The notes under the pieces: model-generated
The model's input: only the letters and a program-made list of their open reading frames with translations
Told to the model about the DNA's origin: nothing
Databases searched by the model: none
From: an uncultured Pseudorhodobacter sp.
Lineage (GTDB): Bacteria; Pseudomonadota; Alphaproteobacteria; Rhodobacterales; Rhodobacteraceae
Length of the DNA stretch: 64,000 nt
Direction of reading: 5' to 3'
Assembly (NCBI GenBank): GCA_913062925.1
Contig: CAJXWJ010000002.1
Coordinates: 1 to 64,000 of the forward strand
Shown: piece by piece, positions 1 through 64,000 of the stretch
How the letters are laid out: each line of letters begins with the position of its first letter
Position numbering within the stretch: position 1 is the first letter of the stretch
Program-made: the position numbers and the translations under genes

Positions 1-390
1 GAAAATGGCCGCATAAGTTCTACAGATGCACCCCGTTAAAAAGGGGGAGATTACCATCCGAACAAGCTTACTTTTTATATCAAGATGGAATGCAGACGTT
101 GCATCTGAAGCACTCGTCGAATTTCGCACCCTTTGGATTGTTTCAGCTGAACAGGAAAATCGTCCATATCCAGGGCAAACGGGTCGACGCCCTTCAAAAA
201 TTTCGACCATTTTTTGAATAACAAGCTCATGGACAAATAGGTCACGTGCACTTACCCTCGCAACCCACTCGTATCGAAGTCATTCATCTTCCGATAAGGC
301 ACCAGTAAGCGCGCCTTCTAGGTAAATGTGTAGACCTCGTATTTCATCACACCGTCGCCATGCAGCTTCAAAATATGAAATCGGTGTCAT
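1..390 (-). pseudogene. HEPN (RiboL-PSP-like) ribonuclease-type gene with in-frame stop, 3' end outside window
   Basis: The minus strand from an ATG at 390 reads 36 codons ending ...GALSEDE, then a TGA at 282-280. The same frame stays open to the window edge, starting LRYEWVARVSARDLFVHEL. That second part contains R-D-L-F-V-H, which fits the Rx4-6H motif of HEPN ribonucleases, followed by a helix typical of RiboL-PSP-HEPN proteins (VIQKMVEIFEGRRP). The ATG is 4 nt after the stop of the ParA-like gene, so the two form a tight pair. HEPN proteins in such contexts are often RNases of toxin-antitoxin or defence modules (family knowledge). The stop could be a true inactivating mutation, a recoded codon or a sequence error. 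I cannot see the C-terminus. The base composition is A+T-rich like the ParA gene and unlike the rest of the window. Confidence 0.6.
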
Positions 391-394
391 GAAA

Positions 395-1435
395 TTACGC
401 TGTCAATGCGATAACAGTTCTGGCGCATTGATCAAAGGCAGTGTCAAAAACTACCATACTCGCTTCCGATTGTTCCCACACAGCGCCGCTTTGTTGCACC
501 ATATCCTTCGTGAGCGCATAGACAGGAACTTGGTGCTCTTGTGACAAGGCGATTAGGCTATTGAAGTCCGAAACTTCCATAATCGGAACCCAAGGTTCGG
601 CTTGGGTAATGGCTTTGAATTCAGCAGTATTGAGAATTTCCGCCTCCTCCAAGCTTGGTATCAGTTCTTTCTCGAGTCCAGTGGTTAGTTGATCGATCCA
701 TCGCTGGAAAGCTGAACTGGCTTTTCCACTTCTAGGACGGTATTTTTGAACTACCGCACCGATAAAGGTGGATTGAGGTTTTGGGAAAGGGTAGTCGGCA
801 GTTAAAAGCGCTTCGACCCCATAAGCTGTAATCGCCCAAGATTTCCATCGAGGTAGCGTCCTAGACAATGAAGACAGTGCCATTGAAGAAAAGTAATCCG
901 GATGCAGCGGAACTATAAAATGGTCACTTGTCATCAATAAATTTTGATTGATCGGCCCAAGACTTGGACTCATATCAACCAAGATAAAGTCGGCAGCATA
1001 TTTCGTTGCCGTGGCATCAAGAGCATATCGAATCGATCCTGGTAGGTTTCGAAGTGCAAGCAGAGAGCCGCTTAACTCTTGGGCGATACCTAGGGTCGTC
1101 TCGTACTCCGCCAATCCGATGTGTCCGGGTAGTAAGAAAAGGTTTTCGTTTCCTTTAACTGCCATGCAATCTGCCCCCACGATTTGCCTCGGTTGAGACT
1201 CAAACGCAGGAGCGAGCATGTCCTTCACGTTATTTGGAGGGGACGCCTTATATGAACTCTCTAAGTCGTCGATGCCAGTGTACCCAAGAACCATGCCTGT
1301 CAAATTGCATTGTGGATCGAAGTCAGCGATGATCACTTTCTTTCCTAGCATCGCCAGCTTCCAGCCAAGATTGAAAACAGTGGTAGTCTTGCTTACTCCA
1401 CCCTTGTGATTGAACAGGTTTATTATCTTGACCAT
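395..1435 (-). CDS. ParA/MinD-type P-loop ATPase (AAA family), partner of a HEPN gene
   Basis: A 346-residue protein with a ParA-type deviant Walker A at residues 10-17 (KGGVSKTT), a switch I/Walker A' region (IIADFDPQCNLTG) and a Walker B-like strand (FILVDMSPSLG). The body is longer than a minimal ParA (about 210-260 aa). The start is supported by AGGA about 6 nt upstream of the ATG. ParA proteins dimerise on ATP and position DNA or protein cargo. No ParB gene or obvious parS cluster lies beside it, and the next gene 4 nt downstream is a HEPN-type gene, so a role in plasmid partition is less likely than a paired or defence-type module (inference). G+C is visibly lower than in the genes to its right, suggesting acquisition. 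Confidence 0.8.
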   Translation of the reverse strand: MVKIINLFNHKGGVSKTTTVFNLGWKLAMLGKKVIIADFDPQCNLTGMVLGYTGIDDLESSYKASPPNNVKDMLAPAFESQPRQIVGADCMAVKGNENLFLLPGHIGLAEYETTLGIAQELSGSLLALRNLPGSIRYALDATATKYAADFILVDMSPSLGPINQNLLMTSDHFIVPLHPDYFSSMALSSLSRTLPRWKSWAITAYGVEALLTADYPFPKPQSTFIGAVVQKYRPRSGKASSAFQRWIDQLTTGLEKELIPSLEEAEILNTAEFKAITQAEPWVPIMEVSDFNSLIALSQEHQVPVYALTKDMVQQSGAVWEQSEASMVVFDTAFDQCARTVIALTA

Positions 1436-1824
1436 TTTTGATCCTGTAATTTGTAGAGACTAGGTTGCTCGGCTATGGATTCGGCTAAATTTTTGTTTTA
1501 TTGTTAGGCATAGCAGTGACTTTTTGATACTGAAACCCACGACCTTGCCCGCATAGAACAGGCGAGGCCCTTGCTAAGTCGTAGAATATGCTAACGTATA
1601 TAATCGTGTACTAAATTGCTCTCATATGCAACTGATTTCCCCTTCCCAAAAACCATGTTGTTCATTTCACAATCGCGTTTAATGGCTCCTAAAATGGCTG
1701 CGTTCATCGCAACTCTGTGAAGGGTGCGCACTTGCACCGAACGTCCGCTTTCCGACACCCGATGTCGCGGGCGGCAATGCTTGGGGGCGCGCCGGCCCCA
1801 TGCTGGCGGGAAAGGGAGCGCGCC
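1436..1824. promoter_or_regulatory. Divergent intergenic region between the ParA-like gene and dddP
   Basis: About 390 bp without a supportable gene. It must hold the leftward promoter of the ParA-HEPN pair and the rightward promoter of dddP. Composition changes from A+T-rich near the ParA gene to G+C-rich from about 1700, so an acquisition boundary probably lies here. An open stretch from 1717 in the dddP frame is better read as leader than coding, because the DddP start with its ribosome binding site is at 1825. No tRNA, direct repeat or integrase was found. Confidence 0.4.
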
Positions 1825-3165
1825 ATGACCGATCATTATGCCGACCGCCGCAAGATCGACCCCAGCCGTGGTGCGACGCTGGGCGATGGTTCGCCCAATG
1901 ACAACGACCGTGTCGAAATTGGCCCGACGCAACTGGCCTTTGCCGAATGGGCAAGCGCGGGGCTGACCTTGCCGAATTTGCAGGCGATGCGGCAGTATCG
2001 CTGGGCGCGGCTGACGCAGGCCTTGGTGGATCGTGACATCGGCGGATTGCTGATGTTTGACCCGATGAACATCCGCTATGCCACCGACACCACCAATATG
2101 CAGCTTTGGAACAGCCATAACCCGTTTCGCGCCTGCCTGCTGTGTGCCGACGGCCATATGGTGATGTGGGAATATAAGAACGCGCCTTTCCTTGTGGGGT
2201 TTAACCCTTTGGTGGCCGAGTTGCGCGCGGGGGCATCGTTCTTTTATTCGATCACCGGCGATAAGGGTGATGCTGCGGCGGGCAGCTTTGCCGCACAGGT
2301 CGATGAGGTAATGCGCGCCCATGCGGGCCAAAACCGCAGGCTGGCGGTGGATAAGATTATGGTTGCCGGTCTGCGCGCGCTGGAACGCCAAGGCTTTCAG
2401 GTCGAGGAAGGCGAAGAGATCACCGAACACACCCGCGCGATCAAGGGCGCAGATGAGATTTTGGCGATGCGCTGCGCTCATCACGCCTGCGAAAGCGCGA
2501 TTGCCGAGATGGAGGCTTTTACCCGCGCCAAGGTTCCGCTGGGTGGGGTGTCAGAGGATGCAATCTGGGCCGAGCTGCACGCAGGCAATATCCGGCGCGG
2601 CGGCGAATGGATCGAGACGCGGCTTTTGGCCTCGGGTCCGCGCACCAATCCTTGGTTTCAGGAATGCGGCCCGCGTTTGGTGCAAAACAACGAGATTGTC
2701 GCCTTTGATACCGATCTGATCGGCGCTTATGGCATCTGTATCGACATCAGCCGCACCTGGTGGGTGGGCGAGCGCGCGCCAACTTCTGCGATGATCTCTG
2801 CCTTTGGCCACGCCCGCGATCATATCAACGACCACCAAGCGCGGCTGAAACCGGGTGTTTCGATCCGCGAGCTGGTGATGGGCGGGCATCAGCTTGACGC
2901 CCAATACTGGAAACAGAAATACTCCTGCAAAATGCACGGCGTCGGGCTGTGCGATGAATGGCCCTATGTCGCCTACCCTGACGGTTATGTCGAAGGCTCT
3001 TTTGATTATGTGCTGCAACCGGGCATGACGCTTTGTGTCGAGGCGCTGGTCTCGCCCGAGGGGGGAGATTTTTCGATCAAGATCGAGGATCAGGTGCTGA
3101 TCACCGAAACCGGCTGCGAAAACCTGACCCGCTATCCCTTTGACCCGCGCTTGCAGGGGCTGTAG
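1825..3165 (+). CDS. dddP: DMSP lyase DddP (M24 peptidase fold)
   Basis: The 446-aa product cleaves dimethylsulfoniopropionate to dimethyl sulfide and acrylate in the cytoplasm. It keeps every landmark of characterised roseobacter DddP at identical numbering: metal ligands D295, D297, D307, H371, E406 and E421, the proposed catalytic D377, and W95 and Y366 of the substrate pocket. The N-terminus (MTDHYADRRKIDPSRGATLG) also matches the family. The start at 1825 was chosen over an upstream ATG at 1717 because a GGAAAGGGAG site precedes it and it gives the normal length. The gene stands alone in its transcript; a DUF1684 gene converges on it and a peptide-type ABC transporter follows. No BCCT-type DMSP importer is nearby. 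General M24 dipeptidase is unlikely given the exact residue match. Confidence 0.95.
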   Translation: MTDHYADRRKIDPSRGATLGDGSPNDNDRVEIGPTQLAFAEWASAGLTLPNLQAMRQYRWARLTQALVDRDIGGLLMFDPMNIRYATDTTNMQLWNSHNPFRACLLCADGHMVMWEYKNAPFLVGFNPLVAELRAGASFFYSITGDKGDAAAGSFAAQVDEVMRAHAGQNRRLAVDKIMVAGLRALERQGFQVEEGEEITEHTRAIKGADEILAMRCAHHACESAIAEMEAFTRAKVPLGGVSEDAIWAELHAGNIRRGGEWIETRLLASGPRTNPWFQECGPRLVQNNEIVAFDTDLIGAYGICIDISRTWWVGERAPTSAMISAFGHARDHINDHQARLKPGVSIRELVMGGHQLDAQYWKQKYSCKMHGVGLCDEWPYVAYPDGYVEGSFDYVLQPGMTLCVEALVSPEGGDFSIKIEDQVLITETGCENLTRYPFDPRLQGL

Positions 3166-3175
3166 CGCTTAGGGT

Positions 3176-3931
3176 TCAAAACCGCTCACCCGCCTCGATG
3201 CGAAACGGCAAGATGTTCTCGCGCGGCGGCAGCGGGCAGATCGCGAAATCGGTGAAAGAACAGGGCGGATGAAAGGCGCGGTTGAAATCCAGCGTGATTG
3301 CGCCCTGCGTGATCTCTTCTCCGATCAAAAAGCGCGAGGCGGCATAGGTCTCGGTGCCGCTGGTCTGATCGCGGATCACAAACATCGGCTTGTCGCCCTT
3401 CCAATGGGTGGCAAGCAGGGTGACAGGCTGGCCAAGATGCTGAAAGGCGGCAAAATGGGTCAGCTGCACCTCGGTCTCCGAACCACCTTTCTGGCCGATG
3501 GATTTGGTCTGCGGCTGCGGCAATGCTTGCCAGTCCGCACGAATAACCCACTCGGGCCGATAGGGGAAATACTGCAAATTGGCATGGCGTGGCAGCCGCA
3601 AATCGCGCAGCCGCAGCGCAGTTTGCGCCCCTACGACATGCAGTTCCAGCAAAAACGGCGCGACCCGTAGCTGCGCAAATCCCCCGGCCGAGGCCGCAAA
3701 ATCAAGCCTTGTGCCATCGGGCAGCGTAAAGCTTTGCGCCGCGGCATCAATCACGCCCAGAACCTTGGGGCCGGTTGCGATCACCACGCCATTTTGCGCG
3801 CCAGACCCGACGCTTTGCGGGCCTGGCGGGATCTCGACGCGATCACACAGATTAAGCCAGCCGTCTTCGGCCGTCAGCGCGCGCAGTCGGTCGGCTTTCC
3901 ACGCGGTCAGCGCCATTGGGTCGGGGGTCAT
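3176..3931 (-). CDS. DUF1684 family protein
   Basis: A 251-aa protein with the C-terminal signature of DUF1684 (N-R-A-F-H-P-P-C-S-F-T, then C-P-L-P-P-R-E-N and I-E-A-G-E). The family has no established biochemical function. I see no signal peptide or membrane helix, so it is probably cytoplasmic. The start at 3931 is preceded by GGAG and gives the normal family length; upstream in-frame starts would add a low-complexity extension. It converges on dddP with a 10-bp gap and is divergent from the ABC transporter operon beginning at 4146. Any link to DMSP or peptide uptake is only positional. Confidence 0.8.
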   Translation of the reverse strand: MTPDPMALTAWKADRLRALTAEDGWLNLCDRVEIPPGPQSVGSGAQNGVVIATGPKVLGVIDAAAQSFTLPDGTRLDFAASAGGFAQLRVAPFLLELHVVGAQTALRLRDLRLPRHANLQYFPYRPEWVIRADWQALPQPQTKSIGQKGGSETEVQLTHFAAFQHLGQPVTLLATHWKGDKPMFVIRDQTSGTETYAASRFLIGEEITQGAITLDFNRAFHPPCSFTDFAICPLPPRENILPFRIEAGERF

Positions 3932-4145
3932 CGCGCACTCCGCTGCGGGTAGGGGACGGGGCTTTTGCGGCAAGGCCGCCACCGCTGCTCTATCGTTAGG
4001 CAGCACCCGCCCCTGCGTCAAGCCTGCCCGCGCGCCCAGCGAAAGCACTTGTTGACATGCCACCTTAAAAATTGCCCAATCGGTAAAAATCAGAGTCTGT
4101 CTTCAGGACCATAGCAAAAACATACCAACAACGAGGGAGTTTAGA

Positions 4146-5747
4146 ATGCTGTTTGACCCGACCATTCGTCGCGCTGGGGCGCTTGTCGTTGCGGCTTTGA
4201 TGCTGGGGGCTGCGCCTTCGGCACTGTTTGCCGCCACACCCGCCGACACTTTGGTGATCGCAGATGCGATTGACGACATCGTAAGCCTTGATCCGCATGA
4301 GGCCTATGAGTTTTCTGGCCTTGATGTAATCAACAACACCTATGACGGCCTGATCGAGCTGGACCCGACCAAACCGGGCGAACTGGTGGCAGGTCTTGCC
4401 GAAAGCTGGTCGGTGGCCGATGACGGCTTGACCTATAGCTTTAAAATGAAAGCGGGGCTGACCTTCTCTTCGGGCAATCCGGTGCGGGCACAGGATGCGG
4501 CCTACTCCTTGCAGCGCGCGGTCAAGCTGGACAAATCGCCTGCCTTCATCTTGAACCAGTTTGGCTGGACCAAAGACACCGTCGACAGCATGATCACCGC
4601 CGATGGCGACACGGTGACGATCAAGGTCGATAAGCCTTTCGCGCCAACCTTCCTGTACAACTGTCTGACGGCAGGCGTGGCCTCGATTGTCGATGAAGAG
4701 ACTGTCAAATCGCATGAGGTCGACGGCGATCTGGGCACCGAATGGCTCAAGTCCAATTCGGCCGGCACCGGCGCCTATGTGCTGAAATCTTTCAAGCCGA
4801 ATGAGGGCTATGTGCTGGAGGCGCGCAGCGGCTATTGGCGCGGGGATGCCAAGCTGAAGCGTGTGTTCATGCAGCATATCCCCGAAGCCGCGACCCAGCG
4901 TTTGCAGCTTGAAAAAGGCGATATCGACATCGCGCGCGAACTGACGCCCACCGATATCGAAGGCATGGCGGGCAATGCCGATATTACAGTGCAGCAAGAT
5001 GTCGGCGGCCAGATTTTTTATCTTGCCTTCAACCAAAAGGACGAACGCTTTAAGAACGAACACTTCCTGAACGCGATGCGCTGGGCGGTGGATTATCAAG
5101 GCATGGTTGATACCTTCTTGAAGGGCACCGAGGTCGTGCATCAATCGTTCTTGCCAAGCGGCTATCTGGGTGCGCTGACCGACACGCCCTATAGTCTTGA
5201 CGTCGAGAAGGCCAAGGCCGAACTGGCAGCCTCTGGCATCACCGACACCACCATCAAACTCTCGGTGCGCAATGCCGCAGACCGCATGGATATGGCGCAG
5301 TCCATCCAGAACACTTTTGGTCAGATCGGCATCACGGTCGAGCTGAACGTTGGCGAAGGCGCTGAACAGCTGAAGGAATATCGGGCGCGCCAACATCAGG
5401 CGACGCTGCAAAGCTGGGGGCCGGATTATCCTGATCCGAACACCAACTCTTCGACCTTTGCCGAAAATCCCGACAATTCTGACGAGGGTAAGAACACCGG
5501 CTATCTGGCTTGGCGCAATGCCTATGATCCGGGCGCAATGACGGCGCTCTCGCAAGCGGCGGTCTTGGAAAAAGACCCAGCCAAGCGGGTGGCGATGTAT
5601 GAAGAGCTGCAAAAGACATCGCGCGAAACCTCGCCGTTTATCGTGATGTTCCAGATCGGCTATCAGACTGGCATGCGCGCGACAGTCAAAGACTTCTACA
5701 CCGGTGGAGCGACCGATTCCGTCGCCTATTGGCTGGTGTCGAAATAA
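4146..5747 (+). CDS. Peptide/nickel-type ABC transporter substrate-binding protein (SBP_bac_5)
   Basis: A 533-aa periplasmic protein with an N-terminal signal peptide (Arg-Arg followed by a hydrophobic stretch ending near ALFA-ATPAD) and the family-5 binding-protein fold: an NNTYDGLIELDP-type segment, LAESWSVADDGLTYSFKMK, and a C-terminal region typical of DppA/OppA. It delivers a peptide or peptide-like solute to the permeases encoded next. It is the first gene of a five-gene operon (binding protein, two permeases, two ATPases). A strong hairpin after its stop probably limits read-through, which fits the usual excess of binding protein. The ligand cannot be read from the sequence. Being 1 kb from dddP, uptake of an organosulfur compound is a possibility but not supported. 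Confidence 0.88.
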   Translation: MLFDPTIRRAGALVVAALMLGAAPSALFAATPADTLVIADAIDDIVSLDPHEAYEFSGLDVINNTYDGLIELDPTKPGELVAGLAESWSVADDGLTYSFKMKAGLTFSSGNPVRAQDAAYSLQRAVKLDKSPAFILNQFGWTKDTVDSMITADGDTVTIKVDKPFAPTFLYNCLTAGVASIVDEETVKSHEVDGDLGTEWLKSNSAGTGAYVLKSFKPNEGYVLEARSGYWRGDAKLKRVFMQHIPEAATQRLQLEKGDIDIARELTPTDIEGMAGNADITVQQDVGGQIFYLAFNQKDERFKNEHFLNAMRWAVDYQGMVDTFLKGTEVVHQSFLPSGYLGALTDTPYSLDVEKAKAELAASGITDTTIKLSVRNAADRMDMAQSIQNTFGQIGITVELNVGEGAEQLKEYRARQHQATLQSWGPDYPDPNTNSSTFAENPDNSDEGKNTGYLAWRNAYDPGAMTALSQAAVLEKDPAKRVAMYEELQKTSRETSPFIVMFQIGYQTGMRATVKDFYTGGATDSVAYWLVSK

Positions 5748-5754
5748 GAAATCC

Positions 5755-5790
5755 GCGCGCGCAAACTCCGCTTTGCGCGCGCCTTTTTTA
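5755..5790 (+). terminator. Intrinsic terminator/attenuator after the binding-protein gene
   Basis: A perfect 11-bp inverted repeat, GCGCGCGCAAA at 5755-5765 and TTTGCGCGCGC at 5772-5782, with a 6-nt loop, is followed by C and a run of seven T. It lies between the binding-protein gene and the first permease of the same operon. Partial termination here would raise the ratio of binding protein to membrane components. Confidence 0.85.
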
Positions 5791-5798
5791 TAAAAACA

Positions 5799-6863
5799 AT
5801 GACAGAGTATTCATCGCCCCTCCCCCGCTCGCCCCTGCTCTCGGTTCTGCGCCAGATCGGCAATACGGCTGTGACGCTTTTGGTGACCTTTATCGGCCTT
5901 TTGGCCGTGACCTTCATCATCAGCCGTGTCGTGCCGATTGATCCTGTGACCTCGATTTTGGGCGAGCGCGCCACCAATGCGCAGATCGAGCAAACCCGCG
6001 AGGCTTTGGGGCTGAACGATCCGCTATGGCAGCAATTTGCGATCTATCTGGGCGATACGCTGACGGGCGATCTGGGCACCTCGATCCGCACCCGAGAACC
6101 CGTGCTGCAAGAGGTAGCGCGCCGCTTTCCCGCCACGCTTGAGCTGGCGACTTTGGCGACGGTTTTGGGGGTTTTGCTGGGCGTGCCCGCAGGGGTGATT
6201 GCAGCGACCAAACCGGGAAGCTGGTTTGACCAGATCACCCGCCTGATCGGGCTGATGGGCTATTCGATGCCGATCTTCTGGCTGGGGCTGATGGGGCTTT
6301 TGCTGTTTTACGGCCATCTGGGCTGGGTTGGCGGTCCGGGGCGGCTGGATGCGGTCTATCAGATGAGTTACGATTTCGACATCACCCCCTATAGCGGCAT
6401 GATATTGCTAGACACAGCCTTGAACGGGCGCTGGGATATGTTCGCCAATGCCTTTTCGCATATCATCCTGCCAGCGGGGCTGCTGGCCTATATCTCGATG
6501 GCCTATATCTCGCGGATGACGCGCAGCTTTATGATGAACGAATTGGGACAGGAATATATCACCACCGCACGGGTCAAAGGTATGCCCGAGTATCGGGTGA
6601 TCTGGGTGCATGCCCTGAAAAACGTCATGGTGCCGCTGATCACAGTGGTAGCGCTGTCTTATGCCTATCTGCTGGAAGGCGCTGTGTTGACCGAGACCAT
6701 CTTTGCTTGGCCCGGCCTTGGCAGCTATATCACCGATGCGCTGATGGTGGCCGATATGCCCGCAGTTCTGGGCGGCACCGTGGTGGTGGGGGCGGCCTAT
6801 ATCGGGCTGAACATGCTGTCAGACCTGCTGTACCGGCTGGTTGACCCAAGGGCGCGGGCATGA
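5799..6863 (+). CDS. Peptide-type ABC transporter permease (DppB/OppB family)
   Basis: A 354-aa integral membrane protein with an N-terminal helix (TLLVTFIGLLAVTFIISRVVPI), the DppB-type sequence after it (DPVTSILGERATNAQIEQTR), and the EAA loop near the C-terminal third (MTRSFMMNELGQEYITTARVKG) that contacts the ATPases. It pairs with the next permease to form the translocation channel in the inner membrane. The next gene overlaps its stop by ATGA, showing translational coupling. The substrate is unknown. Confidence 0.9.
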   Translation: MTEYSSPLPRSPLLSVLRQIGNTAVTLLVTFIGLLAVTFIISRVVPIDPVTSILGERATNAQIEQTREALGLNDPLWQQFAIYLGDTLTGDLGTSIRTREPVLQEVARRFPATLELATLATVLGVLLGVPAGVIAATKPGSWFDQITRLIGLMGYSMPIFWLGLMGLLLFYGHLGWVGGPGRLDAVYQMSYDFDITPYSGMILLDTALNGRWDMFANAFSHIILPAGLLAYISMAYISRMTRSFMMNELGQEYITTARVKGMPEYRVIWVHALKNVMVPLITVVALSYAYLLEGAVLTETIFAWPGLGSYITDALMVADMPAVLGGTVVVGAAYIGLNMLSDLLYRLVDPRARA

Positions 6864-7765
6864 GCGGGCTGATCACATGGCTGCGCGATCCCAATCCCGC
6901 TTCGCGGATGCAATCGCGGCTGGGGCAAAGCTATCTGAACTGGCTGCGCCTGCGCCGCAATCCGCTGGCGATGATTGGGCTTTGCATTACTTTGGTGCTG
7001 CTGTTTGCGGCACTGTTTGCGCCGCTGCTGGCCCCGCATGATCCGATCACCCAAGACCTTGGCCGCAGACTGCTGCCGCCGCTGACTGCCGGAAACCTGC
7101 TGGGCACTGATGACTTTGGCCGCGATATCTTATCGCGCATCCTCTATGGCTCGCGCACCACGCTTTATATCGTGCTGCTGGTGATCCTGACTGCGCCGGT
7201 GGCGGGGCTGATCATTGGCACGGTTGCAGGCTATTTCGGCGGCTGGACCGACATTGCCTTGATGCGGCTGACCGATATCTTTCTGGCCTTCCCAAAGCTG
7301 ATCCTCGCGCTTGCGCTGGTGGCGGTGCTGGGGCCCGGCATCGAAAACGCAGTGCTGGCGATTGCACTGACGGCTTGGCCGCCCTATGCCCGCGTCGCCC
7401 GCGCCGAGACGCTGACCGTGCGCAGCTCGGATTACATCGCCGCCGTCAAGCTACAAGGCGCAGGCCCGATCCGGGTGATCTGGGGCCATATCATCCCGAT
7501 GTGCCTGCCATCAGTGATCATCCGCGTCACCTTGGATATGGCCGGAGTGATCCTGACGGCTGCGGGCTTGGGATTTCTGGGGCTGGGCGTGCAACCACCG
7601 CTGCCCGAATGGGGCCTGATGATCTCGGCGGGGCGCAAATATCTGTTCGAGCAATGGTGGGTCGCCACCATGCCCGGCCTTGCAATCTTTATCGTCTCCT
7701 TGGGCTTCAACCTGCTGGGCGACGGCCTGCGCGATGTCCTTGACCCCAAGAGTACCAGCAAATGA
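6860..7765 (+). CDS. Peptide-type ABC transporter permease (DppC/OppC family)
   Basis: A 301-aa membrane protein with the OppC N-terminal domain (RRNPLAMIGLCITLVLLFAALFAPLLAPHDP) and the LLGTDDFGRDILSRILYGSRT signature typical of DppC/OppC, followed by transmembrane helices and the EAA loop (ARAETLTVRSSDYIAAVKLQG). It forms the second half of the channel with the preceding permease. It overlaps both neighbours by 4 nt (ATGA). Confidence 0.9.
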   Translation: MSGLITWLRDPNPASRMQSRLGQSYLNWLRLRRNPLAMIGLCITLVLLFAALFAPLLAPHDPITQDLGRRLLPPLTAGNLLGTDDFGRDILSRILYGSRTTLYIVLLVILTAPVAGLIIGTVAGYFGGWTDIALMRLTDIFLAFPKLILALALVAVLGPGIENAVLAIALTAWPPYARVARAETLTVRSSDYIAAVKLQGAGPIRVIWGHIIPMCLPSVIIRVTLDMAGVILTAAGLGFLGLGVQPPLPEWGLMISAGRKYLFEQWWVATMPGLAIFIVSLGFNLLGDGLRDVLDPKSTSK

Positions 7766-8592
7766 GCCTTCTTAGCGTGAAAAACCTGCGCGTAAGCTTT
7801 GACACCGAGACTGGGCGTGTCGATGCGGTGCGCGGCGTCTCTTTCAGTTTGGGGCGTGAACGGCTTGGCATTGTTGGCGAATCCGGCTCGGGCAAGACCA
7901 TGACCGGCCGCGCCCTGCTGCGTCTGATCCGCCCGCCGGGGCAGATTGCGGCTGATGAGATGCGCTTTGACGGCATTGACCTGCTGCAAGCCTCGGAAAA
8001 GACCATGCGCAGCCTGCGCGGCCCGCGCATTTCCATGGTGATGCAAGACCCGAAATACTCGCTTAACCCAGTGATGCGGGTCGGCGCACAGCTGACCGAA
8101 GGCCTGCGGCTGCGCGACAGGCTGTCCAAACCCGCCGCCTACGCCAAGGCGCTAGAGGCCCTGATCGCGGTGCAAATCCGCGACCCCGAGCGCGTGATGC
8201 AGGCCTATCCGCATGAACTGTCCGGTGGCATGGGCCAGCGCGTGATGATCGCGATGATGCTGATCCCCAATCCAGATTTGCTGATCGCAGACGAACCTAC
8301 CTCCGCACTCGATGTCACCGTACAGGCAGAGGTGCTCAAGATCCTTGATGATCTGGTCCGCGCCCGTGGCATGGGGCTGATCTTTATCAGCCACGATCTG
8401 CGCCTTGTCGCGCGGTTTTGTGATCGGGTGCTGGTGATGTACAAAGGCAAGATCGTCGAAGAGCTGGCAGCAAAAGACCTGCTGCAAGCCAAACACCCCT
8501 ATACCCAAGGCCTGCTGAACTGCCTGCCCCGCATTGGTGGGCCGCGCAGCATGCTTCCCAGCCTTGAACGCGATGCATCATGGGCGGGCTAA
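7762..8592 (+). CDS. Peptide-type ABC transporter ATPase (DppD/OppD family)
   Basis: A 276-aa nucleotide-binding subunit. Walker A is GESGSGKT, the signature is LSGGMGQR, Walker B is LLIADEPTSALD, and the H-loop is ISHDLRLVARFCDRVLVMYKGK. The C-terminal oligopeptide/dipeptide tail (HPYTQGLLNCLPRI) is present but short; the Fe-S cysteines of some DppD proteins are not evident. It sits on the cytoplasmic face and powers import together with the next ATPase. Confidence 0.9.
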   Translation: MSLLSVKNLRVSFDTETGRVDAVRGVSFSLGRERLGIVGESGSGKTMTGRALLRLIRPPGQIAADEMRFDGIDLLQASEKTMRSLRGPRISMVMQDPKYSLNPVMRVGAQLTEGLRLRDRLSKPAAYAKALEALIAVQIRDPERVMQAYPHELSGGMGQRVMIAMMLIPNPDLLIADEPTSALDVTVQAEVLKILDDLVRARGMGLIFISHDLRLVARFCDRVLVMYKGKIVEELAAKDLLQAKHPYTQGLLNCLPRIGGPRSMLPSLERDASWAG

Positions 8593-8593
8593 A

Positions 8594-9343
8594 ATGTTGA
8601 TCGAAATCGAAAATCTCTCTGTCACCTTCACCGCACAGGGCAAGCCCCTGCGCGCCGTACAAGAGGTCTCCTTCGCCGTGGCCGCCAAAAGCGCCTTTGG
8701 CCTGGTTGGCGAAAGCGGCTCTGGCAAATCCACCATCTTGCGCGCCATCTGCGGCCTTGCGCCAATCTCGGGCGGCTCGATCCGCATCGCAGGTGAAACG
8801 ATCCGACACGACCGCGCCTTCTCGCGTCAGGTGCAAATGGTGTTCCAAGACCCCTACGCCAGCCTGCACCCGCGCCATAGCATCGACCGCACCCTCTCTG
8901 AACCGCTGGCCATCCACGGCCTCCCGCTCAGCGAAAGCCGCATCCAACAAGCCCTCACCGATGTCGGCCTTCCAGCCAATTTCCGCTTTCGCTACCCCCA
9001 CCAACTCTCAGGCGGCCAGCGTCAACGCGTTGCCATCGCCCGCGCGCTGATGCTGGAACCCAAAATCCTGCTGCTCGACGAGCCCACCTCGGCGCTCGAT
9101 GCCAGCGTGCAGGCCGAAACCCTGAACCTGCTGTCGCGGCTGCGCGCCGAACGCGGCCTGACCTTCCTGATGGTCTCGCATGACCTGGCGGTGATCGACC
9201 ATATGTGTGACCGCATTCTGGTGATGCAACATGGCCGCAGCGTCGAAAGCCTCAGCCGCCAAGCCCTCGCCTCGGGCCAGATGACAACCGCCTATGCCCG
9301 CAGCCTGTTCGCGGCCTCAGCCGACCGCATGCTGCCCCCTTAA
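8594..9343 (+). CDS. Peptide-type ABC transporter ATPase (DppF/OppF family)
   Basis: A 249-aa ABC ATPase with Walker A GESGSGKS, signature LSGGQRQR and Walker B ILLLDEPTSALD. The start at 8594 is one base after the stop of the preceding ATPase gene and gives a canonical N-terminus (MLIEIENLSVTF); a start at 8534 would add 20 non-homologous residues inside the upstream gene. The protein is shorter than many DppF because it lacks the C-terminal peptide-transporter extension. It is the last gene of the operon, facing galD. Confidence 0.88.
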   Translation: MLIEIENLSVTFTAQGKPLRAVQEVSFAVAAKSAFGLVGESGSGKSTILRAICGLAPISGGSIRIAGETIRHDRAFSRQVQMVFQDPYASLHPRHSIDRTLSEPLAIHGLPLSESRIQQALTDVGLPANFRFRYPHQLSGGQRQRVAIARALMLEPKILLLDEPTSALDASVQAETLNLLSRLRAERGLTFLMVSHDLAVIDHMCDRILVMQHGRSVESLSRQALASGQMTTAYARSLFAASADRMLPP

Positions 9344-9360
9344 CCGCTTTCATCTGTCTC

Positions 9361-9395
9361 TAAATATCCCGGGGTCCGGGGCAGCGCCCCGGCCG
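9361..9395. repeat. REP-like G+C hairpin between convergent genes
   Basis: TAAATATCCCGGGG is followed by a 7-bp inverted repeat, CCGGGGC (9376-9382) and GCCCCGG (9386-9392), with a 3-nt loop. It lies in the 59-bp gap between the convergent ABC operon and galD. From memory, this short sequence type recurs between genes in Rhodobacteraceae. It may act as a bidirectional transcription end, although no T-run follows. Confidence 0.5.
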
Positions 9396-9402
9396 CCTGC
9401 CG

Positions 9403-10473
9403 CTAAACCGGCAGCGGAGCAGGAAAAACCACCCCCTCAAACAGCTTGCGCGCCGTGCGCAGGGTGCCCGCCGCCACAATCTTGCCCGCCTGCACCTCCA
9501 AAAAGACCTCTGCCGCACCGCTGGGATGCTCGACCGCAAAGCGTCCGTCTTGCGGCAGCTTTGCCAGCGCCGCGGCCGGCCCCTTGCCTAAAAGGCAGGC
9601 CGAGGCCAGGCTGACCGCCGCCAAAACCCCGATCCCCGCGTGCAGCCGATGCGGGATGAGGCTGCGGGTGTGGATCGCCCCACCTCGGATCGGCGGCGAA
9701 ACCAAAACCATCTTTGGCACCGATTGCGCGGCAACATCGCCCAGCCGCATCAGCGGCCCTGCCTGCAAGCGAATGGCCTCGATCCTTGCGCGCAGCGCGG
9801 TGTCTGCCTCCAGCAGATCAAGCGGCTCTTGACCGGTCAGTCCAAAGTCTGCCGCCGCCATCACCACGATCGGCATGCCATTGTCGATCAGCGTGCAGTC
9901 CAGACCCTCGATCTGGTCAACCTCTTGTCCCGTTGGCAGCATCGCGCCACAAAGCGCACCTGCAATGCCGGTAAACAGCAGCGGCACGGGGGCGTGATGG
10001 CCGGGCACACCGTCAATCTGCGCGCCCCCCTGATAGCTGACGCGGCGCTTTGGCGTGGCCACCCGCGCCACCGCCACCTCACCGGTGTTCAGCATATGGA
10101 TGCGCACCGGCGTCACCCCCTCTTGCGCCGCAAGCAGACCGCGCTCCAACGCGGCTGGTCCAACCGCGGCCAGAATATTGCCACAGGGCTGGGCGGTGCT
10201 GACCAAGGCCTGATCGACAAAGACCTGCAAGAACAGATAGTCCACATCGGCATCAGACCGGCTTGAGGCAGCAAGGATCGCCACCTTCGAACACAAAGGA
10301 TCGCCGCCGCCAATGCCGTCAATTTGTCGAGGATCAGGGCTGCCCAACAACCGCAGCAACAGCGCATCGCGCGCGGCAGCTGCGGCAGGCAGATCGCTTG
10401 CCAAAAACACCGCAGCCTTCGATGTCCCTCCCCGCATCCAAAGGCAAGGGATGCCCGCTTCGGTGTCAGACAT
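9403..10473 (-). CDS. galD: 4-oxalomesaconate tautomerase (PrpF family)
   Basis: The 356-aa protein belongs to the PrpF fold, beginning [22 protein letters not shown], with the conserved [17 protein letters not shown] and [13 protein letters not shown] segments. In gallate catabolism GalD interconverts the keto and enol forms of 4-oxalomesaconate, which is needed when ring cleavage yields this compound directly. It overlaps the stop of the galC-like gene by 8 nt (ATGTCTGA), so it is the last gene of the galB-EDO-galC-galD operon. The context with GalB- and LigK-type genes makes tautomerase more likely than the aconitate isomerase PrpF. Confidence 0.88.
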
Positions 10474-11137
10474 AGGTCAAGCCCTTGGCCGCAAGCGCGG
10501 GCCGCATGTCGTATAAATCCAGCCCCAGCACCCCGGTCGCAAGTTTGGCGCGCTTGGCCTCTTCGGCCGCAAGCCGGCTGTTGGCCGCGGCCAGCACCGC
10601 CTCGGCCTCATCCAAGCGCACCACCACCACGCCGTCATCATCCGCGACAATCACATCCCCCGCTGCAATCGCCTGCCCCGCACAAACAATGGGCACATTG
10701 ACCGAACCGAGGGTCTGTTTGACCGTGCCCTGCGCGCTGATCGCCCGCGACCAAACTGGAAACCCCAGCGCGGTCAAATCGCGCACATCGCGCACGCCAG
10801 CCTCAATCACCAAACCCCGACAGCCCCGCGCCATGGCCGAGGTGGCCAAAAGATCGCCGAAATAGCCGTTATCACAAGGGCTTGTCGGCGCCAGCACCAG
10901 AATGTCGCCGGCTTGCAGTTGCTCAATCGCCACATGCAGCATCCAGTTATCGCCGGGGGGGGCGCTGATGGTCACGGCGCTGCCGGCGATCTGGGCGCCG
11001 GCATAGATCGGGCGCAGCGTGCTGTGCAAACAGCCCTTGCGGCCCTGCGCCTCGTGGACGGTGGCAACGCCGGCGCGCGCCAGCCCCTCGATCACAGCGC
11101 GCGGCGCGCGGGGAATGGATTGTACCACAACGCTCAT
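10466..11137 (-). CDS. ligK: 4-carboxy-4-hydroxy-2-oxoadipate aldolase / oxaloacetate decarboxylase
   Basis: A 223-aa member of the RraA-like class II aldolases (LigK, GalC or ProA). It splits 4-carboxy-4-hydroxy-2-oxoadipate into pyruvate and oxaloacetate. Recognisable family stretches are [11 protein letters not shown], the [13 protein letters not shown] loop, IEAGVRDV (the R-D of the active site) and [12 protein letters not shown]. The start at 11137 gives the usual ~225 aa; an upstream in-frame ATG at 11311 would run into the preceding gene. There is a 110-bp gap to the upstream dioxygenase gene, which may hold a secondary promoter, and an 8-nt overlap with galD downstream. Confidence 0.9.
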
Positions 11138-11247
11138 GCCGCACCGCCGCCGCTTTGCGCAGCCTTGGCCAGCGGAGGGAACAAAGGAAAGGTCTGGGTT
11201 GACGTCTGGGGTGACGTTTTGGGCAAACAGCAACTTTGAGCCATGCA

Positions 11248-12198
11248 TTACTCCTTTGCGGCTGGCGGGGTGCCATGGGTGTGAAAAGTCTCGATCGTCT
11301 TTAGGCCCCAAGCCTGGCCACGTTTGCGCTCGGCTTCAGTCCAGACCACTGGCTCCCAATCGGGTGCAAGGATCAGCCGCGCGCCGGCATTGGCAAGTTC
11401 GACCCGATTTCCCGCAGGCTCCCAGACATATAAAAAGAAAGTGCCTTGGATGGCGTGCTTATGCGGGCCTGTCTCGATGTGGACACCGTTTTCCAAGAAC
11501 AGATCTGCGGCGCGCAGAATGTCTTCACGGCTGTCGGTGGCATAGGTGATATGATGCAGCCGCGCGAGACCGCCGCTGTGATCTTCGGTGCAGGCAAGAT
11601 CATAGGTTTTGTTGTTCACAGTAAACCAACAGCCCCCGGTGCGGCCATTGTCCAGTTGGATCATCTCGGTCACGCGCGAGCCAAGGCACAGCTGCATGAA
11701 CCGCCTGAATTCGGCGACATCCGCGGCCAGAAGGTTCAGATGATCAATCCGGCGCGGTGCCGCACCTTGGCCGGTGTAGCGGCTGGCCATGTTCTTCAGC
11801 GCAGGCCTATCCTCGCCCGTGGCACGATACTTGACGCTGTCCCAATAAAGCTCGAACACATGGCCAAAGGGGTCTTCAAAGCGAAAGGCGCGGCCATGAC
11901 CCAGATCGCCCTCGACCCAACCGTGGCAGAGATAGTCCGAGGCCTCGATCACCGCGACCTGATCGGCCAGCGCCTGCGCCGAGGCCGCACGATAGCCGAT
12001 ATGACCCACGCCAGTGCTGTGGTGACGGGTCAGCTTTAGGCTGTGAAGCTCGTAATCATCCCAAGCACGCAAATAGGCGCTGTCGGCACTGCGCGCCGAA
12101 AGTTTCAGGCCATAGACCCGGGTAAAGAAATCAAGGCTTTCATCAAAGCGATCGGTATAAAGCTCGACATGACCCAGATGCGCAACCGCGCCGCTCAC
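11248..12198 (-). CDS. Type I extradiol (VOC-fold) dioxygenase, catechol 2,3-dioxygenase-like
   Basis: The 316-aa protein has two VOC modules: an N-terminal half beginning [24 protein letters not shown] and a C-terminal half beginning [10 protein letters not shown]. Candidate Fe(II) ligands are H153, H215 and E267 (GNRVELAN), with the spacing of BphC and XylE. It should open a catecholic ring next to the hydroxyl pair. The start is a GTG at 12198, overlapping the galB stop as GTGA; an ATG at 12357 lies inside galB. Its position between galB and ligK is unexpected, because gallate and protocatechuate ring cleavage is normally done by unrelated LigAB-type enzymes. The substrate is unknown; a trihydroxybenzoate or related catechol giving 4-oxalomesaconate is inferred from the neighbours. 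Confidence 0.85.
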
Positions 12199-12932
12199 AG
12201 CACATCCACCGCGCGCGGGAACATCGACTGAAAGCCCTCGGCATAAAGCGCCGCGCGCCCGCCTGACTGGCCACCTGAATTGCGCTGAAAATGGTTGGCG
12301 CGATTTTGCGCGACGCGGGTGTAGAAATCCCACAGATGCTCTTGGCCTTCCATACATTCGATGGCAGCGCGCTTTTTGTCCCAGACCGGCGTGATGTCCA
12401 AAAACACATCCGGTTTCCAGCCCATCTGCTCGGTCTGATGCGGCTCGAACAGGTATAATTGCGGCGCGCCCAACACCTTTTGCCCCGGATTATGCCCCCA
12501 AGCCTGCGCGATCATCCGGCATTCCAGCGCCACTTGCGTCGCATACATATGATCGGTGTTATAGGGGTCAAAGGCGCTGTGGCTCATCATAAAATCCGGC
12601 TGGACGTCGCGGATAATATCGACCAGCCGCAGCTTGTCGGCCTCGGACAGCCGCAAGGGATAATCGCCCAGATCCATGCAGATCAGCGCCTGAACCCCCA
12701 GCGCGCGGGCGGCGGCCTCGGCCTCGGCACGGCGGGCAGCCTTGACGCGGTCAAGCGTCATATCAGGCTTTTTCCACAGCTTGGCGCTTTCGCCGCGTTC
12801 CCCAAATGACAGGCAAACTACGGTGACATGGTAGCCCATTGCTGCATGTAGCGCGATGGCCCCGCCACAGCGCCAGACGAAATCTGCGGCATGAGCCGAG
12901 ATGATAAGGGCGGTCTTTGGCGCAGGGCTCAT
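12195..12932 (-). CDS. galB: 4-oxalomesaconate hydratase (PIG-L/LmbE fold)
   Basis: A 245-aa PIG-L-fold protein with the metal-binding segment SAHAADFVWRCGGA near the N-terminus. PIG-L proteins are usually deacetylases, but GalB of Pseudomonas putida is a member that hydrates 4-oxalomesaconate to 4-carboxy-4-hydroxy-2-oxoadipate. The placement immediately before LigK- and GalD-type genes argues for GalB. The start at 12932 has AAGGAG seven bases upstream; an in-frame start at 13013 has no such site. It is the first gene of the operon and divergent from a LysR-type gene. Deacetylase activity remains a less likely alternative. Confidence 0.85.
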   Translation of the reverse strand: MSPAPKTALIISAHAADFVWRCGGAIALHAAMGYHVTVVCLSFGERGESAKLWKKPDMTLDRVKAARRAEAEAAARALGVQALICMDLGDYPLRLSEADKLRLVDIIRDVQPDFMMSHSAFDPYNTDHMYATQVALECRMIAQAWGHNPGQKVLGAPQLYLFEPHQTEQMGWKPDVFLDITPVWDKKRAAIECMEGQEHLWDFYTRVAQNRANHFQRNSGGQSGGRAALYAEGFQSMFPRAVDVL

Positions 12933-13148
12933 GGCAGTCTCCTTGGCTGATATGCCGATAAAGATGCGCGCGCATTCCGGCCTTTGCCAATTCAGAACCA
13001 CGCGCATTGCCATAAGTTTTTGCTATAGACAGTTGCATTACTGCGCAGGCTTTGGCAGCCTTGCACCGTTGCAAACAAGTGAGGCCGCGATGAAAAACAG
13101 GAGGCTTCTTGACTATAACGCGGCCGCATGCACCCGCGCCGCGGGCAA

Positions 13149-14327
13149 ATGATGAGAGCCAGCCTGCGCCATCTGCGGCTTTTGCTGGCCCTGATCGAGA
13201 CAGGCTCGGTCACTCAGGCCGCAGCGCAGCTGCGTGTCACGCAGCCCGCAGTTTCAGCGGCCTTGCAGGGCATTGAGACCGCGCTTGGTACCGCGCTTTT
13301 TGACCGCCGGCCCAAGGGCTTGATCCTGACGCCGGCGGGTGCGGCGGTTGCCTTGCGGCTGCGGCGCGCGCTGGGTCTTTTGGACCCGGCGCTTTGCGAC
13401 CTTAACCCGCAGCTGAAGCGGACCGCGACGCTGGCGCAGCTGACCGCGCTGATCGCTGTCACCGAATGCGAAAGCTTTGCCGCTGCCGCCCGCCACTTGG
13501 GGCTGGCACAACCCAGCGTGCATCGCGCTCTGCGCCAATTCGAGGCGGCAGCCGGACGCAGCCTGTTCGAGCGCAGCGCCAAAGGCATGACCGCAAGCCG
13601 CGCAGTGCGCCAACTGGCCACCGCCACCCGTCTGGCCCTGACCGAGCTAGAGCAAGCCGAGGCCGATGTCGCGGATCTGTCAGGCCGCGAGGTGGGGCGG
13701 GTGGTGATTGGCGCCATGCCGCTTTCGCGCTCGCTGCTGCTAGGTCCGGCCATCGCGCGGTTTCGCGGCCACTGGAGCGCGCTGCCGATCCGCATCACCG
13801 AGGGGCACTACGACAATTTGGCCGAAAGCTTGCTGCGCGGCGAGGTGGATATGCTGGTGGGGGCTTTGCGCCCCCCCCTGCCCGATTTCAACCAAGAGAT
13901 CTTGTTGCAAGATGCAATGGCAATCGTCGCGCGCCCCGATCACCCTTTGGCGCGCATCACCGCGCCTGCGGTCGAACTGACGCGCTGGCCCTGGGTGGTG
14001 GCGGGCATGGGTACCCCTGCGCGCGATCATTTCACCGCGATGTTCGCCGCAGCCCAGCTGCCCTGCCCGACGCGCTTGGTGGAAACCGGCTCGATGACAC
14101 TGCTGTGCGATGTGCTGGGGCGGACGGATCATCTGGGCTTTGTCTCGGCCCTGCAAGCCCAACGCGACATCGCCAATGGCAGGCTGCTGCGCCTGCCCTA
14201 TCAGACCGCCCAAGGCACTTTGCGCCCGATTGGGCTGACCACACGGCGCGACTGGCATCCGACGCGGGCGCAAAACGATATGATCGCAGCCCTACGCGCC
14301 GCGGTTGCCGAAATCGCGTCCGATTAG
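13149..14327 (+). CDS. LysR-type regulator with two tandem HTH domains
   Basis: The 392-aa protein is about 90 aa longer than a usual LysR. There are two winged-HTH segments: residues 6-65 (HLRLLLALIETGSVTQAAAQ...) and residues 94-150 (QLTALIAVTECESFAAAARH...LFERSAKGMTAS). A single LysR substrate-binding domain follows from about residue 185. It is divergent from galB across about 216 bp, so it is the likely activator of the galB-EDO-ligK-galD operon, responding to an aromatic acid or ring-cleavage product (inference). The start could be 13149, 13152 or 13128; none has a strong ribosome site. It ends overlapping the MarR gene tail to tail by 4 nt. Confidence 0.88.
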   Translation: MMRASLRHLRLLLALIETGSVTQAAAQLRVTQPAVSAALQGIETALGTALFDRRPKGLILTPAGAAVALRLRRALGLLDPALCDLNPQLKRTATLAQLTALIAVTECESFAAAARHLGLAQPSVHRALRQFEAAAGRSLFERSAKGMTASRAVRQLATATRLALTELEQAEADVADLSGREVGRVVIGAMPLSRSLLLGPAIARFRGHWSALPIRITEGHYDNLAESLLRGEVDMLVGALRPPLPDFNQEILLQDAMAIVARPDHPLARITAPAVELTRWPWVVAGMGTPARDHFTAMFAAAQLPCPTRLVETGSMTLLCDVLGRTDHLGFVSALQAQRDIANGRLLRLPYQTAQGTLRPIGLTTRRDWHPTRAQNDMIAALRAAVAEIASD

Positions 14328-14803
14328 GCGGGCATTGTGGCCTTGCGAAACTTGCGCAAAATGCGCTGCAACTCTTGGCACTCGGTCGGGGATAGGCAAG
14401 CAAAAAGCTGGCGCTCATGCTCGGCTACGCGGTCATAGGCGGCCGCAGCCAGCTGCTTTCCAGCGGTGGTTGGCATCAAAGCATGTCGCCTGCGATCTTG
14501 AGCGACCGGCGCACGCAGGATCAGATTGCGCCCTGCCAGCTCGTCAATAATCGTGACAAGGTTCGAGCGTTCAATCTGCAAGCTATCGGCCAATTGGGTC
14601 TGGGTCAGACCGGGTTCGCCCACGATGATCGTCAGCGCAGAAAATGATACCGCGCGCAGATCATATTCGGCCAAAGTGCGCGAGAAATCGGCGTGAACAA
14701 TCGAAAGCGCGCGTTTCATCGTATAGCCGATAAAGCCCGACAACCGCCGATCTACCCCAAGCTGTTCGACTTCATCGCCAGTTTTCGCCACATTCGTGTC
14801 CAT
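14324..14803 (-). CDS. MarR-family repressor of the hydroxycinnamate genes
   Basis: A 159-aa MarR winged-helix protein: LDR-type HTH around TQTQLADSLQIERSNLVTIIDEL and wing at QDRRRHALMPTTAGK. It lies directly downstream of the SDR and CoA-ligase genes on the same strand. MarR members CouR, HcaR, FerR and PhdR repress hydroxycinnamate catabolism and are released by the CoA thioester (family knowledge), so this one most likely does the same here. It has a 130-bp A+T-rich upstream region, hence probably its own promoter. The operator may be in this region and in the 17531-17706 divergent region. Confidence 0.85.
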   Translation of the reverse strand: MDTNVAKTGDEVEQLGVDRRLSGFIGYTMKRALSIVHADFSRTLAEYDLRAVSFSALTIIVGEPGLTQTQLADSLQIERSNLVTIIDELAGRNLILRAPVAQDRRRHALMPTTAGKQLAAAAYDRVAEHERQLFACLSPTECQELQRILRKFRKATMPA

Positions 14804-14933
14804 CTTGCCCCTGCTCCAAAATGTTAAAGCATATCAGTTCTATAGTATCATCATTCTCAGTGCCAAAAAAGGTAAAACAGACCTATTTTATAGAAACAGA
14901 CTTGCGGCTGCGGCAAAAACCGCCGCAAGCCCA

Positions 14934-15692
14934 CTATCTTGGCGGCAGCCGCACGCCACCATCCAGCCGGATCACTTCGGCGTTCAGATAACTGTTGGTC
15001 AGGCACAAAAGCACCACATCGGCAAATTCGCTGGCAGCGCCCAGCCGGTTTGGAAAGGGGATCGAGGCCGCAATACCGGCTTGCACCTCGGCGGGCAGCT
15101 CTGCCAGCAAGGGCGTCAGAAAGATGCCAGGGGCCACTGTATTGACGCGAATGCCAAAGCGCGCCAGCTCGCGCGCCGCTGGCAGCGCCAAAGAGACGAT
15201 CCCCCCTTTCGAGGCCGCATAAGCCGCCTGCCCGATTTGGCCATCAAAGGCCGCAACCGAAGCCGTGTTGACGATCGCACCGCGCGCACCATCGGCGTCG
15301 GGCGCATTGGTTTGCATCCGCGCCGCCGCAAGGCGCATCATATTAAAGGTGCCAATCAAATTGACCTGAATGGTGCGGGCAAAATCGGCAAGCGGCATCG
15401 GCCCCTCGCGGCCCACAATCCGGCTGGCGCCGCCAATGCCTGCGCAATTGACCAGCCCGCGCAGAGGCCCCTTCGCCGCAATCGCACCATCAAGCGCCGC
15501 GCCCGCCGCCTCGTCGGTGACATCAAGCGCCAAGCCATGGCCGCCAACCGATACCGCCACCCGATGCGCGGCCTCGGCGTTGCGGTCAATCACCGTCACC
15601 TGCACGCCACGCTCTGCCAGCGCGCGCACGACCGCCTCGCCCAAGCCCGAGCCGCCACCGGTGACGGCAATATGTGTCTGAGCGATCTGCAT
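14934..15692 (-). CDS. SDR dehydrogenase, 3-hydroxy-3-arylpropionyl-CoA dehydrogenase
   Basis: A 252-aa classical short-chain dehydrogenase: cofactor motif TGGGSGLG near residue 10, NAG-type NCAGIGG, catalytic S and Y-A-A-S-K ([10 protein letters not shown]). It resembles type II 3-hydroxyacyl-CoA dehydrogenases (HSD10 type). Its ATG overlaps the ligase stop as TGATG, so the two are translationally coupled. In the CoA-dependent beta-oxidative route of Agrobacterium fabrum and Corynebacterium glutamicum, an SDR oxidises the hydroxy-arylpropionyl-CoA to the beta-keto form; the same four activities are clustered here. A start at 15743 was rejected because it lies inside the ligase gene. Confidence 0.85.
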
Positions 15693-17530
15693 CACGGCCT
15701 CCGCTTCCAGTCGGCCAGCAGCAAGGCGGGATCTTCTGACCACAGCGACGCCACCAGATCCGCCCTTTCGCGCAACACCGCGCGCTGATTGACCGAGCCT
15801 TTGTCGGTGACCTCGCCCCTGTCAAAACTCAGCGGCTGTTGCACCACTAAGGCCGCCACCACCCGCGCCGCACTGCCCGTCGCGGCACGCGCATGTGCGC
15901 TCAGACGGTCGCGCAGCGCAGCAATCACAGCGGGATGGCTGAACACAGGCTCTTCCCCGCCCGCAATCTGGGCCAAAGCGGCGCGGTTGGGCAGCAAAAG
16001 CGCGCGCAGATCGTCTTTATTCTCGCCCGCAATCACCGCATCCGAAATCAAGCCCGCCATCGCATCAACCAAGCCCGCCCGCAACGCGCCCACCGCCACC
16101 CAAGTGCCGGTGGAAAGCTTGAAATTCTCGGCCAAACGGCCATCAAAGATAAAGCCCGCCGCAGGCTCACCCTCAACCGCATAGCGCAGCGCATCGCCAA
16201 AGATGTAAAAGCCATCCTCGTCAAAAGCCGCCGCGGTAAGCTCGGGGTTGCGCCAATAGCCCGGCGTGATCGAGGGGCTTTTGACCCGCGCCTCAAGCTT
16301 GCCCTCTTTTGGCACCAGCTTTAATGTCACCCCCAAGGCCGGCACGCCAATATTGCCGGGGCGGTCTTTTTTCTCGCTGTAATATAGCGCAAAAGGGCCA
16401 GTCTCGGTCGCCCCCAGACCCGAGACAATCGGCACGCCCCCGCCAATTTGGCGCGCAGCCACTGCGGTTAGGCGATCCCAGATCGGTTGGCTCATACCTG
16501 CGCCCGCATACATCATCATCTTAAGCCGCGAAAAAAAGGTGCTGACCAAAGTCGCATCCTGCTCCATCGCATCCAGCAGAAATTGATAGCCGACCGGCAC
16601 GTTGAAATACCAAGTCGGCGCAACCTCGCGCAGGGTGCGGATGGTGCGGGCGATCCCATCAGCGGTGGGGCGGCCATCGTCGATGTAATAGGTGCCGCCG
16701 TGATAAATCGCCATATTGAAGACCTTATTGCCGCTGGCAGTGTGGTTCCAAGGCGCCCAATCCACCAAAACCGGCGGCTCGTCGGCCAGAAACGGATAGG
16801 CTTTGGCCACCATTGCCTGATTGGAACACAGCATCCGCTGGGTCTGGATCACGGCCTTGGGGCTGCCAGTCGTGCCCGAAGTGAACAGGAATTTGGCAAC
16901 TGTATCAGGGCCAACGGCTGCATGGGCGGCCTCCATCTCGGCCGAGGGCGGGGTTTGCAGCAGATCTTGGTACGACAGCGACACGCGCTTTTCGCTGGTC
17001 CCCGTTAGGCTGACCAGCGCCACATCCAAGCCCAGAACCGCCTCGATTGCGGGCAGGAATTTGGCTGCATGATCGGCAAAGACCATCCCGGGGGTCAGCT
17101 GGGCGACCACTGTCGACAGCTTGCCGCGATCCTCACCCGAAAGCGCATAGGCTGGCGATAGCGCTGCCGAGGGAATACCGACATGCTGCGCGCCAAGCGC
17201 CATCAAAGCATGTGCAAGACTGTTGCCCGACAAGATCAGCAAGGGCCGCTCGACCGAAAGCCCCTGCGCAAGCAATGCCGCGCCAATAGCGCGGATCGCG
17301 CGCGCGCCCTGCCCATAGCTGACACGCTGCCATTCGCCCTGGGCATCCCGCTCGGCCATCCAGATCCGCTCGGGATCAATTTCAGCCCAATGCAAAAACC
17401 GCGCGGTCATGCAACGCGGCCAATCGGGCAAAGCCTCGCGCTGCCAGATCAGCACCGACCCATCCGCACGGGTCTCGCTTACCAGCTGCCCCCCCTCGAA
17501 AGCTTTTGCTTGCACCAACTCACTTTGCAT
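15692..17530 (-). CDS. Feruloyl/4-coumaroyl-CoA ligase
   Basis: The 612-aa adenylate-forming enzyme has the AMP-binding P-loop FLFTSGTTGSPKAV, an A5-type GLGATETGP motif and the A8-type hinge region after FIFDGRLAENFKL. Length and pattern (TWYFNVPVGYQFLLDAME, GYWRNPELTAAAFDEDGFY) match feruloyl-CoA synthetases of the Fcs/CouB group. It activates ferulate, p-coumarate or caffeate with ATP and CoA. The start at 17530 follows GGGGGATGTT; an earlier ATG at 17572 lacks this. It leads the operon ligase-SDR and is divergent from the crotonase gene. Confidence 0.92.
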   Translation of the reverse strand: MQSELVQAKAFEGGQLVSETRADGSVLIWQREALPDWPRCMTARFLHWAEIDPERIWMAERDAQGEWQRVSYGQGARAIRAIGAALLAQGLSVERPLLILSGNSLAHALMALGAQHVGIPSAALSPAYALSGEDRGKLSTVVAQLTPGMVFADHAAKFLPAIEAVLGLDVALVSLTGTSEKRVSLSYQDLLQTPPSAEMEAAHAAVGPDTVAKFLFTSGTTGSPKAVIQTQRMLCSNQAMVAKAYPFLADEPPVLVDWAPWNHTASGNKVFNMAIYHGGTYYIDDGRPTADGIARTIRTLREVAPTWYFNVPVGYQFLLDAMEQDATLVSTFFSRLKMMMYAGAGMSQPIWDRLTAVAARQIGGGVPIVSGLGATETGPFALYYSEKKDRPGNIGVPALGVTLKLVPKEGKLEARVKSPSITPGYWRNPELTAAAFDEDGFYIFGDALRYAVEGEPAAGFIFDGRLAENFKLSTGTWVAVGALRAGLVDAMAGLISDAVIAGENKDDLRALLLPNRAALAQIAGGEEPVFSHPAVIAALRDRLSAHARAATGSAARVVAALVVQQPLSFDRGEVTDKGSVNQRAVLRERADLVASLWSEDPALLLADWKRRP

Positions 17531-17706
17531 AACATCCCCCAAGAAACACAGCGCCCCGCCCTGCGGCAGCATTTAGTTATCAAACATAACAGTAATGAAC
17601 CCGAAAGATCTTTGCAACAGGTGTTTACAGCATAATATTTATATCATATAACTAATAATGAGAACAAGCGGAACGCCTCTTTGGAGGCAGGAATCAGAGG
17701 TGCAGC
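17531..17706. promoter_or_regulatory. Divergent promoter region of the hydroxycinnamate genes
   Basis: A 176-bp A+T-rich gap between the leftward ligase operon and the rightward crotonase-amidohydrolase pair. The stretch at about 17630-17660 is rich in TAT/ATA and partly self-complementary, a plausible site for the MarR protein encoded at 14324-14803. A purine-rich GAGGTG precedes the crotonase ATG. Confidence 0.5.
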
Positions 17707-18495
17707 ATGGACGGAAGCATGGATCAGTTGGTAACCTACGAGCTGCGCGACGAAATCGCGCTGATCGGGTTGAACCGTCCGGCCAAGCGAAATGCGGTCT
17801 CAGATCGCGTCGTCGAGGCGCTGAACCTTGCGATTGAGCGCGCTCAACTCGAAGCGAAGGCAGCTGTTATTCATGGCGAGGGGACGCATTTCTGCGCTGG
17901 TCTTGACCTGGCAGAGCATTCCGAAAAGCCGCTGATCGCAGCGGTGCAGGGCTCGCGGCGCTGGCATCGGATCTTTGACGGCATCGAGCGCGGCGGCATC
18001 CCCTTTGTGGTGGCCCTGCAAGGCGCGGTCGTTGGTGGCGGCTTTGAACTTGCCGCCGCAGCGCATGTGCGCGTGGCAGATGAAACCGCCTTCTTTGGCC
18101 TGCCCGAAGGCACGCGCGGCATTTTCGTCGGCGGCGGCGGTTCGGTACGGATCGCGCGGCTGATCGGCACCCAGCGCATGGGCGATATGATGTTGACCGG
18201 TCGTACCGTCTCGCCCGTGCAGATGGAGCAATGGGGCGGCGTCAGCTATGTTGTGCCAGCAGGCCAAGCGCTGGAGCGCGCCATCACCCTGGCCAAAGCC
18301 ACCGCGCAAAACGCACCGATGTCGAATTACGCCATCATTAACGCCCTGCCCCGCATCCGCGATATGTCCTCTGAAGATGGTCTTTTCGTCGAAAGCCTGA
18401 TGTCGGCCCTGACGTCAGTGACCCCCGAGGCCACCGAGCGGCTGCGCGCGTTTTTGGAAAAGCGCACCGCCAAACTTGCAGCGCCCACGGAATAA
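17707..18495 (+). CDS. Enoyl-CoA hydratase/crotonase acting on hydroxycinnamoyl-CoA
   Basis: A 262-aa crotonase-fold protein with the oxyanion-hole segments GTHFCAGLDLAE and GAVVGGGFELAAAAHVRVAD, followed by AFFGLPEG. It should add water to feruloyl- or coumaroyl-CoA. In the retro-aldol route the same kind of enzyme releases vanillin; here the adjacent SDR and amidohydrolase favour the hydration-then-oxidation route. It starts at 17707 (an alternative ATG at 17719 would drop four residues). The next gene begins 9 bp after its stop. Confidence 0.87.
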   Translation: MDGSMDQLVTYELRDEIALIGLNRPAKRNAVSDRVVEALNLAIERAQLEAKAAVIHGEGTHFCAGLDLAEHSEKPLIAAVQGSRRWHRIFDGIERGGIPFVVALQGAVVGGGFELAAAAHVRVADETAFFGLPEGTRGIFVGGGGSVRIARLIGTQRMGDMMLTGRTVSPVQMEQWGGVSYVVPAGQALERAITLAKATAQNAPMSNYAIINALPRIRDMSSEDGLFVESLMSALTSVTPEATERLRAFLEKRTAKLAAPTE

Positions 18496-18504
18496 GGCCG
18501 CGCC

Positions 18505-19380
18505 ATGAACCTTGACGACATCATCGCCATCGACTTTCACACCCATGCCGAAGAGCCGTGCAATTGCCACCGCGACGACGGCTATAATGACTTTCAGGCC
18601 GGTATGGCGGCCTATTTCAAAAACCCCGCCGGCGCAGATGGCATGTTGCCCACCGTGCCGCAAACCGCCGCCTATTACCGCGCGCGCAAGATCGCGGCGG
18701 TGATCTTTGGCGTCGATGCCGAACGCGAAACCGGCTTTCACCGCCACAACAACGAAGAAATCGCGCGGCTTGCAGCGGAAAACAGCGATATTCTGATCCC
18801 CTTTGCCAGCATCGACCCCGCCAAGGGCAAGCTTGGCGCGCGTGAGGCGCGGCGATTGGTGCGCGACTTTGGCGTGAAGGGCTTCAAGTTTCACCCCACC
18901 ATGCAGGGGTTTTTCCCCAATGACCGCATGGCATATCCGCTTTATGAGGCGATTGCCGAAGAAGGCGCGATTGCATTGTTTCACACCGGCCAAACCGGTG
19001 TTGGCTCGGGGATGCGGGGCGGCATGGGGATGCGGCTGAAATACTCGAACCCCATACACATTGACGATGTCGCGGTAGATTTCCCCGATATGACCATCGT
19101 GCTGGCGCACCCCTCCTTCCCTTGGACCGAAGAGGGGCTTGCCGTGGCCCAGCACAAACCCAATGTTTATATTGATATGTCGGGCTGGTCGCCAAAATAT
19201 TTCCCGCAAATCTTTGTGCATTACGCCAATACCATCCTTAAGAAAAAGATGCTGTTTGGCTCGGATTGGCCGGCAATCACGCCAGACCGCTGGCTGGCCG
19301 ATTTCGCTGACCTGCCGATCAAAGACGATGTGCGCCCACTGATCTTGAAAGAAAATGCGCGCCGTATCCTGAAGATGTAA
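18505..19380 (+). CDS. Amidohydrolase-family metal hydrolase, aryl beta-ketoacyl-CoA cleavage candidate
   Basis: A 291-aa TIM-barrel metal-dependent hydrolase (COG2159 type). Metal-site candidates are H12 and H14 (IDFHTH), H160 (LFHTG), H202 (LAHPSF) and D254 (FGSDWP). Equivalent proteins sit in hydroxycinnamate operons of Corynebacterium glutamicum (PhdC) and Agrobacterium, where they are proposed to split the aryl beta-keto-CoA intermediate to the benzoate. Here it is co-oriented with the crotonase and next to the ligase and SDR, so the same step is inferred. It is not a good match to the 2-pyrone-4,6-dicarboxylate hydrolase LigI. Confidence 0.8.
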   Translation: MNLDDIIAIDFHTHAEEPCNCHRDDGYNDFQAGMAAYFKNPAGADGMLPTVPQTAAYYRARKIAAVIFGVDAERETGFHRHNNEEIARLAAENSDILIPFASIDPAKGKLGAREARRLVRDFGVKGFKFHPTMQGFFPNDRMAYPLYEAIAEEGAIALFHTGQTGVGSGMRGGMGMRLKYSNPIHIDDVAVDFPDMTIVLAHPSFPWTEEGLAVAQHKPNVYIDMSGWSPKYFPQIFVHYANTILKKKMLFGSDWPAITPDRWLADFADLPIKDDVRPLILKENARRILKM

Positions 19381-19388
19381 TCTCTGCA

Positions 19389-19432
19389 TGTATACAGGGC
19401 GCGCACACCCTGCTAGCCTTAACTTGTATACA
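19389..19432 (+). promoter_or_regulatory. Two TGTATACA palindromes at the GntR gene
   Basis: TGTATACA occurs at 19389-19396 and again at 19425-19432, 36 bp apart centre to centre, the second just upstream of the GntR start. FCD-type GntR repressors often bind such short palindromes. Two further copies precede the LigM-like gene. Confidence 0.7.
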
Positions 19433-19443
19433 TGAGGACAAAG

Positions 19444-20175
19444 ATGGCAGGCTTGGAACGAACCTCTACCCATGCGCAGCGGGCCTTGATCACATTGCGC
19501 AAACGCATTTTGGGCGGCGCTTACCCGGGCGGAACCCGCCTGTTCGAAGTGGCGCTGGCCGAGGATCTGGGTATTTCGCGCACGCCGGTGCGCGATGCGC
19601 TGCAACGGCTGGGCGCCGAAGGGCTGCTTGACCGCGCGCCGGCTGGCGGATTTGTGGTGCGCGGCTTTGCGGTGCGCGATGTGGTCGACACCATCGAGCT
19701 GCGCGGCGTACTCGAGGGCACCGCCGCCCGTTTGGCCGCAGAGCGCGGCGTTTCGGCCGATCACCTAGCCCAAGCCCGCAGCATTCTGCATCAGATCGAC
19801 GCATTGTTCTTAGTGCAATCCTTTGATATGGAGGCATATTCAAATTTTAACACCCAGTTCCACCACCTCTTGGCGCAGCTGTCGCAAAGTGCGGTTTTGA
19901 TCCGGGAAATTGACCGCATCACCGCCCTGCCCTTTGCCTCGCCCTCGGCCTTTCTTGACGACCAATCACGGCAGGCCGAGCTGGTCAAAACCCTTTCGGC
20001 AGCGCAGGGTCAGCACCGCGCCCTGATCGAGGCAATCGAAGCCCGCGAGGGGTTTCGCGCCGAATCACTGGCCCGCGAACACGCCCGCGCCGCAAGACGC
20101 AACGTCGAATTCCTGCTCTCACATGAGGCTGCGCTGCGCGAAGGCGTGCAAAGCTTGGCCATCCTTAGCTCCTAG
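19444..20175 (+). CDS. GntR-family (FCD) transcriptional regulator
   Basis: A 243-aa protein with an N-terminal wHTH (LITLRKRILGGAYPGGTRLFEVALAEDLGISRTPVRDALQRL) and a C-terminal FCD-type helical effector domain with conserved histidines (FHHLL, QHRALIEAIEAR). It probably senses an organic acid and controls itself and the downstream demethylase and ring-cleavage genes through TGTATACA sites. The start at 19444 is preceded by GAGGAC; the ATG at 19432 overlaps an operator copy and is less likely. Confidence 0.88.
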   Translation: MAGLERTSTHAQRALITLRKRILGGAYPGGTRLFEVALAEDLGISRTPVRDALQRLGAEGLLDRAPAGGFVVRGFAVRDVVDTIELRGVLEGTAARLAAERGVSADHLAQARSILHQIDALFLVQSFDMEAYSNFNTQFHHLLAQLSQSAVLIREIDRITALPFASPSAFLDDQSRQAELVKTLSAAQGQHRALIEAIEAREGFRAESLAREHARAARRNVEFLLSHEAALREGVQSLAILSS

Positions 20176-20183
20176 AAGATCTA

Positions 20184-20265
20184 TGTATACATTTTGGGGG
20201 AATTCCGCAGTCAAACCGCTGCGCAACTCTTGATTTTCAATCCGAACTGCGGCCTAGTGTATACA
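20184..20265 (+). promoter_or_regulatory. Two TGTATACA palindromes upstream of the LigM-like gene
   Basis: TGTATACA at 20184-20191 and 20258-20265, 74 bp apart (about seven helical turns), in the 111-bp gap between the GntR gene and the demethylase gene. With the pair upstream of the GntR gene, this gives four exact copies within 0.9 kb, consistent with looping repression by the GntR protein. Confidence 0.7.
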
Positions 20266-20286
20266 CACAAGCAGGGAGCAAGTTTG

Positions 20287-21690
20287 ATGTCACAAAGCCT
20301 GACAACCGCAATCGCAGCCGCGGGCGATCCCGTCACGATGCTGCGCAATTCAAAAGCCGGGATGTATGTCTATCCCGTGGTGGCCCCCGAATTTCAGAAC
20401 TGGCGCAACGAACAGGTCGCTTGGCGCCAAACCGCTGTGCTGTTTGACCAATCACATCACATGGACGAGCTGATCGTCGAAGGCCCCGATGCCACAGCGT
20501 TTTTGTCGCATCACGGCGTGAATTCTTTTGCCAATTTTGATCTAAACCGCGCCAAACATTTCGTGCCCGTGACGCCAAATGGCCATGTCATCGGCGACCA
20601 TATTATTTTCCGCGAGCGTGAGGATAAATATATCCTTGTTGGCCGCGCGCCCACCTCGAATTGGCTGATGTTCTGCGCCGCTTATGGCAAATGGAACGTG
20701 CGGCTTAAATACGATCCACGCAGCCCCAGCCGCCCCGAAGGCGAAAGGGTTTTGCGCGAGCATTACCGTTTTCAAATCCAAGGACCGGATGCGCCTAAAA
20801 TCTTTGAAAAGATGAATGGCGGCCCCGTGCCGGATATTAAGTTTTTCCATGTCGATTGGATCAATATCGGCAGCAAAAAGGTGCAGGCCCTGCGCCACGG
20901 CATGTCCGGCGCACCTGGGCTAGAAATTTGGGGCCCCTATAAGGATAAGGATTACATCCAGTCCACCATCTTGCAAGCCGCGCGCGATGCGGGCGTCAAT
21001 CTGGTGCAATGTGGCAGCCGCGCCTATTCGACCAACACTCTGGAATCAGGCTGGATTCCTTCGCCCTTGCCAGGCATCTATACCGGTGACGGCATGCTGA
21101 AAGACTATCGCGATTGGCTGGGTGCTGACAGCTACGAGTCCGCCGGCGCGATTGGTGGCAGCTTTGTCAGCGACAATATCGAGGATTATTACGTTAATCC
21201 GTTTGAGCTGGGCTATGATTTCTACATTGGCTGGAAAAAAGAGGATTTCATCGGAAAATCCGCCTTAGCCGCAATGAAAGGTAGCGCATCAAACCGCAAA
21301 AAAGTCACTTTCGAATGGAACCGCGAGGATGTGATGAAGGTGATCGCCTCTAATTTTGAATCTGGCGTGCCGTTCAAATGGATCGACTTTCCGCAGCCCA
21401 ATTACGCCTCCTCTAGCGCCGATATGGTGATGTTGGGCGATAAAATGGTCGGGATGAGCATGTTTAACGGCTATTCCTATAATGAGCGCTGCATGCTGTC
21501 TTTGGGCGTTGTCTCGCAAGAGGTGCAGGAAAATGACATCCTGACACTGAAGTGGGGCGAGCCGGAAACCACCGGCAAAACTTCGACCGAGCCGCACCGT
21601 CAGACGGAAATTCGGGTTCGGGTCGCAGCCACCCCCTATGCAGCCGAGGCGCGGACGAATTACGCCGACAGCTGGCGCAGCAGAAGCTAA
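20287..21690 (+). CDS. ligM: Tetrahydrofolate-dependent aromatic O-demethylase (LigM/DesA-like)
   Basis: The 467-aa GcvT-fold protein matches LigM of Sphingobium in length and in many stretches: MLRNSKAGMYVYPVVAPEF, AVLFDQSHHM, VPVTPNGHVIGD, LRHGMSGAPGLEIWGPY, NTLESGWIPSPLPGIYTGD, GAIGGSFVSDNIEDYYVNP and MSMFNGYSYNER. Such enzymes move the methoxyl methyl of vanillate, 3-O-methylgallate or syringate to tetrahydrofolate. The start at 20287 follows GGGAG. It is followed by a terminator and then ring-cleavage genes. DmdA, the DMSP demethylase of the same superfamily, is about 370 aa and does not fit. Whether vanillate, 3-O-methylgallate or syringate is preferred cannot be read. Confidence 0.9.
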   Translation: MSQSLTTAIAAAGDPVTMLRNSKAGMYVYPVVAPEFQNWRNEQVAWRQTAVLFDQSHHMDELIVEGPDATAFLSHHGVNSFANFDLNRAKHFVPVTPNGHVIGDHIIFREREDKYILVGRAPTSNWLMFCAAYGKWNVRLKYDPRSPSRPEGERVLREHYRFQIQGPDAPKIFEKMNGGPVPDIKFFHVDWINIGSKKVQALRHGMSGAPGLEIWGPYKDKDYIQSTILQAARDAGVNLVQCGSRAYSTNTLESGWIPSPLPGIYTGDGMLKDYRDWLGADSYESAGAIGGSFVSDNIEDYYVNPFELGYDFYIGWKKEDFIGKSALAAMKGSASNRKKVTFEWNREDVMKVIASNFESGVPFKWIDFPQPNYASSSADMVMLGDKMVGMSMFNGYSYNERCMLSLGVVSQEVQENDILTLKWGEPETTGKTSTEPHRQTEIRVRVAATPYAAEARTNYADSWRSRS

Positions 21691-21696
21691 GGCAGC

Positions 21697-21729
21697 GGGC
21701 CGTCCCTGCTTTCGGGGCGGCCCTTTTTT
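21697..21729 (+). terminator. Intrinsic terminator after the LigM-like gene
   Basis: GGGCCG-TCCC at 21697-21706 pairs with GGGG-CGGCCC at 21714-21723, with a short loop, followed by six T at 21724-21729. It separates the demethylase transcript from the hydrolase-LigA gene, which begins 16 bp later after a GGAGGGG ribosome site. Confidence 0.85.
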
Positions 21730-21744
21730 ACGGAGGGGTGGGGC

Positions 21745-22782
21745 ATGACAACTTTGCTTTTGATTCCGGGACTTGTGTCGGATGACTTTGTCTGGAGGTC
21801 ATTGCAAACGCTGCGGCCTGCCGTGGTGGCCTGCATCACGCAACACGCCAGCATCCCCGAAATGGCACGGGATCTTTTGACGCGCCACTCAGGCAGGCTG
21901 ATTTTAGCGGGCCATTCGCTGGGCGGGCGCGTGGCGCTTGAGATGGCGCGGATGGCGCCCGGGCGGATCGCGGGGATCGCGCTGCTGAACACCGGCACAC
22001 ATCCCAAACGGGAGGGCGAAGAGGCCAAGCGCCAAGCGATGATTGATCTGTGCAACCGCGACGGCATGGCGGCGCTGGCCGCCCAGTGGGTGCCGGGCAT
22101 GATGAATGCCGAAGCCGTGCCTGATCCGCAGGTGATCGCCAATCTGACGGCAATGGTCTGCCGCATGACGCCCGAAATCCACGAGCGCCAGTTGCGCGCT
22201 TTGCTGGCGCGGCCAGATGCGGCGGCGACGCTGGACTATCAGGGGCCGATGCTGCTGGTCGTTGGTCGCCAGGATATCTGGAGCCCGATTGCCCAACATC
22301 AGGACATTGCCAGAATTTGCCCGCAGGCTCGGCTGGAAATCATCGAGGATGCCGGCCATTTTGCGCCGGTAGAGCAGCCTGACAGTGTGGCAAGACTGCT
22401 GGCCGATTGGGCGCAGGGCGTGGCAGACCGCGATGCTGGCCAAGACCGCATTCCCGACACGCCGCTGTTTGACCGCCCCCGTGCCAACTTGGGCTATGCG
22501 CTGAACAAAATGGCGATGAGCCTGTCAAGCCCTGAGGGGCGCGCGGCCTTTTTGGCCGATGAAGCCGCCTATCTGAACCGCTTTGAGCTGAGCGAGGAAC
22601 AGCGCGCAGCAGTGGCGCGCCGCGATTGGGCCGAGATGGTGCGGCTGGGGGGGAACCTTTTTTATATCCTGAAGATTTCTGCCGTGGACCCAACCCCGAT
22701 CCGCGCCATTGGCGCGGCGCAAGCGGGGATGAGTTTGGATGCATTTCTCGACACAAGACTGGGAAAGGTCACAAATGGCTAG
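21745..22782 (+). CDS. Fusion of alpha/beta-hydrolase and LigA-type dioxygenase alpha subunit
   Basis: One uninterrupted 345-aa frame. Residues 1 to about 228 are an alpha/beta-hydrolase with nucleophile elbow GHSLGG (S58), acid D177 (VGRQDIWSP) and H205 (DAGHFAPVEQP). Residues about 236-345 match the small alpha subunit LigA of protocatechuate 4,5-dioxygenase: LGYALNKMAMSLSSPEGRAA, DEAAYLNRFELSEEQR, ARRDWAEMVRLGGNLFY and AAQAGMSLDAF. LigA is normally a separate ~130-aa protein. LigB overlaps the stop by 8 nt, so the two make a complex. The hydrolase could act on the ring-cleavage product, for example the methyl ester formed from 3-O-methylgallate, as DesC/DesD hydrolases do in Sphingobium (inference). 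Confidence 0.9.
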   Translation: MTTLLLIPGLVSDDFVWRSLQTLRPAVVACITQHASIPEMARDLLTRHSGRLILAGHSLGGRVALEMARMAPGRIAGIALLNTGTHPKREGEEAKRQAMIDLCNRDGMAALAAQWVPGMMNAEAVPDPQVIANLTAMVCRMTPEIHERQLRALLARPDAAATLDYQGPMLLVVGRQDIWSPIAQHQDIARICPQARLEIIEDAGHFAPVEQPDSVARLLADWAQGVADRDAGQDRIPDTPLFDRPRANLGYALNKMAMSLSSPEGRAAFLADEAAYLNRFELSEEQRAAVARRDWAEMVRLGGNLFYILKISAVDPTPIRAIGAAQAGMSLDAFLDTRLGKVTNG

Positions 22783-23614
22783 GTTGATTGGCGGCATCGG
22801 GACCAGCCATGTGCCCTCGATTGCGGCGGCGCTGGATAAGGGTCTGCGCAACACCGACGAATGGAAGCCGTTTTTTGACGGCTATATCCCGGCGCAAGAC
22901 TGGGCAGCGGCCGCAGCGCCTGACATCGCCGTGGTGATCTTTAACGATCACGGCAATGCGTTCTTTTTGGACCGCGTGCCGACCTTGGCTTTGGGCGTGG
23001 CCGAAAGCTATGATCCCATCGATGAAGGCTGGGGGCCGCGCGCAGTGCCGTCTTTTCAGGGGGCTGCGGATTTTGCTTGGCATTTGGCCGATCAGATGGT
23101 GGCGCGGCATTTTGATCCGCTGATTTGCCGCGAATTGCAGGTGGATCATGGCATGCAGGTGCCAATGGAATTGATCTTTGGCAGGCCAGCGGCTTGGCCT
23201 GTCAAGGTGGTGCCGATCTTGGTCAATACCATCCAATATCCGATCCCCACCCCGCAACGGATGTGGGAGTTGGGCCGCGTGCTGCGCGCAGCGATTGAAA
23301 GCTGGCCCACGGATGAAAAAGTGGTTGTGCTGGGCACGGGCGGCCTCTCACATCAATTGCAGGGCGCGCGAGCGGGCTATATCAACCCCGCCGAAGACCG
23401 CAAATGGATCGCCGATATTGGTCCAAACCCCGCACGCTACCGCGATATGACGCGCGAAGACTATGTCGAGGTTTTTGGCTCGGAGGGGGCAGAGCTGATC
23501 ATGTGGCTGGTGATGCGCGGCGCGATGGATAGCCAAGTCAAGACCTTGTTTCGCCACTATTTTGCTCCGGCCTCGATGACCGGCGCCGGCATGGTTTTGT
23601 TGGAGAATCTGTAA
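22775..23614 (+). CDS. ligB: Protocatechuate/gallate-type 4,5-dioxygenase catalytic subunit LigB
   Basis: The 279-aa type II extradiol dioxygenase keeps the LigB residues two positions earlier: Fe(II) ligands H12, H59 and E240, plus the second-shell H125 and H193 that correspond to LigB H127 and H195. It cleaves a catecholic acid next to the hydroxyl pair with O2. The start at 22775 lies 8 nt inside the upstream LigA fusion. There are no LigC (CHMS dehydrogenase) or LigI genes in the window, but GalD, GalB and LigK are present, so gallate or 3-O-methylgallate is a better substrate guess than protocatechuate. Confidence 0.92.
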   Translation: MARLIGGIGTSHVPSIAAALDKGLRNTDEWKPFFDGYIPAQDWAAAAAPDIAVVIFNDHGNAFFLDRVPTLALGVAESYDPIDEGWGPRAVPSFQGAADFAWHLADQMVARHFDPLICRELQVDHGMQVPMELIFGRPAAWPVKVVPILVNTIQYPIPTPQRMWELGRVLRAAIESWPTDEKVVVLGTGGLSHQLQGARAGYINPAEDRKWIADIGPNPARYRDMTREDYVEVFGSEGAELIMWLVMRGAMDSQVKTLFRHYFAPASMTGAGMVLLENL

Positions 23615-23931
23615 TGTATTTTCTCATGATCTGCCCGCATCACCAAGGCCCCCAGATTGCGGCTTTGCGCGATGCCTTGCGCCCGCAGCACCGCGCTTGG
23701 GTGGCCTCGGGTGGCGCCGGTTTGGCCAAGGTGCTGACCGGCTCTGCGCTTTGGGATGATGCGGGCCAAGGCATGGGCAATTTCGGTATTCTGGAGGCCG
23801 CAGATGAGGCCGCCGCCCGCGCCTTTGCCCAAGGCGACCCCTTTGCACAGGGCGGCGTGATCGCGCGGGTTGATCTGACGCGCTTGGCCGATAGTTTCCA
23901 AGCCAGTCGCATCTCACCGATGACGTCTTAA
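23614..23931 (+). CDS. YciI-like small protein
   Basis: A 105-aa ferredoxin-like-fold protein (YCII family), recognisable by the N-terminal strand MYFLMICPHH, R-xx-H (LRPQHRAWV) and the C-terminal E-A-x-xx-A-xx-DP-F-A-x-G-G pattern (FAQGDPFAQGG). Its ATG shares bases with the ligB stop (TAATG), so it is co-translated with the ring-cleavage genes. Members are found in several degradation operons, sometimes as isomerases or dehalogenase-like enzymes. A role in isomerising the ring-cleavage product is possible but unproven. It converges with the hydrolase gene by 4 nt. Confidence 0.82.
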   Translation: MYFLMICPHHQGPQIAALRDALRPQHRAWVASGGAGLAKVLTGSALWDDAGQGMGNFGILEAADEAAARAFAQGDPFAQGGVIARVDLTRLADSFQASRISPMTS

Positions 23932-24755
23932 CCCAAGGATCTTGCGAAATCGGCCAAGGCCTGATTGAACAGCTCGGGCTTTTCGACTTGCGGTGTGTGT
24001 CCGCAGGCATGCACGATCAGCAGCTGAGACTGCGCTGCAAGTCCGGCGGCAATGGCGCTGTGTTTATGTGGTAAAACAGCATCGTCTTTGCCGTGGATCA
24101 CCAAGGCGGGGCAGTCCAGTGCAGACAGGATGCCATGGCTTTTCTGCCAAACCTCCTTGTTTTGCCCGCGCAAAGTAAGGGTCGCACGCAGGGTCGCCAA
24201 GAACGCCGCGGTGCCGCCTTGTTTGGCCACATTGCGGGCAATTGCGGCGCGCAGTCGGGGCGTTACAACGTTTGGATCTTTGACAATCGCCTTGATCTGC
24301 AAGGCAACAGTCTTTTCGCTGGGCTTGTTCAGCGCCTCGCCAACAAAGGGCAGGCTGAACAGGCGAAACACCGGTGTAACCTCTGGCCCAAGCGCGGCAG
24401 CATTTGCCAAAACCACCCCCCGCAGGCGCAGCTGGGTGGCCAGGCGCAACGACACCGCAGCCCCCATAGAATTGCCTACAGCGATAAACCGATCCAGGTT
24501 GAGTGCTTGCGCAAACTTTTGCGCCCAAAGCGCATAGCTGTCGAAATCCTCGGTCTTGCCCGTCATATCCGACAGACCATGATTGGGAAAATCCCATGCA
24601 ATCAGGCGCAGATGCGACAAGCCTTTCGTCATTTGCAGATCCCACATTTCCAGCGAGGCTGCGATCCCATGGCTGAACAGCACGGCAACGCCCGCACCGC
24701 CCGTATCGCGGTAGCGTATCGCACAGCCGTCAATCGTAAGCCAAAGGTCTTGCAT
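23928..24755 (-). CDS. Alpha/beta-hydrolase, enol-lactonase/meta-cleavage hydrolase-like
   Basis: A 275-aa hydrolase with oxyanion motif FSHGIAASLEMWD, nucleophile elbow VGNSMGAAVSLRLA (GNSMG), acid in IHGKDDAVLPH and H in HACGHTPQVEKPE. It starts three bases after the livM stop, so it belongs to the liv transporter operon. Relatives include 3-oxoadipate enol-lactonase and meta-cleavage product hydrolases; pcaD itself is at 34555, so this is a second enzyme. It probably processes the imported ester or an aromatic intermediate (inference). Confidence 0.82.
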   Translation of the reverse strand: MQDLWLTIDGCAIRYRDTGGAGVAVLFSHGIAASLEMWDLQMTKGLSHLRLIAWDFPNHGLSDMTGKTEDFDSYALWAQKFAQALNLDRFIAVGNSMGAAVSLRLATQLRLRGVVLANAAALGPEVTPVFRLFSLPFVGEALNKPSEKTVALQIKAIVKDPNVVTPRLRAAIARNVAKQGGTAAFLATLRATLTLRGQNKEVWQKSHGILSALDCPALVIHGKDDAVLPHKHSAIAAGLAAQSQLLIVHACGHTPQVEKPELFNQALADFARSLG

Positions 24756-24758
24756 GCG

Positions 24759-25742
24759 TCACATCCTTAGACGTTTGCGCAGCGACAAGGGTTCGTCCTT
24801 GCCACGATCCAGCCAAAGCCCAACGATGCCATTGGGCAGATACAGGGCAAAAAAGATCGCAAGCCCCCCCACGCCCGCCAGATACCAGGCCCCAAAATCG
24901 CCAAACAGCTCTTGCAAGCCAAAGAACACCAGCGCGCCAAGGATCGGCCCAATAAAGGTGCCAATGCCGCCGACCAACACCATAAACAACATGAACACCG
25001 ACCACTGCACCCCAAAAGAGGTGCGCGGCTGAAATGTGATCGCCGAGGCCAGCCACAGCGCCCCCGCCAGCGCACAGCCAATGGCGGCGATGACATAAAT
25101 CCGCTGCTTGACCCGAAAGGTTGATATCCCGACCGAGGCGGCGGCGTCTTCGTCATCGCGGATGGCCTGACTTTCCGCCCCGATGCGGCGCTGCAACAGC
25201 ACCCAAGTGCCCCAGACCATCACCACCATGCTGGCAAGGGCCAAAAGATACAGCACCAGACGGCGCAGATCAGGGTCATAAGCGTTCAGCGCCAAAAGCG
25301 ATGTGCCTGTTTCGCCCTGCACGATCGGGTCAAACATCACAAGGGACCGGATGGTTTCGGCAATCACCCAGGTGGCAATCGCGAACTCGCCCGCCTTCAT
25401 GCGCAACACGAACCACGACAGCAGCCATGCCACCGCACCCGCGCCGATTGCCGCAACAAAGATCATCACAAACGGCGGCAGTCCCGCATCCACCAGCCGG
25501 ATCAGCGCATAGCCTCCCAGCCCGATGAAAGCCTGCTGGCCCACCGAAACCAAGCCTGCATAGCCTGCAAGCAAGTTCCACATCACCGCAAACATCACCA
25601 GAATGAAGAGATAGATCAGCTTGTCCACGATCAGCGCCGAGCCCAGCCAAGGCAGGGTAGCAAGGCCCAGCACCGCAAGGCAGGCCAGCCCGACCAGTCT
25701 GCGGTCCTTGGTATTCATCGGCAAAACTTGGGCGGGGGTCAT
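24759..25742 (-). CDS. livM: Branched-chain-type ABC transporter permease LivM
   Basis: A 327-aa permease with about ten hydrophobic segments and the LivM landmark GYAGLVSVGQQAFIGLGGYA. It includes the cytoplasmic loop RIGAESQAIRDDEDAAASVGISTFRVK that contacts the ATPases. It overlaps livH by ATGA. Liv-type systems next to aromatic genes in Rhodobacterales and Rhodopseudomonas often import aromatic acids rather than amino acids, which fits the surroundings. Confidence 0.88.
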   Translation of the reverse strand: MTPAQVLPMNTKDRRLVGLACLAVLGLATLPWLGSALIVDKLIYLFILVMFAVMWNLLAGYAGLVSVGQQAFIGLGGYALIRLVDAGLPPFVMIFVAAIGAGAVAWLLSWFVLRMKAGEFAIATWVIAETIRSLVMFDPIVQGETGTSLLALNAYDPDLRRLVLYLLALASMVVMVWGTWVLLQRRIGAESQAIRDDEDAAASVGISTFRVKQRIYVIAAIGCALAGALWLASAITFQPRTSFGVQWSVFMLFMVLVGGIGTFIGPILGALVFFGLQELFGDFGAWYLAGVGGLAIFFALYLPNGIVGLWLDRGKDEPLSLRKRLRM

Positions 25743-26665
25743 GCTTTTCTCCCTGTCACATCAGGTTTATGGGTCAGCGCTCGCAGTGCCAGCCGCCAGC
25801 CTCCGCGCTCGGCAGCGGCAAGCTGGCTCAGACGCCAGCCCAGCACGGCCAGAAACACCAGATGCCCCGCAAGGATCGAGATCTGCGGCGACAGCAGCGC
25901 CCCCAGCGATTGCACCACACCCAGAATGATGCCGCCAATCAGCGTGCCACGCAGCGAGCCGATGCCGCCGATCACCACCGCCTCGAAGGCAAAGATCAGC
26001 ATCATCGGGCCCGAAAACGGGGTCACTTGCGCCCGCATGGCCAGAAAGATCCCAGCCAGCCCCGCAAGCGCCACAGCAATCGCCGCTGCCCCGCGCTGCA
26101 CGCGGCGCGGATCAACCCCGCACAGGCTGGCAGCCTCGGCATCGCTTGAGGTGGCGCGCAGCGCGCGGCCAAAGGCGGTGCGCGTCAGGGTCAGATGCAG
26201 CGCCCCCAAAACCAGCACGGCGGTGACAAACATATAGACCGGCAGTTGGCCGACATAGATCCCGCCGGGCAGTTGCCAGCTTGCCCAAGACAGCGAGCCG
26301 ATATGCGCGCCCAAGGATTTGGTATTTGACCCAAACACCGCGAACATGCCGTTTTGCAGCGCCGCCCCAAGGCCAATGGTGGTCAGGATCGGCACCAAAA
26401 ACCCGCCCGCCAAGGCGCGCTCGAAGATAAAACGCTGCATCAGCCAGCCCAGCGCCGCCATGCCCAAAAGCGTGATCACAATCGCCAAAGGCACGCCAAG
26501 CCCCAAGCTTTGCACCAGCCACAGCGCCGAAAGTGCGCCCAGCACCGCCATGTCGCCATGCGCCAGATTGATAAAGCGCACCACGCCAAACATCAGCGAC
26601 AGCCCAGCGGCCAAAACCGCGTAATAGCCCCCAAGCAGGATGCCTTGGATCAGACTGTCAAGCAT
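25739..26665 (-). CDS. livH: Branched-chain-type ABC transporter permease LivH
   Basis: A 308-aa permease with the LivH signatures GILLGGYYAVLAAGLSLMFG, RFINLAHGDMAVLGA and IGGIGSLRGTLIGG. The start at 26665 is inside the end of livF (8-nt overlap), giving the canonical N-terminus; an in-frame start at 26704 is not supported. It forms the inner-membrane channel with LivM. Confidence 0.88.
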   Translation of the reverse strand: MLDSLIQGILLGGYYAVLAAGLSLMFGVVRFINLAHGDMAVLGALSALWLVQSLGLGVPLAIVITLLGMAALGWLMQRFIFERALAGGFLVPILTTIGLGAALQNGMFAVFGSNTKSLGAHIGSLSWASWQLPGGIYVGQLPVYMFVTAVLVLGALHLTLTRTAFGRALRATSSDAEAASLCGVDPRRVQRGAAAIAVALAGLAGIFLAMRAQVTPFSGPMMLIFAFEAVVIGGIGSLRGTLIGGIILGVVQSLGALLSPQISILAGHLVFLAVLGWRLSQLAAAERGGWRLALRALTHKPDVTGRKA

Positions 26666-27383
26666 GGCTTGGCTCCTTGGCCTTATGGATGCCGAAATAG
26701 GCATCGGTGATCTGTTGACGGGTCAAAGTCGCAGGGGGGCCATCCAGTTCCAGTTTGCCCTCGGCCATGCAGATCAGACGGCTGCAAAACGCCATGGCGC
26801 GGGTCAGATCCTGTTCGACCAAGATCAGCGTGACATGGCCGCGCAGGGTTTCCAAAGACTGATAAAGCCCCTCGACCGCCGCAGGCGAGAGGCCCAAAGA
26901 CACCTCATCAAGCAGCATCACACTGGGGTTCGAGATCAGCGCGCGCGCAATTGCCACTGCTTGACGCTGCCCGCCCGAAAGCCCGCCAGCAGGCCGATGC
27001 AACAAAGCGGTCAGCTGCGGCAGCGCGTCACAAACCGTGGCCATGCTCCAATCGCCCTTGCGGCCATTTTCGGCTGCAATCTGCAAGTTTTCCGCCACCG
27101 TCATATCGCCAAACAGCCGCCGCCCCTCGGGCGAAAGCGCGATGCCGGCCTTAAGCCGCGCATGGGCGGGCAAGCTGGTGACAGGCGCACCATGCAGCAA
27201 AATCTCGCCCTCAGCTGCCGGGTGCAGCCCCGAGATCATTCGCATCAGGGTGGTTTTTCCAGCCCCATTGGCGCCGATCACCGCCAGCACCTCTTTGGCG
27301 GCAAGGCGCAGCGACACGCCTTTGACCGCCTGCAACTGGCCATGGCGGCCGCTAAGATTTGTAAGCGTTAGGGCATCGGTCAT
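26658..27383 (-). CDS. livF: Branched-chain-type ABC transporter ATPase LivF
   Basis: A 241-aa ATPase with Walker A GANGAGKT, signature LSGGQRQA (in GGLSGGQRQAVAIARAL) and Walker B VMLLDEVSLGLSP. The LivF pattern SPEGRRLFGDMTVAENL is clear. It overlaps livG by ATGA and livH by 8 nt. Confidence 0.9.
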   Translation of the reverse strand: MTDALTLTNLSGRHGQLQAVKGVSLRLAAKEVLAVIGANGAGKTTLMRMISGLHPAAEGEILLHGAPVTSLPAHARLKAGIALSPEGRRLFGDMTVAENLQIAAENGRKGDWSMATVCDALPQLTALLHRPAGGLSGGQRQAVAIARALISNPSVMLLDEVSLGLSPAAVEGLYQSLETLRGHVTLILVEQDLTRAMAFCSRLICMAEGKLELDGPPATLTRQQITDAYFGIHKAKEPSHA

Positions 27384-28126
27384 TCTGGACTGCTCCCCAA
27401 ATAGGCGCGCTGCACTTGCGGATGGGCCATCACATCGCGGGGATCGCCCTGCGCCAAAATCCGGCCCTCGGCCATGCAGACCAGCCGCGTCACCACCCGC
27501 AACAGCGCGTGCAAAATATGCTCGATCCAGACCACAGTCATGCCATCGGCCTGAAGGCTGCGGATCAGATCAATCAGCGCGCCCAATTCGGCCTCGGTCA
27601 GCCCGCCGCCGATTTCATCCAGCAAAATCACCGACGGCCGCGTGGCCAAAGCACGCGCCACCTCCAGCCGTTTGCGATCAAGCAGGCCCAAAGAGGCCGC
27701 CGAGCGGTTGGCCAAAGCCAAAAGGCCCGTGCGGCGCAAGATCTCTGCCGCCTCATCCGTGGCGGTGGCCTGATCCATCCCCGCACCCGACCGCGCGGCC
27801 ACATGCACATTTTCAAACACCGACATGCCCAAAAACGGCCGCGGCACCTGATGCGTGCGTGCAAGCCCTAGGCGGCAGCGCTCGGCAGCAGAGGTGCCCG
27901 ACAGGTTTTCCCCCGCCAGATGAATGCTGCCCGAGCTGACCGGAAACGACCCCGCAAGCGCACCAAAAAGCGTGGTCTTGCCCGCGCCATTGGGCCCCAC
28001 AATGCCAACCGCCTCGCCCGGCATGGCGTGAAAATCCACATCAAACAACACTTTCAGCGCGCCGTAAGATTTATTCACCCCGCTTGCGCGCAGCATAGGC
28101 TCTGCCGTCATGGCTTGCATCATCAT
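27380..28126 (-). CDS. livG: Branched-chain-type ABC transporter ATPase LivG
   Basis: A 248-aa ATPase: Walker A GPNGAGKT, LivG segment LARTHQVPRPFLGMSVFENV, Walker B VILLDEIGGGLTEAE and H-loop WIEHILHALL. The canonical signature LSGGQ is poorly conserved (ASLGLLDRKRLEVARAL), as is common in LivG. The start at 28126 is the first of three consecutive ATGs after GGGAACAAAGGG; a start at 28333 would overlap the binding-protein gene. Confidence 0.87.
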   Translation of the reverse strand: MMMQAMTAEPMLRASGVNKSYGALKVLFDVDFHAMPGEAVGIVGPNGAGKTTLFGALAGSFPVSSGSIHLAGENLSGTSAAERCRLGLARTHQVPRPFLGMSVFENVHVAARSGAGMDQATATDEAAEILRRTGLLALANRSAASLGLLDRKRLEVARALATRPSVILLDEIGGGLTEAELGALIDLIRSLQADGMTVVWIEHILHALLRVVTRLVCMAEGRILAQGDPRDVMAHPQVQRAYLGSSPE

Positions 28127-28191
28127 GCCCTTTGTTCCCTTTTGCCCCGCGAAAAACTGGCGGCGGGCTGCGCGCCCGCCACCGGCATGCC

Positions 28192-29502
28192 TTAGCCAAA
28201 GGCCAGAGGCTTGAACGCCGAAGTCAGCGGCAGACCGGGGAAATCGGCATTCGAGACCAGATCCAGCTGGAACTGGAACGGCCCATCGCTGGCCTTGTTC
28301 CACTGACCGCCTGCTAGACCGCTGACGGCGCAATTGTGCATCGGGCCGTTGCCAAAATCGACCGTGCCAACGGCCGTATCTGCCTTCAGCTTTGGCAATG
28401 CAGCCGCCATCGCCTCTTTGTCCTTGGGGCTGCCAGCCTGCACGGCCAATGCCAAGGCCGCATCAAACAACGAGGCCGAAGCCCCCAGCGCCTGCGCCCA
28501 TTGCGCGCCGGTTGCGGCCTCGTAACCTGCGGCCAGATCGGCGCTGCTCAATCCTGCGGCGGCCGAGGCAAAGGGGAAGGCAGGGTGCCAATAAACCCCG
28601 GTGCAAAGGCTTTGCCCCAGATCGCCCAGACCTTCCATTTCGGCGGCAAAAAGCCCCGCTTTGGCCATCTGCATGATCTTCAACTGCTGGGCCAGCCCCT
28701 GCTGTGCAGCTTGACGCCAGAACACCGGAAAATCTGGTGGGAAGGGGAAGCAGACCACAATCTCGACCCCTGCCGCTTTAAAGGCGTTGATATGGGTGCT
28801 GAAATCCTGCGTCATATTCTCGTAAGGGCCCGGATCGACCACATCCCAGCCGGCGGCAGCAAGTGCGGGCAACAGGCCTGCGCGGATTGCATTGCCGTCA
28901 GCATCCGAAGGCACCAGCGCGCCAACCTTCTTATTTGTCTCAAGAAGGCTCCATTGTCCGTTGTAAAGGTTCAAGAAATTCTGCGAGCCAAAGGAGTAAT
29001 GAAAGGTCCATTTGAACGACTGCGCCTCTGGTTTGCCGCCACGGCCAAAGTAAAATGCCTCCCAAGGGGCAACGGTTGACAGGCAGGGCGTGGCGCCAGC
29101 TTCGCAGGCGTCCGAGACAGGGTTGACGGTCTCGGGGGCTGAATGGGTCAAGATCAAGTCGGGGGCTGCCGAGTTGATCATGTCGCGGGTGATCTGGCTG
29201 GCGCGCACCGGGTCTGATTGGGTGTCGGCGGTGATGATCTCGACCATCATCTTGCTGCCGTTGACATCAATGCCGCCTGCCAGATTGGCGCGGATGGTGT
29301 CGATCAGATAGCTGTCGGCCGCACCAAAGATGCCCAAAGGCCCCGATTGCGGGCCGATGTAGCCGATCTTGAAGGTGGCTGCGTCTTGACCAAAAGCCCG
29401 GCTACCGATCAACGGTGCCGCAAGGGCGGACCCGCCGATCAGGCGATTGAACTGTCGCCGCGTGATGTTCGCTGCGGGTATGGCCTTGGAACTATTATTC
29501 AT
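28192..29502 (-). CDS. Liv-type periplasmic substrate-binding protein with Tat signal
   Basis: A 436-aa family-6 periplasmic binding protein. Residues 14-20 (TRRQFNR) plus a short hydrophobic stretch (LIGGSALAAPLIG) form a twin-arginine signal, with cleavage probably near SRAFG-QDA. The mature part starts TFKIGYIGPQSGPLGIFG, standard for the group. The ATG at 29502 has GGGAGGA upstream. It is the first gene of the transporter operon with livG, livF, livH, livM and a hydrolase. An aromatic acid ligand is suggested by the surrounding catabolic genes. Confidence 0.88.
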   Translation of the reverse strand: MNNSSKAIPAANITRRQFNRLIGGSALAAPLIGSRAFGQDAATFKIGYIGPQSGPLGIFGAADSYLIDTIRANLAGGIDVNGSKMMVEIITADTQSDPVRASQITRDMINSAAPDLILTHSAPETVNPVSDACEAGATPCLSTVAPWEAFYFGRGGKPEAQSFKWTFHYSFGSQNFLNLYNGQWSLLETNKKVGALVPSDADGNAIRAGLLPALAAAGWDVVDPGPYENMTQDFSTHINAFKAAGVEIVVCFPFPPDFPVFWRQAAQQGLAQQLKIMQMAKAGLFAAEMEGLGDLGQSLCTGVYWHPAFPFASAAAGLSSADLAAGYEAATGAQWAQALGASASLFDAALALAVQAGSPKDKEAMAAALPKLKADTAVGTVDFGNGPMHNCAVSGLAGGQWNKASDGPFQFQLDLVSNADFPGLPLTSAFKPLAFG

Positions 29503-29564
29503 ATTGTCCTCCCGTTGTTTGATAGGACTGCCACTGCGCAGAGGCATGGCGGCAGTCAGGGTGC

Positions 29565-30107
29565 TTAAACTTTGATCGGTGTAAAAAAGTTGCTCTGTGC
29601 CTTGGCGCCGCCAGCTTCATTCATGGCCGAAACATCGTGCATTGCGTTGATGTTCACCTCGGACGGCCTGAAGCGTTTCGAATAGCCAATCCCCAGCGCC
29701 AAAGCTTGCGATCTATTGCCCGTGCCAAAGACCGCGCCTGCCAGCTTGTCCTTGGTCAGTTGCTGGCGATAATAGCCAACCACACCAATGCTTTGGTTAT
29801 TGGCGACGGCCTTCAGCGCCGTCGTGTTGACCAAGATTTCACTGCCCGCTTCAAAGCTGTTGGCCTGAAGCATCCAAGACACATCCAGCGGCACCGGCAG
29901 ATTGGTGCCCGCACCGTCATAGATGTCGCCATAAAAAAGCTCGGAGCGGCTGGCAAAACACAGACCGCGCGGCAGGTTTGCGCCGACGGGCACGCCGATT
30001 GTGGCGCCACCAGGCATCGCAGCGGGTGTGCTTGGCTCGCGGGCCTCTGCGGTGCCTAAAGCCAGCGACAAGGCTAAACTGGCAGCAATGACAAATATAG
30101 GCATCAT
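29565..30107 (-). CDS. Small secreted/outer-membrane-type protein
   Basis: A 180-aa protein with a signal peptide (MMPIFVIAASLALSLALGTAEA). The mature start (GGATIGVPVGANLPRGLCFASRSELFYGDIYDG) and later beta-strand-like segments resemble the start of Phenol_MetA_deg outer-membrane proteins, which are usually about 300 aa; the middle of that fold appears short here. It could be a compact or internally deleted version. It lies between the binding-protein and alcohol dehydrogenase genes on the same strand, so a role in outer-membrane passage of aromatics is possible. Start at 30107 or 30104. Confidence 0.55.
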   Translation of the reverse strand: MMPIFVIAASLALSLALGTAEAREPSTPAAMPGGATIGVPVGANLPRGLCFASRSELFYGDIYDGAGTNLPVPLDVSWMLQANSFEAGSEILVNTTALKAVANNQSIGVVGYYRQQLTKDKLAGAVFGTGNRSQALALGIGYSKRFRPSEVNINAMHDVSAMNEAGGAKAQSNFFTPIKV

Positions 30108-30181
30108 CAGAGGGCCTTCCTCAGAGCTTTTGACTTTGGCCTGCCACCAAATTGGTGGCAGTTTTTGCAAAGGATTTTGGG

Positions 30182-30949
30182 TTAAACGTAAAGTGCGTCG
30201 ATGCCGCCATCGACAGGCAGATTGATCCCGGTGATCCAGCGCGCCGCGTCCGAGCACAAAAACAGCACGGGCGGCGCAATTTCATCGGCAATTGCAGGGC
30301 GCTTAATATTTGCAGCGTCAGCGGCAACACGATCTTCGCCCAGCATCTGCACAAACTCGCCCAAAATCGGCGTGAACACCGGCCCCGGGGCGACCGCATT
30401 CATGCGGATGTCATTTTGCATGAAAAGATCATAGCCGCGCTTTTTGGTCCAAACTACCAAAGCCTCTTTGAAGTATTGATAGCATGTTGCTTGCGGCACA
30501 GGGTTTTTCGCAAGCCAAGCCGCGCCCTCGGCAAAGCTTTTGGTCGCAGCCAGCGCTTTGTGCTGATCGACACGCTTGGGCCATTCCACGCCCAAAATCG
30601 AGGTAATGTTCACCACAGCCCCGCCCTTGACGATCTTGGGAAGCGCCGCCTCGGTCAGATGCCGCAAACCCAAATAGTTGACGCGCGCCACAATCTCGCG
30701 ATCAAGCATCCCAGAAACGCCCGCTGCATTTACCAGAGCGTCAATGCCAGCCGGCAGCGCCTGCACGGCGGCATCAATTGCCGCGGTATCGCCCATATCG
30801 ATCTTGATAAAGCCATCCAGCGTGATCATCGGATCATTGCGATCCAAGCCGATCACCTGCGCCCCTTTGAACCGCGCAAGCCGTGCAATCTCGGCGCCGA
30901 TGCCCGAAGATGCCCCAGTGATTGCAAGTGTTTTTCCGTACAAGTCCAT
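30182..30949 (-). CDS. calA: Coniferyl-alcohol dehydrogenase-type SDR
   Basis: A 255-aa short-chain dehydrogenase with TGASSGIG cofactor motif, NAAGVSG, a serine at NITSILG, and the catalytic Y-x-x-x-K in CYQYFKEALVVWT. The Y-F-K-E-A pattern, the C-terminal INLPVDGGIDALYV and the exact 255-aa length are those of the 3-alpha-HSD/coniferyl alcohol dehydrogenase CalA group. It should oxidise coniferyl alcohol to the aldehyde with NAD. The neighbouring aldehyde dehydrogenase would then give ferulate, feeding the CoA ligase at 15692. Confidence 0.8.
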   Translation of the reverse strand: MDLYGKTLAITGASSGIGAEIARLARFKGAQVIGLDRNDPMITLDGFIKIDMGDTAAIDAAVQALPAGIDALVNAAGVSGMLDREIVARVNYLGLRHLTEAALPKIVKGGAVVNITSILGVEWPKRVDQHKALAATKSFAEGAAWLAKNPVPQATCYQYFKEALVVWTKKRGYDLFMQNDIRMNAVAPGPVFTPILGEFVQMLGEDRVAADAANIKRPAIADEIAPPVLFLCSDAARWITGINLPVDGGIDALYV

Positions 30950-31030
30950 GTTTTTATTCCAGTTTTAGTTTGCAAGTCGCCAACGCCCCCAAAGGGGCGG
31001 CAGCATCGCTTACAAGTGAGGGGGATCAGA

Positions 31031-32503
31031 TTAGAACGGGTACATCACGGCATCGGGGCGCGAGGTAATCCAGACCCATTGGCTGAACTCTTCCCAAATC
31101 GCAGGCCCCGAGATCCGGCTGCCATTGCCCGATTTACCACGCCCGCCAAAGGGCGCGTTGGGGCTGGCCATAACCGTTTGATCGTTGATATGCAGATGAC
31201 CAACCTTCAAACGCATGCCAAGTTTGCGCGCCCGTTCGATGTCTTTGGCGATGATGCCAGCGGCCAGACCAAATTCGGTCATATTGGCCAGTTCGACCGC
31301 GTGATCGTCGCTGTCATAGGCCACCACCACCGCAACAGGGCCAAAGATCTCTTCCTCAAAGGCGCGCATGCCGGGTTTGACCCCCGAAAGCACCGTTGCC
31401 GGAAACATCCGTCCAACCGGCGTGCCGCCCGCCAAAAGCTTGGCACCCTTGGCCACGGCCTCATCGACAATTGCTTTGACCAGCGCCACTTGACCGTCAG
31501 AAATCAGCGGCCCCAGCGCGCATTGCTCGGTGGCAGGGTTGCCCACCGGCAGACGCGCGGCCTTAACGGCAAGCTCGGCTGCAAAGGCCTCAGCGGTTGC
31601 AGCTGGCGCAAGGATCAGCCCCGTCGCCATGCAAATCTGGCCCTGATGCAGCCAAGTGCCCCAAGCCGCATTGGCCGCAGCCAGCGCGAAATCGGCATCG
31701 TCTTGGATGATAAGCGCATTCTTGCCACCAAGCTCCAGCTGCACCTTTTTCAGGTTACGGCCGCAAATTTCACCCACTTTGGCCCCGACATTGGGCGATC
31801 CTGTAAAGGACACCATAGCGATATTGCGATCTTCGCACAGCGCCGTGCCCGCCTCGGCCCCACCCGGGATGATGTGCAAAATGCCCTCGGGCAGACCCGC
31901 TGCTTCGAAGATGCGGGCGATGATGATGCCGCCACTGATCGGGGTGCGCGGGTCGGGCTTGTGGACCACTGCATTGCCGGTGGCCAAGGCCGCTGCAATT
32001 GCGCGGATAGACAGGATCAGCGGAAAGTTAAACGGCGAGATCACGCCAACAACCCCATGCGCAACGCGGATCACCTCTTCGTCGCGCCCGTCAAGTGAGG
32101 CGACAAGGCGGCGGGTTGGCTCCATCGCGGCCTCGGCTGCTGCGCGCAAAAACCCCGCTGAATGTTCGATTTCGATTGCGGCCTTGGGATAGATCGAACC
32201 AGACTCGCGGATGATCCAGGGGATCAGCTCTTCGCGATGCTGCTCCAAAGCATCTGCCGCAAGGCTTAAGATCGCGGCGCGGCGCTCGGGGGCGGTTGCC
32301 TCCCAAGCGGGCTGGGCGGCGGCGGCGACGGCTGCGGCAAGCGCAACATCTGCCGCATTGCCATTGCCAACCAAGCCCACAAGGCTACCGTCAGCTGGGG
32401 CTGTGACCTCATAGGCCCCGCCTGCGGCCTTGCCCCAACCACTCGAGAAAATCATCCCTGCCCAAGCCTCTTGTGCAAGAAAAACCGGTGTCGCTCCGTC
32501 CAT
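31031..32503 (-). CDS. calB: Aromatic aldehyde dehydrogenase (coniferyl/benzaldehyde type)
   Basis: A 490-aa aldehyde dehydrogenase. Active-site elements: VISPFNFPLILSIRAIAAAL, glutamate in QLELGGKNALI, and catalytic cysteine in HQGQICMATG. The C-terminus (NAPFGGRGKSGNGSR) is typical of benzaldehyde, vanillin or coniferyl aldehyde dehydrogenases. The ATG at 32503 has GGGAGG upstream. It is the first gene of the alcohol/aldehyde oxidation set and is divergent from the XylR-like regulator. Confidence 0.85.
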   Translation of the reverse strand: MDGATPVFLAQEAWAGMIFSSGWGKAAGGAYEVTAPADGSLVGLVGNGNAADVALAAAVAAAAQPAWEATAPERRAAILSLAADALEQHREELIPWIIRESGSIYPKAAIEIEHSAGFLRAAAEAAMEPTRRLVASLDGRDEEVIRVAHGVVGVISPFNFPLILSIRAIAAALATGNAVVHKPDPRTPISGGIIIARIFEAAGLPEGILHIIPGGAEAGTALCEDRNIAMVSFTGSPNVGAKVGEICGRNLKKVQLELGGKNALIIQDDADFALAAANAAWGTWLHQGQICMATGLILAPAATAEAFAAELAVKAARLPVGNPATEQCALGPLISDGQVALVKAIVDEAVAKGAKLLAGGTPVGRMFPATVLSGVKPGMRAFEEEIFGPVAVVVAYDSDDHAVELANMTEFGLAAGIIAKDIERARKLGMRLKVGHLHINDQTVMASPNAPFGGRGKSGNGSRISGPAIWEEFSQWVWITSRPDAVMYPF

Positions 32504-32759
32504 GCAAACCTCCCAATATCGCCAAACTTGATCCGATCCGCATCTGTTGCAACGCAAGATTTGCGATCGGAAACACTCCTCCTCGAGCGCTTTGAACTAT
32601 GTAAATGTCCAAAAAATATGTTTGGCAATAAATAATTATAACTTACTCATATTAAGCAAAAAACTAATATATAACATATATTTAAATTGAAGTACTTGCC
32701 AAAACACCAATTTCATGAAACAGATGAAACAGGGTTGATGCTTCATGAAATGGTGAAAA
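32504..32759. promoter_or_regulatory. Divergent promoter region with TTTCATGAAA palindromes
   Basis: A 256-bp A+T-rich region. A perfect palindrome TTTCATGAAA at 32711-32720 and TTCATGAAA at 32742-32750 lie about 30 bp apart, roughly three helical turns, and a 9-bp tandem ATGAAACAG (32715-32723, 32724-32732) overlaps the first. They end about 10 bp before the regulator start, so autoregulation is likely. I looked for sigma-54 GG-N10-GC promoters facing the aldehyde dehydrogenase gene and saw none convincing. Confidence 0.6.
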
Positions 32760-34439
32760 ATGGTCGAACGCATCTCATTGACCGAGGCCTCGCGCAGAGC
32801 GCCACGAATCACGGCGCGGGGGGACAGCGCCCTATTGGAAGAGGGGGCCGCCCCAACGCTGGCTGATCTGGCTGGTGCGCTGCAATTCGCGCTTGGCGAT
32901 GGCCGCATCTGGCTTAGTGAAGCGCGCATGGTGATGATGCAGACGCAGGTTTTGGGCCGGTTGCGCAGCGATCTGATCAAGACCGTCGGCATCGATACCG
33001 CGCGTAGCATGTTCTATCGCACCGGCTGGCAACAGGGTAAGCTTTATGCCGATCTGGTCACCAAACGCTTTCAGCAAGACGACCTTACCGCTGCATTGGC
33101 CGCAGGGCCACGGCTGCACACGATGGAGGGTTTTGTTAAAGTCACCACCAAGCGCTTTGAATTTGACATCAAGCGTGGGCATTATCACGGCGAATTTCAC
33201 TGGCACGACAGCACCGAAGCGGTCGAGCATCTGCGCGCCTTTGGCGTCTCGGATTGCCCGACCTGCTGGATGCAAGTCGGCGTGCCTGCGGGCTTCACCA
33301 CGGCGCTTTTGGGTCAGCCGGTGATCTTTCGGGAGGTGGAATGCATGGGCATGGGGGCCGAGCGCTGCGTGGTGATCGGGCGCAACGCCGCCGCTTGGGG
33401 CAGCGATGTGCCAGAGCTGCACGAATTCACCAGCGCCGCGCCACGCCCACGCAGCAAGCCTTGGTCCCCCGCCAGCACCGAGCCGCGCCCGCGCAAGCCA
33501 GAAGTGCCGCTGGCAATCATCGGCAAGACCCTTGGCATCGAGCGGGCCAGACGGCTGCTAGAGAGGGTTGCAGGCTATGACGAGCCGGTGATTTTTCTGG
33601 GCGAGCCGGGCACCGGCAAAGAGTTCTTTGCCCGCCGCCTGCACGAGATCGGCCGCACCCCAAAAGCCGCCTTTGTCACAGTGAACTGCGATGCCTATGC
33701 CACTGGCGGCTCGGATTTGGCACTGTTTGGCAGCGACGGCGCGATCGAGCGCGCGCAGGGCGGCACGCTGTTTCTGAACGATCTGTTCAGCCTGCCGCGC
33801 GCATTGCAATCGCAGCTAGCCACCTATCTGGGCAACGCAACAAAAGGCCCCAACGCCATTCGGGTAATGTCGGCCACCAGCACCACACCGGATGCCGAAG
33901 TGGCCAAGGGCGCCTTTCGCGCCGATCTTTACTTCCGCCTCTCGCTTTTGCCGATCGTGATCCCCGCGCTGCGGGACCGGCGCGACGATCTGCCGATGCT
34001 GATTGACCACTTTTTGCATCTGCACAGCACCACCCACCGTAAACCCCTGCGCCATGTCACGGTTGCGGCCCGTGATCTGCTGATGCGCTATGACTTCCCC
34101 GGCAATGTCCGCGAATTGTCCAATATGATCGAGCGCGGCGTGATCTATGCCGAACCGGGGGGCGATCTCGAGATCTCGCATATGTTCACCGGGATGGAAC
34201 AGATGCCGGAATTTGTCGATGGGCTGCATGCCTCGGGGCGGATCGTGCGGCGTCGCGCGCAAGACGGGCTCTCGGCCTCCTTGCCCCCCCGCAGCTTTGA
34301 CGAGCTGGAAAGCGACACCTATCGCGCCGCCCTCGCCACGGCCAATGGCAATATCTCGGCCGCCGCCCGCGCGCTTGGGCTTAGTCGGGCAAAGCTGGAT
34401 TACCGGCTCACCAAATTGGGTCTTTTGAAGGGCGGCTAG
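32760..34439 (+). CDS. XylR/DmpR-like activator lacking the GAFTGA loop
   Basis: A 559-aa protein: XylR_N sensor domain about 34-140, V4R domain about 145-208 (with C166, C169, C195, C203), AAA+ domain about 250-480, and a Fis-type HTH at the end (NISAAARALGLSRAKLDYRLTKL). Walker A is intact (GEPGTGKE, 281-288). The segment after ALFG goes straight to SDGAIERAQGGTLFLND, so the GAFTGA sigma-54-contact loop is deleted, and the Walker B D-E is N340-D341. Arginine-finger region (FRADLYFRLSLLPIVIPALRDR) is kept. It may work without sigma-54, as TyrR does. Likely targets: the divergent aldehyde dehydrogenase set and/or the pca genes downstream. Confidence 0.85.
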   Translation: MVERISLTEASRRAPRITARGDSALLEEGAAPTLADLAGALQFALGDGRIWLSEARMVMMQTQVLGRLRSDLIKTVGIDTARSMFYRTGWQQGKLYADLVTKRFQQDDLTAALAAGPRLHTMEGFVKVTTKRFEFDIKRGHYHGEFHWHDSTEAVEHLRAFGVSDCPTCWMQVGVPAGFTTALLGQPVIFREVECMGMGAERCVVIGRNAAAWGSDVPELHEFTSAAPRPRSKPWSPASTEPRPRKPEVPLAIIGKTLGIERARRLLERVAGYDEPVIFLGEPGTGKEFFARRLHEIGRTPKAAFVTVNCDAYATGGSDLALFGSDGAIERAQGGTLFLNDLFSLPRALQSQLATYLGNATKGPNAIRVMSATSTTPDAEVAKGAFRADLYFRLSLLPIVIPALRDRRDDLPMLIDHFLHLHSTTHRKPLRHVTVAARDLLMRYDFPGNVRELSNMIERGVIYAEPGGDLEISHMFTGMEQMPEFVDGLHASGRIVRRRAQDGLSASLPPRSFDELESDTYRAALATANGNISAAARALGLSRAKLDYRLTKLGLLKGG

Positions 34440-34554
34440 GCAAAGTTAGGCGCCAAACCTGCTGAATTCATAATCTTATCGGTATAATCTCGCGCGGTTT
34501 ATGCATTTTACAGCTGAAAACCTATCGCATATCTTATGGACAGGAGAGAATTTC

Positions 34555-35340
34555 ATGCAAAGCCTGACGCGGCCGTTTGGCCAACTTCATGTCCAGATTG
34601 ACGGACCCAACACCGCGCCGACGGTGGTCTTTGCCAATTCGCTTGGCACGGATCTGCGGCTTTGGGATCAGGTCTTGCCCTTGCTGCCGCAGGGGCTGCG
34701 TTTTGCGCGCTATGACAAGCGCGGGCATGGGCTGTCCGATCTGGGCGGGGGCAATCAGATTGACGATCACGCCGAGGATGCGATTGCGCTGATCGAAGCG
34801 CTGAACTGCGGGCCGGTGGTCTTTGTGGGCCTGTCGATTGGTGGGCTGATCGGGCAAAGGCTTGCCAGCAAGCGGCCAGATTTGCTGCGCGGACTGGTGT
34901 TGTCGAACACGGCCGCACGGCTTGGAACCGCTGAAAGCTGGCAGGCGCGGATCGAGGCGGTGCAAAGCCAAGGGCTTGAGGCCTTGGCCGAGGGCGTGAT
35001 GCAGCGCTGGTTTGCGCCAGCCTTTCTGGCCAAGCCCGAGCTGGCACTTTGGCGCAACATGCTGCTGCGCACCCCCCCCGAGGGCTATATTGCCGCAGCC
35101 CGCGCGCTGGCAGGTGCTGATCAAACCACGGCCACGGCCAAGTTAGCTTTGCCCTGCCTTGTGATCGCAGGCGCGCAGGATGGCGCAAGCCCGCCCGATC
35201 TGGTGCAGGCCACCGCCGCATTGATCTCGGGGGCAGAGTATCAGCTTTTGCCCGATGCTGGCCACCTGCCCTGCGTCGAGACCCCGCAGGCTTGGGCCGC
35301 TGTTGTTTCGCCCTTTTTGCAAAGGCATTGCCATGACTGA
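34555..35340 (+). CDS. pcaD: 3-oxoadipate enol-lactonase
   Basis: A 261-aa alpha/beta-hydrolase: FANSLGTDLRLWDQVLPLL oxyanion region, nucleophile elbow GLSIGG, acid in AGAQDGASPPD, and H in DAGHLPCVE. This is the PcaD pattern. It converts 3-oxoadipate enol-lactone to 3-oxoadipate. The start at 34555 follows AGGAGAG; an ATG at 34501 lacks a site. It opens the pcaDCHG-BKACE-pcaB operon, and pcaC overlaps by 8 nt. Confidence 0.92.
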   Translation: MQSLTRPFGQLHVQIDGPNTAPTVVFANSLGTDLRLWDQVLPLLPQGLRFARYDKRGHGLSDLGGGNQIDDHAEDAIALIEALNCGPVVFVGLSIGGLIGQRLASKRPDLLRGLVLSNTAARLGTAESWQARIEAVQSQGLEALAEGVMQRWFAPAFLAKPELALWRNMLLRTPPEGYIAAARALAGADQTTATAKLALPCLVIAGAQDGASPPDLVQATAALISGAEYQLLPDAGHLPCVETPQAWAAVVSPFLQRHCHD

Positions 35341-35725
35341 ACCTGCGGCCAAAGGCATGGCCATTCGAAAAACCGTGCTGGGCCAAGCCCATGTCGCCCG
35401 TGCCGAAGCGGCAAAGTCGGCTTTTGACGCGCCGTTTCAGGCGCTGATCACCGATGCCGCCTGGGGCCATGTCTGGGCGCGCGAGACGATCAGCCTGCGT
35501 GAACGCTCGATGCTGACCATCGCGCTGCTGGCAGGGCTTGGCAATGATCACGAGCTGGCGCTGCATCTGCGCGCCACCCGCAACACGGGTGCCAGCGAGG
35601 CCGATGTGATGGAGGCGCTGTTGCATGTCGCCATCTATGCCGGCGTGCCGCGGGCCAATCACGCCATTTCCATCGCCAAACAGGTGTTTGCTGAAATGGC
35701 AGACGCAGAAAGGGATGCCCCATGA
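35333..35725 (+). CDS. pcaC: 4-carboxymuconolactone decarboxylase
   Basis: A 130-aa AhpD-like all-helical protein: [28 protein letters not shown], then [25 protein letters not shown][10 protein letters not shown]. It decarboxylates 4-carboxymuconolactone to 3-oxoadipate enol-lactone, the substrate of PcaD upstream. The ATG at 35333 overlaps the pcaD stop, and its stop overlaps pcaH (ATGA). Confidence 0.92.
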
Positions 35726-36444
35726 AACCCGCCGAATTCTATATGCGCGACCGCAGCTTGCAGCCGCCTGCGCTGCATCCTGGCTATAAGACCAGCCTGC
35801 CACGCTCTCCGCGCCATGCTTTGCTCACCCTGCAACAGACGGTTTCAGAAATCACTGGACCGACCTTTGGCCATGGCGACATTGACGCTTTGGACAATGA
35901 TCTGACCCTGAACTTTGCTCACGGCGGCCTGCCTGTGGGCGAACGAATCCTGCTGTCGGGGCGGGTTTTGGATGAAAACAATCGCCCAGTGCCCAATACA
36001 TTGGTCGAGATTTGGCAGGCCAATGCTTCGGGGCGCTATCGACACAAGAAAGACGCCTATCTAGGGGCGCTGGACCCCAACTTTGGCGGCTGCGGACGCA
36101 CCCTGACCGATGCCGAGGGGCGCTATGTGTTTCGCACCATCAAACCCGGCCCCTACCCTTGGCTGAATTACGTCAATTCTTGGCGCCCCGCCCATATCCA
36201 TGTTTCGGTCTTTGGCACCTCGTTCAGCCAGCGTCTGATCACCCAGCTGTATTTTGAAGGCGATCCCTTGATCCCGAAATGCCCCATCGTGCAGACCATT
36301 CCCGACCCTGACGCGATCCAGCAGCTGATTGCAGCACTGGATCTAAACAGCGCGGTACCGATGGATTGTCTGGCCTATAAGTTTGACATCGTGCTGCGCG
36401 GGCGGCGCTCGACCCTGTTTGAAAATCGGCTGGAGGGGAACTGA
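35722..36444 (+). CDS. pcaH: Protocatechuate 3,4-dioxygenase beta subunit
   Basis: A 240-aa intradiol dioxygenase subunit carrying the non-haem Fe(III) ligands: Y106, Y145, H158 and H160, in the sequence [20 protein letters not shown]. These sit two residues before the Pseudomonas numbering. With PcaG it cleaves protocatechuate between the hydroxyls to 3-carboxy-cis,cis-muconate. It is followed one base later by pcaG. Confidence 0.95.
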
Positions 36445-36445
36445 G

Positions 36446-37063
36446 ATGGTGCAAGATCTGCCCTATTTGCGCGAAACCGCTTCGCAGACGGCGGGCCCTT
36501 ATGTTCACATCGGCCTTGCGCCGGGGGCTGCGGGCTTTCACACCTTTGAAACCGAGCTGGGCCAAGCCCTTGCCCCCGCTGGGGTCGCAGGGCCGCGCGT
36601 GACGATCGAGGGCTGCGTCTATGACGGTTTGGGCGCACCGGTGAAGGATATTTTGATCGAGGTTTGGCAGGCCGATCCGCAGGGCATCTATCCACATCCC
36701 GAGGATCCGCGTTTTGCACAATGTACCGCCGGATTTCGCGGCTGGGGACGGGTGATCTCGGATTTTGACAGCGGCCAATTTTGCTTTGAAACCCTAAGAC
36801 CGGGGGCGGTTGCAGGGCGCGCCGGCCGCATGCAGGCACCGCATTTGAACCTGTGGCTGGTCTCACGCGGGATCAACATCGGGCTGAACACGCGGATGTA
36901 TTTCCCCGAAGATCAAGACGCCCATGCCACCGATCCGGTCTTGGCCAGCATCGAACAGCGCGCGCGCGCTGCCACACTGATTGCTGTGGCCACAGGACCA
37001 GACAGCTACCGCTTTGACATCCATTTGCAGGGCGCTGCCGAGACAGTGTTTATCGACATATGA
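36446..37063 (+). CDS. pcaG: Protocatechuate 3,4-dioxygenase alpha subunit
   Basis: A 205-aa alpha subunit: ETASQTAGPYVHIGLAPGAAG at the N-terminus, VYDGLGAPVKDILIEVWQADPQG, and RMQAPHLNLWLVSRGINIGLNTRMYFPE. It has no iron ligands of its own but completes the active site formed with PcaH. The start at 36446 comes one base after the pcaH stop; an upstream in-frame ATG at 36383 is inside pcaH. Confidence 0.95.
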   Translation: MVQDLPYLRETASQTAGPYVHIGLAPGAAGFHTFETELGQALAPAGVAGPRVTIEGCVYDGLGAPVKDILIEVWQADPQGIYPHPEDPRFAQCTAGFRGWGRVISDFDSGQFCFETLRPGAVAGRAGRMQAPHLNLWLVSRGINIGLNTRMYFPEDQDAHATDPVLASIEQRARAATLIAVATGPDSYRFDIHLQGAAETVFIDI

Positions 37064-37899
37064 CCCCCTGCATCATCTGCGTCGCCATCACCGGATCTTT
37101 GCCGACCAAGGCAAATAACCCTGCGGTTCCGATCACGATTTCCGAGCAGATCGAAAGCACCCATGCCGCCTTTGAGGCCGGCGCCAGCATCGCGCATTGC
37201 CATGTGCGCGACGATCAGGGGCTGCCCAGCTCGGACCCTGATCGCTTTGCCCGCTTGAAAGCGGGGCTCGAGCAGCATTGCCCGGGCATGATTGTACAGC
37301 TCTCGACGGGGGGGCGCTCGGGCGCCGGGCAGGCGCGCGGCGGCATGCTGCCGTTGCGCCCCGATATGGCCAGCCTGTCGGTGGGCTCCAACAATTTCCC
37401 GACGCGGGTCTATGAAAATCCGCCAGATTTGGTCGATTGGCTGGCGGCCGAGATGCTGCGCTATGACGTCAAACCCGAGATCGAGGCCTTTGACCTAAGC
37501 CATATTCTGAAAGCGCATCAGATGTGGCAGGCAGGTCAGATCCGCGCCCTGCCCTATGTGCAATTTGTCATGGGGGTCAAGAACGCGATGCCCGCCGATC
37601 GCGCGGTGTTCGATATCTATATCGCCACTGTCAAACGCCTGTTTGGACCCGATGCGCCTTGGTGTGCGGCGGGCATTGGTCCGGCGCAGATTGTGCTGAA
37701 TGAATGGGCGATTGCAGCGGGCGGCCATGCCCGCACGGGGCTCGAGGATAACGTAAGGCTTGACCGCGACCGGCTTGCGCCTTCAAATGCTGCCTTGGTA
37801 CAGCGGGTGGTCGATCTTTGCGACCGCGCGTCTCGTCCCGTGGCCACATGGCAGCAATCCCGCACGCTGCTTGGCCTGCCCATGCCGCAATTGCGATAG
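37060..37899 (+). CDS. Beta-keto acid cleavage enzyme (BKACE, DUF849)
   Basis: A 279-aa TIM-barrel BKACE: HCHVRDDQGLPSSDPDRF with the metal-site H-x-H, then STGGRSGAG, LSVGSNNFPTRVYENPPD, and PEIEAFDLSHI. BKACE enzymes use acetyl-CoA to cleave a beta-keto acid into acetoacetate and a CoA ester. Placed between pcaG and pcaB with 4-nt overlap at its start, it is the best candidate for taking 3-oxoadipate to succinyl-CoA and acetoacetate, replacing the PcaIJ transferase and PcaF thiolase, neither of which is in the window (inference). Confidence 0.85.
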   Translation: MTPCIICVAITGSLPTKANNPAVPITISEQIESTHAAFEAGASIAHCHVRDDQGLPSSDPDRFARLKAGLEQHCPGMIVQLSTGGRSGAGQARGGMLPLRPDMASLSVGSNNFPTRVYENPPDLVDWLAAEMLRYDVKPEIEAFDLSHILKAHQMWQAGQIRALPYVQFVMGVKNAMPADRAVFDIYIATVKRLFGPDAPWCAAGIGPAQIVLNEWAIAAGGHARTGLEDNVRLDRDRLAPSNAALVQRVVDLCDRASRPVATWQQSRTLLGLPMPQLR

Positions 37900-37907
37900 G
37901 ATCCAGC

Positions 37908-39233
37908 GTGCCCCTCAGCCTTGCCCAGTCGCAGATCTATGGCCAATTGTTTGGCGACCCCGAGATCGAGGCGCTGTTCAGCGACAGCGCCGAAATGGCC
38001 GCGATGCTGAAGGTCGAAGCCGCTTTGGCGCAGGTACAAGCCAATCTGGGTCTGATCCCCGCCGAGGCCGCCGGATTTATCGCGCAGGCAACCGCAACCC
38101 TACCACTTGACCCGGCCGCTTTGGCCTCCGAGACCGCGCGCAATGGTGTGCCGGTGCCGGCCCTGCTGGCCGCGCTGCGCGCCACCGCTCAGGCCCCCGC
38201 GCAGATGCACTATCTGCATTGGGGAGCGACCAGTCAGGACATCATGGACACCGGCCTCGCGCTGCGCCTGCGCCCGTTGCTGGCGCTTTGGGAGAGCCGG
38301 ATACAGGCGGTGCTGGCGCGTTTGGCCCAGCTGGCCGAAGCCCATGCCGAGCTGCCGATGGCCGCGCGCACCTATGGCCAGATCGCCACGCCCACCAGCT
38401 TTGGCGCGGTGGCGGCGGGCTGGGGCTGGCCACTGATCGCGGCGCGCACAAGGCTGGCCGAGCTGCGGCCCTTGGTGCTGCAAGTCTCGCTTTCGGGTGC
38501 GGCCGGCACGCTTGCGGCAATGGGGCCGCGTGGCCCCGAGGTGCGCGCGGGTCTGGCCGCAACCCTAGACCTTGCCGACCCAGACCACAGCTGGCATGCG
38601 GATCGCTCGGGGATTACGGCGCTGGCGGGCTTTGCGGCATCGTTGGCGGGCAGTTTAGGCAAGCTTGGCGAGGATCTGATCTTGCTCAGTCAGTCAGGTC
38701 TGGCCGAGGTGTCATTGGGCGGCGGTGGCAGCTCTTCGACCATGCCACAAAAGCAAAACCCCGTGGCGGCCTCGGCGCTGGTTGCTTTGGCGCGGATGGT
38801 GATTGGGCAGGCGGCAATCTTGCAAGGCGCGGGACTGCACCGTCAGCAACGCGATGGTGCGGCTTGGTTCACCGAATGGCTGACGCTGCCGCAATGCTGC
38901 GCTGGTCTGGGGCGGATGCTGGGTTTGGCACAAGATTGCCTGAATGCGCTGCGCCCCGAACCCGAGGCGATGCAGGCGCAGATGGAGACTTCGCAGGGCA
39001 GTCTGATGGCCGAGGCGCTGACCTTTGCGCTGGCCCGCCAGATGCCACGCCCGCAGGCCGAAGCGCAGGTCAAGGCGCTTTTGGCCAAGGCAGCAGCGCA
39101 GCGCCAAAGCCTTGCAACGCTTGCCTGCGCCGAGACCCCCAGTCTGGATTGGGCCGCAATCAAGGCGGCAAGTCTGGGCCAAGCCCCCGCAGAGGCCCGC
39201 CGCTTTGCCCAAAGGCTGGCGCAAACGGGCTAA
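37908..39233 (+). CDS. pcaB: 3-carboxy-cis,cis-muconate cycloisomerase
   Basis: The 441-aa fumarase/aspartase-superfamily enzyme has the signature GGSSSTMPQKQNP (within residues 240-270) and the H-Y-L-H-W-G-A-T-S-Q-D segment. It cyclises 3-carboxymuconate to 4-carboxymuconolactone. The start is a GTG at 37908, 8 bp after the BKACE stop and behind AGGATCC; an ATG at 37818 would lie within the BKACE gene. It is the last gene of the operon and overlaps the convergent dehydrogenase gene by 4 nt. Confidence 0.92.
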   Translation: MPLSLAQSQIYGQLFGDPEIEALFSDSAEMAAMLKVEAALAQVQANLGLIPAEAAGFIAQATATLPLDPAALASETARNGVPVPALLAALRATAQAPAQMHYLHWGATSQDIMDTGLALRLRPLLALWESRIQAVLARLAQLAEAHAELPMAARTYGQIATPTSFGAVAAGWGWPLIAARTRLAELRPLVLQVSLSGAAGTLAAMGPRGPEVRAGLAATLDLADPDHSWHADRSGITALAGFAASLAGSLGKLGEDLILLSQSGLAEVSLGGGGSSSTMPQKQNPVAASALVALARMVIGQAAILQGAGLHRQQRDGAAWFTEWLTLPQCCAGLGRMLGLAQDCLNALRPEPEAMQAQMETSQGSLMAEALTFALARQMPRPQAEAQVKALLAKAAAQRQSLATLACAETPSLDWAAIKAASLGQAPAEARRFAQRLAQTG

Positions 39234-40741
39234 ACCGCCGCCAGATCTTCGGGCAAAAGCCCCAGCGGCAGGTTTTGATAAGACACCGGCCGCAGCCAGC
39301 GCCGGATAGACAGCGACCCTACCGAGGTTGCGCCAAAGTTGGTCGATGCTGGATAGGGCCCGCCATGCACCATCGCGTCACAGACCTCGACGCCGGTGGG
39401 AAAGCCGTTTGCCAGCAGCCGTCCGGCCTTGCGCTCTAGCACCGGCAGCAAAACCGCAGCCGCCGGATAATCGCCCGCCTCCAGATGTAGGGTGCAGGTC
39501 AGCTGCCCTTCAAGGCTTTGCGCAATCGCCAGCATTTGCGCGGCGTCAGCCACCTTGACGATCAGCCCCAGCGGGCCAAAGACCTCTTCGCCCAGCTGAT
39601 GATTGGCCAGCCAATCCGCGCCCGAGACCGCAAAGAGATAGGGCGTGGCATGGCGCTGATCGCAGACCGAGGTCAGCACCTCTTGCACGCCGACGGTGGC
39701 CGCGATGCGGTCGCGCCCCTGCCGATAGGCGGCGGCAATGCCGTCAGTCAGCATCATCTGCGCCCCCACCTGCGCCACTGCGGCTTTGGCCGCTGCGACA
39801 AAGCCATCGGCCTCGGGCCCCTCGATCACGATCGCAAGGCCTGGATTGGTGCAAAACTGGCCTGCCCCCATGGTCAGACTGGCTGCCCAGCCTGCGGCAA
39901 TCTCGGCCCCGCGTGCGGCCAAGGCTTCGGGCAGCAAAAACATCGGATTGACCGAGCCCAACTCGCCAAAAAACGGGATCGGATCGGGGCGCACGGTGCA
40001 AAGATCAAACAGCGCCCGACCACCGCCCAAAGAGCCGGTAAAGCCAACCGCGCGGATAAAGCGATGCTGCACCAGCGCCTCGCCGACCTCGCGATTGCCG
40101 CCCTGCACTAGGCTGAACACCCCTGCCGGCATTGCACAGGCCTTGATCGCCGCATCAATCGCTTGCGCCACGATCTCGCCCGTGCCGGGATGGGCGGAAT
40201 GGCCCTTGACCACCACCGGACAGCCCGCCGCCAGCGCCGAGGCCGTATCGCCCCCCGCCACCGAAAACGCCAAGGGGAAGTTCGAGGCCCCAAACACCGC
40301 CACCGGCCCGATTGGGCGCTGCATCATGCGGATTTCGGGGCGCGCCAGGGGTTTGCGCTCGGGCAAGGCGGCATCGACCCGGCGGTCCAGATAATCCCCC
40401 TTGCGAATATGGCTGGCAAACAGCCGCAACTGGCCGGTGGTGCGGCCACGCTCCCCCTCGAGACGCGCGGCAGGTAGGCCGGTTTCGGCGGTGCCAATCG
40501 CGGTGATCTCGGCGCCGCGGGCATCGATCTCTTCAGCGATCTGCTCAAGGAAAACCGCGCGCGCCTCGCGCGATGTGGCGCAATAGGCTGGAAAGGCGGC
40601 TTCTGCGGCCTCGCAAGCCGCGGCAACGTCTTGCGGCGTGCCAACCGCAAAGCGCTGCGCCTCGCCGCTTGCCGGAGAGGACAGAAAGCTGGTTTTGCCC
40701 GAAACCCAAGTTCCGGCGATCAGATGTTTGCCATGCAGCAT
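39230..40741 (-). CDS. 2,5-dioxovalerate (alpha-ketoglutarate semialdehyde) dehydrogenase
   Basis: A 503-aa aldehyde dehydrogenase of the KGSADH group: PIGPVAVFGASNFPLAFSVAGGDTASALAAGCPVVVKGH, FFGELGSVNPMF (general-base glutamate) and catalytic cysteine in GAGQFCTNPG. It oxidises the semialdehyde to 2-oxoglutarate, the last step of non-phosphorylating L-arabinose catabolism. The ATG at 40741 follows AAGGAT. It is the final gene of the operon led by the sugar transporter and converges with pcaB. Confidence 0.88.
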   Translation of the reverse strand: MLHGKHLIAGTWVSGKTSFLSSPASGEAQRFAVGTPQDVAAACEAAEAAFPAYCATSREARAVFLEQIAEEIDARGAEITAIGTAETGLPAARLEGERGRTTGQLRLFASHIRKGDYLDRRVDAALPERKPLARPEIRMMQRPIGPVAVFGASNFPLAFSVAGGDTASALAAGCPVVVKGHSAHPGTGEIVAQAIDAAIKACAMPAGVFSLVQGGNREVGEALVQHRFIRAVGFTGSLGGGRALFDLCTVRPDPIPFFGELGSVNPMFLLPEALAARGAEIAAGWAASLTMGAGQFCTNPGLAIVIEGPEADGFVAAAKAAVAQVGAQMMLTDGIAAAYRQGRDRIAATVGVQEVLTSVCDQRHATPYLFAVSGADWLANHQLGEEVFGPLGLIVKVADAAQMLAIAQSLEGQLTCTLHLEAGDYPAAAVLLPVLERKAGRLLANGFPTGVEVCDAMVHGGPYPASTNFGATSVGSLSIRRWLRPVSYQNLPLGLLPEDLAAV

Positions 40742-40751
40742 CGAGGTATCC

Positions 40752-41666
40752 TTAGAAATGAAAGGCTTCCGTCTCAAGACGGCGCCCCAGTGTCATCGCA
40801 TCCGCCACATGCACCATTGGCGCAAGATCGACATCGCTTTGCCCGCGCGCCACAAGATCAGCCATCCTTGCGTAAAGCGCTGGATATTCGCCCATGATCG
40901 ACGCCTCTCCGGCCACCTCGACGCCGTTGATTTCCAACCGATTGCCGCCCAAACGCAGCGCCATCGCCCCCGCATCGGTGTCGATCTCGATGTCCCAAGT
41001 TTGCGGGCCAAGCTGACGCCAATCGAATGCGGCGGTGAGCCCGCCCGAAAAATACAGATCCGCCGCAATAGGGGTCTGGCGATTGGCGGGAAAGGTCAGC
41101 GTGGCTGCGGTCAGATGCACCGGATTTGGCAAAATCTCTGTCACGATCGACAGCGCGTTGATGCCAGGATCAAACACCCCCATGCCGCCCGGTTCAAACA
41201 CCCAATCCTGGCCCGGATGCCATTTACGCACATCCTCGCGCCACGAGATATGGCCGCGCAGCACCTGTTTGTCCGCCAGCCAAGCCTTGGCCTGCGCCAC
41301 AGCCAGCGCCATGCGGCTGTGCCAAGTGGTGTAAAGGCTTAGACCGCGCGCGGCGGCCAAGGCCTGCAAGGCATGCACCTCTGCCAGAGTGGCACCGGGG
41401 GGCTTTTCCAACATCACATGCCGCCCCGCCAAAAGCGCGGCCTGGGCATAGGCAAAGCGCGGCACCGGCGGCATGCACAAGGACACCACCTTGATCTGTG
41501 GACGCTGTGCCAGCATCTGCGCGAAATCGTCAAAGCTTTCCACGCCGTCAACGCCCGCGCCGCTTTGCGACACCGTGGCTGCAAGCTGCCAATCCGGGCT
41601 GGCCGCCAGCGCGGGGATATGCTGATCCCGCGCGATCTTACCGATGCCAACAAGCGCGATCTGCAT
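40752..41666 (-). CDS. L-arabinose/D-galactose 1-dehydrogenase (Gfo/Idh/MocA family)
   Basis: A 304-aa dinucleotide-binding oxidoreductase: IALVGIGKIARDQHIPAL at the N-terminus, the E-K-P-P-G-A-T catalytic lysine motif, TTWHSR, and EDVRKWHPGQDWVFEPGGMGVFDPGINALSIV. These match the L-arabinose/D-galactose 1-dehydrogenases of Azospirillum and rhizobia closely. It makes the aldonolactone. The ATG shares bases with the dehydratase stop (TGATG). No lactonase gene is in this operon. Confidence 0.9.
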   Translation of the reverse strand: MQIALVGIGKIARDQHIPALAASPDWQLAATVSQSGAGVDGVESFDDFAQMLAQRPQIKVVSLCMPPVPRFAYAQAALLAGRHVMLEKPPGATLAEVHALQALAAARGLSLYTTWHSRMALAVAQAKAWLADKQVLRGHISWREDVRKWHPGQDWVFEPGGMGVFDPGINALSIVTEILPNPVHLTAATLTFPANRQTPIAADLYFSGGLTAAFDWRQLGPQTWDIEIDTDAGAMALRLGGNRLEINGVEVAGEASIMGEYPALYARMADLVARGQSDVDLAPMVHVADAMTLGRRLETEAFHF

Positions 41667-43408
41667 CAATGCGAATCCTTGCCCACAGGGTTGCCGCGAC
41701 AGCCCTTCAGGAAATCAAGGTCGGCGCCGGTATCGGCCCCCTGCACATGCTGCTGGTGCAGCCAAGCATAGCCGCTTTCAGCCCGAAGATGGCTTGGCTG
41801 CCATTTCGCCAGACGCGCGGCCAGCTCGGCTTCCGAGATATCCAGATGCAAGCGGCGGTTTGGCACATCCAATTCAATGAAATCGCCATTTTGCACCACC
41901 GCCAATGGCCCCCCCGCCGCCGCTTCGGGCGAGGTATGCAGCACCACTGTGCCATAGGCCGTGCCCGACATCCGCGCATCCGAGATCCGCACCATATCGG
42001 TGACGCCCTGCTTCAACAGCTTGGGCGGCAGGCCCATATTGCCGACCTCTGCCATGCCGGGATAGCCTTTGGGGCCGCAGTTCTTCAGCACCATCACGCA
42101 GCTTGCATCAATATCCAGCGCGTCGTCGTTGATCTTGGCCTTGTAGTCATCAATATCTTCAAACACCACCGCGCGGCCGCGATGTGTCATCAGCGCAGGC
42201 GTTGCTGCCGAAGGCTTCAGCACCGCGCCATTGGGCGCCAGATTGCCCTTGACCACCACGACCCCGCCCGATTGGGTCAGCGCCTTATCGGTGGGCAAGA
42301 TCACATCTTCATTGTGGTTGATCACATCCTTGACCTGCTCCCACATCGTCTCGCCCGAGACCGTCAGCGCCTCTTTGTGCAACAGCCCCGCCTCGCCCAG
42401 CCGCTTGATCACAACCGGCAGACCACCGGCGTAAAAGAACTCTTCCATCAGATATTTGCCCGAAGGCATCAGGTTCACGATTGTCGGCACATCACGGCCG
42501 CACCGATCCCAATCTTCCAGCGTCAGATCCACCCCGACCCGACCGGCAATCGCCAGCAGATGGATCACCGCATTGGTCGATCCGCCAATCGCGCCATTGG
42601 TGCGGATCGCGTTCTCGAAGGCTTCTTTCTTAAGGATATCAGAGGGTTTCAGATCGTCCTTCACCATCTGCACGATGCGGCGGCCGGTCATTTGCGCCAT
42701 CACCCGCCGGCGGCTGTCCACCGCAGGAATGGCGGCATTGCCCGACAGCGCCATGCCCAAGGCTTCGGCCATCGAGGCCATCGTCGAGGCCGTGCCCATG
42801 GTGTTACACGACCCCGGGCTGCGGCTCATCGAGGCTTCGGCATCAACAAATTCTTCCTTGCTCATGGTGCCCGCCGCCACCGCTGCCGAGAATTTCCACA
42901 GATGCGTGCCAGAGCCGACGCGTTCGTTCTTGTAATAGCCGTTCAGCATCGGCCCGCCCGTCACCACGATCGAGGGAATATCGGTCGAGGCCGCGGCCAT
43001 CAGCAGCGACGGCGTGGTCTTGTCACAGCCCACCATCAGCACGCAGCCATCCATCGGCTGGCCGCGCATCGCCTCCTCTACCGCCATCGCGGCAAGGTTG
43101 CGAAACATCATCGCCGTCGGACGGAACGCCGATTCCGAGGCGCTGAACACCGGAACCTCTACCGGAAAGCCGCCGGCTTCATAGATGCCATGCTTTACCC
43201 GCTCGGCCAAATCACGCAGATGCGCGTTGCAGGGGGTCAGCTCGGACCAGGTGTTCAAAATGCCGATCACGGGGCGACCATCAAACAGGTCTGGCGGGAA
43301 GCCTTGGTTCTTCATCCAGCCGCGGTGGTAAATCGAGTCCTTGCTGGTGCCGCCAAACCACTCTTGCGAGCGCAGTTTGCGGGGCCAGGCGGCGGGTTTG
43401 AATGTCAT
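41666..43408 (-). CDS. L-arabonate dehydratase (IlvD/Edd family)
   Basis: A 580-aa Fe-S dehydratase of the IlvD/Edd superfamily: ILNTWSELTPCNAHLRDLAE, MVGCDKTTPS, SRSPGSCNTMGTASTM and GGSTNAVIHLLAIAGR, with the three Fe-S cysteine contexts intact (C in TPCN, GCDK, SCNT). The length and the pattern GWMKNQGFPPDLF match L-arabonate/pentonate dehydratases rather than IlvD. It produces 2-keto-3-deoxy-L-arabonate. It is coupled to the 1-dehydrogenase downstream. Confidence 0.9.
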   Translation of the reverse strand: MTFKPAAWPRKLRSQEWFGGTSKDSIYHRGWMKNQGFPPDLFDGRPVIGILNTWSELTPCNAHLRDLAERVKHGIYEAGGFPVEVPVFSASESAFRPTAMMFRNLAAMAVEEAMRGQPMDGCVLMVGCDKTTPSLLMAAASTDIPSIVVTGGPMLNGYYKNERVGSGTHLWKFSAAVAAGTMSKEEFVDAEASMSRSPGSCNTMGTASTMASMAEALGMALSGNAAIPAVDSRRRVMAQMTGRRIVQMVKDDLKPSDILKKEAFENAIRTNGAIGGSTNAVIHLLAIAGRVGVDLTLEDWDRCGRDVPTIVNLMPSGKYLMEEFFYAGGLPVVIKRLGEAGLLHKEALTVSGETMWEQVKDVINHNEDVILPTDKALTQSGGVVVVKGNLAPNGAVLKPSAATPALMTHRGRAVVFEDIDDYKAKINDDALDIDASCVMVLKNCGPKGYPGMAEVGNMGLPPKLLKQGVTDMVRISDARMSGTAYGTVVLHTSPEAAAGGPLAVVQNGDFIELDVPNRRLHLDISEAELAARLAKWQPSHLRAESGYAWLHQQHVQGADTGADLDFLKGCRGNPVGKDSH

Positions 43409-43418
43409 GGCAGACCTC

Positions 43419-44411
43419 TTATAATTGCCGAACCGTCACCGCGCCCTTTTGGGCAACGGCCACCGCCAGCGGGTTTTTCAGGGGCAGCCCAAAGGGGGCC
43501 GCTTCGATTTCAAAGACATCACCGGCTTGTGCGGCAATGCCATCAGCAAAGGACAGGGTCGCGGTACCAAACATATGCACATGCAGATCGCCCGCTTGGC
43601 GGAACAGTGCATATTTGAAGTGATGATGTTCAAGGTTGGCCAGAGTATGCGACATATTGGCTTCGCCCGACAGGAAAGGCTTTTCAAAAATCACCGTATC
43701 GCCACGGCGAATGCGCGAGCTGCCGCGCACATCCAGCGGCAGATCGCCGACCAGAAGTTCGGGGCCAAAAGAGGCTTCGCGCAGCTTGGAATGCGCCAGA
43801 TACAGATAGTTGATCCGCTCGGTCACATGGTCTGAAAACTCATTGGCCAAGGCCCAGCCCACCCGTGCGGGCGTGCCATCGGGGGCAATCAGATAGATGC
43901 CGGCAAGTTCAGGCTCTTCGCCACCATCCAGCGCAAAGCCGGGGCTGGTCAGCGGCTTGCCTGGCGCGATGGCGGTGCTGCCATTGCCTTTGTAGAACCA
44001 TTCGGGCTGCACGCCCACCTCGCCTGCGGCAGGGCGGCCAGCTTCCAGCCCCATGCGGAACATCTTCATGCTGTCGGTCAGACTTTCGCTGCCATCCAAC
44101 TTGGTGTGCATTGCATCCCGCGTCGCGGCCGAACCCAGATGCGTCAGCCCCGTGCCGGTCAGATGCATATGCGCCGGATCGGGATGGCTGATCGGCAAGA
44201 CAAGCTGCCCTGCGGCGGCCAAAGCCAGCAAATCAACTGCCTCGCCCAAACCGTGTTCAGCCACCACCGCCGCCAGACTGCGCCCCGAGATCACCGCCTC
44301 TTGCGCCAGCGCATAGGTGCTTGCCGCCCCGCGCACGATGGCAGCCTCTGTGCCTTCACGCGCGACCACAGCAACCTCGCCATTCGGGCGGATGATTTGC
44401 GACAACAGCAT
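43419..44411 (-). CDS. gguC: GguC/AraD1-type fumarylacetoacetase-fold protein
   Basis: A 330-aa FAH-superfamily protein. The C-terminal half carries the FAH core (LVGDLPLDVRGSSRIRRGDTVIFEKPF, LEHHHFKYALFR, and GDLHVHMFGTATLSFADG). The start at 44411 is preceded by GAGGAA. It follows gguB by 8 bp in the chvE-gguABC operon and precedes the arabonate dehydratase. It is a candidate for the 2-keto-3-deoxy-L-arabonate dehydratase step, since no DapA-like araD gene is present (inference). Confidence 0.82.
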   Translation of the reverse strand: MLLSQIIRPNGEVAVVAREGTEAAIVRGAASTYALAQEAVISGRSLAAVVAEHGLGEAVDLLALAAAGQLVLPISHPDPAHMHLTGTGLTHLGSAATRDAMHTKLDGSESLTDSMKMFRMGLEAGRPAAGEVGVQPEWFYKGNGSTAIAPGKPLTSPGFALDGGEEPELAGIYLIAPDGTPARVGWALANEFSDHVTERINYLYLAHSKLREASFGPELLVGDLPLDVRGSSRIRRGDTVIFEKPFLSGEANMSHTLANLEHHHFKYALFRQAGDLHVHMFGTATLSFADGIAAQAGDVFEIEAAPFGLPLKNPLAVAVAQKGAVTVRQL

Positions 44412-44419
44412 TGTTTTCC

Positions 44420-45604
44420 TCACTTGTTCTTATTGTATACGTCAAAAATCACTGCCGACAACAGCACAAGACCTTTGATAACTTGTTGATAATCAATGCC
44501 GATCCCCATAATCGACATGCCATTGTTCATCACGCCCATGATCAAAGCGCCAACGACTGCGCCCAAGATCTTGCCCACGCCCCCCGACATCGACGCGCCG
44601 CCGATAAAGACCGCCGCGATCACATCAAGCTCGAAACCGCCGCCCGCCTTGGGGGTGGCCGAGTTCAGCCGTGCCGCCACAATCATCCCCGCCAAGGCCG
44701 CCAAAACCCCCATGTTCACAAAGGTCAAAAACACCAGCCGCTCGGTCTTGATCCCCGACAGCTTGGCCGCTTTTTCATTGCCGCCAAGCGCGTAGATCCG
44801 CCGCCCCATCGTCATGTTTTCGGTGAAAAAGCCATAAAGCACCGTCAACACCGTGAGGATCAGCACCACATTTGGCAGGCCGCGAAAGCTTGCCAGCTTG
44901 TAGCCCACAAAGATCAGCGCAACCGAGACAATAAGGTTGCGAATAGCGAAAATCACAACAGGCTCGGGGGTTACGCCAAACTCCACATCCCGCGCCCGCG
45001 CCCGCCAGCCCAGCCACGCAATGGCCAAAGCCGAGATGCAGACCAGCACCAAGGCGGTCATATTCGGTTTGCCGACGCCAAAGATGTCGGGGATAAATCC
45101 GGTCGAAAGCGACTGAAACGCCTTAGGAAAGGGGCCGATGTTCTGGCCGCGCAACAGCCACAGCGTCAGGCCGCGAAACACCAGCATCCCCGCCAGCGTC
45201 ACGATAAACGACGGCACTCGCCAATAGGCGATCCAATAGCCCTGAGCCGCCCCGATCAGCATGCCAACCAGCAAAACCGCAGGCACCACCGCATAGACCG
45301 GCCAATGCAGATTGACCGTTAAAACCGCCGCCACGGCCCCCGTAAAACCCACGACCGAGCCTACCGAGAGGTCAATATGGCCGGCCACAATCACCAGCAA
45401 CATCCCCAAAGCCATGATGATGACATAGGAGTTTTGCAAAAATAGGTTGGTAATGTTTTGTGCCGACAGGAAATCTACCCCCTCGAAGACCCGCACCACC
45501 ACGACAAAAAACAGCACGATGGTCACCAAAGCCATCAACATGCCGTTTTCGCGCAGATGCCCCCCCAGATGCGCGCCCAAGCCCTTTTTCTCTGCGCCGC
45601 TCAT
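44420..45604 (-). CDS. gguB: Sugar ABC transporter permease GguB
   Basis: A 394-aa BPD_transp_2-type permease with about ten hydrophobic segments; [24 protein letters not shown] and [20 protein letters not shown] (conserved cytoplasmic loop) are typical of XylH/GguB. The ATG at 45604 overlaps the gguA stop (ATGA). It imports L-arabinose, galactose or xylose with GguA and ChvE. Confidence 0.88.
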
Positions 45605-47130
45605 GGCAATGTTCCTTCGTTTTTCAGGATAAGCCCCATAATACGCTCTTGATCGGCCTCGGCCTTGCTCAATTCGCCCACTATTTTGCCCTCGTTCATC
45701 ACATAGATCCGGTCGCACATGCCCAATAGCTCGGGCATCTCCGAGCTGATCATCACCACCCCACGCCCCTGCGCGGCAAGCTCGTTCATAATGCCGTAGA
45801 TCTCGAACTTGGCCCCGACATCAATGCCGCGTGTTGGCTCGTCCAAAATCAAAACCTGCGGATCTGTAAACAGCCATTTCGACAGCACCACCTTTTGCTG
45901 ATTGCCACCCGAAAGGTTGACCACCCTTTGCGCGACATTGGGGGTGCGAATGTTCATAGCGCGGCGGTATTCCTCGGCCACCTGCTGCTCGCGTTGATGG
46001 TTCAGCACCCCCCGCTTTGATACTCCCAGCAGATTGGCCAGCGTGATGTTGCGCGAAATCGGCTCGTCCAAAATAAGCCCAAGCGTTTTGCGGTCTTCGG
46101 TGACATAGGCCAGCCCCGCCGCAATTGCCCGATCCACCGTCGAGACATCGACAAGCTTGCCACCGATCTGCACCGAGCCAGTGATGCCCTGACCATAGCT
46201 TTTGCCAAAAAGGCTCATCGCAAGTTCGGTCCGCCCTGCCCCCATCAGCCCAGCAATGCCGACAATTTCGCCCCTGCGCACCGTAAAGCCCGCGTTTCGG
46301 ATGATCTGGCGGTCTTTGCGCTCGGGGTGCCAAACATTCCAATCGGCAACTTGCATCAGCACTTCGCCAATTTGCGGACTGCGCGCTGGGTAGCGCTGTG
46401 CCATATCACGCCCGACCATATCGCGAATAATCCGCTCTTCCGAGATCTGCTCCGCTGTCAGCGTCGAGACCGTCGCCCCATCCCGAATAATGGTAATACG
46501 ATCTGCCACCTTGCTGATTTCATTCAGCTTATGGCTAATCAGTATCGAGGTAATGCCCTGCGCTTTCAGTTCGAGCAGCAGGTCCAATAGCTTTTGGCTA
46601 TCGTTTTCCTGCAAGGCCGCGGTTGGCTCGTCAAGGATCAACAATCGCACATCCTTGGCCAAGGCCTTGGCGATTTCGATCAGCTGTTGCTTGCCAACGC
46701 CCAACTTTTCCACCTTGGTGGTCGGAGCTTCGACCAGACCGACCTTGCGCAGCAGATCTTCGGTTTTTTGATAGGCGGCCGGCCAGTTGATCACGCCATT
46801 CTTGGCCACTTCATTGCCCAAAAACAGATTTTCCGCGATCGAAAGCAGCGGCACCAAAGCCAATTCCTGATGGATGATAATAATGCCCAGATCTTCGCTG
46901 TCACGAATGCCACGGCAGGCCAGCGGCTTGCCGTCAAAAATGATCTCACCCTCGTAACTGCCATGCGGGTAAATCCCCGACAAGACCTTCATAAGCGTTG
47001 ACTTTCCAGCGCCATTTTCACCGCAGATCGCGTGGATCTCGCCAGATTTCACATCCAGATTCACACGGTCAAGCGCGCGCACCCCCGGAAAGACCTTGCT
47101 GATCTCCCGCATTTCCAACAGCGCTGACAT
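45601..47130 (-). CDS. gguA: Sugar ABC transporter ATPase GguA
   Basis: A 509-aa double ATPase. The first domain has Walker [10 protein letters not shown] and the DEPTAAL Walker B; the second has the degenerate Walker [10 protein letters not shown] and signature LSGGNQQK followed by [15 protein letters not shown], as in all sugar ATPases of this class (MglA, XylG). GGGAGGAAAAT precedes the ATG. It energises the GguB channel. Confidence 0.9.
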
Positions 47131-47200
47131 GATTTTCCTCCCAAGACGACTGCGCCCGCCCCTCCAGCTTTGGAAGCAACGGGCGCAGCCTTTCTATCGC

Positions 47201-48277
47201 TTACTTCAGTTGGTCAGCGCTGTAATAGCCCGAACCGACCAGAACGGCCTCGTAGTTTGCGCCATCAACCGGCTGCGATTCCAGCAGATACGAGGGCACA
47301 ACCTTAACGCCATTGTCATAGGTGGCGGTGTCATTGATCTCTGGCGTGCCGCCCGAAAGGATCGCATCGACCATCTTCACGGTCACTTTTGCAAGCTCGC
47401 GGGTGTCCTTGAAGATCGAGGAATATTGCTCGCCCGCAATGATGGATTTGATCGACGGCACTTCGCAGTCTTGGCCGGTCACGATTGGCATCTTCAGATC
47501 GCCCGAGCCATAGCCTACGCCTTTGACCGAAGACAGAATGCCGATCGACAGCCCGTCATAAGGCGAGAGTGCGCCGTGCAGCGCCTTGTCGGCGTAGTTC
47601 GACGACAGAAGGTTGTCCATGCGCGCCTGCGCCACAGCGCCATCCCAGCGCAGGGTACCAACCACTTCCATGCCCATTTGACCCGAAGGGATCACGATAT
47701 CGCCAGAATCGATCATCGGCTGAAGCACCGACATCGCACCGTTGTAGAAGAAGAAGGCGTTATTATCGTCTGGCGAGCCGCCAAACAGCTCGACATTCCA
47801 AGGCTTAGCGTCGGCAAACCGTTCTTTCAGACCGGCAACCAGCGAATTCGCCTGCTGCACGCCGACTTTAAAGTTGTCAAAGGTGGCGTAGTAATCAACC
47901 GAGCCGCTTTCGCGGATCAGCCGGTCATAGGCGATAACCTTGATGCCCGCAGCCGCAGCATTGTCCAAAGCATTGGACAGCGTGGTGCCGTCGATCGCAG
48001 CAATGACCAGAACCTTGACACCCTTGGTGATCATATTCTCGATCTGCGCCAATTGGTTAGGAATATCATCCTCGGCATATTGCAGATCGGTGTCATAGCC
48101 CGCGGCGGTAAACTGCTCGACCATCGAAGCGCCGTCCGAGATCCAGCGGGCCGAAGATTGCGTCGGCATCGCAATGCCAATGGTGCCCTTCTCGCCCGCG
48201 AAAACAGGAGAGCCGACAGCCGAAGCGAACACAGACGCCGTTCCAAGCGCCAAAAGCGCCCGTCTAGAAATTTGCAT
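47201..48277 (-). CDS. chvE: Multiple-sugar-binding periplasmic protein ChvE
   Basis: A 358-aa periplasmic binding protein with signal peptide ([20 protein letters not shown]) and mature start [22 protein letters not shown]. The sequence follows ChvE of Agrobacterium, which binds arabinose, galactose and glucose for uptake through Ggu and, with VirA, for signalling. It is first in the operon. GGGAGGATAAAAT precedes the ATG. Confidence 0.9.
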
Positions 48278-48514
48278 ATTTTATCCTCCCTTTGTGCCGT
48301 CAGCAGCGACGGCTCATATCCCGGCTCTGCCCGAAATCCACCTGTTTCGAGCCAGCGTGAGCCTATCTTTGCAATGCCGAAATATGGCCGTCAAATGGCA
48401 AATATGCATATTTAGATAGCGAGAATGATATGTTTTAAACCCTTGACCAAAGCCTGATCGCAGCACAAAGCCGCCACAGCCAAAGGGCGGCGGCTGCCTT
48501 TGGCTCGGGGGCGG

Positions 48515-48840
48515 TCAGCGCACCAAAGCGCCGGCGTCTTTGTTGATGCCGGTGATCGAATAATCCCCAAGATGGAAGCTTTCGGTCTAGGCCCGATCCG
48601 AGAACACCACTTCAGGACGTTCGACCCTAAAGTGGATATAGCTCGTCTGGGCGACAGCAGCATATCCCGCTCTGGCAGACCATTGCCCAAGAAACCCGCT
48701 TTGACAAAGACCAGCTTCGGATCGCACGCGAAGTCCAAGCTGGACATGGTCTTGCTGCCAACCCAAGCGATTTCCTAGAAGCCATTGTCGCGGGGAATCA
48801 CCCGATCGCCAGCCTGCAAGTCCTCGACAAGCCGCTGAAC
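48515..48840 (-). pseudogene. Remnant of a Hint (Hedgehog/intein) domain gene
   Basis: Reading the minus strand from 48840 gives VEDLQAGDRVIPRDNGF, then a TAG, then EIAWVGSKTMSS...GFLGNGLPERDMLLSP, the hallmark order of Rhodobacterales Hint_2 proteins. At about 48650 the frame shifts and a large internal part is missing; the other frame continues YIHFRVERPEVVFSDRA, a TAG where the family has Trp, then TESFHLGDYSITGIN and a TGA at 48517-48515. Two internal stops and a frameshift show decay. It lies in a 0.7-kb stretch with no intact gene. Confidence 0.65.
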
Positions 48841-49001
48841 CTGCCTCAGCAGGGGAAGATTTATTCTGTTTTCAGCCCCACGACCTAAGGCAATTTTTTT
48901 GCGGCCATGCAGATATTTTTTACCTTTTGCCACTAGCCGTGAGGGCAGAGCAGAGTTTGGCGCAGCGCGGGGCTCTCTGCCCTGTCAAAGGAGCGGATCA
49001 G

Positions 49002-49598
49002 GTGCGAAAACGGGTGTTTGATTGTGTGGCAGCGGGTCTTGGGCTTTTGCTGCTGTCACCGCTGCTGGCGGTTTTGGCTTTGCTGATCTGGTGGCGCCTG
49101 GGATCACCGGTGTTGTTTCAGCAAAGCAGGCCCGGGCTAATGGGCAAGCCGTTCAAGCTTATCAAATTTCGCAGTATGACCACGGCGGTGGATGCTGCCG
49201 GACATCTGCTGCCGGACGCGCAGCGCCTCACGGGCTTGGGCCGGTTTTTGCGGGCAAGCTCGCTGGATGAGTTGCCCGAGCTGTGGTGCGTGCTGAAAGG
49301 CGAGATGAGTCTTGTCGGCCCGCGCCCCCTGCTGATGGAATATTTGTCGCTTTATTCTCCCGAACAGGCCCGCCGCCATGCGCTGCGCCCCGGACTAACC
49401 GGCTGGGCGCAAATCAACGGGCGCAATATGCTGTCTTGGCCGCAGAAATTTGCGCTCGATCTATGGTATATCGACAATCACAGCCTCTGGCTGGATCTGA
49501 AGATCATTGCACTGACGCTCTGGCGGGTGGTGCAACGCCAAGGCATCCTGGCCCCGGGCGAGGCTGCGATGGCAAAGTTCACCGGCAACCCGCCGTGA
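49002..49598 (+). CDS. pglC: Polyprenyl-phosphate sugar-phosphate transferase (PglC-type)
   Basis: A 198-aa monotopic phosphoglycosyl transferase: N-terminal re-entrant helix (RVFDCVAAGLGLLLLSPLLAVLALLIWW), RPGLMGKPFKLIKFRSM, DELPELWCVLKGEMSLVGPRPLL with the D-E pair, and the PGLTGWAQINGRN segment. It puts a sugar-1-phosphate on undecaprenyl phosphate, starting a glycan. The GTG start at 49002 has AAGGAG upstream. The small size fits PglC-type enzymes without the long membrane domain. The next gene overlaps as GTGA. Confidence 0.85.
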   Translation: MRKRVFDCVAAGLGLLLLSPLLAVLALLIWWRLGSPVLFQQSRPGLMGKPFKLIKFRSMTTAVDAAGHLLPDAQRLTGLGRFLRASSLDELPELWCVLKGEMSLVGPRPLLMEYLSLYSPEQARRHALRPGLTGWAQINGRNMLSWPQKFALDLWYIDNHSLWLDLKIIALTLWRVVQRQGILAPGEAAMAKFTGNPP

Positions 49599-50221
49599 CG
49601 CGGCTGATCGGCGTCTATGGCGCGTCAGGCTGTGGCCGCGGCATCCTGCCTTTGTTGCGCGCGCAATATCCAAAAGACCGCTTGGTGTTCATCGATGACA
49701 CGCTTTGTGGTCAAACGATCAACGGCCATAGGGTGCTGAATTGGGCCGCGTTTTTGCAACAAGAGGCGGGCGAGAAAGCTGTCAGCATCGCGGTCGCCGC
49801 GCCAAAGCGGCGGCAAAGGCTGGCGGAAAAGGCTGCCACAGCCAATATCAGCTTGATCGAGGCCCGTGCCGGCTCGGTTGTGCAGATGGATGCAGTCGAA
49901 ATTGGCGTCGGCGCCTGCCTGTCGCCCTTTGTCAGCCTGACCAGCAACATCCGCATCGGCCGCTGTTTTCATGCCAATCTTTACGCCTATGTCGAGCATG
50001 ATTGTCACCTTGGCGACTATGTCACCCTTGCCCCCGCAGCCAAGGTGAACGGCAATATCAGCATTGGCGACCACGCCTATATCGGCGCAGGCGCCGTGCT
50101 GCGTCAAGGCATTGCGATTGGTGCAGGCGCCATTATTGGCATGGGCGCGGTGGTGACGCGCGATGTGCCAGCGGGAGAAACCGTGGCAGGAAACCCCGCC
50201 AAACCCCTGATAAAAATATAA
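49595..50221 (+). CDS. pglD: Sugar N-acetyltransferase (PglD-type, left-handed beta-helix)
   Basis: A 208-aa protein: N-terminal Rossmann-like sugar-nucleotide domain (LIGVYGASGCGRGILPLL) and a hexapeptide-repeat helix (IGVGACLSPFVSLTSNIRIG...IGDHAYIGAGAVLRQGIAIGAGAIIGMGAVVTRDVPAG). The catalytic-base His region YVEHDCHLGDY is present. PglD acetylates the 4-amino sugar of UDP-bacillosamine precursors. The start is a GTG overlapping the transferase stop. Confidence 0.85.
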   Translation: MTRLIGVYGASGCGRGILPLLRAQYPKDRLVFIDDTLCGQTINGHRVLNWAAFLQQEAGEKAVSIAVAAPKRRQRLAEKAATANISLIEARAGSVVQMDAVEIGVGACLSPFVSLTSNIRIGRCFHANLYAYVEHDCHLGDYVTLAPAAKVNGNISIGDHAYIGAGAVLRQGIAIGAGAIIGMGAVVTRDVPAGETVAGNPAKPLIKI

Positions 50222-50223
50222 AA

Positions 50224-51366
50224 ATGCGGATTTTTCTATCACGCCCACATATGTCTGGCCATGAAGAAAAGCAGGTGGCCAAGGCTTTCGCCTCGAAGTT
50301 TATAGCCCCCGTTGGCCCGCAGCTGGATGGCTTTGAAGCGGCAGTCGCAGCCTATCTGTCAGGCAGTCCGGGCGCAGAGCTGCACTGCGTGGCGCTTACC
50401 TCGGGCTCTGCCGCGCTACATCTTGCGTTGCGCATCGCAGGGGTAGGTGCTGGCGATGAGGTGTGGATTTCCTCGATGACCTTTGCGGGCGGCATCTTTG
50501 CGGTCAGCTACCTTGGCGCAAGTCCGCGTTTTTTCGACCTTGATCCCCTCAGCTGGAGCATCGACACCTCGCGCTTGGCCGATGAACTGGCCGCAGCCGC
50601 GCGGCAAAATCGCCTGCCCAAGGCGATCGTGCCAACCGATCTTTACGGCCAATCCGTTGATCTTGACCCGATCGAGCGGCTGGGCGCAGATTATGGCGTG
50701 CCGGTGATCGTGGACAGCGCCGAAAGTCTTGGCGCAAGCTACCGCGCGGGGCGCAAGGCTGGCACGGGCGGCGATGCAGCGATCCTGTCTTTTAACGGCA
50801 ATAAAATCATCACAACCTCGGGCGGCGGCATGCTGGTGACGCGCCATCGGGCTTGGGCCGAGCAAGCGCGTTTTCTGGCGACCCAAGCCCGCGACCCTGC
50901 CCCGCATTACCAGCACTCCAGCCTTGGCTATAACTACCGCCTCTCCAATATCTGCGCCGCCATCGGCTTGGGGCAGATGCAAGTGCTAGAGGCCCGCGTC
51001 GCCCGCAGGCGCGAGATTTTTACCCGCTATCACGCGGCTCTTGCCCGCCCCGGCCTTTGCTTTATGCCCGAGCCAGAGGGCCAGCACTCAAGCCGCTGGC
51101 TGACGACGCTGACGCTTGATCCGGCGCAAACGGGTGTTAACCGCGAAGACATCCGCCTGATGCTGCTGGCGCATCAGATCGAAACCCGCCCGCTGTGGAA
51201 GCCCATGCACCTGCAACCGCTTTATGCAGGCGCGCCCTATCACGGCGCGGGGGTGGATGAGGCGTTGTTTGCCAAGGGGCTGTGCTTGCCCTCGGGCAGC
51301 GACATGAGCGAAGCCGAACAAGACGAGGTGATCGGCAGGATCAGCGACAGGCTTGCACAGGGCTGA
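50224..51366 (+). CDS. pglE: DegT/DnrJ/EryC1 aminotransferase (PglE-type)
   Basis: A 380-aa PLP enzyme with FIAPVGPQLDGFE, LTSGSAALHLALR, PTDLYGQSVDLDPI, and the lysine region LSFNGNKIITTSGGGML where K binds PLP. It should transaminate a UDP-4-keto-6-deoxy-hexose to the 4-amino sugar used by PglD. It begins 2 bp after the pglD stop. The dehydratase PglF that would make the keto sugar is not in the window. Confidence 0.87.
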   Translation: MRIFLSRPHMSGHEEKQVAKAFASKFIAPVGPQLDGFEAAVAAYLSGSPGAELHCVALTSGSAALHLALRIAGVGAGDEVWISSMTFAGGIFAVSYLGASPRFFDLDPLSWSIDTSRLADELAAAARQNRLPKAIVPTDLYGQSVDLDPIERLGADYGVPVIVDSAESLGASYRAGRKAGTGGDAAILSFNGNKIITTSGGGMLVTRHRAWAEQARFLATQARDPAPHYQHSSLGYNYRLSNICAAIGLGQMQVLEARVARRREIFTRYHAALARPGLCFMPEPEGQHSSRWLTTLTLDPAQTGVNREDIRLMLLAHQIETRPLWKPMHLQPLYAGAPYHGAGVDEALFAKGLCLPSGSDMSEAEQDEVIGRISDRLAQG

Positions 51367-51414
51367 CGCGCGTCTCTGGCGGCAGCACCAGCCCCGCGGG
51401 TCCAGGCATTGCCA

Positions 51415-52557
51415 TCAGCCGACGCGCTGGCCCTGCACCCAGGTGCCCAGCAGGCGGGCGCTGTCGGCAAAAGGTTTGATGCGGATCACATCGCCGCGTT
51501 GGCCAAGACCAAGCGCACCGCGGTCGCTCAGGCCTGTGGCCGCTGCCGGTGCCGCCGTCACCGTGCGGATCCCCCGCGCCAGATCGCCCCAGATATCGCC
51601 CAAGCGCAGCGCCGCCGACAACAGCGCCGAGGGCACATAATCCGATGAGACAATATCCAGCAGATCAGCCTTGGCCAAATCTTGAGCCGCGACATTGCCC
51701 GAATGCGAGCCGCCGCGGATCAGGTTGGGCGCGCCCATCATCACAGCGATGCCGGCATCACGACAGGCGCTTGCGGCCTCAAGGCTGGTGGGGAATTCGG
51801 CAAAGCCCGCGCCGTGGCGGGCCGAGGTTGCGACGTGCTCTGCGGTGGTGTCATCATGGCTGGCCAGCACCGCACCAAAGCGGCGCGCCGCTTGCACGGC
51901 TGCGGCCTCGTGTTCGACCCCAAGCCTTTGGGTCAGCGCGATTTGCCCCGCGACATGGTCTTCGAATTCATGCTCGGACAGGCCGTGTTTGCCGCAGACA
52001 TAGGCGCGCAGCTGGGTCATGTCGCGAAACTGCCGCTGGCCGGGGGTGTGATCCATCAGGCTGACGATGCCGATGCGGTCTTCGGGGCCAAATTTCGCCA
52101 GCTCTGCCGTCAGGGTTTCCGAGCAGACCTCGGCGCGCAGATGCAGAAAATGGCTGATGCGCAGCGCGCCTTTGTGGCGCAGATCCAAGATCTCATCGGC
52201 CAGCAGGCGGGCATATTCGCCGTAGTTGGCCTTGGTGTTTGACACCACCGACCCCACCCGCAGCGCGTCATAAACCGTGGTAATCCCGACACTTGCAAGT
52301 TCGGCATCATGGGCGATGATGGCGCTTGCATGGGGCCAGCTGACCTTGGGGCGCGGCTCGATATGGCGTTCCAGATTGTCGGTGTGCAGCTCGATCAGGC
52401 CAGGGCTGATGAAATCGCCTTCACAATCAATCGCGCCGATAGGCACGCCAGCGCCCTGATCTATCGCGGTGATCACACCCGCTTGGATGCGCAGACTGCC
52501 ATGGACCACCTCGGTCGGCAAAATCAGTTTGGCATTGGCGAGGATGGTTTCGGTCAT
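51415..52557 (-). CDS. phnM: RPnTP diphosphatase PhnM, copy 1
   Basis: A 380-aa amidohydrolase-superfamily enzyme of the C-P lyase pathway: GLIELHTDNLERHIEPRPKV carries the metal-binding H-x-D, with later HDAELASVGITTVYDALRVG, SLMDHTPGQRQF and MMGAPNLIRGGSHSGNV. It removes diphosphate from alpha-D-ribose 1-methylphosphonate 5-triphosphate. The start at 52557 gives the usual length. It is divergent from the DUF1045 gene, with a Pho-box-like site between. Confidence 0.92.
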   Translation of the reverse strand: MTETILANAKLILPTEVVHGSLRIQAGVITAIDQGAGVPIGAIDCEGDFISPGLIELHTDNLERHIEPRPKVSWPHASAIIAHDAELASVGITTVYDALRVGSVVSNTKANYGEYARLLADEILDLRHKGALRISHFLHLRAEVCSETLTAELAKFGPEDRIGIVSLMDHTPGQRQFRDMTQLRAYVCGKHGLSEHEFEDHVAGQIALTQRLGVEHEAAAVQAARRFGAVLASHDDTTAEHVATSARHGAGFAEFPTSLEAASACRDAGIAVMMGAPNLIRGGSHSGNVAAQDLAKADLLDIVSSDYVPSALLSAALRLGDIWGDLARGIRTVTAAPAAATGLSDRGALGLGQRGDVIRIKPFADSARLLGTWVQGQRVG

Positions 52558-52610
52558 GTCAGAAGCTTTCCTTGAGGTGGTCGCGCATCGGCGCAAATGG
52601 GCATAGAAGC

Positions 52611-52628
52611 GTCACAGGAATGTGACAA
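52611..52628 (-). promoter_or_regulatory. Pho-box-like element in the phnM/DUF1045 intergenic region
   Basis: On the minus strand TTGTCAC-ATTC-CTGTGAC, close to the PhoB consensus of two CTGTCAT-like heptamers separated by 4 nt. Read as a palindrome it is GTCACA-N4-TGTGAC. It lies between divergent phnM and DUF1045 genes and could couple both to phosphate starvation. Confidence 0.5.
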
Positions 52629-52649
52629 AAGCGGTTTAAAGGGCAGGTT

Positions 52650-53327
52650 ATGGACCAGATGAAACGCTATGCGATCTATTACGCCCCGCGCGAGGGCGCT
52701 TTTGCCGAGGCCGCCGCGGCTTGGCTGGGCTGGGACATGCCGCGCGGTCAAGAGGTTGCGCAGGCTTTGCCCGCCGCTTTGGTCAAGCTGACCGACGATC
52801 CGCGCAAATACGGCTTTCACGGCACGCTGAAAGCGCCGTTTCGGCTGACCGAGGGGCTGGAGTTGCAAGATCTGACCCAAGGTCTGCGCGCGCTTGCGGG
52901 GCAACTGGCGCCACTGAGAATGGCTGGATTGGAACTGAGCGACCGCCACGGCTTTCTGGCGCTGACGCCGCTGGGGGCGCAAGATCAGTTGCAAGCGCTG
53001 GCAAGCGAGGTTGTGCGCGCGCTCGAGCCTTACCGCGCCGCACTGACGCCCGCCGAATACGCCCGCCGCCGCCCCGAAAGCCTGAGCCATCGGCAGCGCG
53101 AATTGCTCGATACCTATGGCTATCCCTTTGTGATGGAAGAGTTTCAGTTCCATCTGACGCTTTCGGGCGCACTGAGGCCGCCGCAAGCCGAAGCTTTGAT
53201 CCCCGCCGCGCGCGCCCACTTCACGGGCCTGATCCCGCAGCCCTTTGAGGTGCAGGATCTGTGCCTGTGCGGCGAGGATGCCACGGGGCGGTTTCATCTG
53301 CTGCACCGCTATCCCCTAAGCGCCTGA
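52650..53327 (+). CDS. DUF1045 phosphonate-associated 2H phosphoesterase
   Basis: A 225-aa protein with two H-x-T motifs, H57-G-T59 (KYGFHGTLKAPF) and H168-L-T170 (FQFHLTLSG), the hallmark of the 2H phosphoesterase fold. The DUF1045 family is found in phn operons and is a candidate for opening the cyclic ribose phosphate product, the job of PhnP elsewhere; no phnP gene is visible here. It overlaps phnN tail to tail by 19 bp. Confidence 0.85.
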   Translation: MDQMKRYAIYYAPREGAFAEAAAAWLGWDMPRGQEVAQALPAALVKLTDDPRKYGFHGTLKAPFRLTEGLELQDLTQGLRALAGQLAPLRMAGLELSDRHGFLALTPLGAQDQLQALASEVVRALEPYRAALTPAEYARRRPESLSHRQRELLDTYGYPFVMEEFQFHLTLSGALRPPQAEALIPAARAHFTGLIPQPFEVQDLCLCGEDATGRFHLLHRYPLSA

Positions 53328-53842
53328 GACAGCCGCGCGATGCCTGCCTCGGGGGTGGTGTCATTGGCAATCTCGACTGCCCGCAGCCCCTGCGGCAGCG
53401 CGGTATCGGCGCGCGCCAGACGGTCGGTGATTTCGGCCAGGCTTTCGCGGCCGCGCGCGGCCAGACGCTGCGCCAAAAGCGGCAGCGGCAGGGTGATGTG
53501 CAAAACGATCAAGTCAGGATAGGCAGCAAGCCCCTGCGCCAAAGCCCCACGCGAGCCGTTCAGCACCACAGACCGCCCGTGGTGCAAGGGCGCAAGCTCG
53601 GCCAAGGGCACGCCATAGTGCAGCCCATGCGCCTGCCAGTGCAGCGCAAAATCGCCGCGCGCCAAGCGCTGATCAAACTCGGTTTCTGTCACACCTTCAA
53701 AGGGTTCGCCGCCCGCCGACTCGGGGCGGGTGATCACCCGGCGCGCCCAATGCAGCGCGGGGTTGGCAGCCATAGCCCCCGCAATCAGCGTGTCTTTGCC
53801 CGCGCCCGAAGGCCCAACCACGACAAATAGCTGCCCCGTCAT
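53309..53842 (-). CDS. phnN: Ribose 1,5-bisphosphate phosphokinase PhnN
   Basis: A 177-aa guanylate-kinase-like protein: P-loop VVGPSGAGKDTL at the N-terminus, RRVITRPES and WQAHGLHYGVPL. It converts ribose 1,5-bisphosphate to PRPP. Its ATG overlaps the phnL stop (ATGA). Confidence 0.9.
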   Translation of the reverse strand: MTGQLFVVVGPSGAGKDTLIAGAMAANPALHWARRVITRPESAGGEPFEGVTETEFDQRLARGDFALHWQAHGLHYGVPLAELAPLHHGRSVVLNGSRGALAQGLAAYPDLIVLHITLPLPLLAQRLAARGRESLAEITDRLARADTALPQGLRAVEIANDTTPEAGIARLSQALRG

Positions 53843-54519
53843 GCCGCCTGCACCGCAAAGTCGCGCACATCGGCAACGCGGTCGCAGACGCGGTCGCGCG
53901 CGGCCTCGTCGTGGAAAATCCCCAAGATCGCAGCACCGCGCGCCTTGGCCTCTTCGATCAGCGCCAGCACCACCTCGCGGTTGGCCGCATCAAGGCTGGC
54001 GGTGGGCTCGTCCAGCAACAGCGCCGGATAGCTATGGGCAAAGCCGCGCGCGATATTGACGCGCTGCTGCTCGCCGCCCGAAAAAGTGGTGGGCGACAGC
54101 GCCCAAAGCCGCTGCGGGATGTTCAGCCGCGCCAGCAACTCTGCCGCGCGCGCGCGCGCTGCATCGGCGCAAACGCCCAGCGCCAGCAAGGGTTCAGCCA
54201 CCACATCCAGCGTCGCCACCCGTGGCACCACCCGCAAAAACTGGCTGACATAGCCCAAAGTCTCGCGCCGCAGGGCGATGATCTGGCGCGGGGCTGCTTG
54301 GGCCACATCCAGATCGCCAACCCGAATAAAGCCCGAAGAGGCGAGATAATTGCCCCAAACCATCCGCATCAGCGTCGATTTCCCCGCCCCCGAGGCCCCG
54401 ATCAACCCGACGCATTCGCCAGCCGCCACCGAAAGCTGGGCGTTTTGCATCACCGGAATAACCGCCGAGCCTTGGTTGTGCAGGGTAAAGCTTTTGCAAA
54501 GATTGCCAATTTCGATCAT
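53839..54519 (-). CDS. phnL: C-P lyase complex ATPase-like protein PhnL
   Basis: A 226-aa ABC-type protein: Walker A GASGAGKST, PhnL pattern LGYVSQFLRVVPRVATLDVV, signature FSGGEQQRVNIARGF and Walker B LLLDEPTASLD. The start at 54519 overlaps the corA stop (ATGA); earlier in-frame starts lie within corA. It acts with PhnGHI in forming the ribose-phosphonate bond. Confidence 0.92.
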   Translation of the reverse strand: MIEIGNLCKSFTLHNQGSAVIPVMQNAQLSVAAGECVGLIGASGAGKSTLMRMVWGNYLASSGFIRVGDLDVAQAAPRQIIALRRETLGYVSQFLRVVPRVATLDVVAEPLLALGVCADAARARAAELLARLNIPQRLWALSPTTFSGGEQQRVNIARGFAHSYPALLLDEPTASLDAANREVVLALIEEAKARGAAILGIFHDEAARDRVCDRVADVRDFAVQAA

Positions 54520-55478
54520 AGCCAGCGCTTCCATTTGAAGAAAAGATAGGTGCCCACCGCCGAGGCAAGCATCAAGACAAGCGCCGCAGGATAGCCCCAA
54601 GGCGATTGCAGTTCGGGCATGGCGACGAAATTCATGCCGTAAATGCTGGCGATCAGCGTTGGCGGCAGGAACAGGGCCGCCACCACAGACACGATCCGCA
54701 CCGTGGCATTCTGCGCCAGATTGATCATGCCCAGCGTCGCATCAGAGGTCAGCGCCAAGCGCGAGGCCAGAAAATCTGCATGCACCTCAAGCGCTTGCAG
54801 ATCGCGCATCAGGCCTTTGACCAAGGGCCGCAGGGTTGTGGCATTGTCGCGGTCTGCCAGCGTTTGACCAAAGAAGCTCAGCGCGCGCTCTACCGTCAGC
54901 AGGCCAAGGCGCACCCGCCCCAACAGATCGCCCTCGCGGCCCACCCGCGCCAGCGCCTCTTGCAGCATCTCGCCGCCCAGCCCCTGCGCGCCACCCTGAT
55001 AGATGCCAGCCGCGACCTCATCCAGACCGCGGCCGATGCCTTCAAGGATATCGGCCATGCGTCCGGTGATTTCCTCGATCAGGCCCAAAAACAGCTTCTC
55101 GGGCCGATCGCAGCCCGCGCCCACCTTTTCGGCACGCTCGGGGTAGGTGTCAAAGGGGCGCGGCGCATGGTGGCGCACCGTCAGCAGACGATCTGGCGTG
55201 ACGATAAAGCACACGGGCCCGGAAATCGGGGTTTTGGTGGCAGAAAGCCCCGGCAAAACCACCGTCATGTAATCGACCCCGCCCTCGCGATAAAGCCGGT
55301 TCGACAGCTCGATCTCTTCCATATCGGCCAGCGAGGGCACCACCAGCCCCAGATCCGCGACCGCTTGGGTCTGTTCGGGCTGCGGGCGGTAAAGATCAAT
55401 CCAGATCGCCGCCGACAGATCGGCGTCAACGGCCAGTCGGGTCAGCTTTCCCGCTTCGGGACGAAAGGCAAACAGCAT
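54516..55478 (-). CDS. CorA-family divalent cation transporter within the phn operon
   Basis: A 320-aa CorA/ZntB-family protein: long helical cytoplasmic domain, two C-terminal membrane segments, and the pore motif Y-G-M-N-F (residues ~283-287). It is inserted between phnK and phnL and overlaps phnL by ATGA, so it is translated as part of the operon. It may supply Mg2+, Zn2+ or Fe2+ for the pathway enzymes (inference). The family cannot be resolved to a single ion by sequence. Confidence 0.87.
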   Translation of the reverse strand: MLFAFRPEAGKLTRLAVDADLSAAIWIDLYRPQPEQTQAVADLGLVVPSLADMEEIELSNRLYREGGVDYMTVVLPGLSATKTPISGPVCFIVTPDRLLTVRHHAPRPFDTYPERAEKVGAGCDRPEKLFLGLIEEITGRMADILEGIGRGLDEVAAGIYQGGAQGLGGEMLQEALARVGREGDLLGRVRLGLLTVERALSFFGQTLADRDNATTLRPLVKGLMRDLQALEVHADFLASRLALTSDATLGMINLAQNATVRIVSVVAALFLPPTLIASIYGMNFVAMPELQSPWGYPAALVLMLASAVGTYLFFKWKRWL

Positions 55479-55481
55479 CGC

Positions 55482-56279
55482 TTACACCTGCAAAACAGAG
55501 GAGACCAGCAGCTGGGTATAGGCGTGTTGCGGATCGTCCAGCACCTGATCGGTCAGCCCCTGTTCTACCACATGTCCGTCTTTCATCACCATCAAACGGT
55601 CGGCCAAAAGCCGCACCACCGCCAGATCATGGGTGACGATGATCGCCGAAAGCCCCATCTCGCGCACCAGCCCGCGCAACAGATCCAAAAGCCGCGCCTG
55701 AACCGAAACATCCAGCCCGCCGGTGGGCTCGTCCATGAACACCAAACGCGGGCCGGTCACCAGATTGCGCGCGATTTGCAGCCTTTGCTGCATGCCGCCC
55801 GAAAAGGCACGCGGGCGGTCGTCGATGCGGTCGGCGGCGATCTCGACCCGGCCCAGCCAGTCGGTCGCGGTGTCACGGATGTCGCCGTAGTGACGCGCAC
55901 CCACCGCCATCAGCCGCTCGCCGACATTGCCGCCAGCCGAGACCCCCATCCGCAAACCATCGCGCGGGTTTTGATGCACAAAGGCCCAATCGGTGCGCGC
56001 CATCCGCCGCCGTTCGGCCTCGGCCATCTGCACGGTGTCGCGCGGGCCGCTGGCGGTGTCAAAGATCACCCGACCTGCATCGGGGGCCATATGCCCCGCC
56101 ATGCAGGACAACAGCGTTGACTTGCCCGACCCGCTTTCGCCGACGATCCCCATCACCTCGCCGGGGAAAAGGTCAAAGCTGATGTCCGCACAGCCAATCC
56201 GCGTGCCGTAGCTTTTGCTTAGGCCCTGAACCGATAGCAGCGGTTGATCTTTTGCCAAGTTTTGCAGGGTCATGGTCAT
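55482..56279 (-). CDS. phnK: C-P lyase complex ATPase-like protein PhnK
   Basis: A 265-aa ABC-type protein: Walker A GESGSGKST, WAFVHQNPRDGLRMGVSAGGN, signature FSGGMQQRLQIARNL and LVFMDEPTGGLDVS. It binds the PhnGHIJ core. The start at 56279 overlaps phnJ (ATGA); an upstream in-frame start lies in phnJ. Confidence 0.92.
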   Translation of the reverse strand: MTMTLQNLAKDQPLLSVQGLSKSYGTRIGCADISFDLFPGEVMGIVGESGSGKSTLLSCMAGHMAPDAGRVIFDTASGPRDTVQMAEAERRRMARTDWAFVHQNPRDGLRMGVSAGGNVGERLMAVGARHYGDIRDTATDWLGRVEIAADRIDDRPRAFSGGMQQRLQIARNLVTGPRLVFMDEPTGGLDVSVQARLLDLLRGLVREMGLSAIIVTHDLAVVRLLADRLMVMKDGHVVEQGLTDQVLDDPQHAYTQLLVSSVLQV

Positions 56280-57142
56280 ATCGCCTCCTCGCCCAAACGC
56301 CCGACATGGCCCGCAGCCCGCCTGCCCCCACAATAATCGGTGTCCGAGCAGACAAACATCCGCCCGCCCTGATCGTCGATGATCACCTCGTCCAGATAGC
56401 TGTCGCTGGCATCACACAGATCACAGGCATGATCGGCCTTGCTGGGCACAAAGGGATGATCGTCGAAATCCAGACTGACCACATGGGTAAAGGGCGGCAG
56501 CGCATAGATCCGCTGCTCGCGCCCCGCGCCAAACAGCTGCAAGGCCGGGCTGTTGGAAAGCTTGGGGTTGTCAAACTTGGGGATCGGCGACGGGTCCATC
56601 ACATAGCGATCTTCCACCTTGACCGGATAGGCATAAGAGGTCGCAATCTGCCCGTGCCGCGCGATGTCCTCGTAAAGTTTCACATGCATCAGGCCGTAGT
56701 CTTCCAGCTCGTGCATCTTGCGGGTCTCGGATTCGCGGGGTTCCAAAAACCGCAGCGGTTCGGGGATTGGCACCTGATAGACCAGGATCTGGCCCGCGCT
56801 GAGGCTTGTGTCGGGGATGCGGTGGCGGGTCTGAATAAGCGTGGCCTCTTGGGTGGCCTCGGTGACGGCGACCCCTGCAACCCGTTGAAAGAACTTGCGG
56901 ATCGACACGGCATTGGTGGTATCATCCGCGCCTTGGTCGATCACTTTCAGCCGGTCTTCGGGCACCAGACAGGCGGCCGTGACCTGCACGCCGCCCGTGC
57001 CCCAACCGTAAGGCATCGGCATCTCGCGGCTGGCAAAGGGCACCTGATAGCCGGGCACGGCGACGCCTTTCAGGATCGCGCGGCGGATCATCCGCTTGGT
57101 CTGCTCGTCCAGATAGGCAAAGTTATAGGCTTGATCGGTCAT
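56276..57142 (-). CDS. phnJ: Carbon-phosphorus lyase PhnJ
   Basis: The 288-aa radical SAM-type enzyme that breaks the C-P bond. Fe-S cysteines C240, C243, C265 and C271 lie one residue before the E. coli positions (241, 244, 266, 272). The glycyl-radical region GVAVPGYQVPFAS (G31) is conserved. It overlaps phnI and phnK by 4 nt. Confidence 0.95.
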   Translation of the reverse strand: MTDQAYNFAYLDEQTKRMIRRAILKGVAVPGYQVPFASREMPMPYGWGTGGVQVTAACLVPEDRLKVIDQGADDTTNAVSIRKFFQRVAGVAVTEATQEATLIQTRHRIPDTSLSAGQILVYQVPIPEPLRFLEPRESETRKMHELEDYGLMHVKLYEDIARHGQIATSYAYPVKVEDRYVMDPSPIPKFDNPKLSNSPALQLFGAGREQRIYALPPFTHVVSLDFDDHPFVPSKADHACDLCDASDSYLDEVIIDDQGGRMFVCSDTDYCGGRRAAGHVGRLGEEAI

Positions 57143-58224
57143 TCTGCGGCCTCCGTCCCTGCCAGCACTTCGGCACGCAATTTGCGCACCAGTTCCAATT
57201 CTGATTGGAAATCAACGTAATGCGGCAGTTTGATATGTTCCAAAAATCCGGTGGCTTGGATGTTATCGGCATGCATCAGCACGAATTCCTCGTCCTGAGC
57301 CGGTGCGCCGCTGTTTTCTTCGCCAAGCTCGGCCCAGCGCAAAGACCGATCCACAAGGCTCATCGCAATCGCCTTGCGCTCGGTCTGGCCAAAGACCAGA
57401 CCATAGCCGCGGGTGAACTGCGGCGGTTCGGTTTTGCTGCCTTTGAACTGATTGACCGTCTCGCATTCGGTCAGCTCGATCTCGCCGATTTCGACCGCAA
57501 AGCCCAGCTCTGGGATCTCCATCTCGACCGCCACCATGCCGATGCGCAATTCGCCGACAAAGGCATGGGTGCGCCCGTAACCGCGCTGGGTCGAATAGGC
57601 CATCGACAGGATAAAGCCCTCGTCGCCTCGAGTGATTGCTTGCAAGCGCAGCGCGCGGCTGGCGGGCAGCTCCATCGGTTCGCGGGTCAGATCGGCGGGC
57701 TGGGCCGCACTGCGCGGATTGGCCTCGATCAGCCCGTCGCGGTTCAAGAACCCCGTGACATGCGGCACATCGGCCAGATCAGCGGCAGCGGTGGCGGGGG
57801 CTGCGAGTGCCTCGCCCTCGGCGGCCAATTTGAAATCGAGCAGGCGGTGGGTATAATCAAAGGTCGGCCCCAGAACCTGCCCGCCCGGCAAATCCTTAAA
57901 GGTGGCCGAGACCCGCCGGATCACCGCCATCTGCGCGGTCTCGACCGGAACCGAGGCCCCAAGCCTTGGCAAAGTGGTGCGATACGCGCGGATCAGAAAG
58001 ATCGCCTCGATCAGATCACCGCGCGATTGCTTGATCGCCAGCGCCGCCAGATCGGCATCATAAAGCGAGCCTTCGGCCATCACCCGATTGACCGCAAGCG
58101 ACAATTGCGCGCGGATCTGGGCCAGGCTTAACTCGGCCACCGCCGCATCGCCGCGCCGTTCCGCCGCCAACCAGGCATGGGCATTGTCAATCGCCCGCTC
58201 GCCGCCCTTTACTGCGACATACAT
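57139..58224 (-). CDS. phnI: Phosphonate ribosyltransferase core subunit PhnI
   Basis: A 361-aa protein with the PhnI N-terminus (MYVAVKGGERAIDNAHAWLA) and the conserved MSLVDRSL, DEEFVLMHADNIQATGFLEHIKLPHYVDFQSEL stretch. It attaches the phosphonate to ribose from ATP, with PhnGHL. It overlaps phnH as TGATG. Confidence 0.95.
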   Translation of the reverse strand: MYVAVKGGERAIDNAHAWLAAERRGDAAVAELSLAQIRAQLSLAVNRVMAEGSLYDADLAALAIKQSRGDLIEAIFLIRAYRTTLPRLGASVPVETAQMAVIRRVSATFKDLPGGQVLGPTFDYTHRLLDFKLAAEGEALAAPATAAADLADVPHVTGFLNRDGLIEANPRSAAQPADLTREPMELPASRALRLQAITRGDEGFILSMAYSTQRGYGRTHAFVGELRIGMVAVEMEIPELGFAVEIGEIELTECETVNQFKGSKTEPPQFTRGYGLVFGQTERKAIAMSLVDRSLRWAELGEENSGAPAQDEEFVLMHADNIQATGFLEHIKLPHYVDFQSELELVRKLRAEVLAGTEAAE

Positions 58225-58793
58225 CAGAAATCCTCCACATGGGTTGACCGCGGCAGGCCCGCGATCTGGTCGGCTGCGGTGAAAAACGCGTCAAACCCCA
58301 ACGGGAACCGCGCGCGATTGGCTTGAAAGGCCGCCACTTCGGGCAGGTTCAGCCGCGCGTGATCGGCAATGCCCGGCCCGGTCAGCCGTGAACCAGTGTT
58401 TGACAGCGCCGCCATCTCGACGATCAAGGTGCAAGAGCGGTCAGGATAATCGGGCAGGCCCTGCGCAAAGCGTCCCACTGGCTGTAGATCGGCCCAAGTG
58501 CCCAGCGCAAAGCTGGCGGCCTCGGGCGCAACCAAGGGCGCGCCGGTGTGAAAGGTCAGCCAATCGCGCAGGGCCGCGCAATCATAGCGCCCCGCCAGAT
58601 GCACAGGCGTGGTGCCATCCACCAGCGTCAGCAGCAAAACCCCCGCCGCCACCGACACAGGTGCGGGTGGCGCTGCCCCCGTCACCGACAAGATCTGCCC
58701 CGGTTGCGAAAGCGCGGTCAAAGCCGCGCGAAAGGCATGGGCCGAGGCGATCGGCGCATCGGCAAAGCCGCCTTGTAAAGCCAAAAGCGTCAC
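58224..58793 (-). CDS. phnH: C-P lyase core subunit PhnH
   Basis: A 189-aa protein with PhnH features: AFRAALTALSQPGQIL, LLTLVDGTTPVHLA, GTWADLQPVGRFAQGLPDYPDRS and a C-terminal FPLGFDAFFTA. It is part of the PhnGHIJ complex. It overlaps both phnG (ATGA) and phnI. Confidence 0.93.
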   Translation of the reverse strand: MTLLALQGGFADAPIASAHAFRAALTALSQPGQILSVTGAAPPAPVSVAAGVLLLTLVDGTTPVHLAGRYDCAALRDWLTFHTGAPLVAPEAASFALGTWADLQPVGRFAQGLPDYPDRSCTLIVEMAALSNTGSRLTGPGIADHARLNLPEVAAFQANRARFPLGFDAFFTAADQIAGLPRSTHVEDF

Positions 58794-59215
58794 TGGTCTT
58801 CTCCTCGCACCAAAGTGAAAAACTCAACGCGGGTCGCGGCGGCCTTTTCGGCCCGCGCCAGTCGCTGTGCGGCCTCTTCGGCGCGCAGGGTCGCGATCAC
58901 CTCGCTGGCCTGACCGCCCTGCAACAGCGCATCCAAAACAGCGGCGCGCAGCGCGTGGGTCTTGTCGCGGCCCTGCACATGCGCATGGCCCACCCTGCCG
59001 TCGGGCAGCGCCAAAGAGCAGCGCGTCACCGTCATCTCGCCCAGATTAAAGGCGCTGCCATCGCCGCCAATCCGCCCCCTGACCATCACCGCCCCCACTT
59101 CGGGCGCGCGCAGCAGGCTGTGGTCGGGCAGATCGGGAAACAGTGCGGCCAGCCGTGCAGGCTTGGCCCGCGCCAGCAGCCCCATCCAGTCTTTGCGATG
59201 ATTTTCTGTGGTCAT
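58790..59215 (-). CDS. phnG: C-P lyase core subunit PhnG
   Basis: A 141-aa PhnG: RKDWMGLLARAKPARLAALF, VMVRGRIGGDGSAFNLGEMTVTRCSLALPDGRVGHAHVQGRDKTHA. It is first in the phnGHIJK-corA-phnLN operon and divergent from phnF. Confidence 0.93.
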   Translation of the reverse strand: MTTENHRKDWMGLLARAKPARLAALFPDLPDHSLLRAPEVGAVMVRGRIGGDGSAFNLGEMTVTRCSLALPDGRVGHAHVQGRDKTHALRAAVLDALLQGGQASEVIATLRAEEAAQRLARAEKAAATRVEFFTLVRGEDQ

Positions 59216-59240
59216 GGCTCTCTCGACATCTTGCGGATTT

Positions 59241-59267
59241 GTCTAGGTTACTATACAACTAGATAAC
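59241..59267. promoter_or_regulatory. Candidate PhnF operator between phnG and phnF
   Basis: An inverted repeat TCTAG (59242-59246) and CTAGA (59259-59263) with a 12-nt spacer, overlapped by GTTA...TAAC, in the 97-bp divergent region. GntR/HutC proteins such as PhnF bind comparable palindromes, so this is a likely site for the adjacent regulator. Confidence 0.5.
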
Positions 59268-59312
59268 TCTTAGCGCCCTCGCCCGTAAATTGCACATGAA
59301 GTTTTCGTAACA

Positions 59313-60023
59313 ATGGCCCGCAGCCCGATCTGGAAATCCATCACCGCCACGCTGACCGCCGAAATCGCGGGCGGGCAGTACCGCGCGGGCGACAAACTGC
59401 CGACCGAGGCCGAACTGTCACAGCGCTTTGGCGTCAACCGCCACACCCTACGCCGCGCTTTGGCCGAGATGGCGGGCGCAGGGCTGGTGGTGGCGCGGCG
59501 GGGGGCTGGGGTCTTTGTGCAAGGCAGCCCAACTGATTACGCGCTTGGCCGCCGCACGCGGTTTCACCAAAACGTGCTGGCCTCGGGGCGGACGCCGTCG
59601 CGCCAAAGCCTGCGGCTGGAAACCCGCAAGGCCGATGCGCGCGAGGCCGAAGCGCTGACCTTGGCACTGGGGGCCGAAGTGCATGTTGTCGAAGGTCTGT
59701 CACTTGCCGATGGCGTACCGCTGGCACTGTTCCGCTCGGTGTTTCCGGCCAATCGCTTTCCCAAGCTGCTGTTTGCACTCGAGGCCTCGAATTCCGTCAC
59801 CGCAGCCCTCGCCGCTTGCGGGCTTAAAGACTACACGCGCGCCTCGACACGGCTGACCGCGAAAACCGCCGATGCGCTGCAAGCCTTGCATCTGCGCCTG
59901 CCCGAGGGCGCGCCGCTGTTACGCTCGGTTGCGGTAAATGTCGACACCGAGGGGGTTGCGGTGGAATATGGCCTGACATGGTTTGCAGGCGACCGCGTCA
60001 CCCTGACGGTGCAGCCCGAATAA
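59313..60023 (+). CDS. phnF: Phosphonate regulator PhnF (GntR/HutC family)
   Basis: A 236-aa protein: N-terminal wHTH (AEIAGGQYRAGDKLPTEAELSQRFGVNRHTLRRALAEMAGAG) and a UTRA effector domain. It is divergent from phnG and likely represses the operon. The start ATG at 59313 gives the usual length. Confidence 0.92.
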   Translation: MARSPIWKSITATLTAEIAGGQYRAGDKLPTEAELSQRFGVNRHTLRRALAEMAGAGLVVARRGAGVFVQGSPTDYALGRRTRFHQNVLASGRTPSRQSLRLETRKADAREAEALTLALGAEVHVVEGLSLADGVPLALFRSVFPANRFPKLLFALEASNSVTAALAACGLKDYTRASTRLTAKTADALQALHLRLPEGAPLLRSVAVNVDTEGVAVEYGLTWFAGDRVTLTVQPE

Positions 60024-60140
60024 AGCGCAGGCGCCTTTTGGCAAAACCGCCGTGCGCCCGAAATCTGTCACAAAGACGTTGCGAAGATGGTTTATCCACA
60101 GCCCAACGCAGATTTCCCCCCTCAGCTTGGACCTTGCCTG

Positions 60141-61325
60141 ATGACATCGCTCCTTCCCCCTCTGACGCTGACCAATGCCCTTGTGCTACGGGGTGGCGCG
60201 CTGCAAAATGGTACCGTCGCGCTGGCCGAGGGTCGGATCGCCCATGGCGCTGTGACCGAGGTGGATCTGTCGGGCTATCTGGTCTTGCCGGGCATCATTG
60301 ATCTGCATGGCGACGGCTTTGAACACCACATCGCCCCCCGCCCCTCGGCGCGGTTTGCGCTGGCAGCTGGCCTTGCCTCTTATGACCGCGAGGCGGCTGC
60401 GCATGGCGTGACCACCGCCTATATGGCGCAAGGCTGGAGCTGGGAAGGTGGGCCGCGCGGGCCTGACAAGGCCGAAGAGTTCATGGCCGCCGTGCAGGCC
60501 TATCGCCGCGAGGCGATGACCGATCTGCGCGTGCAGATCCGCGCCGAAACCCATCTGGTGGCCGAGGCCGACCGGCTGATCGAAGCAGTGCGTGACTTTG
60601 GCGTAGATTATGTGATCTTTAACAACCACTTGGCCGAAGCCCGCCAGATGGCGCGGCTGGCCCCTGCCGATTTCACCGCTTGGGCGCGCAAGATCGGCCG
60701 CACCGCCGCCGATTTGACCCGCGATGTCGAAGCCGCCACAGCCTTGGAAAAATCGGTGCCGCGCAGCCTGCGCAAACTGGCCGAGGCGTTTGACGCCATG
60801 GGTCTGCGCTATGGCAGCCATGACGACCCCGACGCCGAGACCCGCAGCTATTTCGCGATGATCGGCGCCGAGATTGCCGAATTTCCGACCACGCGCGGCG
60901 CTGCGGCTGGCGCGCGGGCAATGAACAACCCGGTGCTGATGGGCGCACCGAATGTGGTGCGTGGCGGATCACAGGCGGGCAATGTCTCGGCCAGCAATCT
61001 GGTGCAAGACGGGCTTTGCGATGTGCTGGTGTCAGATTACCACCTGCCCGCACTGCCGCTGGCGGTTTGGGCCTTGGTGGATCGCGGGATTTTGGATCTG
61101 GCGCAGGCTTGGGCGCTGATCTCGACCCGCCCTGCTCAGGTGATGGGCCTGCACGACCGCGGCGAAATCGCCCTTGGCCGCCGCGCCGATCTGGTGGTGG
61201 TTCATGCCGCCAGCCGCAAGATCGAGGCCACGATCTGCGCTGGACGGCTGACGCATCTGTCGGGTCAGGCGGCGCTGCGGTTTATGGGTCTGGGGCGCGC
61301 GCAAACCGCCTTGGCTGCGGAATAG
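60141..61325 (+). CDS. phnM: PhnM, copy 2
   Basis: A 394-aa PhnM paralogue: GIIDLHGDGFEHHIAPRPSA (metal-binding H-x-D), YGSHDDPDAETRSYF and LMGAPNVVRGGSQAGNVSA. It differs clearly from copy 1 at 51415, for example G-D-G-F-E-H-H in place of T-D-N-L-E-R-H. The start at 60141 gives the normal length; a CTGTCAC half-site lies about 70 bp upstream. It follows phnF on the same strand. Confidence 0.9.
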   Translation: MTSLLPPLTLTNALVLRGGALQNGTVALAEGRIAHGAVTEVDLSGYLVLPGIIDLHGDGFEHHIAPRPSARFALAAGLASYDREAAAHGVTTAYMAQGWSWEGGPRGPDKAEEFMAAVQAYRREAMTDLRVQIRAETHLVAEADRLIEAVRDFGVDYVIFNNHLAEARQMARLAPADFTAWARKIGRTAADLTRDVEAATALEKSVPRSLRKLAEAFDAMGLRYGSHDDPDAETRSYFAMIGAEIAEFPTTRGAAAGARAMNNPVLMGAPNVVRGGSQAGNVSASNLVQDGLCDVLVSDYHLPALPLAVWALVDRGILDLAQAWALISTRPAQVMGLHDRGEIALGRRADLVVVHAASRKIEATICAGRLTHLSGQAALRFMGLGRAQTALAAE

Positions 61326-61337
61326 ACGAGATCGCCG

Positions 61338-61955
61338 TCAGCCGTGGTATTTCTCTAAAAACGCCTCGGCTGGCAGGGCGCGAAAATCGGGCAGCGCCCT
61401 GCGCAATTCTGCGTGCGACCAATCCCACCAGGCCAGCGCCAGCAGCCGATCGGCCACACCTTTGCCAAAGCGCGGCCGCAGCGGCGTGGCAGGCAGGCCC
61501 GCGACAATCATATAGGGCGGCACATCTTTGGTCACCACAGCGCCCGCTGCAATCACCGCCCCTGCCCCCAGCGTGACATCGGGCTTGATAATCGCGCCGT
61601 GCCCGATCCAGCAATCAGGGCCCAAAACCGTGCGCCGCGCCGCGCGGGCCGCAAAGAAATCCGCGTCATCTTCGATATCATCCCAGTAGTACGAACTGCG
61701 ATATAGAAAGTGGTGCAAGGACGCATTGCCCATCGGATGATCGGTCGGCCCTATCCGCGTCATCGCCGCGATATTGGCGAATTTGCCGACGCTGGTATTG
61801 GCAATATCTGCATATTGGTCGCAATAGGCGTAATCGGCAAAGCTTGAATGCACCAGCCGCGACCCCCGCCCCACCTCGCAATAGGCGCCAAAATCGCTGG
61901 CGGTAATCTGGCAGCCGTCATGGATCAGCGGCTGGCTGGGGGCGAGTTTTGGCAT
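61338..61955 (-). CDS. Phosphonate-cluster LbH acetyltransferase-like protein
   Basis: A 205-aa hexapeptide-repeat protein: YCEVGRGSRLVHSSFADYAY, ANIAAMTRIGPTDHPMGNASLHHFLYRSSYYW, and GCWIGHGAIIKPDVTLGAGAVIAAGAVVTKDVPPY. Proteins of this type recur in alphaproteobacterial phn clusters (DapH/DapD/GlmU-related, TIGR03308 type). It could acetylate an aminophosphonate or a pathway intermediate. It lies 3 bp after the second phnE gene. Confidence 0.85.
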   Translation of the reverse strand: MPKLAPSQPLIHDGCQITASDFGAYCEVGRGSRLVHSSFADYAYCDQYADIANTSVGKFANIAAMTRIGPTDHPMGNASLHHFLYRSSYYWDDIEDDADFFAARAARRTVLGPDCWIGHGAIIKPDVTLGAGAVIAAGAVVTKDVPPYMIVAGLPATPLRPRFGKGVADRLLALAWWDWSHAELRRALPDFRALPAEAFLEKYHG

Positions 61956-61958
61956 GTC

Positions 61959-63263
61959 TTATCCTTTGATAAAGCGGCGGCGGATCCAGCCTGAAAAGCT
62001 GTCCATCAGCATCACCATCAGCACGATCAAGATCATGTAATAGGCGACATCTTCCCAATCTTTCTGGGTCTGAATGGCTTGGGTCAACAAAAGACCAATG
62101 CCACCGCCAACAATCGCGCCAATCACCGTGGCGCTCCGGGTGTTGGATTCAAAGAAATACAGCACTTGGCTTAGCAAGATCGGCGCGATCTGCGGGATCA
62201 CCCCAAAGCGGGCGCGCAACAGCGCATTCGCCCCTGTTGAGCGTAGACCTTCGACCTGCTTTTCATCAATATTTTCCAAGGCTTCCGAGAACAACTTGCC
62301 AAAACTGCCGGTGTCGGTGGTCAAAATCGCCAGCGCCCCCGTCATTGGCCCCGGCCCAAAGGCGCGCGATAAGATGATCGTCCAGATCAGCGCATCAACC
62401 CCGCGCACAAAGTCAAACACCCGCCGGAACGCAAAGCGCACCGCCTTGAAGGGGGTAAAGTTCGAAGCCGCCATAAAGGCCAAGGGCAGCGCCACCAAGG
62501 CCGCGCCAAAGGTGCCCAGAAAGGCCATCAGCACGGTTTCATACATCGCCCAAGCCACATCGGCGTGATGCCACAGCTGGTTGGTCCAAAAATCATGCGT
62601 CATCAACGCCAGATTGCTGCGCGCAGGGTCAATCCGTGGCCCCATCAGCATTGTGGTTAACTGGCCATAGCTTTTGCCGTAAAACGGGCTGTCGAGGGTG
62701 AAGAAAAACATCTCCCACCCGGGCTGATAGCGAAAGGTTTCAACCTTTGAGCGCGAATAGGCAAAGCGCCCCTGCGCCGTGGTCACCGAAATGCGGGTAT
62801 CGGTGACGTTGATCCAGCTTGGCACTGGCTGCGGCGCGGTCAGCGTCAGCTTGGAACCATCGCTTTTGATGTCGATCACACCGTAGTCGGGCACAAGATA
62901 GCGCGCGGCATCGGGGCTATAGGTGACGATATGCCCGCGCCCCAGATCAATCGTGGTGGTGTCGCCACTCACCTGCACCCAGTCGGGCAAATGCGCGGGT
63001 GGATAGATGCCCTTGGCTTCGCCCTCGATCGCCACCGTCACCACCCCGTCGCGGTTGTTGCGGGTGACATGGGTTTTATAGCTGACGAAATCTGACAGCA
63101 AAATCTTGGCGTTGTTCAGATTTGCTTTTTGCGCAAGCCCCACAACATCAAAGCTGATCGCGGTATAGATGAGATAAAACAGGATCAAGACCGGCACCGC
63201 CAAAGCCGTCAGGCGGCGGCGACGAAAGCTGGTTTGCAGCGACATAAGCGCGGTATCAGACAT
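61959..63263 (-). CDS. phnE: Phosphonate ABC transporter permease PhnE (second)
   Basis: A 434-aa permease, longer than the usual ~270 aa because it has an N-terminal membrane segment and a periplasmic domain of about 170 residues before the BPD_transp core (MALLGTFGAALVALPLAFMAAS...SEALENIDEKQVEGLRSTGAN...GGGIGLLL). The start overlaps the upstream phnE by 8 nt. It imports phosphonates with PhnCD encoded beyond the right edge. Confidence 0.9.
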   Translation of the reverse strand: MSDTALMSLQTSFRRRRLTALAVPVLILFYLIYTAISFDVVGLAQKANLNNAKILLSDFVSYKTHVTRNNRDGVVTVAIEGEAKGIYPPAHLPDWVQVSGDTTTIDLGRGHIVTYSPDAARYLVPDYGVIDIKSDGSKLTLTAPQPVPSWINVTDTRISVTTAQGRFAYSRSKVETFRYQPGWEMFFFTLDSPFYGKSYGQLTTMLMGPRIDPARSNLALMTHDFWTNQLWHHADVAWAMYETVLMAFLGTFGAALVALPLAFMAASNFTPFKAVRFAFRRVFDFVRGVDALIWTIILSRAFGPGPMTGALAILTTDTGSFGKLFSEALENIDEKQVEGLRSTGANALLRARFGVIPQIAPILLSQVLYFFESNTRSATVIGAIVGGGIGLLLTQAIQTQKDWEDVAYYMILIVLMVMLMDSFSGWIRRRFIKG

Positions 63264-64000
63264 CTTTGCGACCTTTCACAAGCCGGTTGCGGGCAGCACT
63301 CGAGATTTGGTCAAAGGTCACAATCGCCAGAAACAGCAGCAGAAAAATCGCCACCACCTGATCGTATTTGCCGCCCCCCCATTGCATCGCCAGCTTTAAA
63401 TCATAGCCAATGCCGCCCGAGCCCACAAAGCCCAGAATGGCCGAGGCCCGCACGTTGATCTCGAAGCGCATCAGCGCATAGGACAGCCAGTTTGGCGCTA
63501 CCTGCGGCAGCACCCCCAGCCAAATCTGTTGCGACCAATTCGCCCCCGTCGAGGCCAAGCCTTCAACAGGTTTCAGATCGGCGTTTTCGGCAGATTCCGA
63601 AAACAATTTGCCCAAAGCGCCGGTCGAGTGGAAGGCAATTGCCAAGACCGCAGGCACCGGCCCGCTGCCCAGAATAAAGATCAGCACCAGCGCGATCACA
63701 ATCTCGGGGACGGCGCGCATCACATCGGCCATACGACGAAACAGCGGGGTCAGCGCCGGCCAGCGCGCCAGACCGCGCGTTGACAAAATCGCCACCGGCG
63801 CGCCCAGCAACACCCCGATCAGCGTCGCGGTTGCGGCGATGTTGATGGTCTCGATCAACGAGGGCAGAAACTTCAGGAAAAGCTCGGGCAGATTGGCGCG
63901 GTTGCGCCAAGCCTCAGAGAAGACTTCGCCAGGAAAGTCATCCAAGCGGTGCAGACCGGCCAGAAAATCGCCCGCATTGCGGTCTTGCGCAGTCTGAAAC
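63256..64000 (-). CDS. phnE: Phosphonate ABC transporter permease PhnE (first), 5' end outside window
   Basis: The frame is open to the window edge (FQTAQDRNAGDFLAGLHRL...). The visible part has the PhnE core: IETINIAATATLIGVLLGAPVAIL, RAVPEIVIALVLIFILG, GKLFSESAENADLKPVEGLASTGAN and GFVGSGGIGYDLKLAMQW. It is expected to be preceded by phnC and phnD outside the window. A TTG at 63945 is not needed as a start since coding continues upstream. Confidence 0.9.
   Translation of the reverse strand, partial: FQTAQDRNAGDFLAGLHRLDDFPGEVFSEAWRNRANLPELFLKFLPSLIETINIAATATLIGVLLGAPVAILSTRGLARWPALTPLFRRMADVMRAVPEIVIALVLIFILGSGPVPAVLAIAFHSTGALGKLFSESAENADLKPVEGLASTGANWSQQIWLGVLPQVAPNWLSYALMRFEINVRASAILGFVGSGGIGYDLKLAMQWGGGKYDQVVAIFLLLFLAIVTFDQISSAARNRLVKGRKDV

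Follow-up and report, generated by a model that had tools for sequence, protein, structure and literature searches.

Described systems for 3-O-methylgallate cleavage

In Pseudomonas sp. NGC7, the LigAB-like dioxygenase MgaAB opens 3-O-methylgallate and the alpha/beta-hydrolase MgaC hydrolyses the methyl ester CHMOD (PMC12314914). Deletion of mgaC leads to the accumulation of PDC, and CHMOD has a half-life of about 70 min in its conversion to PDC (PMC12314914). DesC and DesD are proposed to hydrolyse and isomerise CHMOD after LigAB in Novosphingobium aromaticivorans DSM 12444 (PMC6888825, PMC8091115), the organism in which they were actually assigned, and not Sphingobium, where the first-pass annotation of the locus described here had placed them. 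DesC is reportedly only 13% identical to MgaC. The same annotation presented LigA as normally a stand-alone subunit. This is true of LigAB from Sphingobium sp. SYK-6 (1BOU, 1B4U), where LigA is a free 139-aa protein with no hydrolase, but the gallate dioxygenases DesB and GalA carry a LigA-type domain behind LigB within a fused polypeptide.

The window analysed here, a stretch of 64,000 nucleotides from an uncultured Pseudorhodobacter sp. (Rhodobacteraceae), also encodes a LigA domain within a fused polypeptide, but with a hydrolase ahead of LigA and LigB as a separate protein. It resembles the MgaAB/MgaC system in pairing a LigAB-like heterodimer with an alpha/beta-hydrolase and with galD/galB/galC as lower pathway, and differs from it in that the NGC7 proteins are separate, VanAB stands where the window has LigM, and the NTF2-type MgaD stands where the window has a YciI-like protein (PMC12314914). 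DesC and DesD are likewise encoded by separate genes in N. aromaticivorans (PMC6888825, PMC8091115). The window hydrolase is likened to MgaC and DesC by gene context. MgaA itself is reported to be 47% identical to the C-terminus of GalA and only 21% identical to LigA (PMC12314914).

A LigA subunit with a hydrolase attached

The core of the locus consists of three genes, with the catalytic residues of the hydrolase encoded as follows.

21745-22782, + strand: fused hydrolase-LigA gene, a single uninterrupted frame of 345 aa (Pfam, NCBIfam; fused junction also in L021-L027 and L056; two-domain model)
21916-21918, + strand: codon of the nucleophile S58 (GHSLGG), invariant in 29 of 29 aligned hydrolases
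22273-22275, + strand: codon of the acid D177, invariant in 29 of 29 aligned hydrolases
22357-22359, + strand: codon of the base H205, invariant in 29 of 29 aligned hydrolases
22775-23614, + strand: LigB catalytic subunit, class III extradiol dioxygenase (PF02900, PRK13364 over cut-off)
23614-23931, + strand: YciI-like protein, a candidate for isomerising the product of hydrolysis (PF03795)

The alpha/beta-hydrolase occupies residues 1-229 of the fused protein, followed by a linker (about 230-243) and the LigA domain (about 236-345). Pfam models Abhydrolase_1 and Abhydrolase_6 match the N-terminal part. The LigA model PF07746 matches residues 253-338 with 101 bits against a cut-off of 25.3 and is covered nearly whole, a score that identifies a LigA alpha subunit as found in class III (LigAB-type) extradiol dioxygenases. 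The Ser-Asp-His triad S58/D177/H205 within an alpha/beta-hydrolase fold groups the N-terminal part, which also carries P8-G9, with the alpha/beta-hydrolase esterases. The claim that a complete hydrolase and a LigA domain share one 345-aa frame is thus borne out by the open reading frame, its Pfam domains and the invariant triad. The fused protein misses the cut-off for PcaD, the 3-oxoadipate enol-lactonase (TIGR02427, 65.7 vs 255.85 bits), and a genuine PcaD is encoded separately at 34501. AlphaFold2 models two confidently folded domains joined by a weak linker (~231-243, values near 60), with lower confidence at the end of the LigA part. The best fold match of the hydrolase is the Thermogutta esterase 4uhc (Z 30.3), followed by a feruloyl esterase and PcaD, with MenH and BioH lower down; the search probed almost exclusively the hydrolase part, so that the LigA assignment comes from sequence. 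By its modelled fold the hydrolase is predicted to be esterase-like, and the fold does not indicate which ester it would use.

As first annotated, the last 8 nt of the fused gene are shared with LigB, whose ATG lies at 22775, the fused frame ending at 22782. The iron ligands H12, N57, H59 and E240 and the catalytic H125 and H193, whose roles are taken from PMC3962378, are all present in LigB, which places it in class III. LigB 1-277 and residues 233-335 of the LigA part align throughout with the SYK-6 subunits, the iron ligands and the catalytic histidines being conserved and, in the sequence alignment, Ile standing in place of Phe103 of SYK-6 LigA. The residue equivalent to DesB Glu377, which has been tied to gallate specificity (PMC3962378), is Leu309 in the window LigA and Leu also in its close relatives. 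Moreover, LigA falls short of the cut-offs for protocatechuate 4,5-dioxygenase alpha subunits (TIGR02792, 77 vs 108.6 bits; NF009918, 94.2 vs 161 bits), local scores that are not lowered by the extra hydrolase domain. Every general feature tested on the sequence assigns the enzyme to the LigAB-type dioxygenases, but the curated cut-offs do not class it as a protocatechuate alpha subunit, and Leu309 sets it apart from the DesB type.

Distribution and origins of the fusion

A scan of genome contigs yielded 13 relatives (L021-L033). The frame is fused in six of them (L021-L026), at 71-80% identity to the window protein; in L027 the junction is likewise fused and free of stops, with a frameshift inside the hydrolase (about 8001-8998, draft genome). 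That frameshift, which may be an error or decay, shows that such drafts can contain breaks of frame, yet joining of two genes by an assembly or sequencing error has a practically negligible probability, since all seven of these Rhodobacteraceae loci, from several assembly projects, share the same in-frame junction with no stop and no consistent start. A stop or start hidden between the domains, which the first-pass annotation had named as the finding that would undo the fusion, was looked for without success, and the fusion stands. Internal restart yielding free LigA was considered as well and rejected, the junctions of the fused loci having no conserved in-frame start.

L028-L033, which include Roseinatronobacter, Natronohydrobacter and Roseicyclus, encode hydrolase and LigA in two genes side by side, LigA having its own start; several more distant relatives likewise carry the two as separate neighbours. 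In L033 they lie in the same frame, parted just by a stop and a short leader. Nearly all loci of sufficient length keep the order GntR-LigM-hydrolase-LigA-LigB-YciI, the exceptions being L026, with no GntR match, and L032, which begins at the hydrolase. The YciI-like gene is found 3' of LigB in nearly all loci and directly 3' of the hydrolase in L058 and L059. When 395 genomes were searched family-wide, 12, among them the own genome, had a match at E 1e-38.

One of these 12 genomes holds a further fused locus, L056, at 51% identity, whose linker is shorter and whose junction is devoid of start or stop. It is placed among split forms on both the LigA+LigB tree and the hydrolase tree, and AU tests on these trees reject a single clade of fused forms (p-AU 3e-7 and 3e-4, respectively). 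Fused L026 also stands apart from the other seven fused loci on the LigA+LigB tree, although this position lacks support. Rejection of an all-fused grouping means that there were probably at least two fusion events, the second of them known from one draft genome, that of L056; a search of three of its congeners gave no match at E 1e-40. The domains are already known. No description of a hydrolase-LigA fusion was found in the literature searched, and the architecture appears new.

Two features of the DNA around these genes deserve mention. A G+C-rich 10-bp hairpin followed by TTTTTT lies at 21697-21723, between LigM and the fused gene and ~20 nt before the fused start. Single-sequence folds place hairpins of ~10-11 bp, differing in sequence and some devoid of a T run, at the same position in at least 11 relatives (L021-L029, L031, L033), and they may set LigM expression relative to that of LigAB. 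A second, unfused alpha/beta-hydrolase gene (23928-24755, - strand), convergent to YciI and beside a branched-chain-type ABC transporter, is kept near the cluster in relatives.

Pathway genes in the window

The genes annotated around this core are as follows.

9403-10473, - strand: GalD, 4-oxalomesaconate tautomerase (NF033377, 471.8 bits vs cut-off 440)
10466-11311, - strand: LigK/GalC, 4-carboxy-4-hydroxy-2-oxoadipate aldolase (TIGR02798, 360.9 bits vs cut-off 304.5; match from residue 59)
12195-13013, - strand: GalB candidate, PIG-L family hydratase (PF02585; 51% to the L092 gene flanked by galD and galC)
15692-17572, - strand: acyl-CoA synthetase, putatively of feruloyl-CoA synthetase type (NCBIfam PRK12582, 703 bits, under the cut-off of 777)
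17707-18495, + strand: enoyl-CoA hydratase/lyase, crotonase family (family search)
18505-19380, + strand: amidohydrolase PF04909, not LigI-like (family search)
19432-20175, + strand: GntR/FCD regulator (Pfam; conserved beside LigM)
20287-21690, + strand: LigM-type vanillate/3-O-methylgallate O-demethylase, directly upstream of the fused gene (NCBIfam VanMgalDeMLigM, NF047885, 617.7 bits vs cut-off 580)
34501-39233, + strand: pcaD, pcaH, pcaG, a 3-oxoadipate:acetyl-CoA transferase-like gene and pcaB (NCBIfam; PcaD, PcaH, PcaG and transferase over cut-off, PcaB below)

The LigM-like gene upstream and the GalD and LigK genes nearby, pointed out at the outset, all pass NCBIfam cut-offs, while GalB is assigned from its PIG-L family and gene context alone. 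GalD, the GalB candidate and LigK/GalC are encoded 9-13 kb from the fused gene. GalD is found in all 14 genomes carrying the cluster and PcaH in 13 of the 14; with pcaGH, pcaB and pcaD in the window, protocatechuate thus has another route. No LigI-like enzyme able to use pyrone dicarboxylate was found, the one clear PF04909 protein of the own genome being dissimilar to LigI. Given the gal genes in the window, the 3,4-cleavage genes dedicated to protocatechuate and the lack of a LigI-like protein, LigAB most likely serves gallate or 3-O-methylgallate, with products leaving via 4-oxalomesaconate. A search of the own genome for a syringate demethylase returned no DesA and one marginal VanA match that is not convincing; LigM itself might act on syringate.

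Two candidates were discarded: the amidohydrolase at 18505 as LigI, with no LigI match even at E 10, and a gene at 40752-41669 as LigC, which is a relative of sugar dehydrogenases. Relatives of the amidohydrolase, at 61%, adjoin hydrolase-NTF2 pairs in L078 and L079, for which reason a role in the same pathway is possible. Between galC and galB stands a catechol 2,3-dioxygenase-like gene (11248-12357, - strand; 294 bits against a cut-off of 320). Its relatives adjoin hydrolase-LigAB in Roseomonas (60%) and the L092 operon (82%); through such an enzyme, methyl esters may also arise from 3-methoxycatechols. A PcaQ-like LysR regulator of 399 aa (13128-14327, + strand) apparently has two tandem LysR DNA-binding domains, a full-length PcaQ match covering 104-394 and a second LysR match 12-99.

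The hydrolase family in other genomes

The company kept by the hydrolase elsewhere is often similar. In L092, galD-galB-galC-hydrolase-ligA-ligB-yciI form one run, and plasmid pPDL2 carries hydrolase-NTF2-LigB-LigA. Other relatives lie beside LigA/LigB (L034, L035, L063, L071, L072, L080), beside LigM (L037, L064, L073, L076, L077 and, by annotation, L115, L118, L119) or beside NTF2 genes (L036, L078, L079). Some have other neighbours, as in Sphingomonas R1 and Sinorhizobium, and some occur in genomes with no LigB match. Among 398 Pseudomonadota genomes, LigB (E 1e-60) is present in 11 of the 14 that bear the hydrolase and in 28 of the 384 that do not, with a Fisher p of 6e-10 that is optimistic because the genomes are related and two equal-size draws were taken as the same. 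In L095 and L096, LigM, three TRAP-transporter-like genes (named from translated sequences, not by family search), the hydrolase and YciI stand in a row with no LigAB nearby, LigB genes being located elsewhere in the genome.

Proposed function and alternative explanations

We consider it likely, on the strength of sequence and gene context, that this LigAB with its attached esterase converts 3-O-methylgallate to CHMOD and removes methanol from it within the fused alpha subunit. The fused protein would serve a LigAB-type extradiol dioxygenase of class III, with Fe(II), as its alpha subunit and would bring along a serine esterase of its own. LigB and the LigA domain would open the ring of 3-O-methylgallate, formed when syringyl lignin is catabolised, and yield the methyl ester CHMOD, which the S58/D177/H205 esterase would split into methanol and 4-carboxy-2-hydroxymuconate. 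The YciI-like protein, by analogy taking the place of the NTF2 isomerase of NGC7, would probably convert the latter to 4-oxalomesaconate, and GalD, GalB and LigK would carry this to pyruvate and oxaloacetate. Joining both activities would allow CHMOD to be hydrolysed before its spontaneous cyclisation to the pyrone PDC. The analysis shows the fused architecture, intact active sites, their conservation, a probably repeated origin and the pathway context; from these we infer what the enzyme acts on and releases, the role of the YciI-like protein and any advantage of the physical link.

A hydrolase acting on the cleavage product of 3-O-methylgallate, as originally suggested, is the reading best supported by the LigAB, LigM, NTF2, YciI and gal neighbours and by the MgaAB/MgaC precedent, although the lack of a clear syringate demethylase in the own genome weighs on it. 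LigM could also count against it by diverting 3-O-methylgallate to gallate, whose cleavage product needs no esterase. The gal genes would suit gallate equally well, and the closest folds include that of a feruloyl esterase. The esterase might thus act before ring cleavage, releasing the free acid from a gallate ester or another aromatic ester of that sort for a LigAB that is mainly a gallate dioxygenase. We regard this as unlikely, for the pairing of the hydrolase with LigM and with YciI or NTF2 isomerase-type genes fits a step after cleavage, and Leu309 occupies the position that DesB devotes to gallate specificity (PMC3962378). Even less probable is a role in vanillate catabolism as protocatechuate 4,5-dioxygenase, with the hydrolase having a minor or unrelated part: vanillate is also a LigM substrate and SYK-6 LigAB provides the closest solved structures to LigA and LigB, but the pca genes in the same window, PcaH in nearly all cluster genomes, the missing LigI-like protein and the curated alpha-subunit cut-offs that LigA does not reach all speak against it.

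It is quite possible that the chemistry is the one proposed here and that the fusion is neutral, the loss of a stop codon between two overlapping genes having brought neither channelling nor a kinetic advantage over separate MgaC-like and LigAB-like proteins; this would qualify rather than exclude the preferred reading. Hydrolase and LigA are tightly packed neighbours in split relatives, L033 being a stop and a short leader away from fusion; NGC7 manages with separate proteins (PMC12314914), and most relatives do without the fusion, a point against the preferred reading. On the other hand, the fusion probably has at least two origins and is kept, with its triad intact, in a clade of seven loci and in L026. 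Our more tentative proposal, which we hold to be doubtful as it stands, is that the tethered esterase intercepts the unstable ring-opened methyl ester at the dioxygenase, prevents its cyclisation to a dead-end pyrone, and evolved at least twice in Rhodobacteraceae.

Concluding remarks

Since the two proteins are made separately in close relatives, one enzyme complex has probably come to combine two successive steps in the breakdown of syringyl-type lignin acids. Fused genes are a pointer to proteins that work together, and fusion in at least two lineages ties a hydrolase of unassigned function to the ring cleavage of 3-O-methylgallate; it would supply CHMOD hydrolysis in a group of Rhodobacteraceae. 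If channelling holds true, the enzyme would help to control whether syringyl lignin acids flow into central metabolism or to the polymer precursor PDC.
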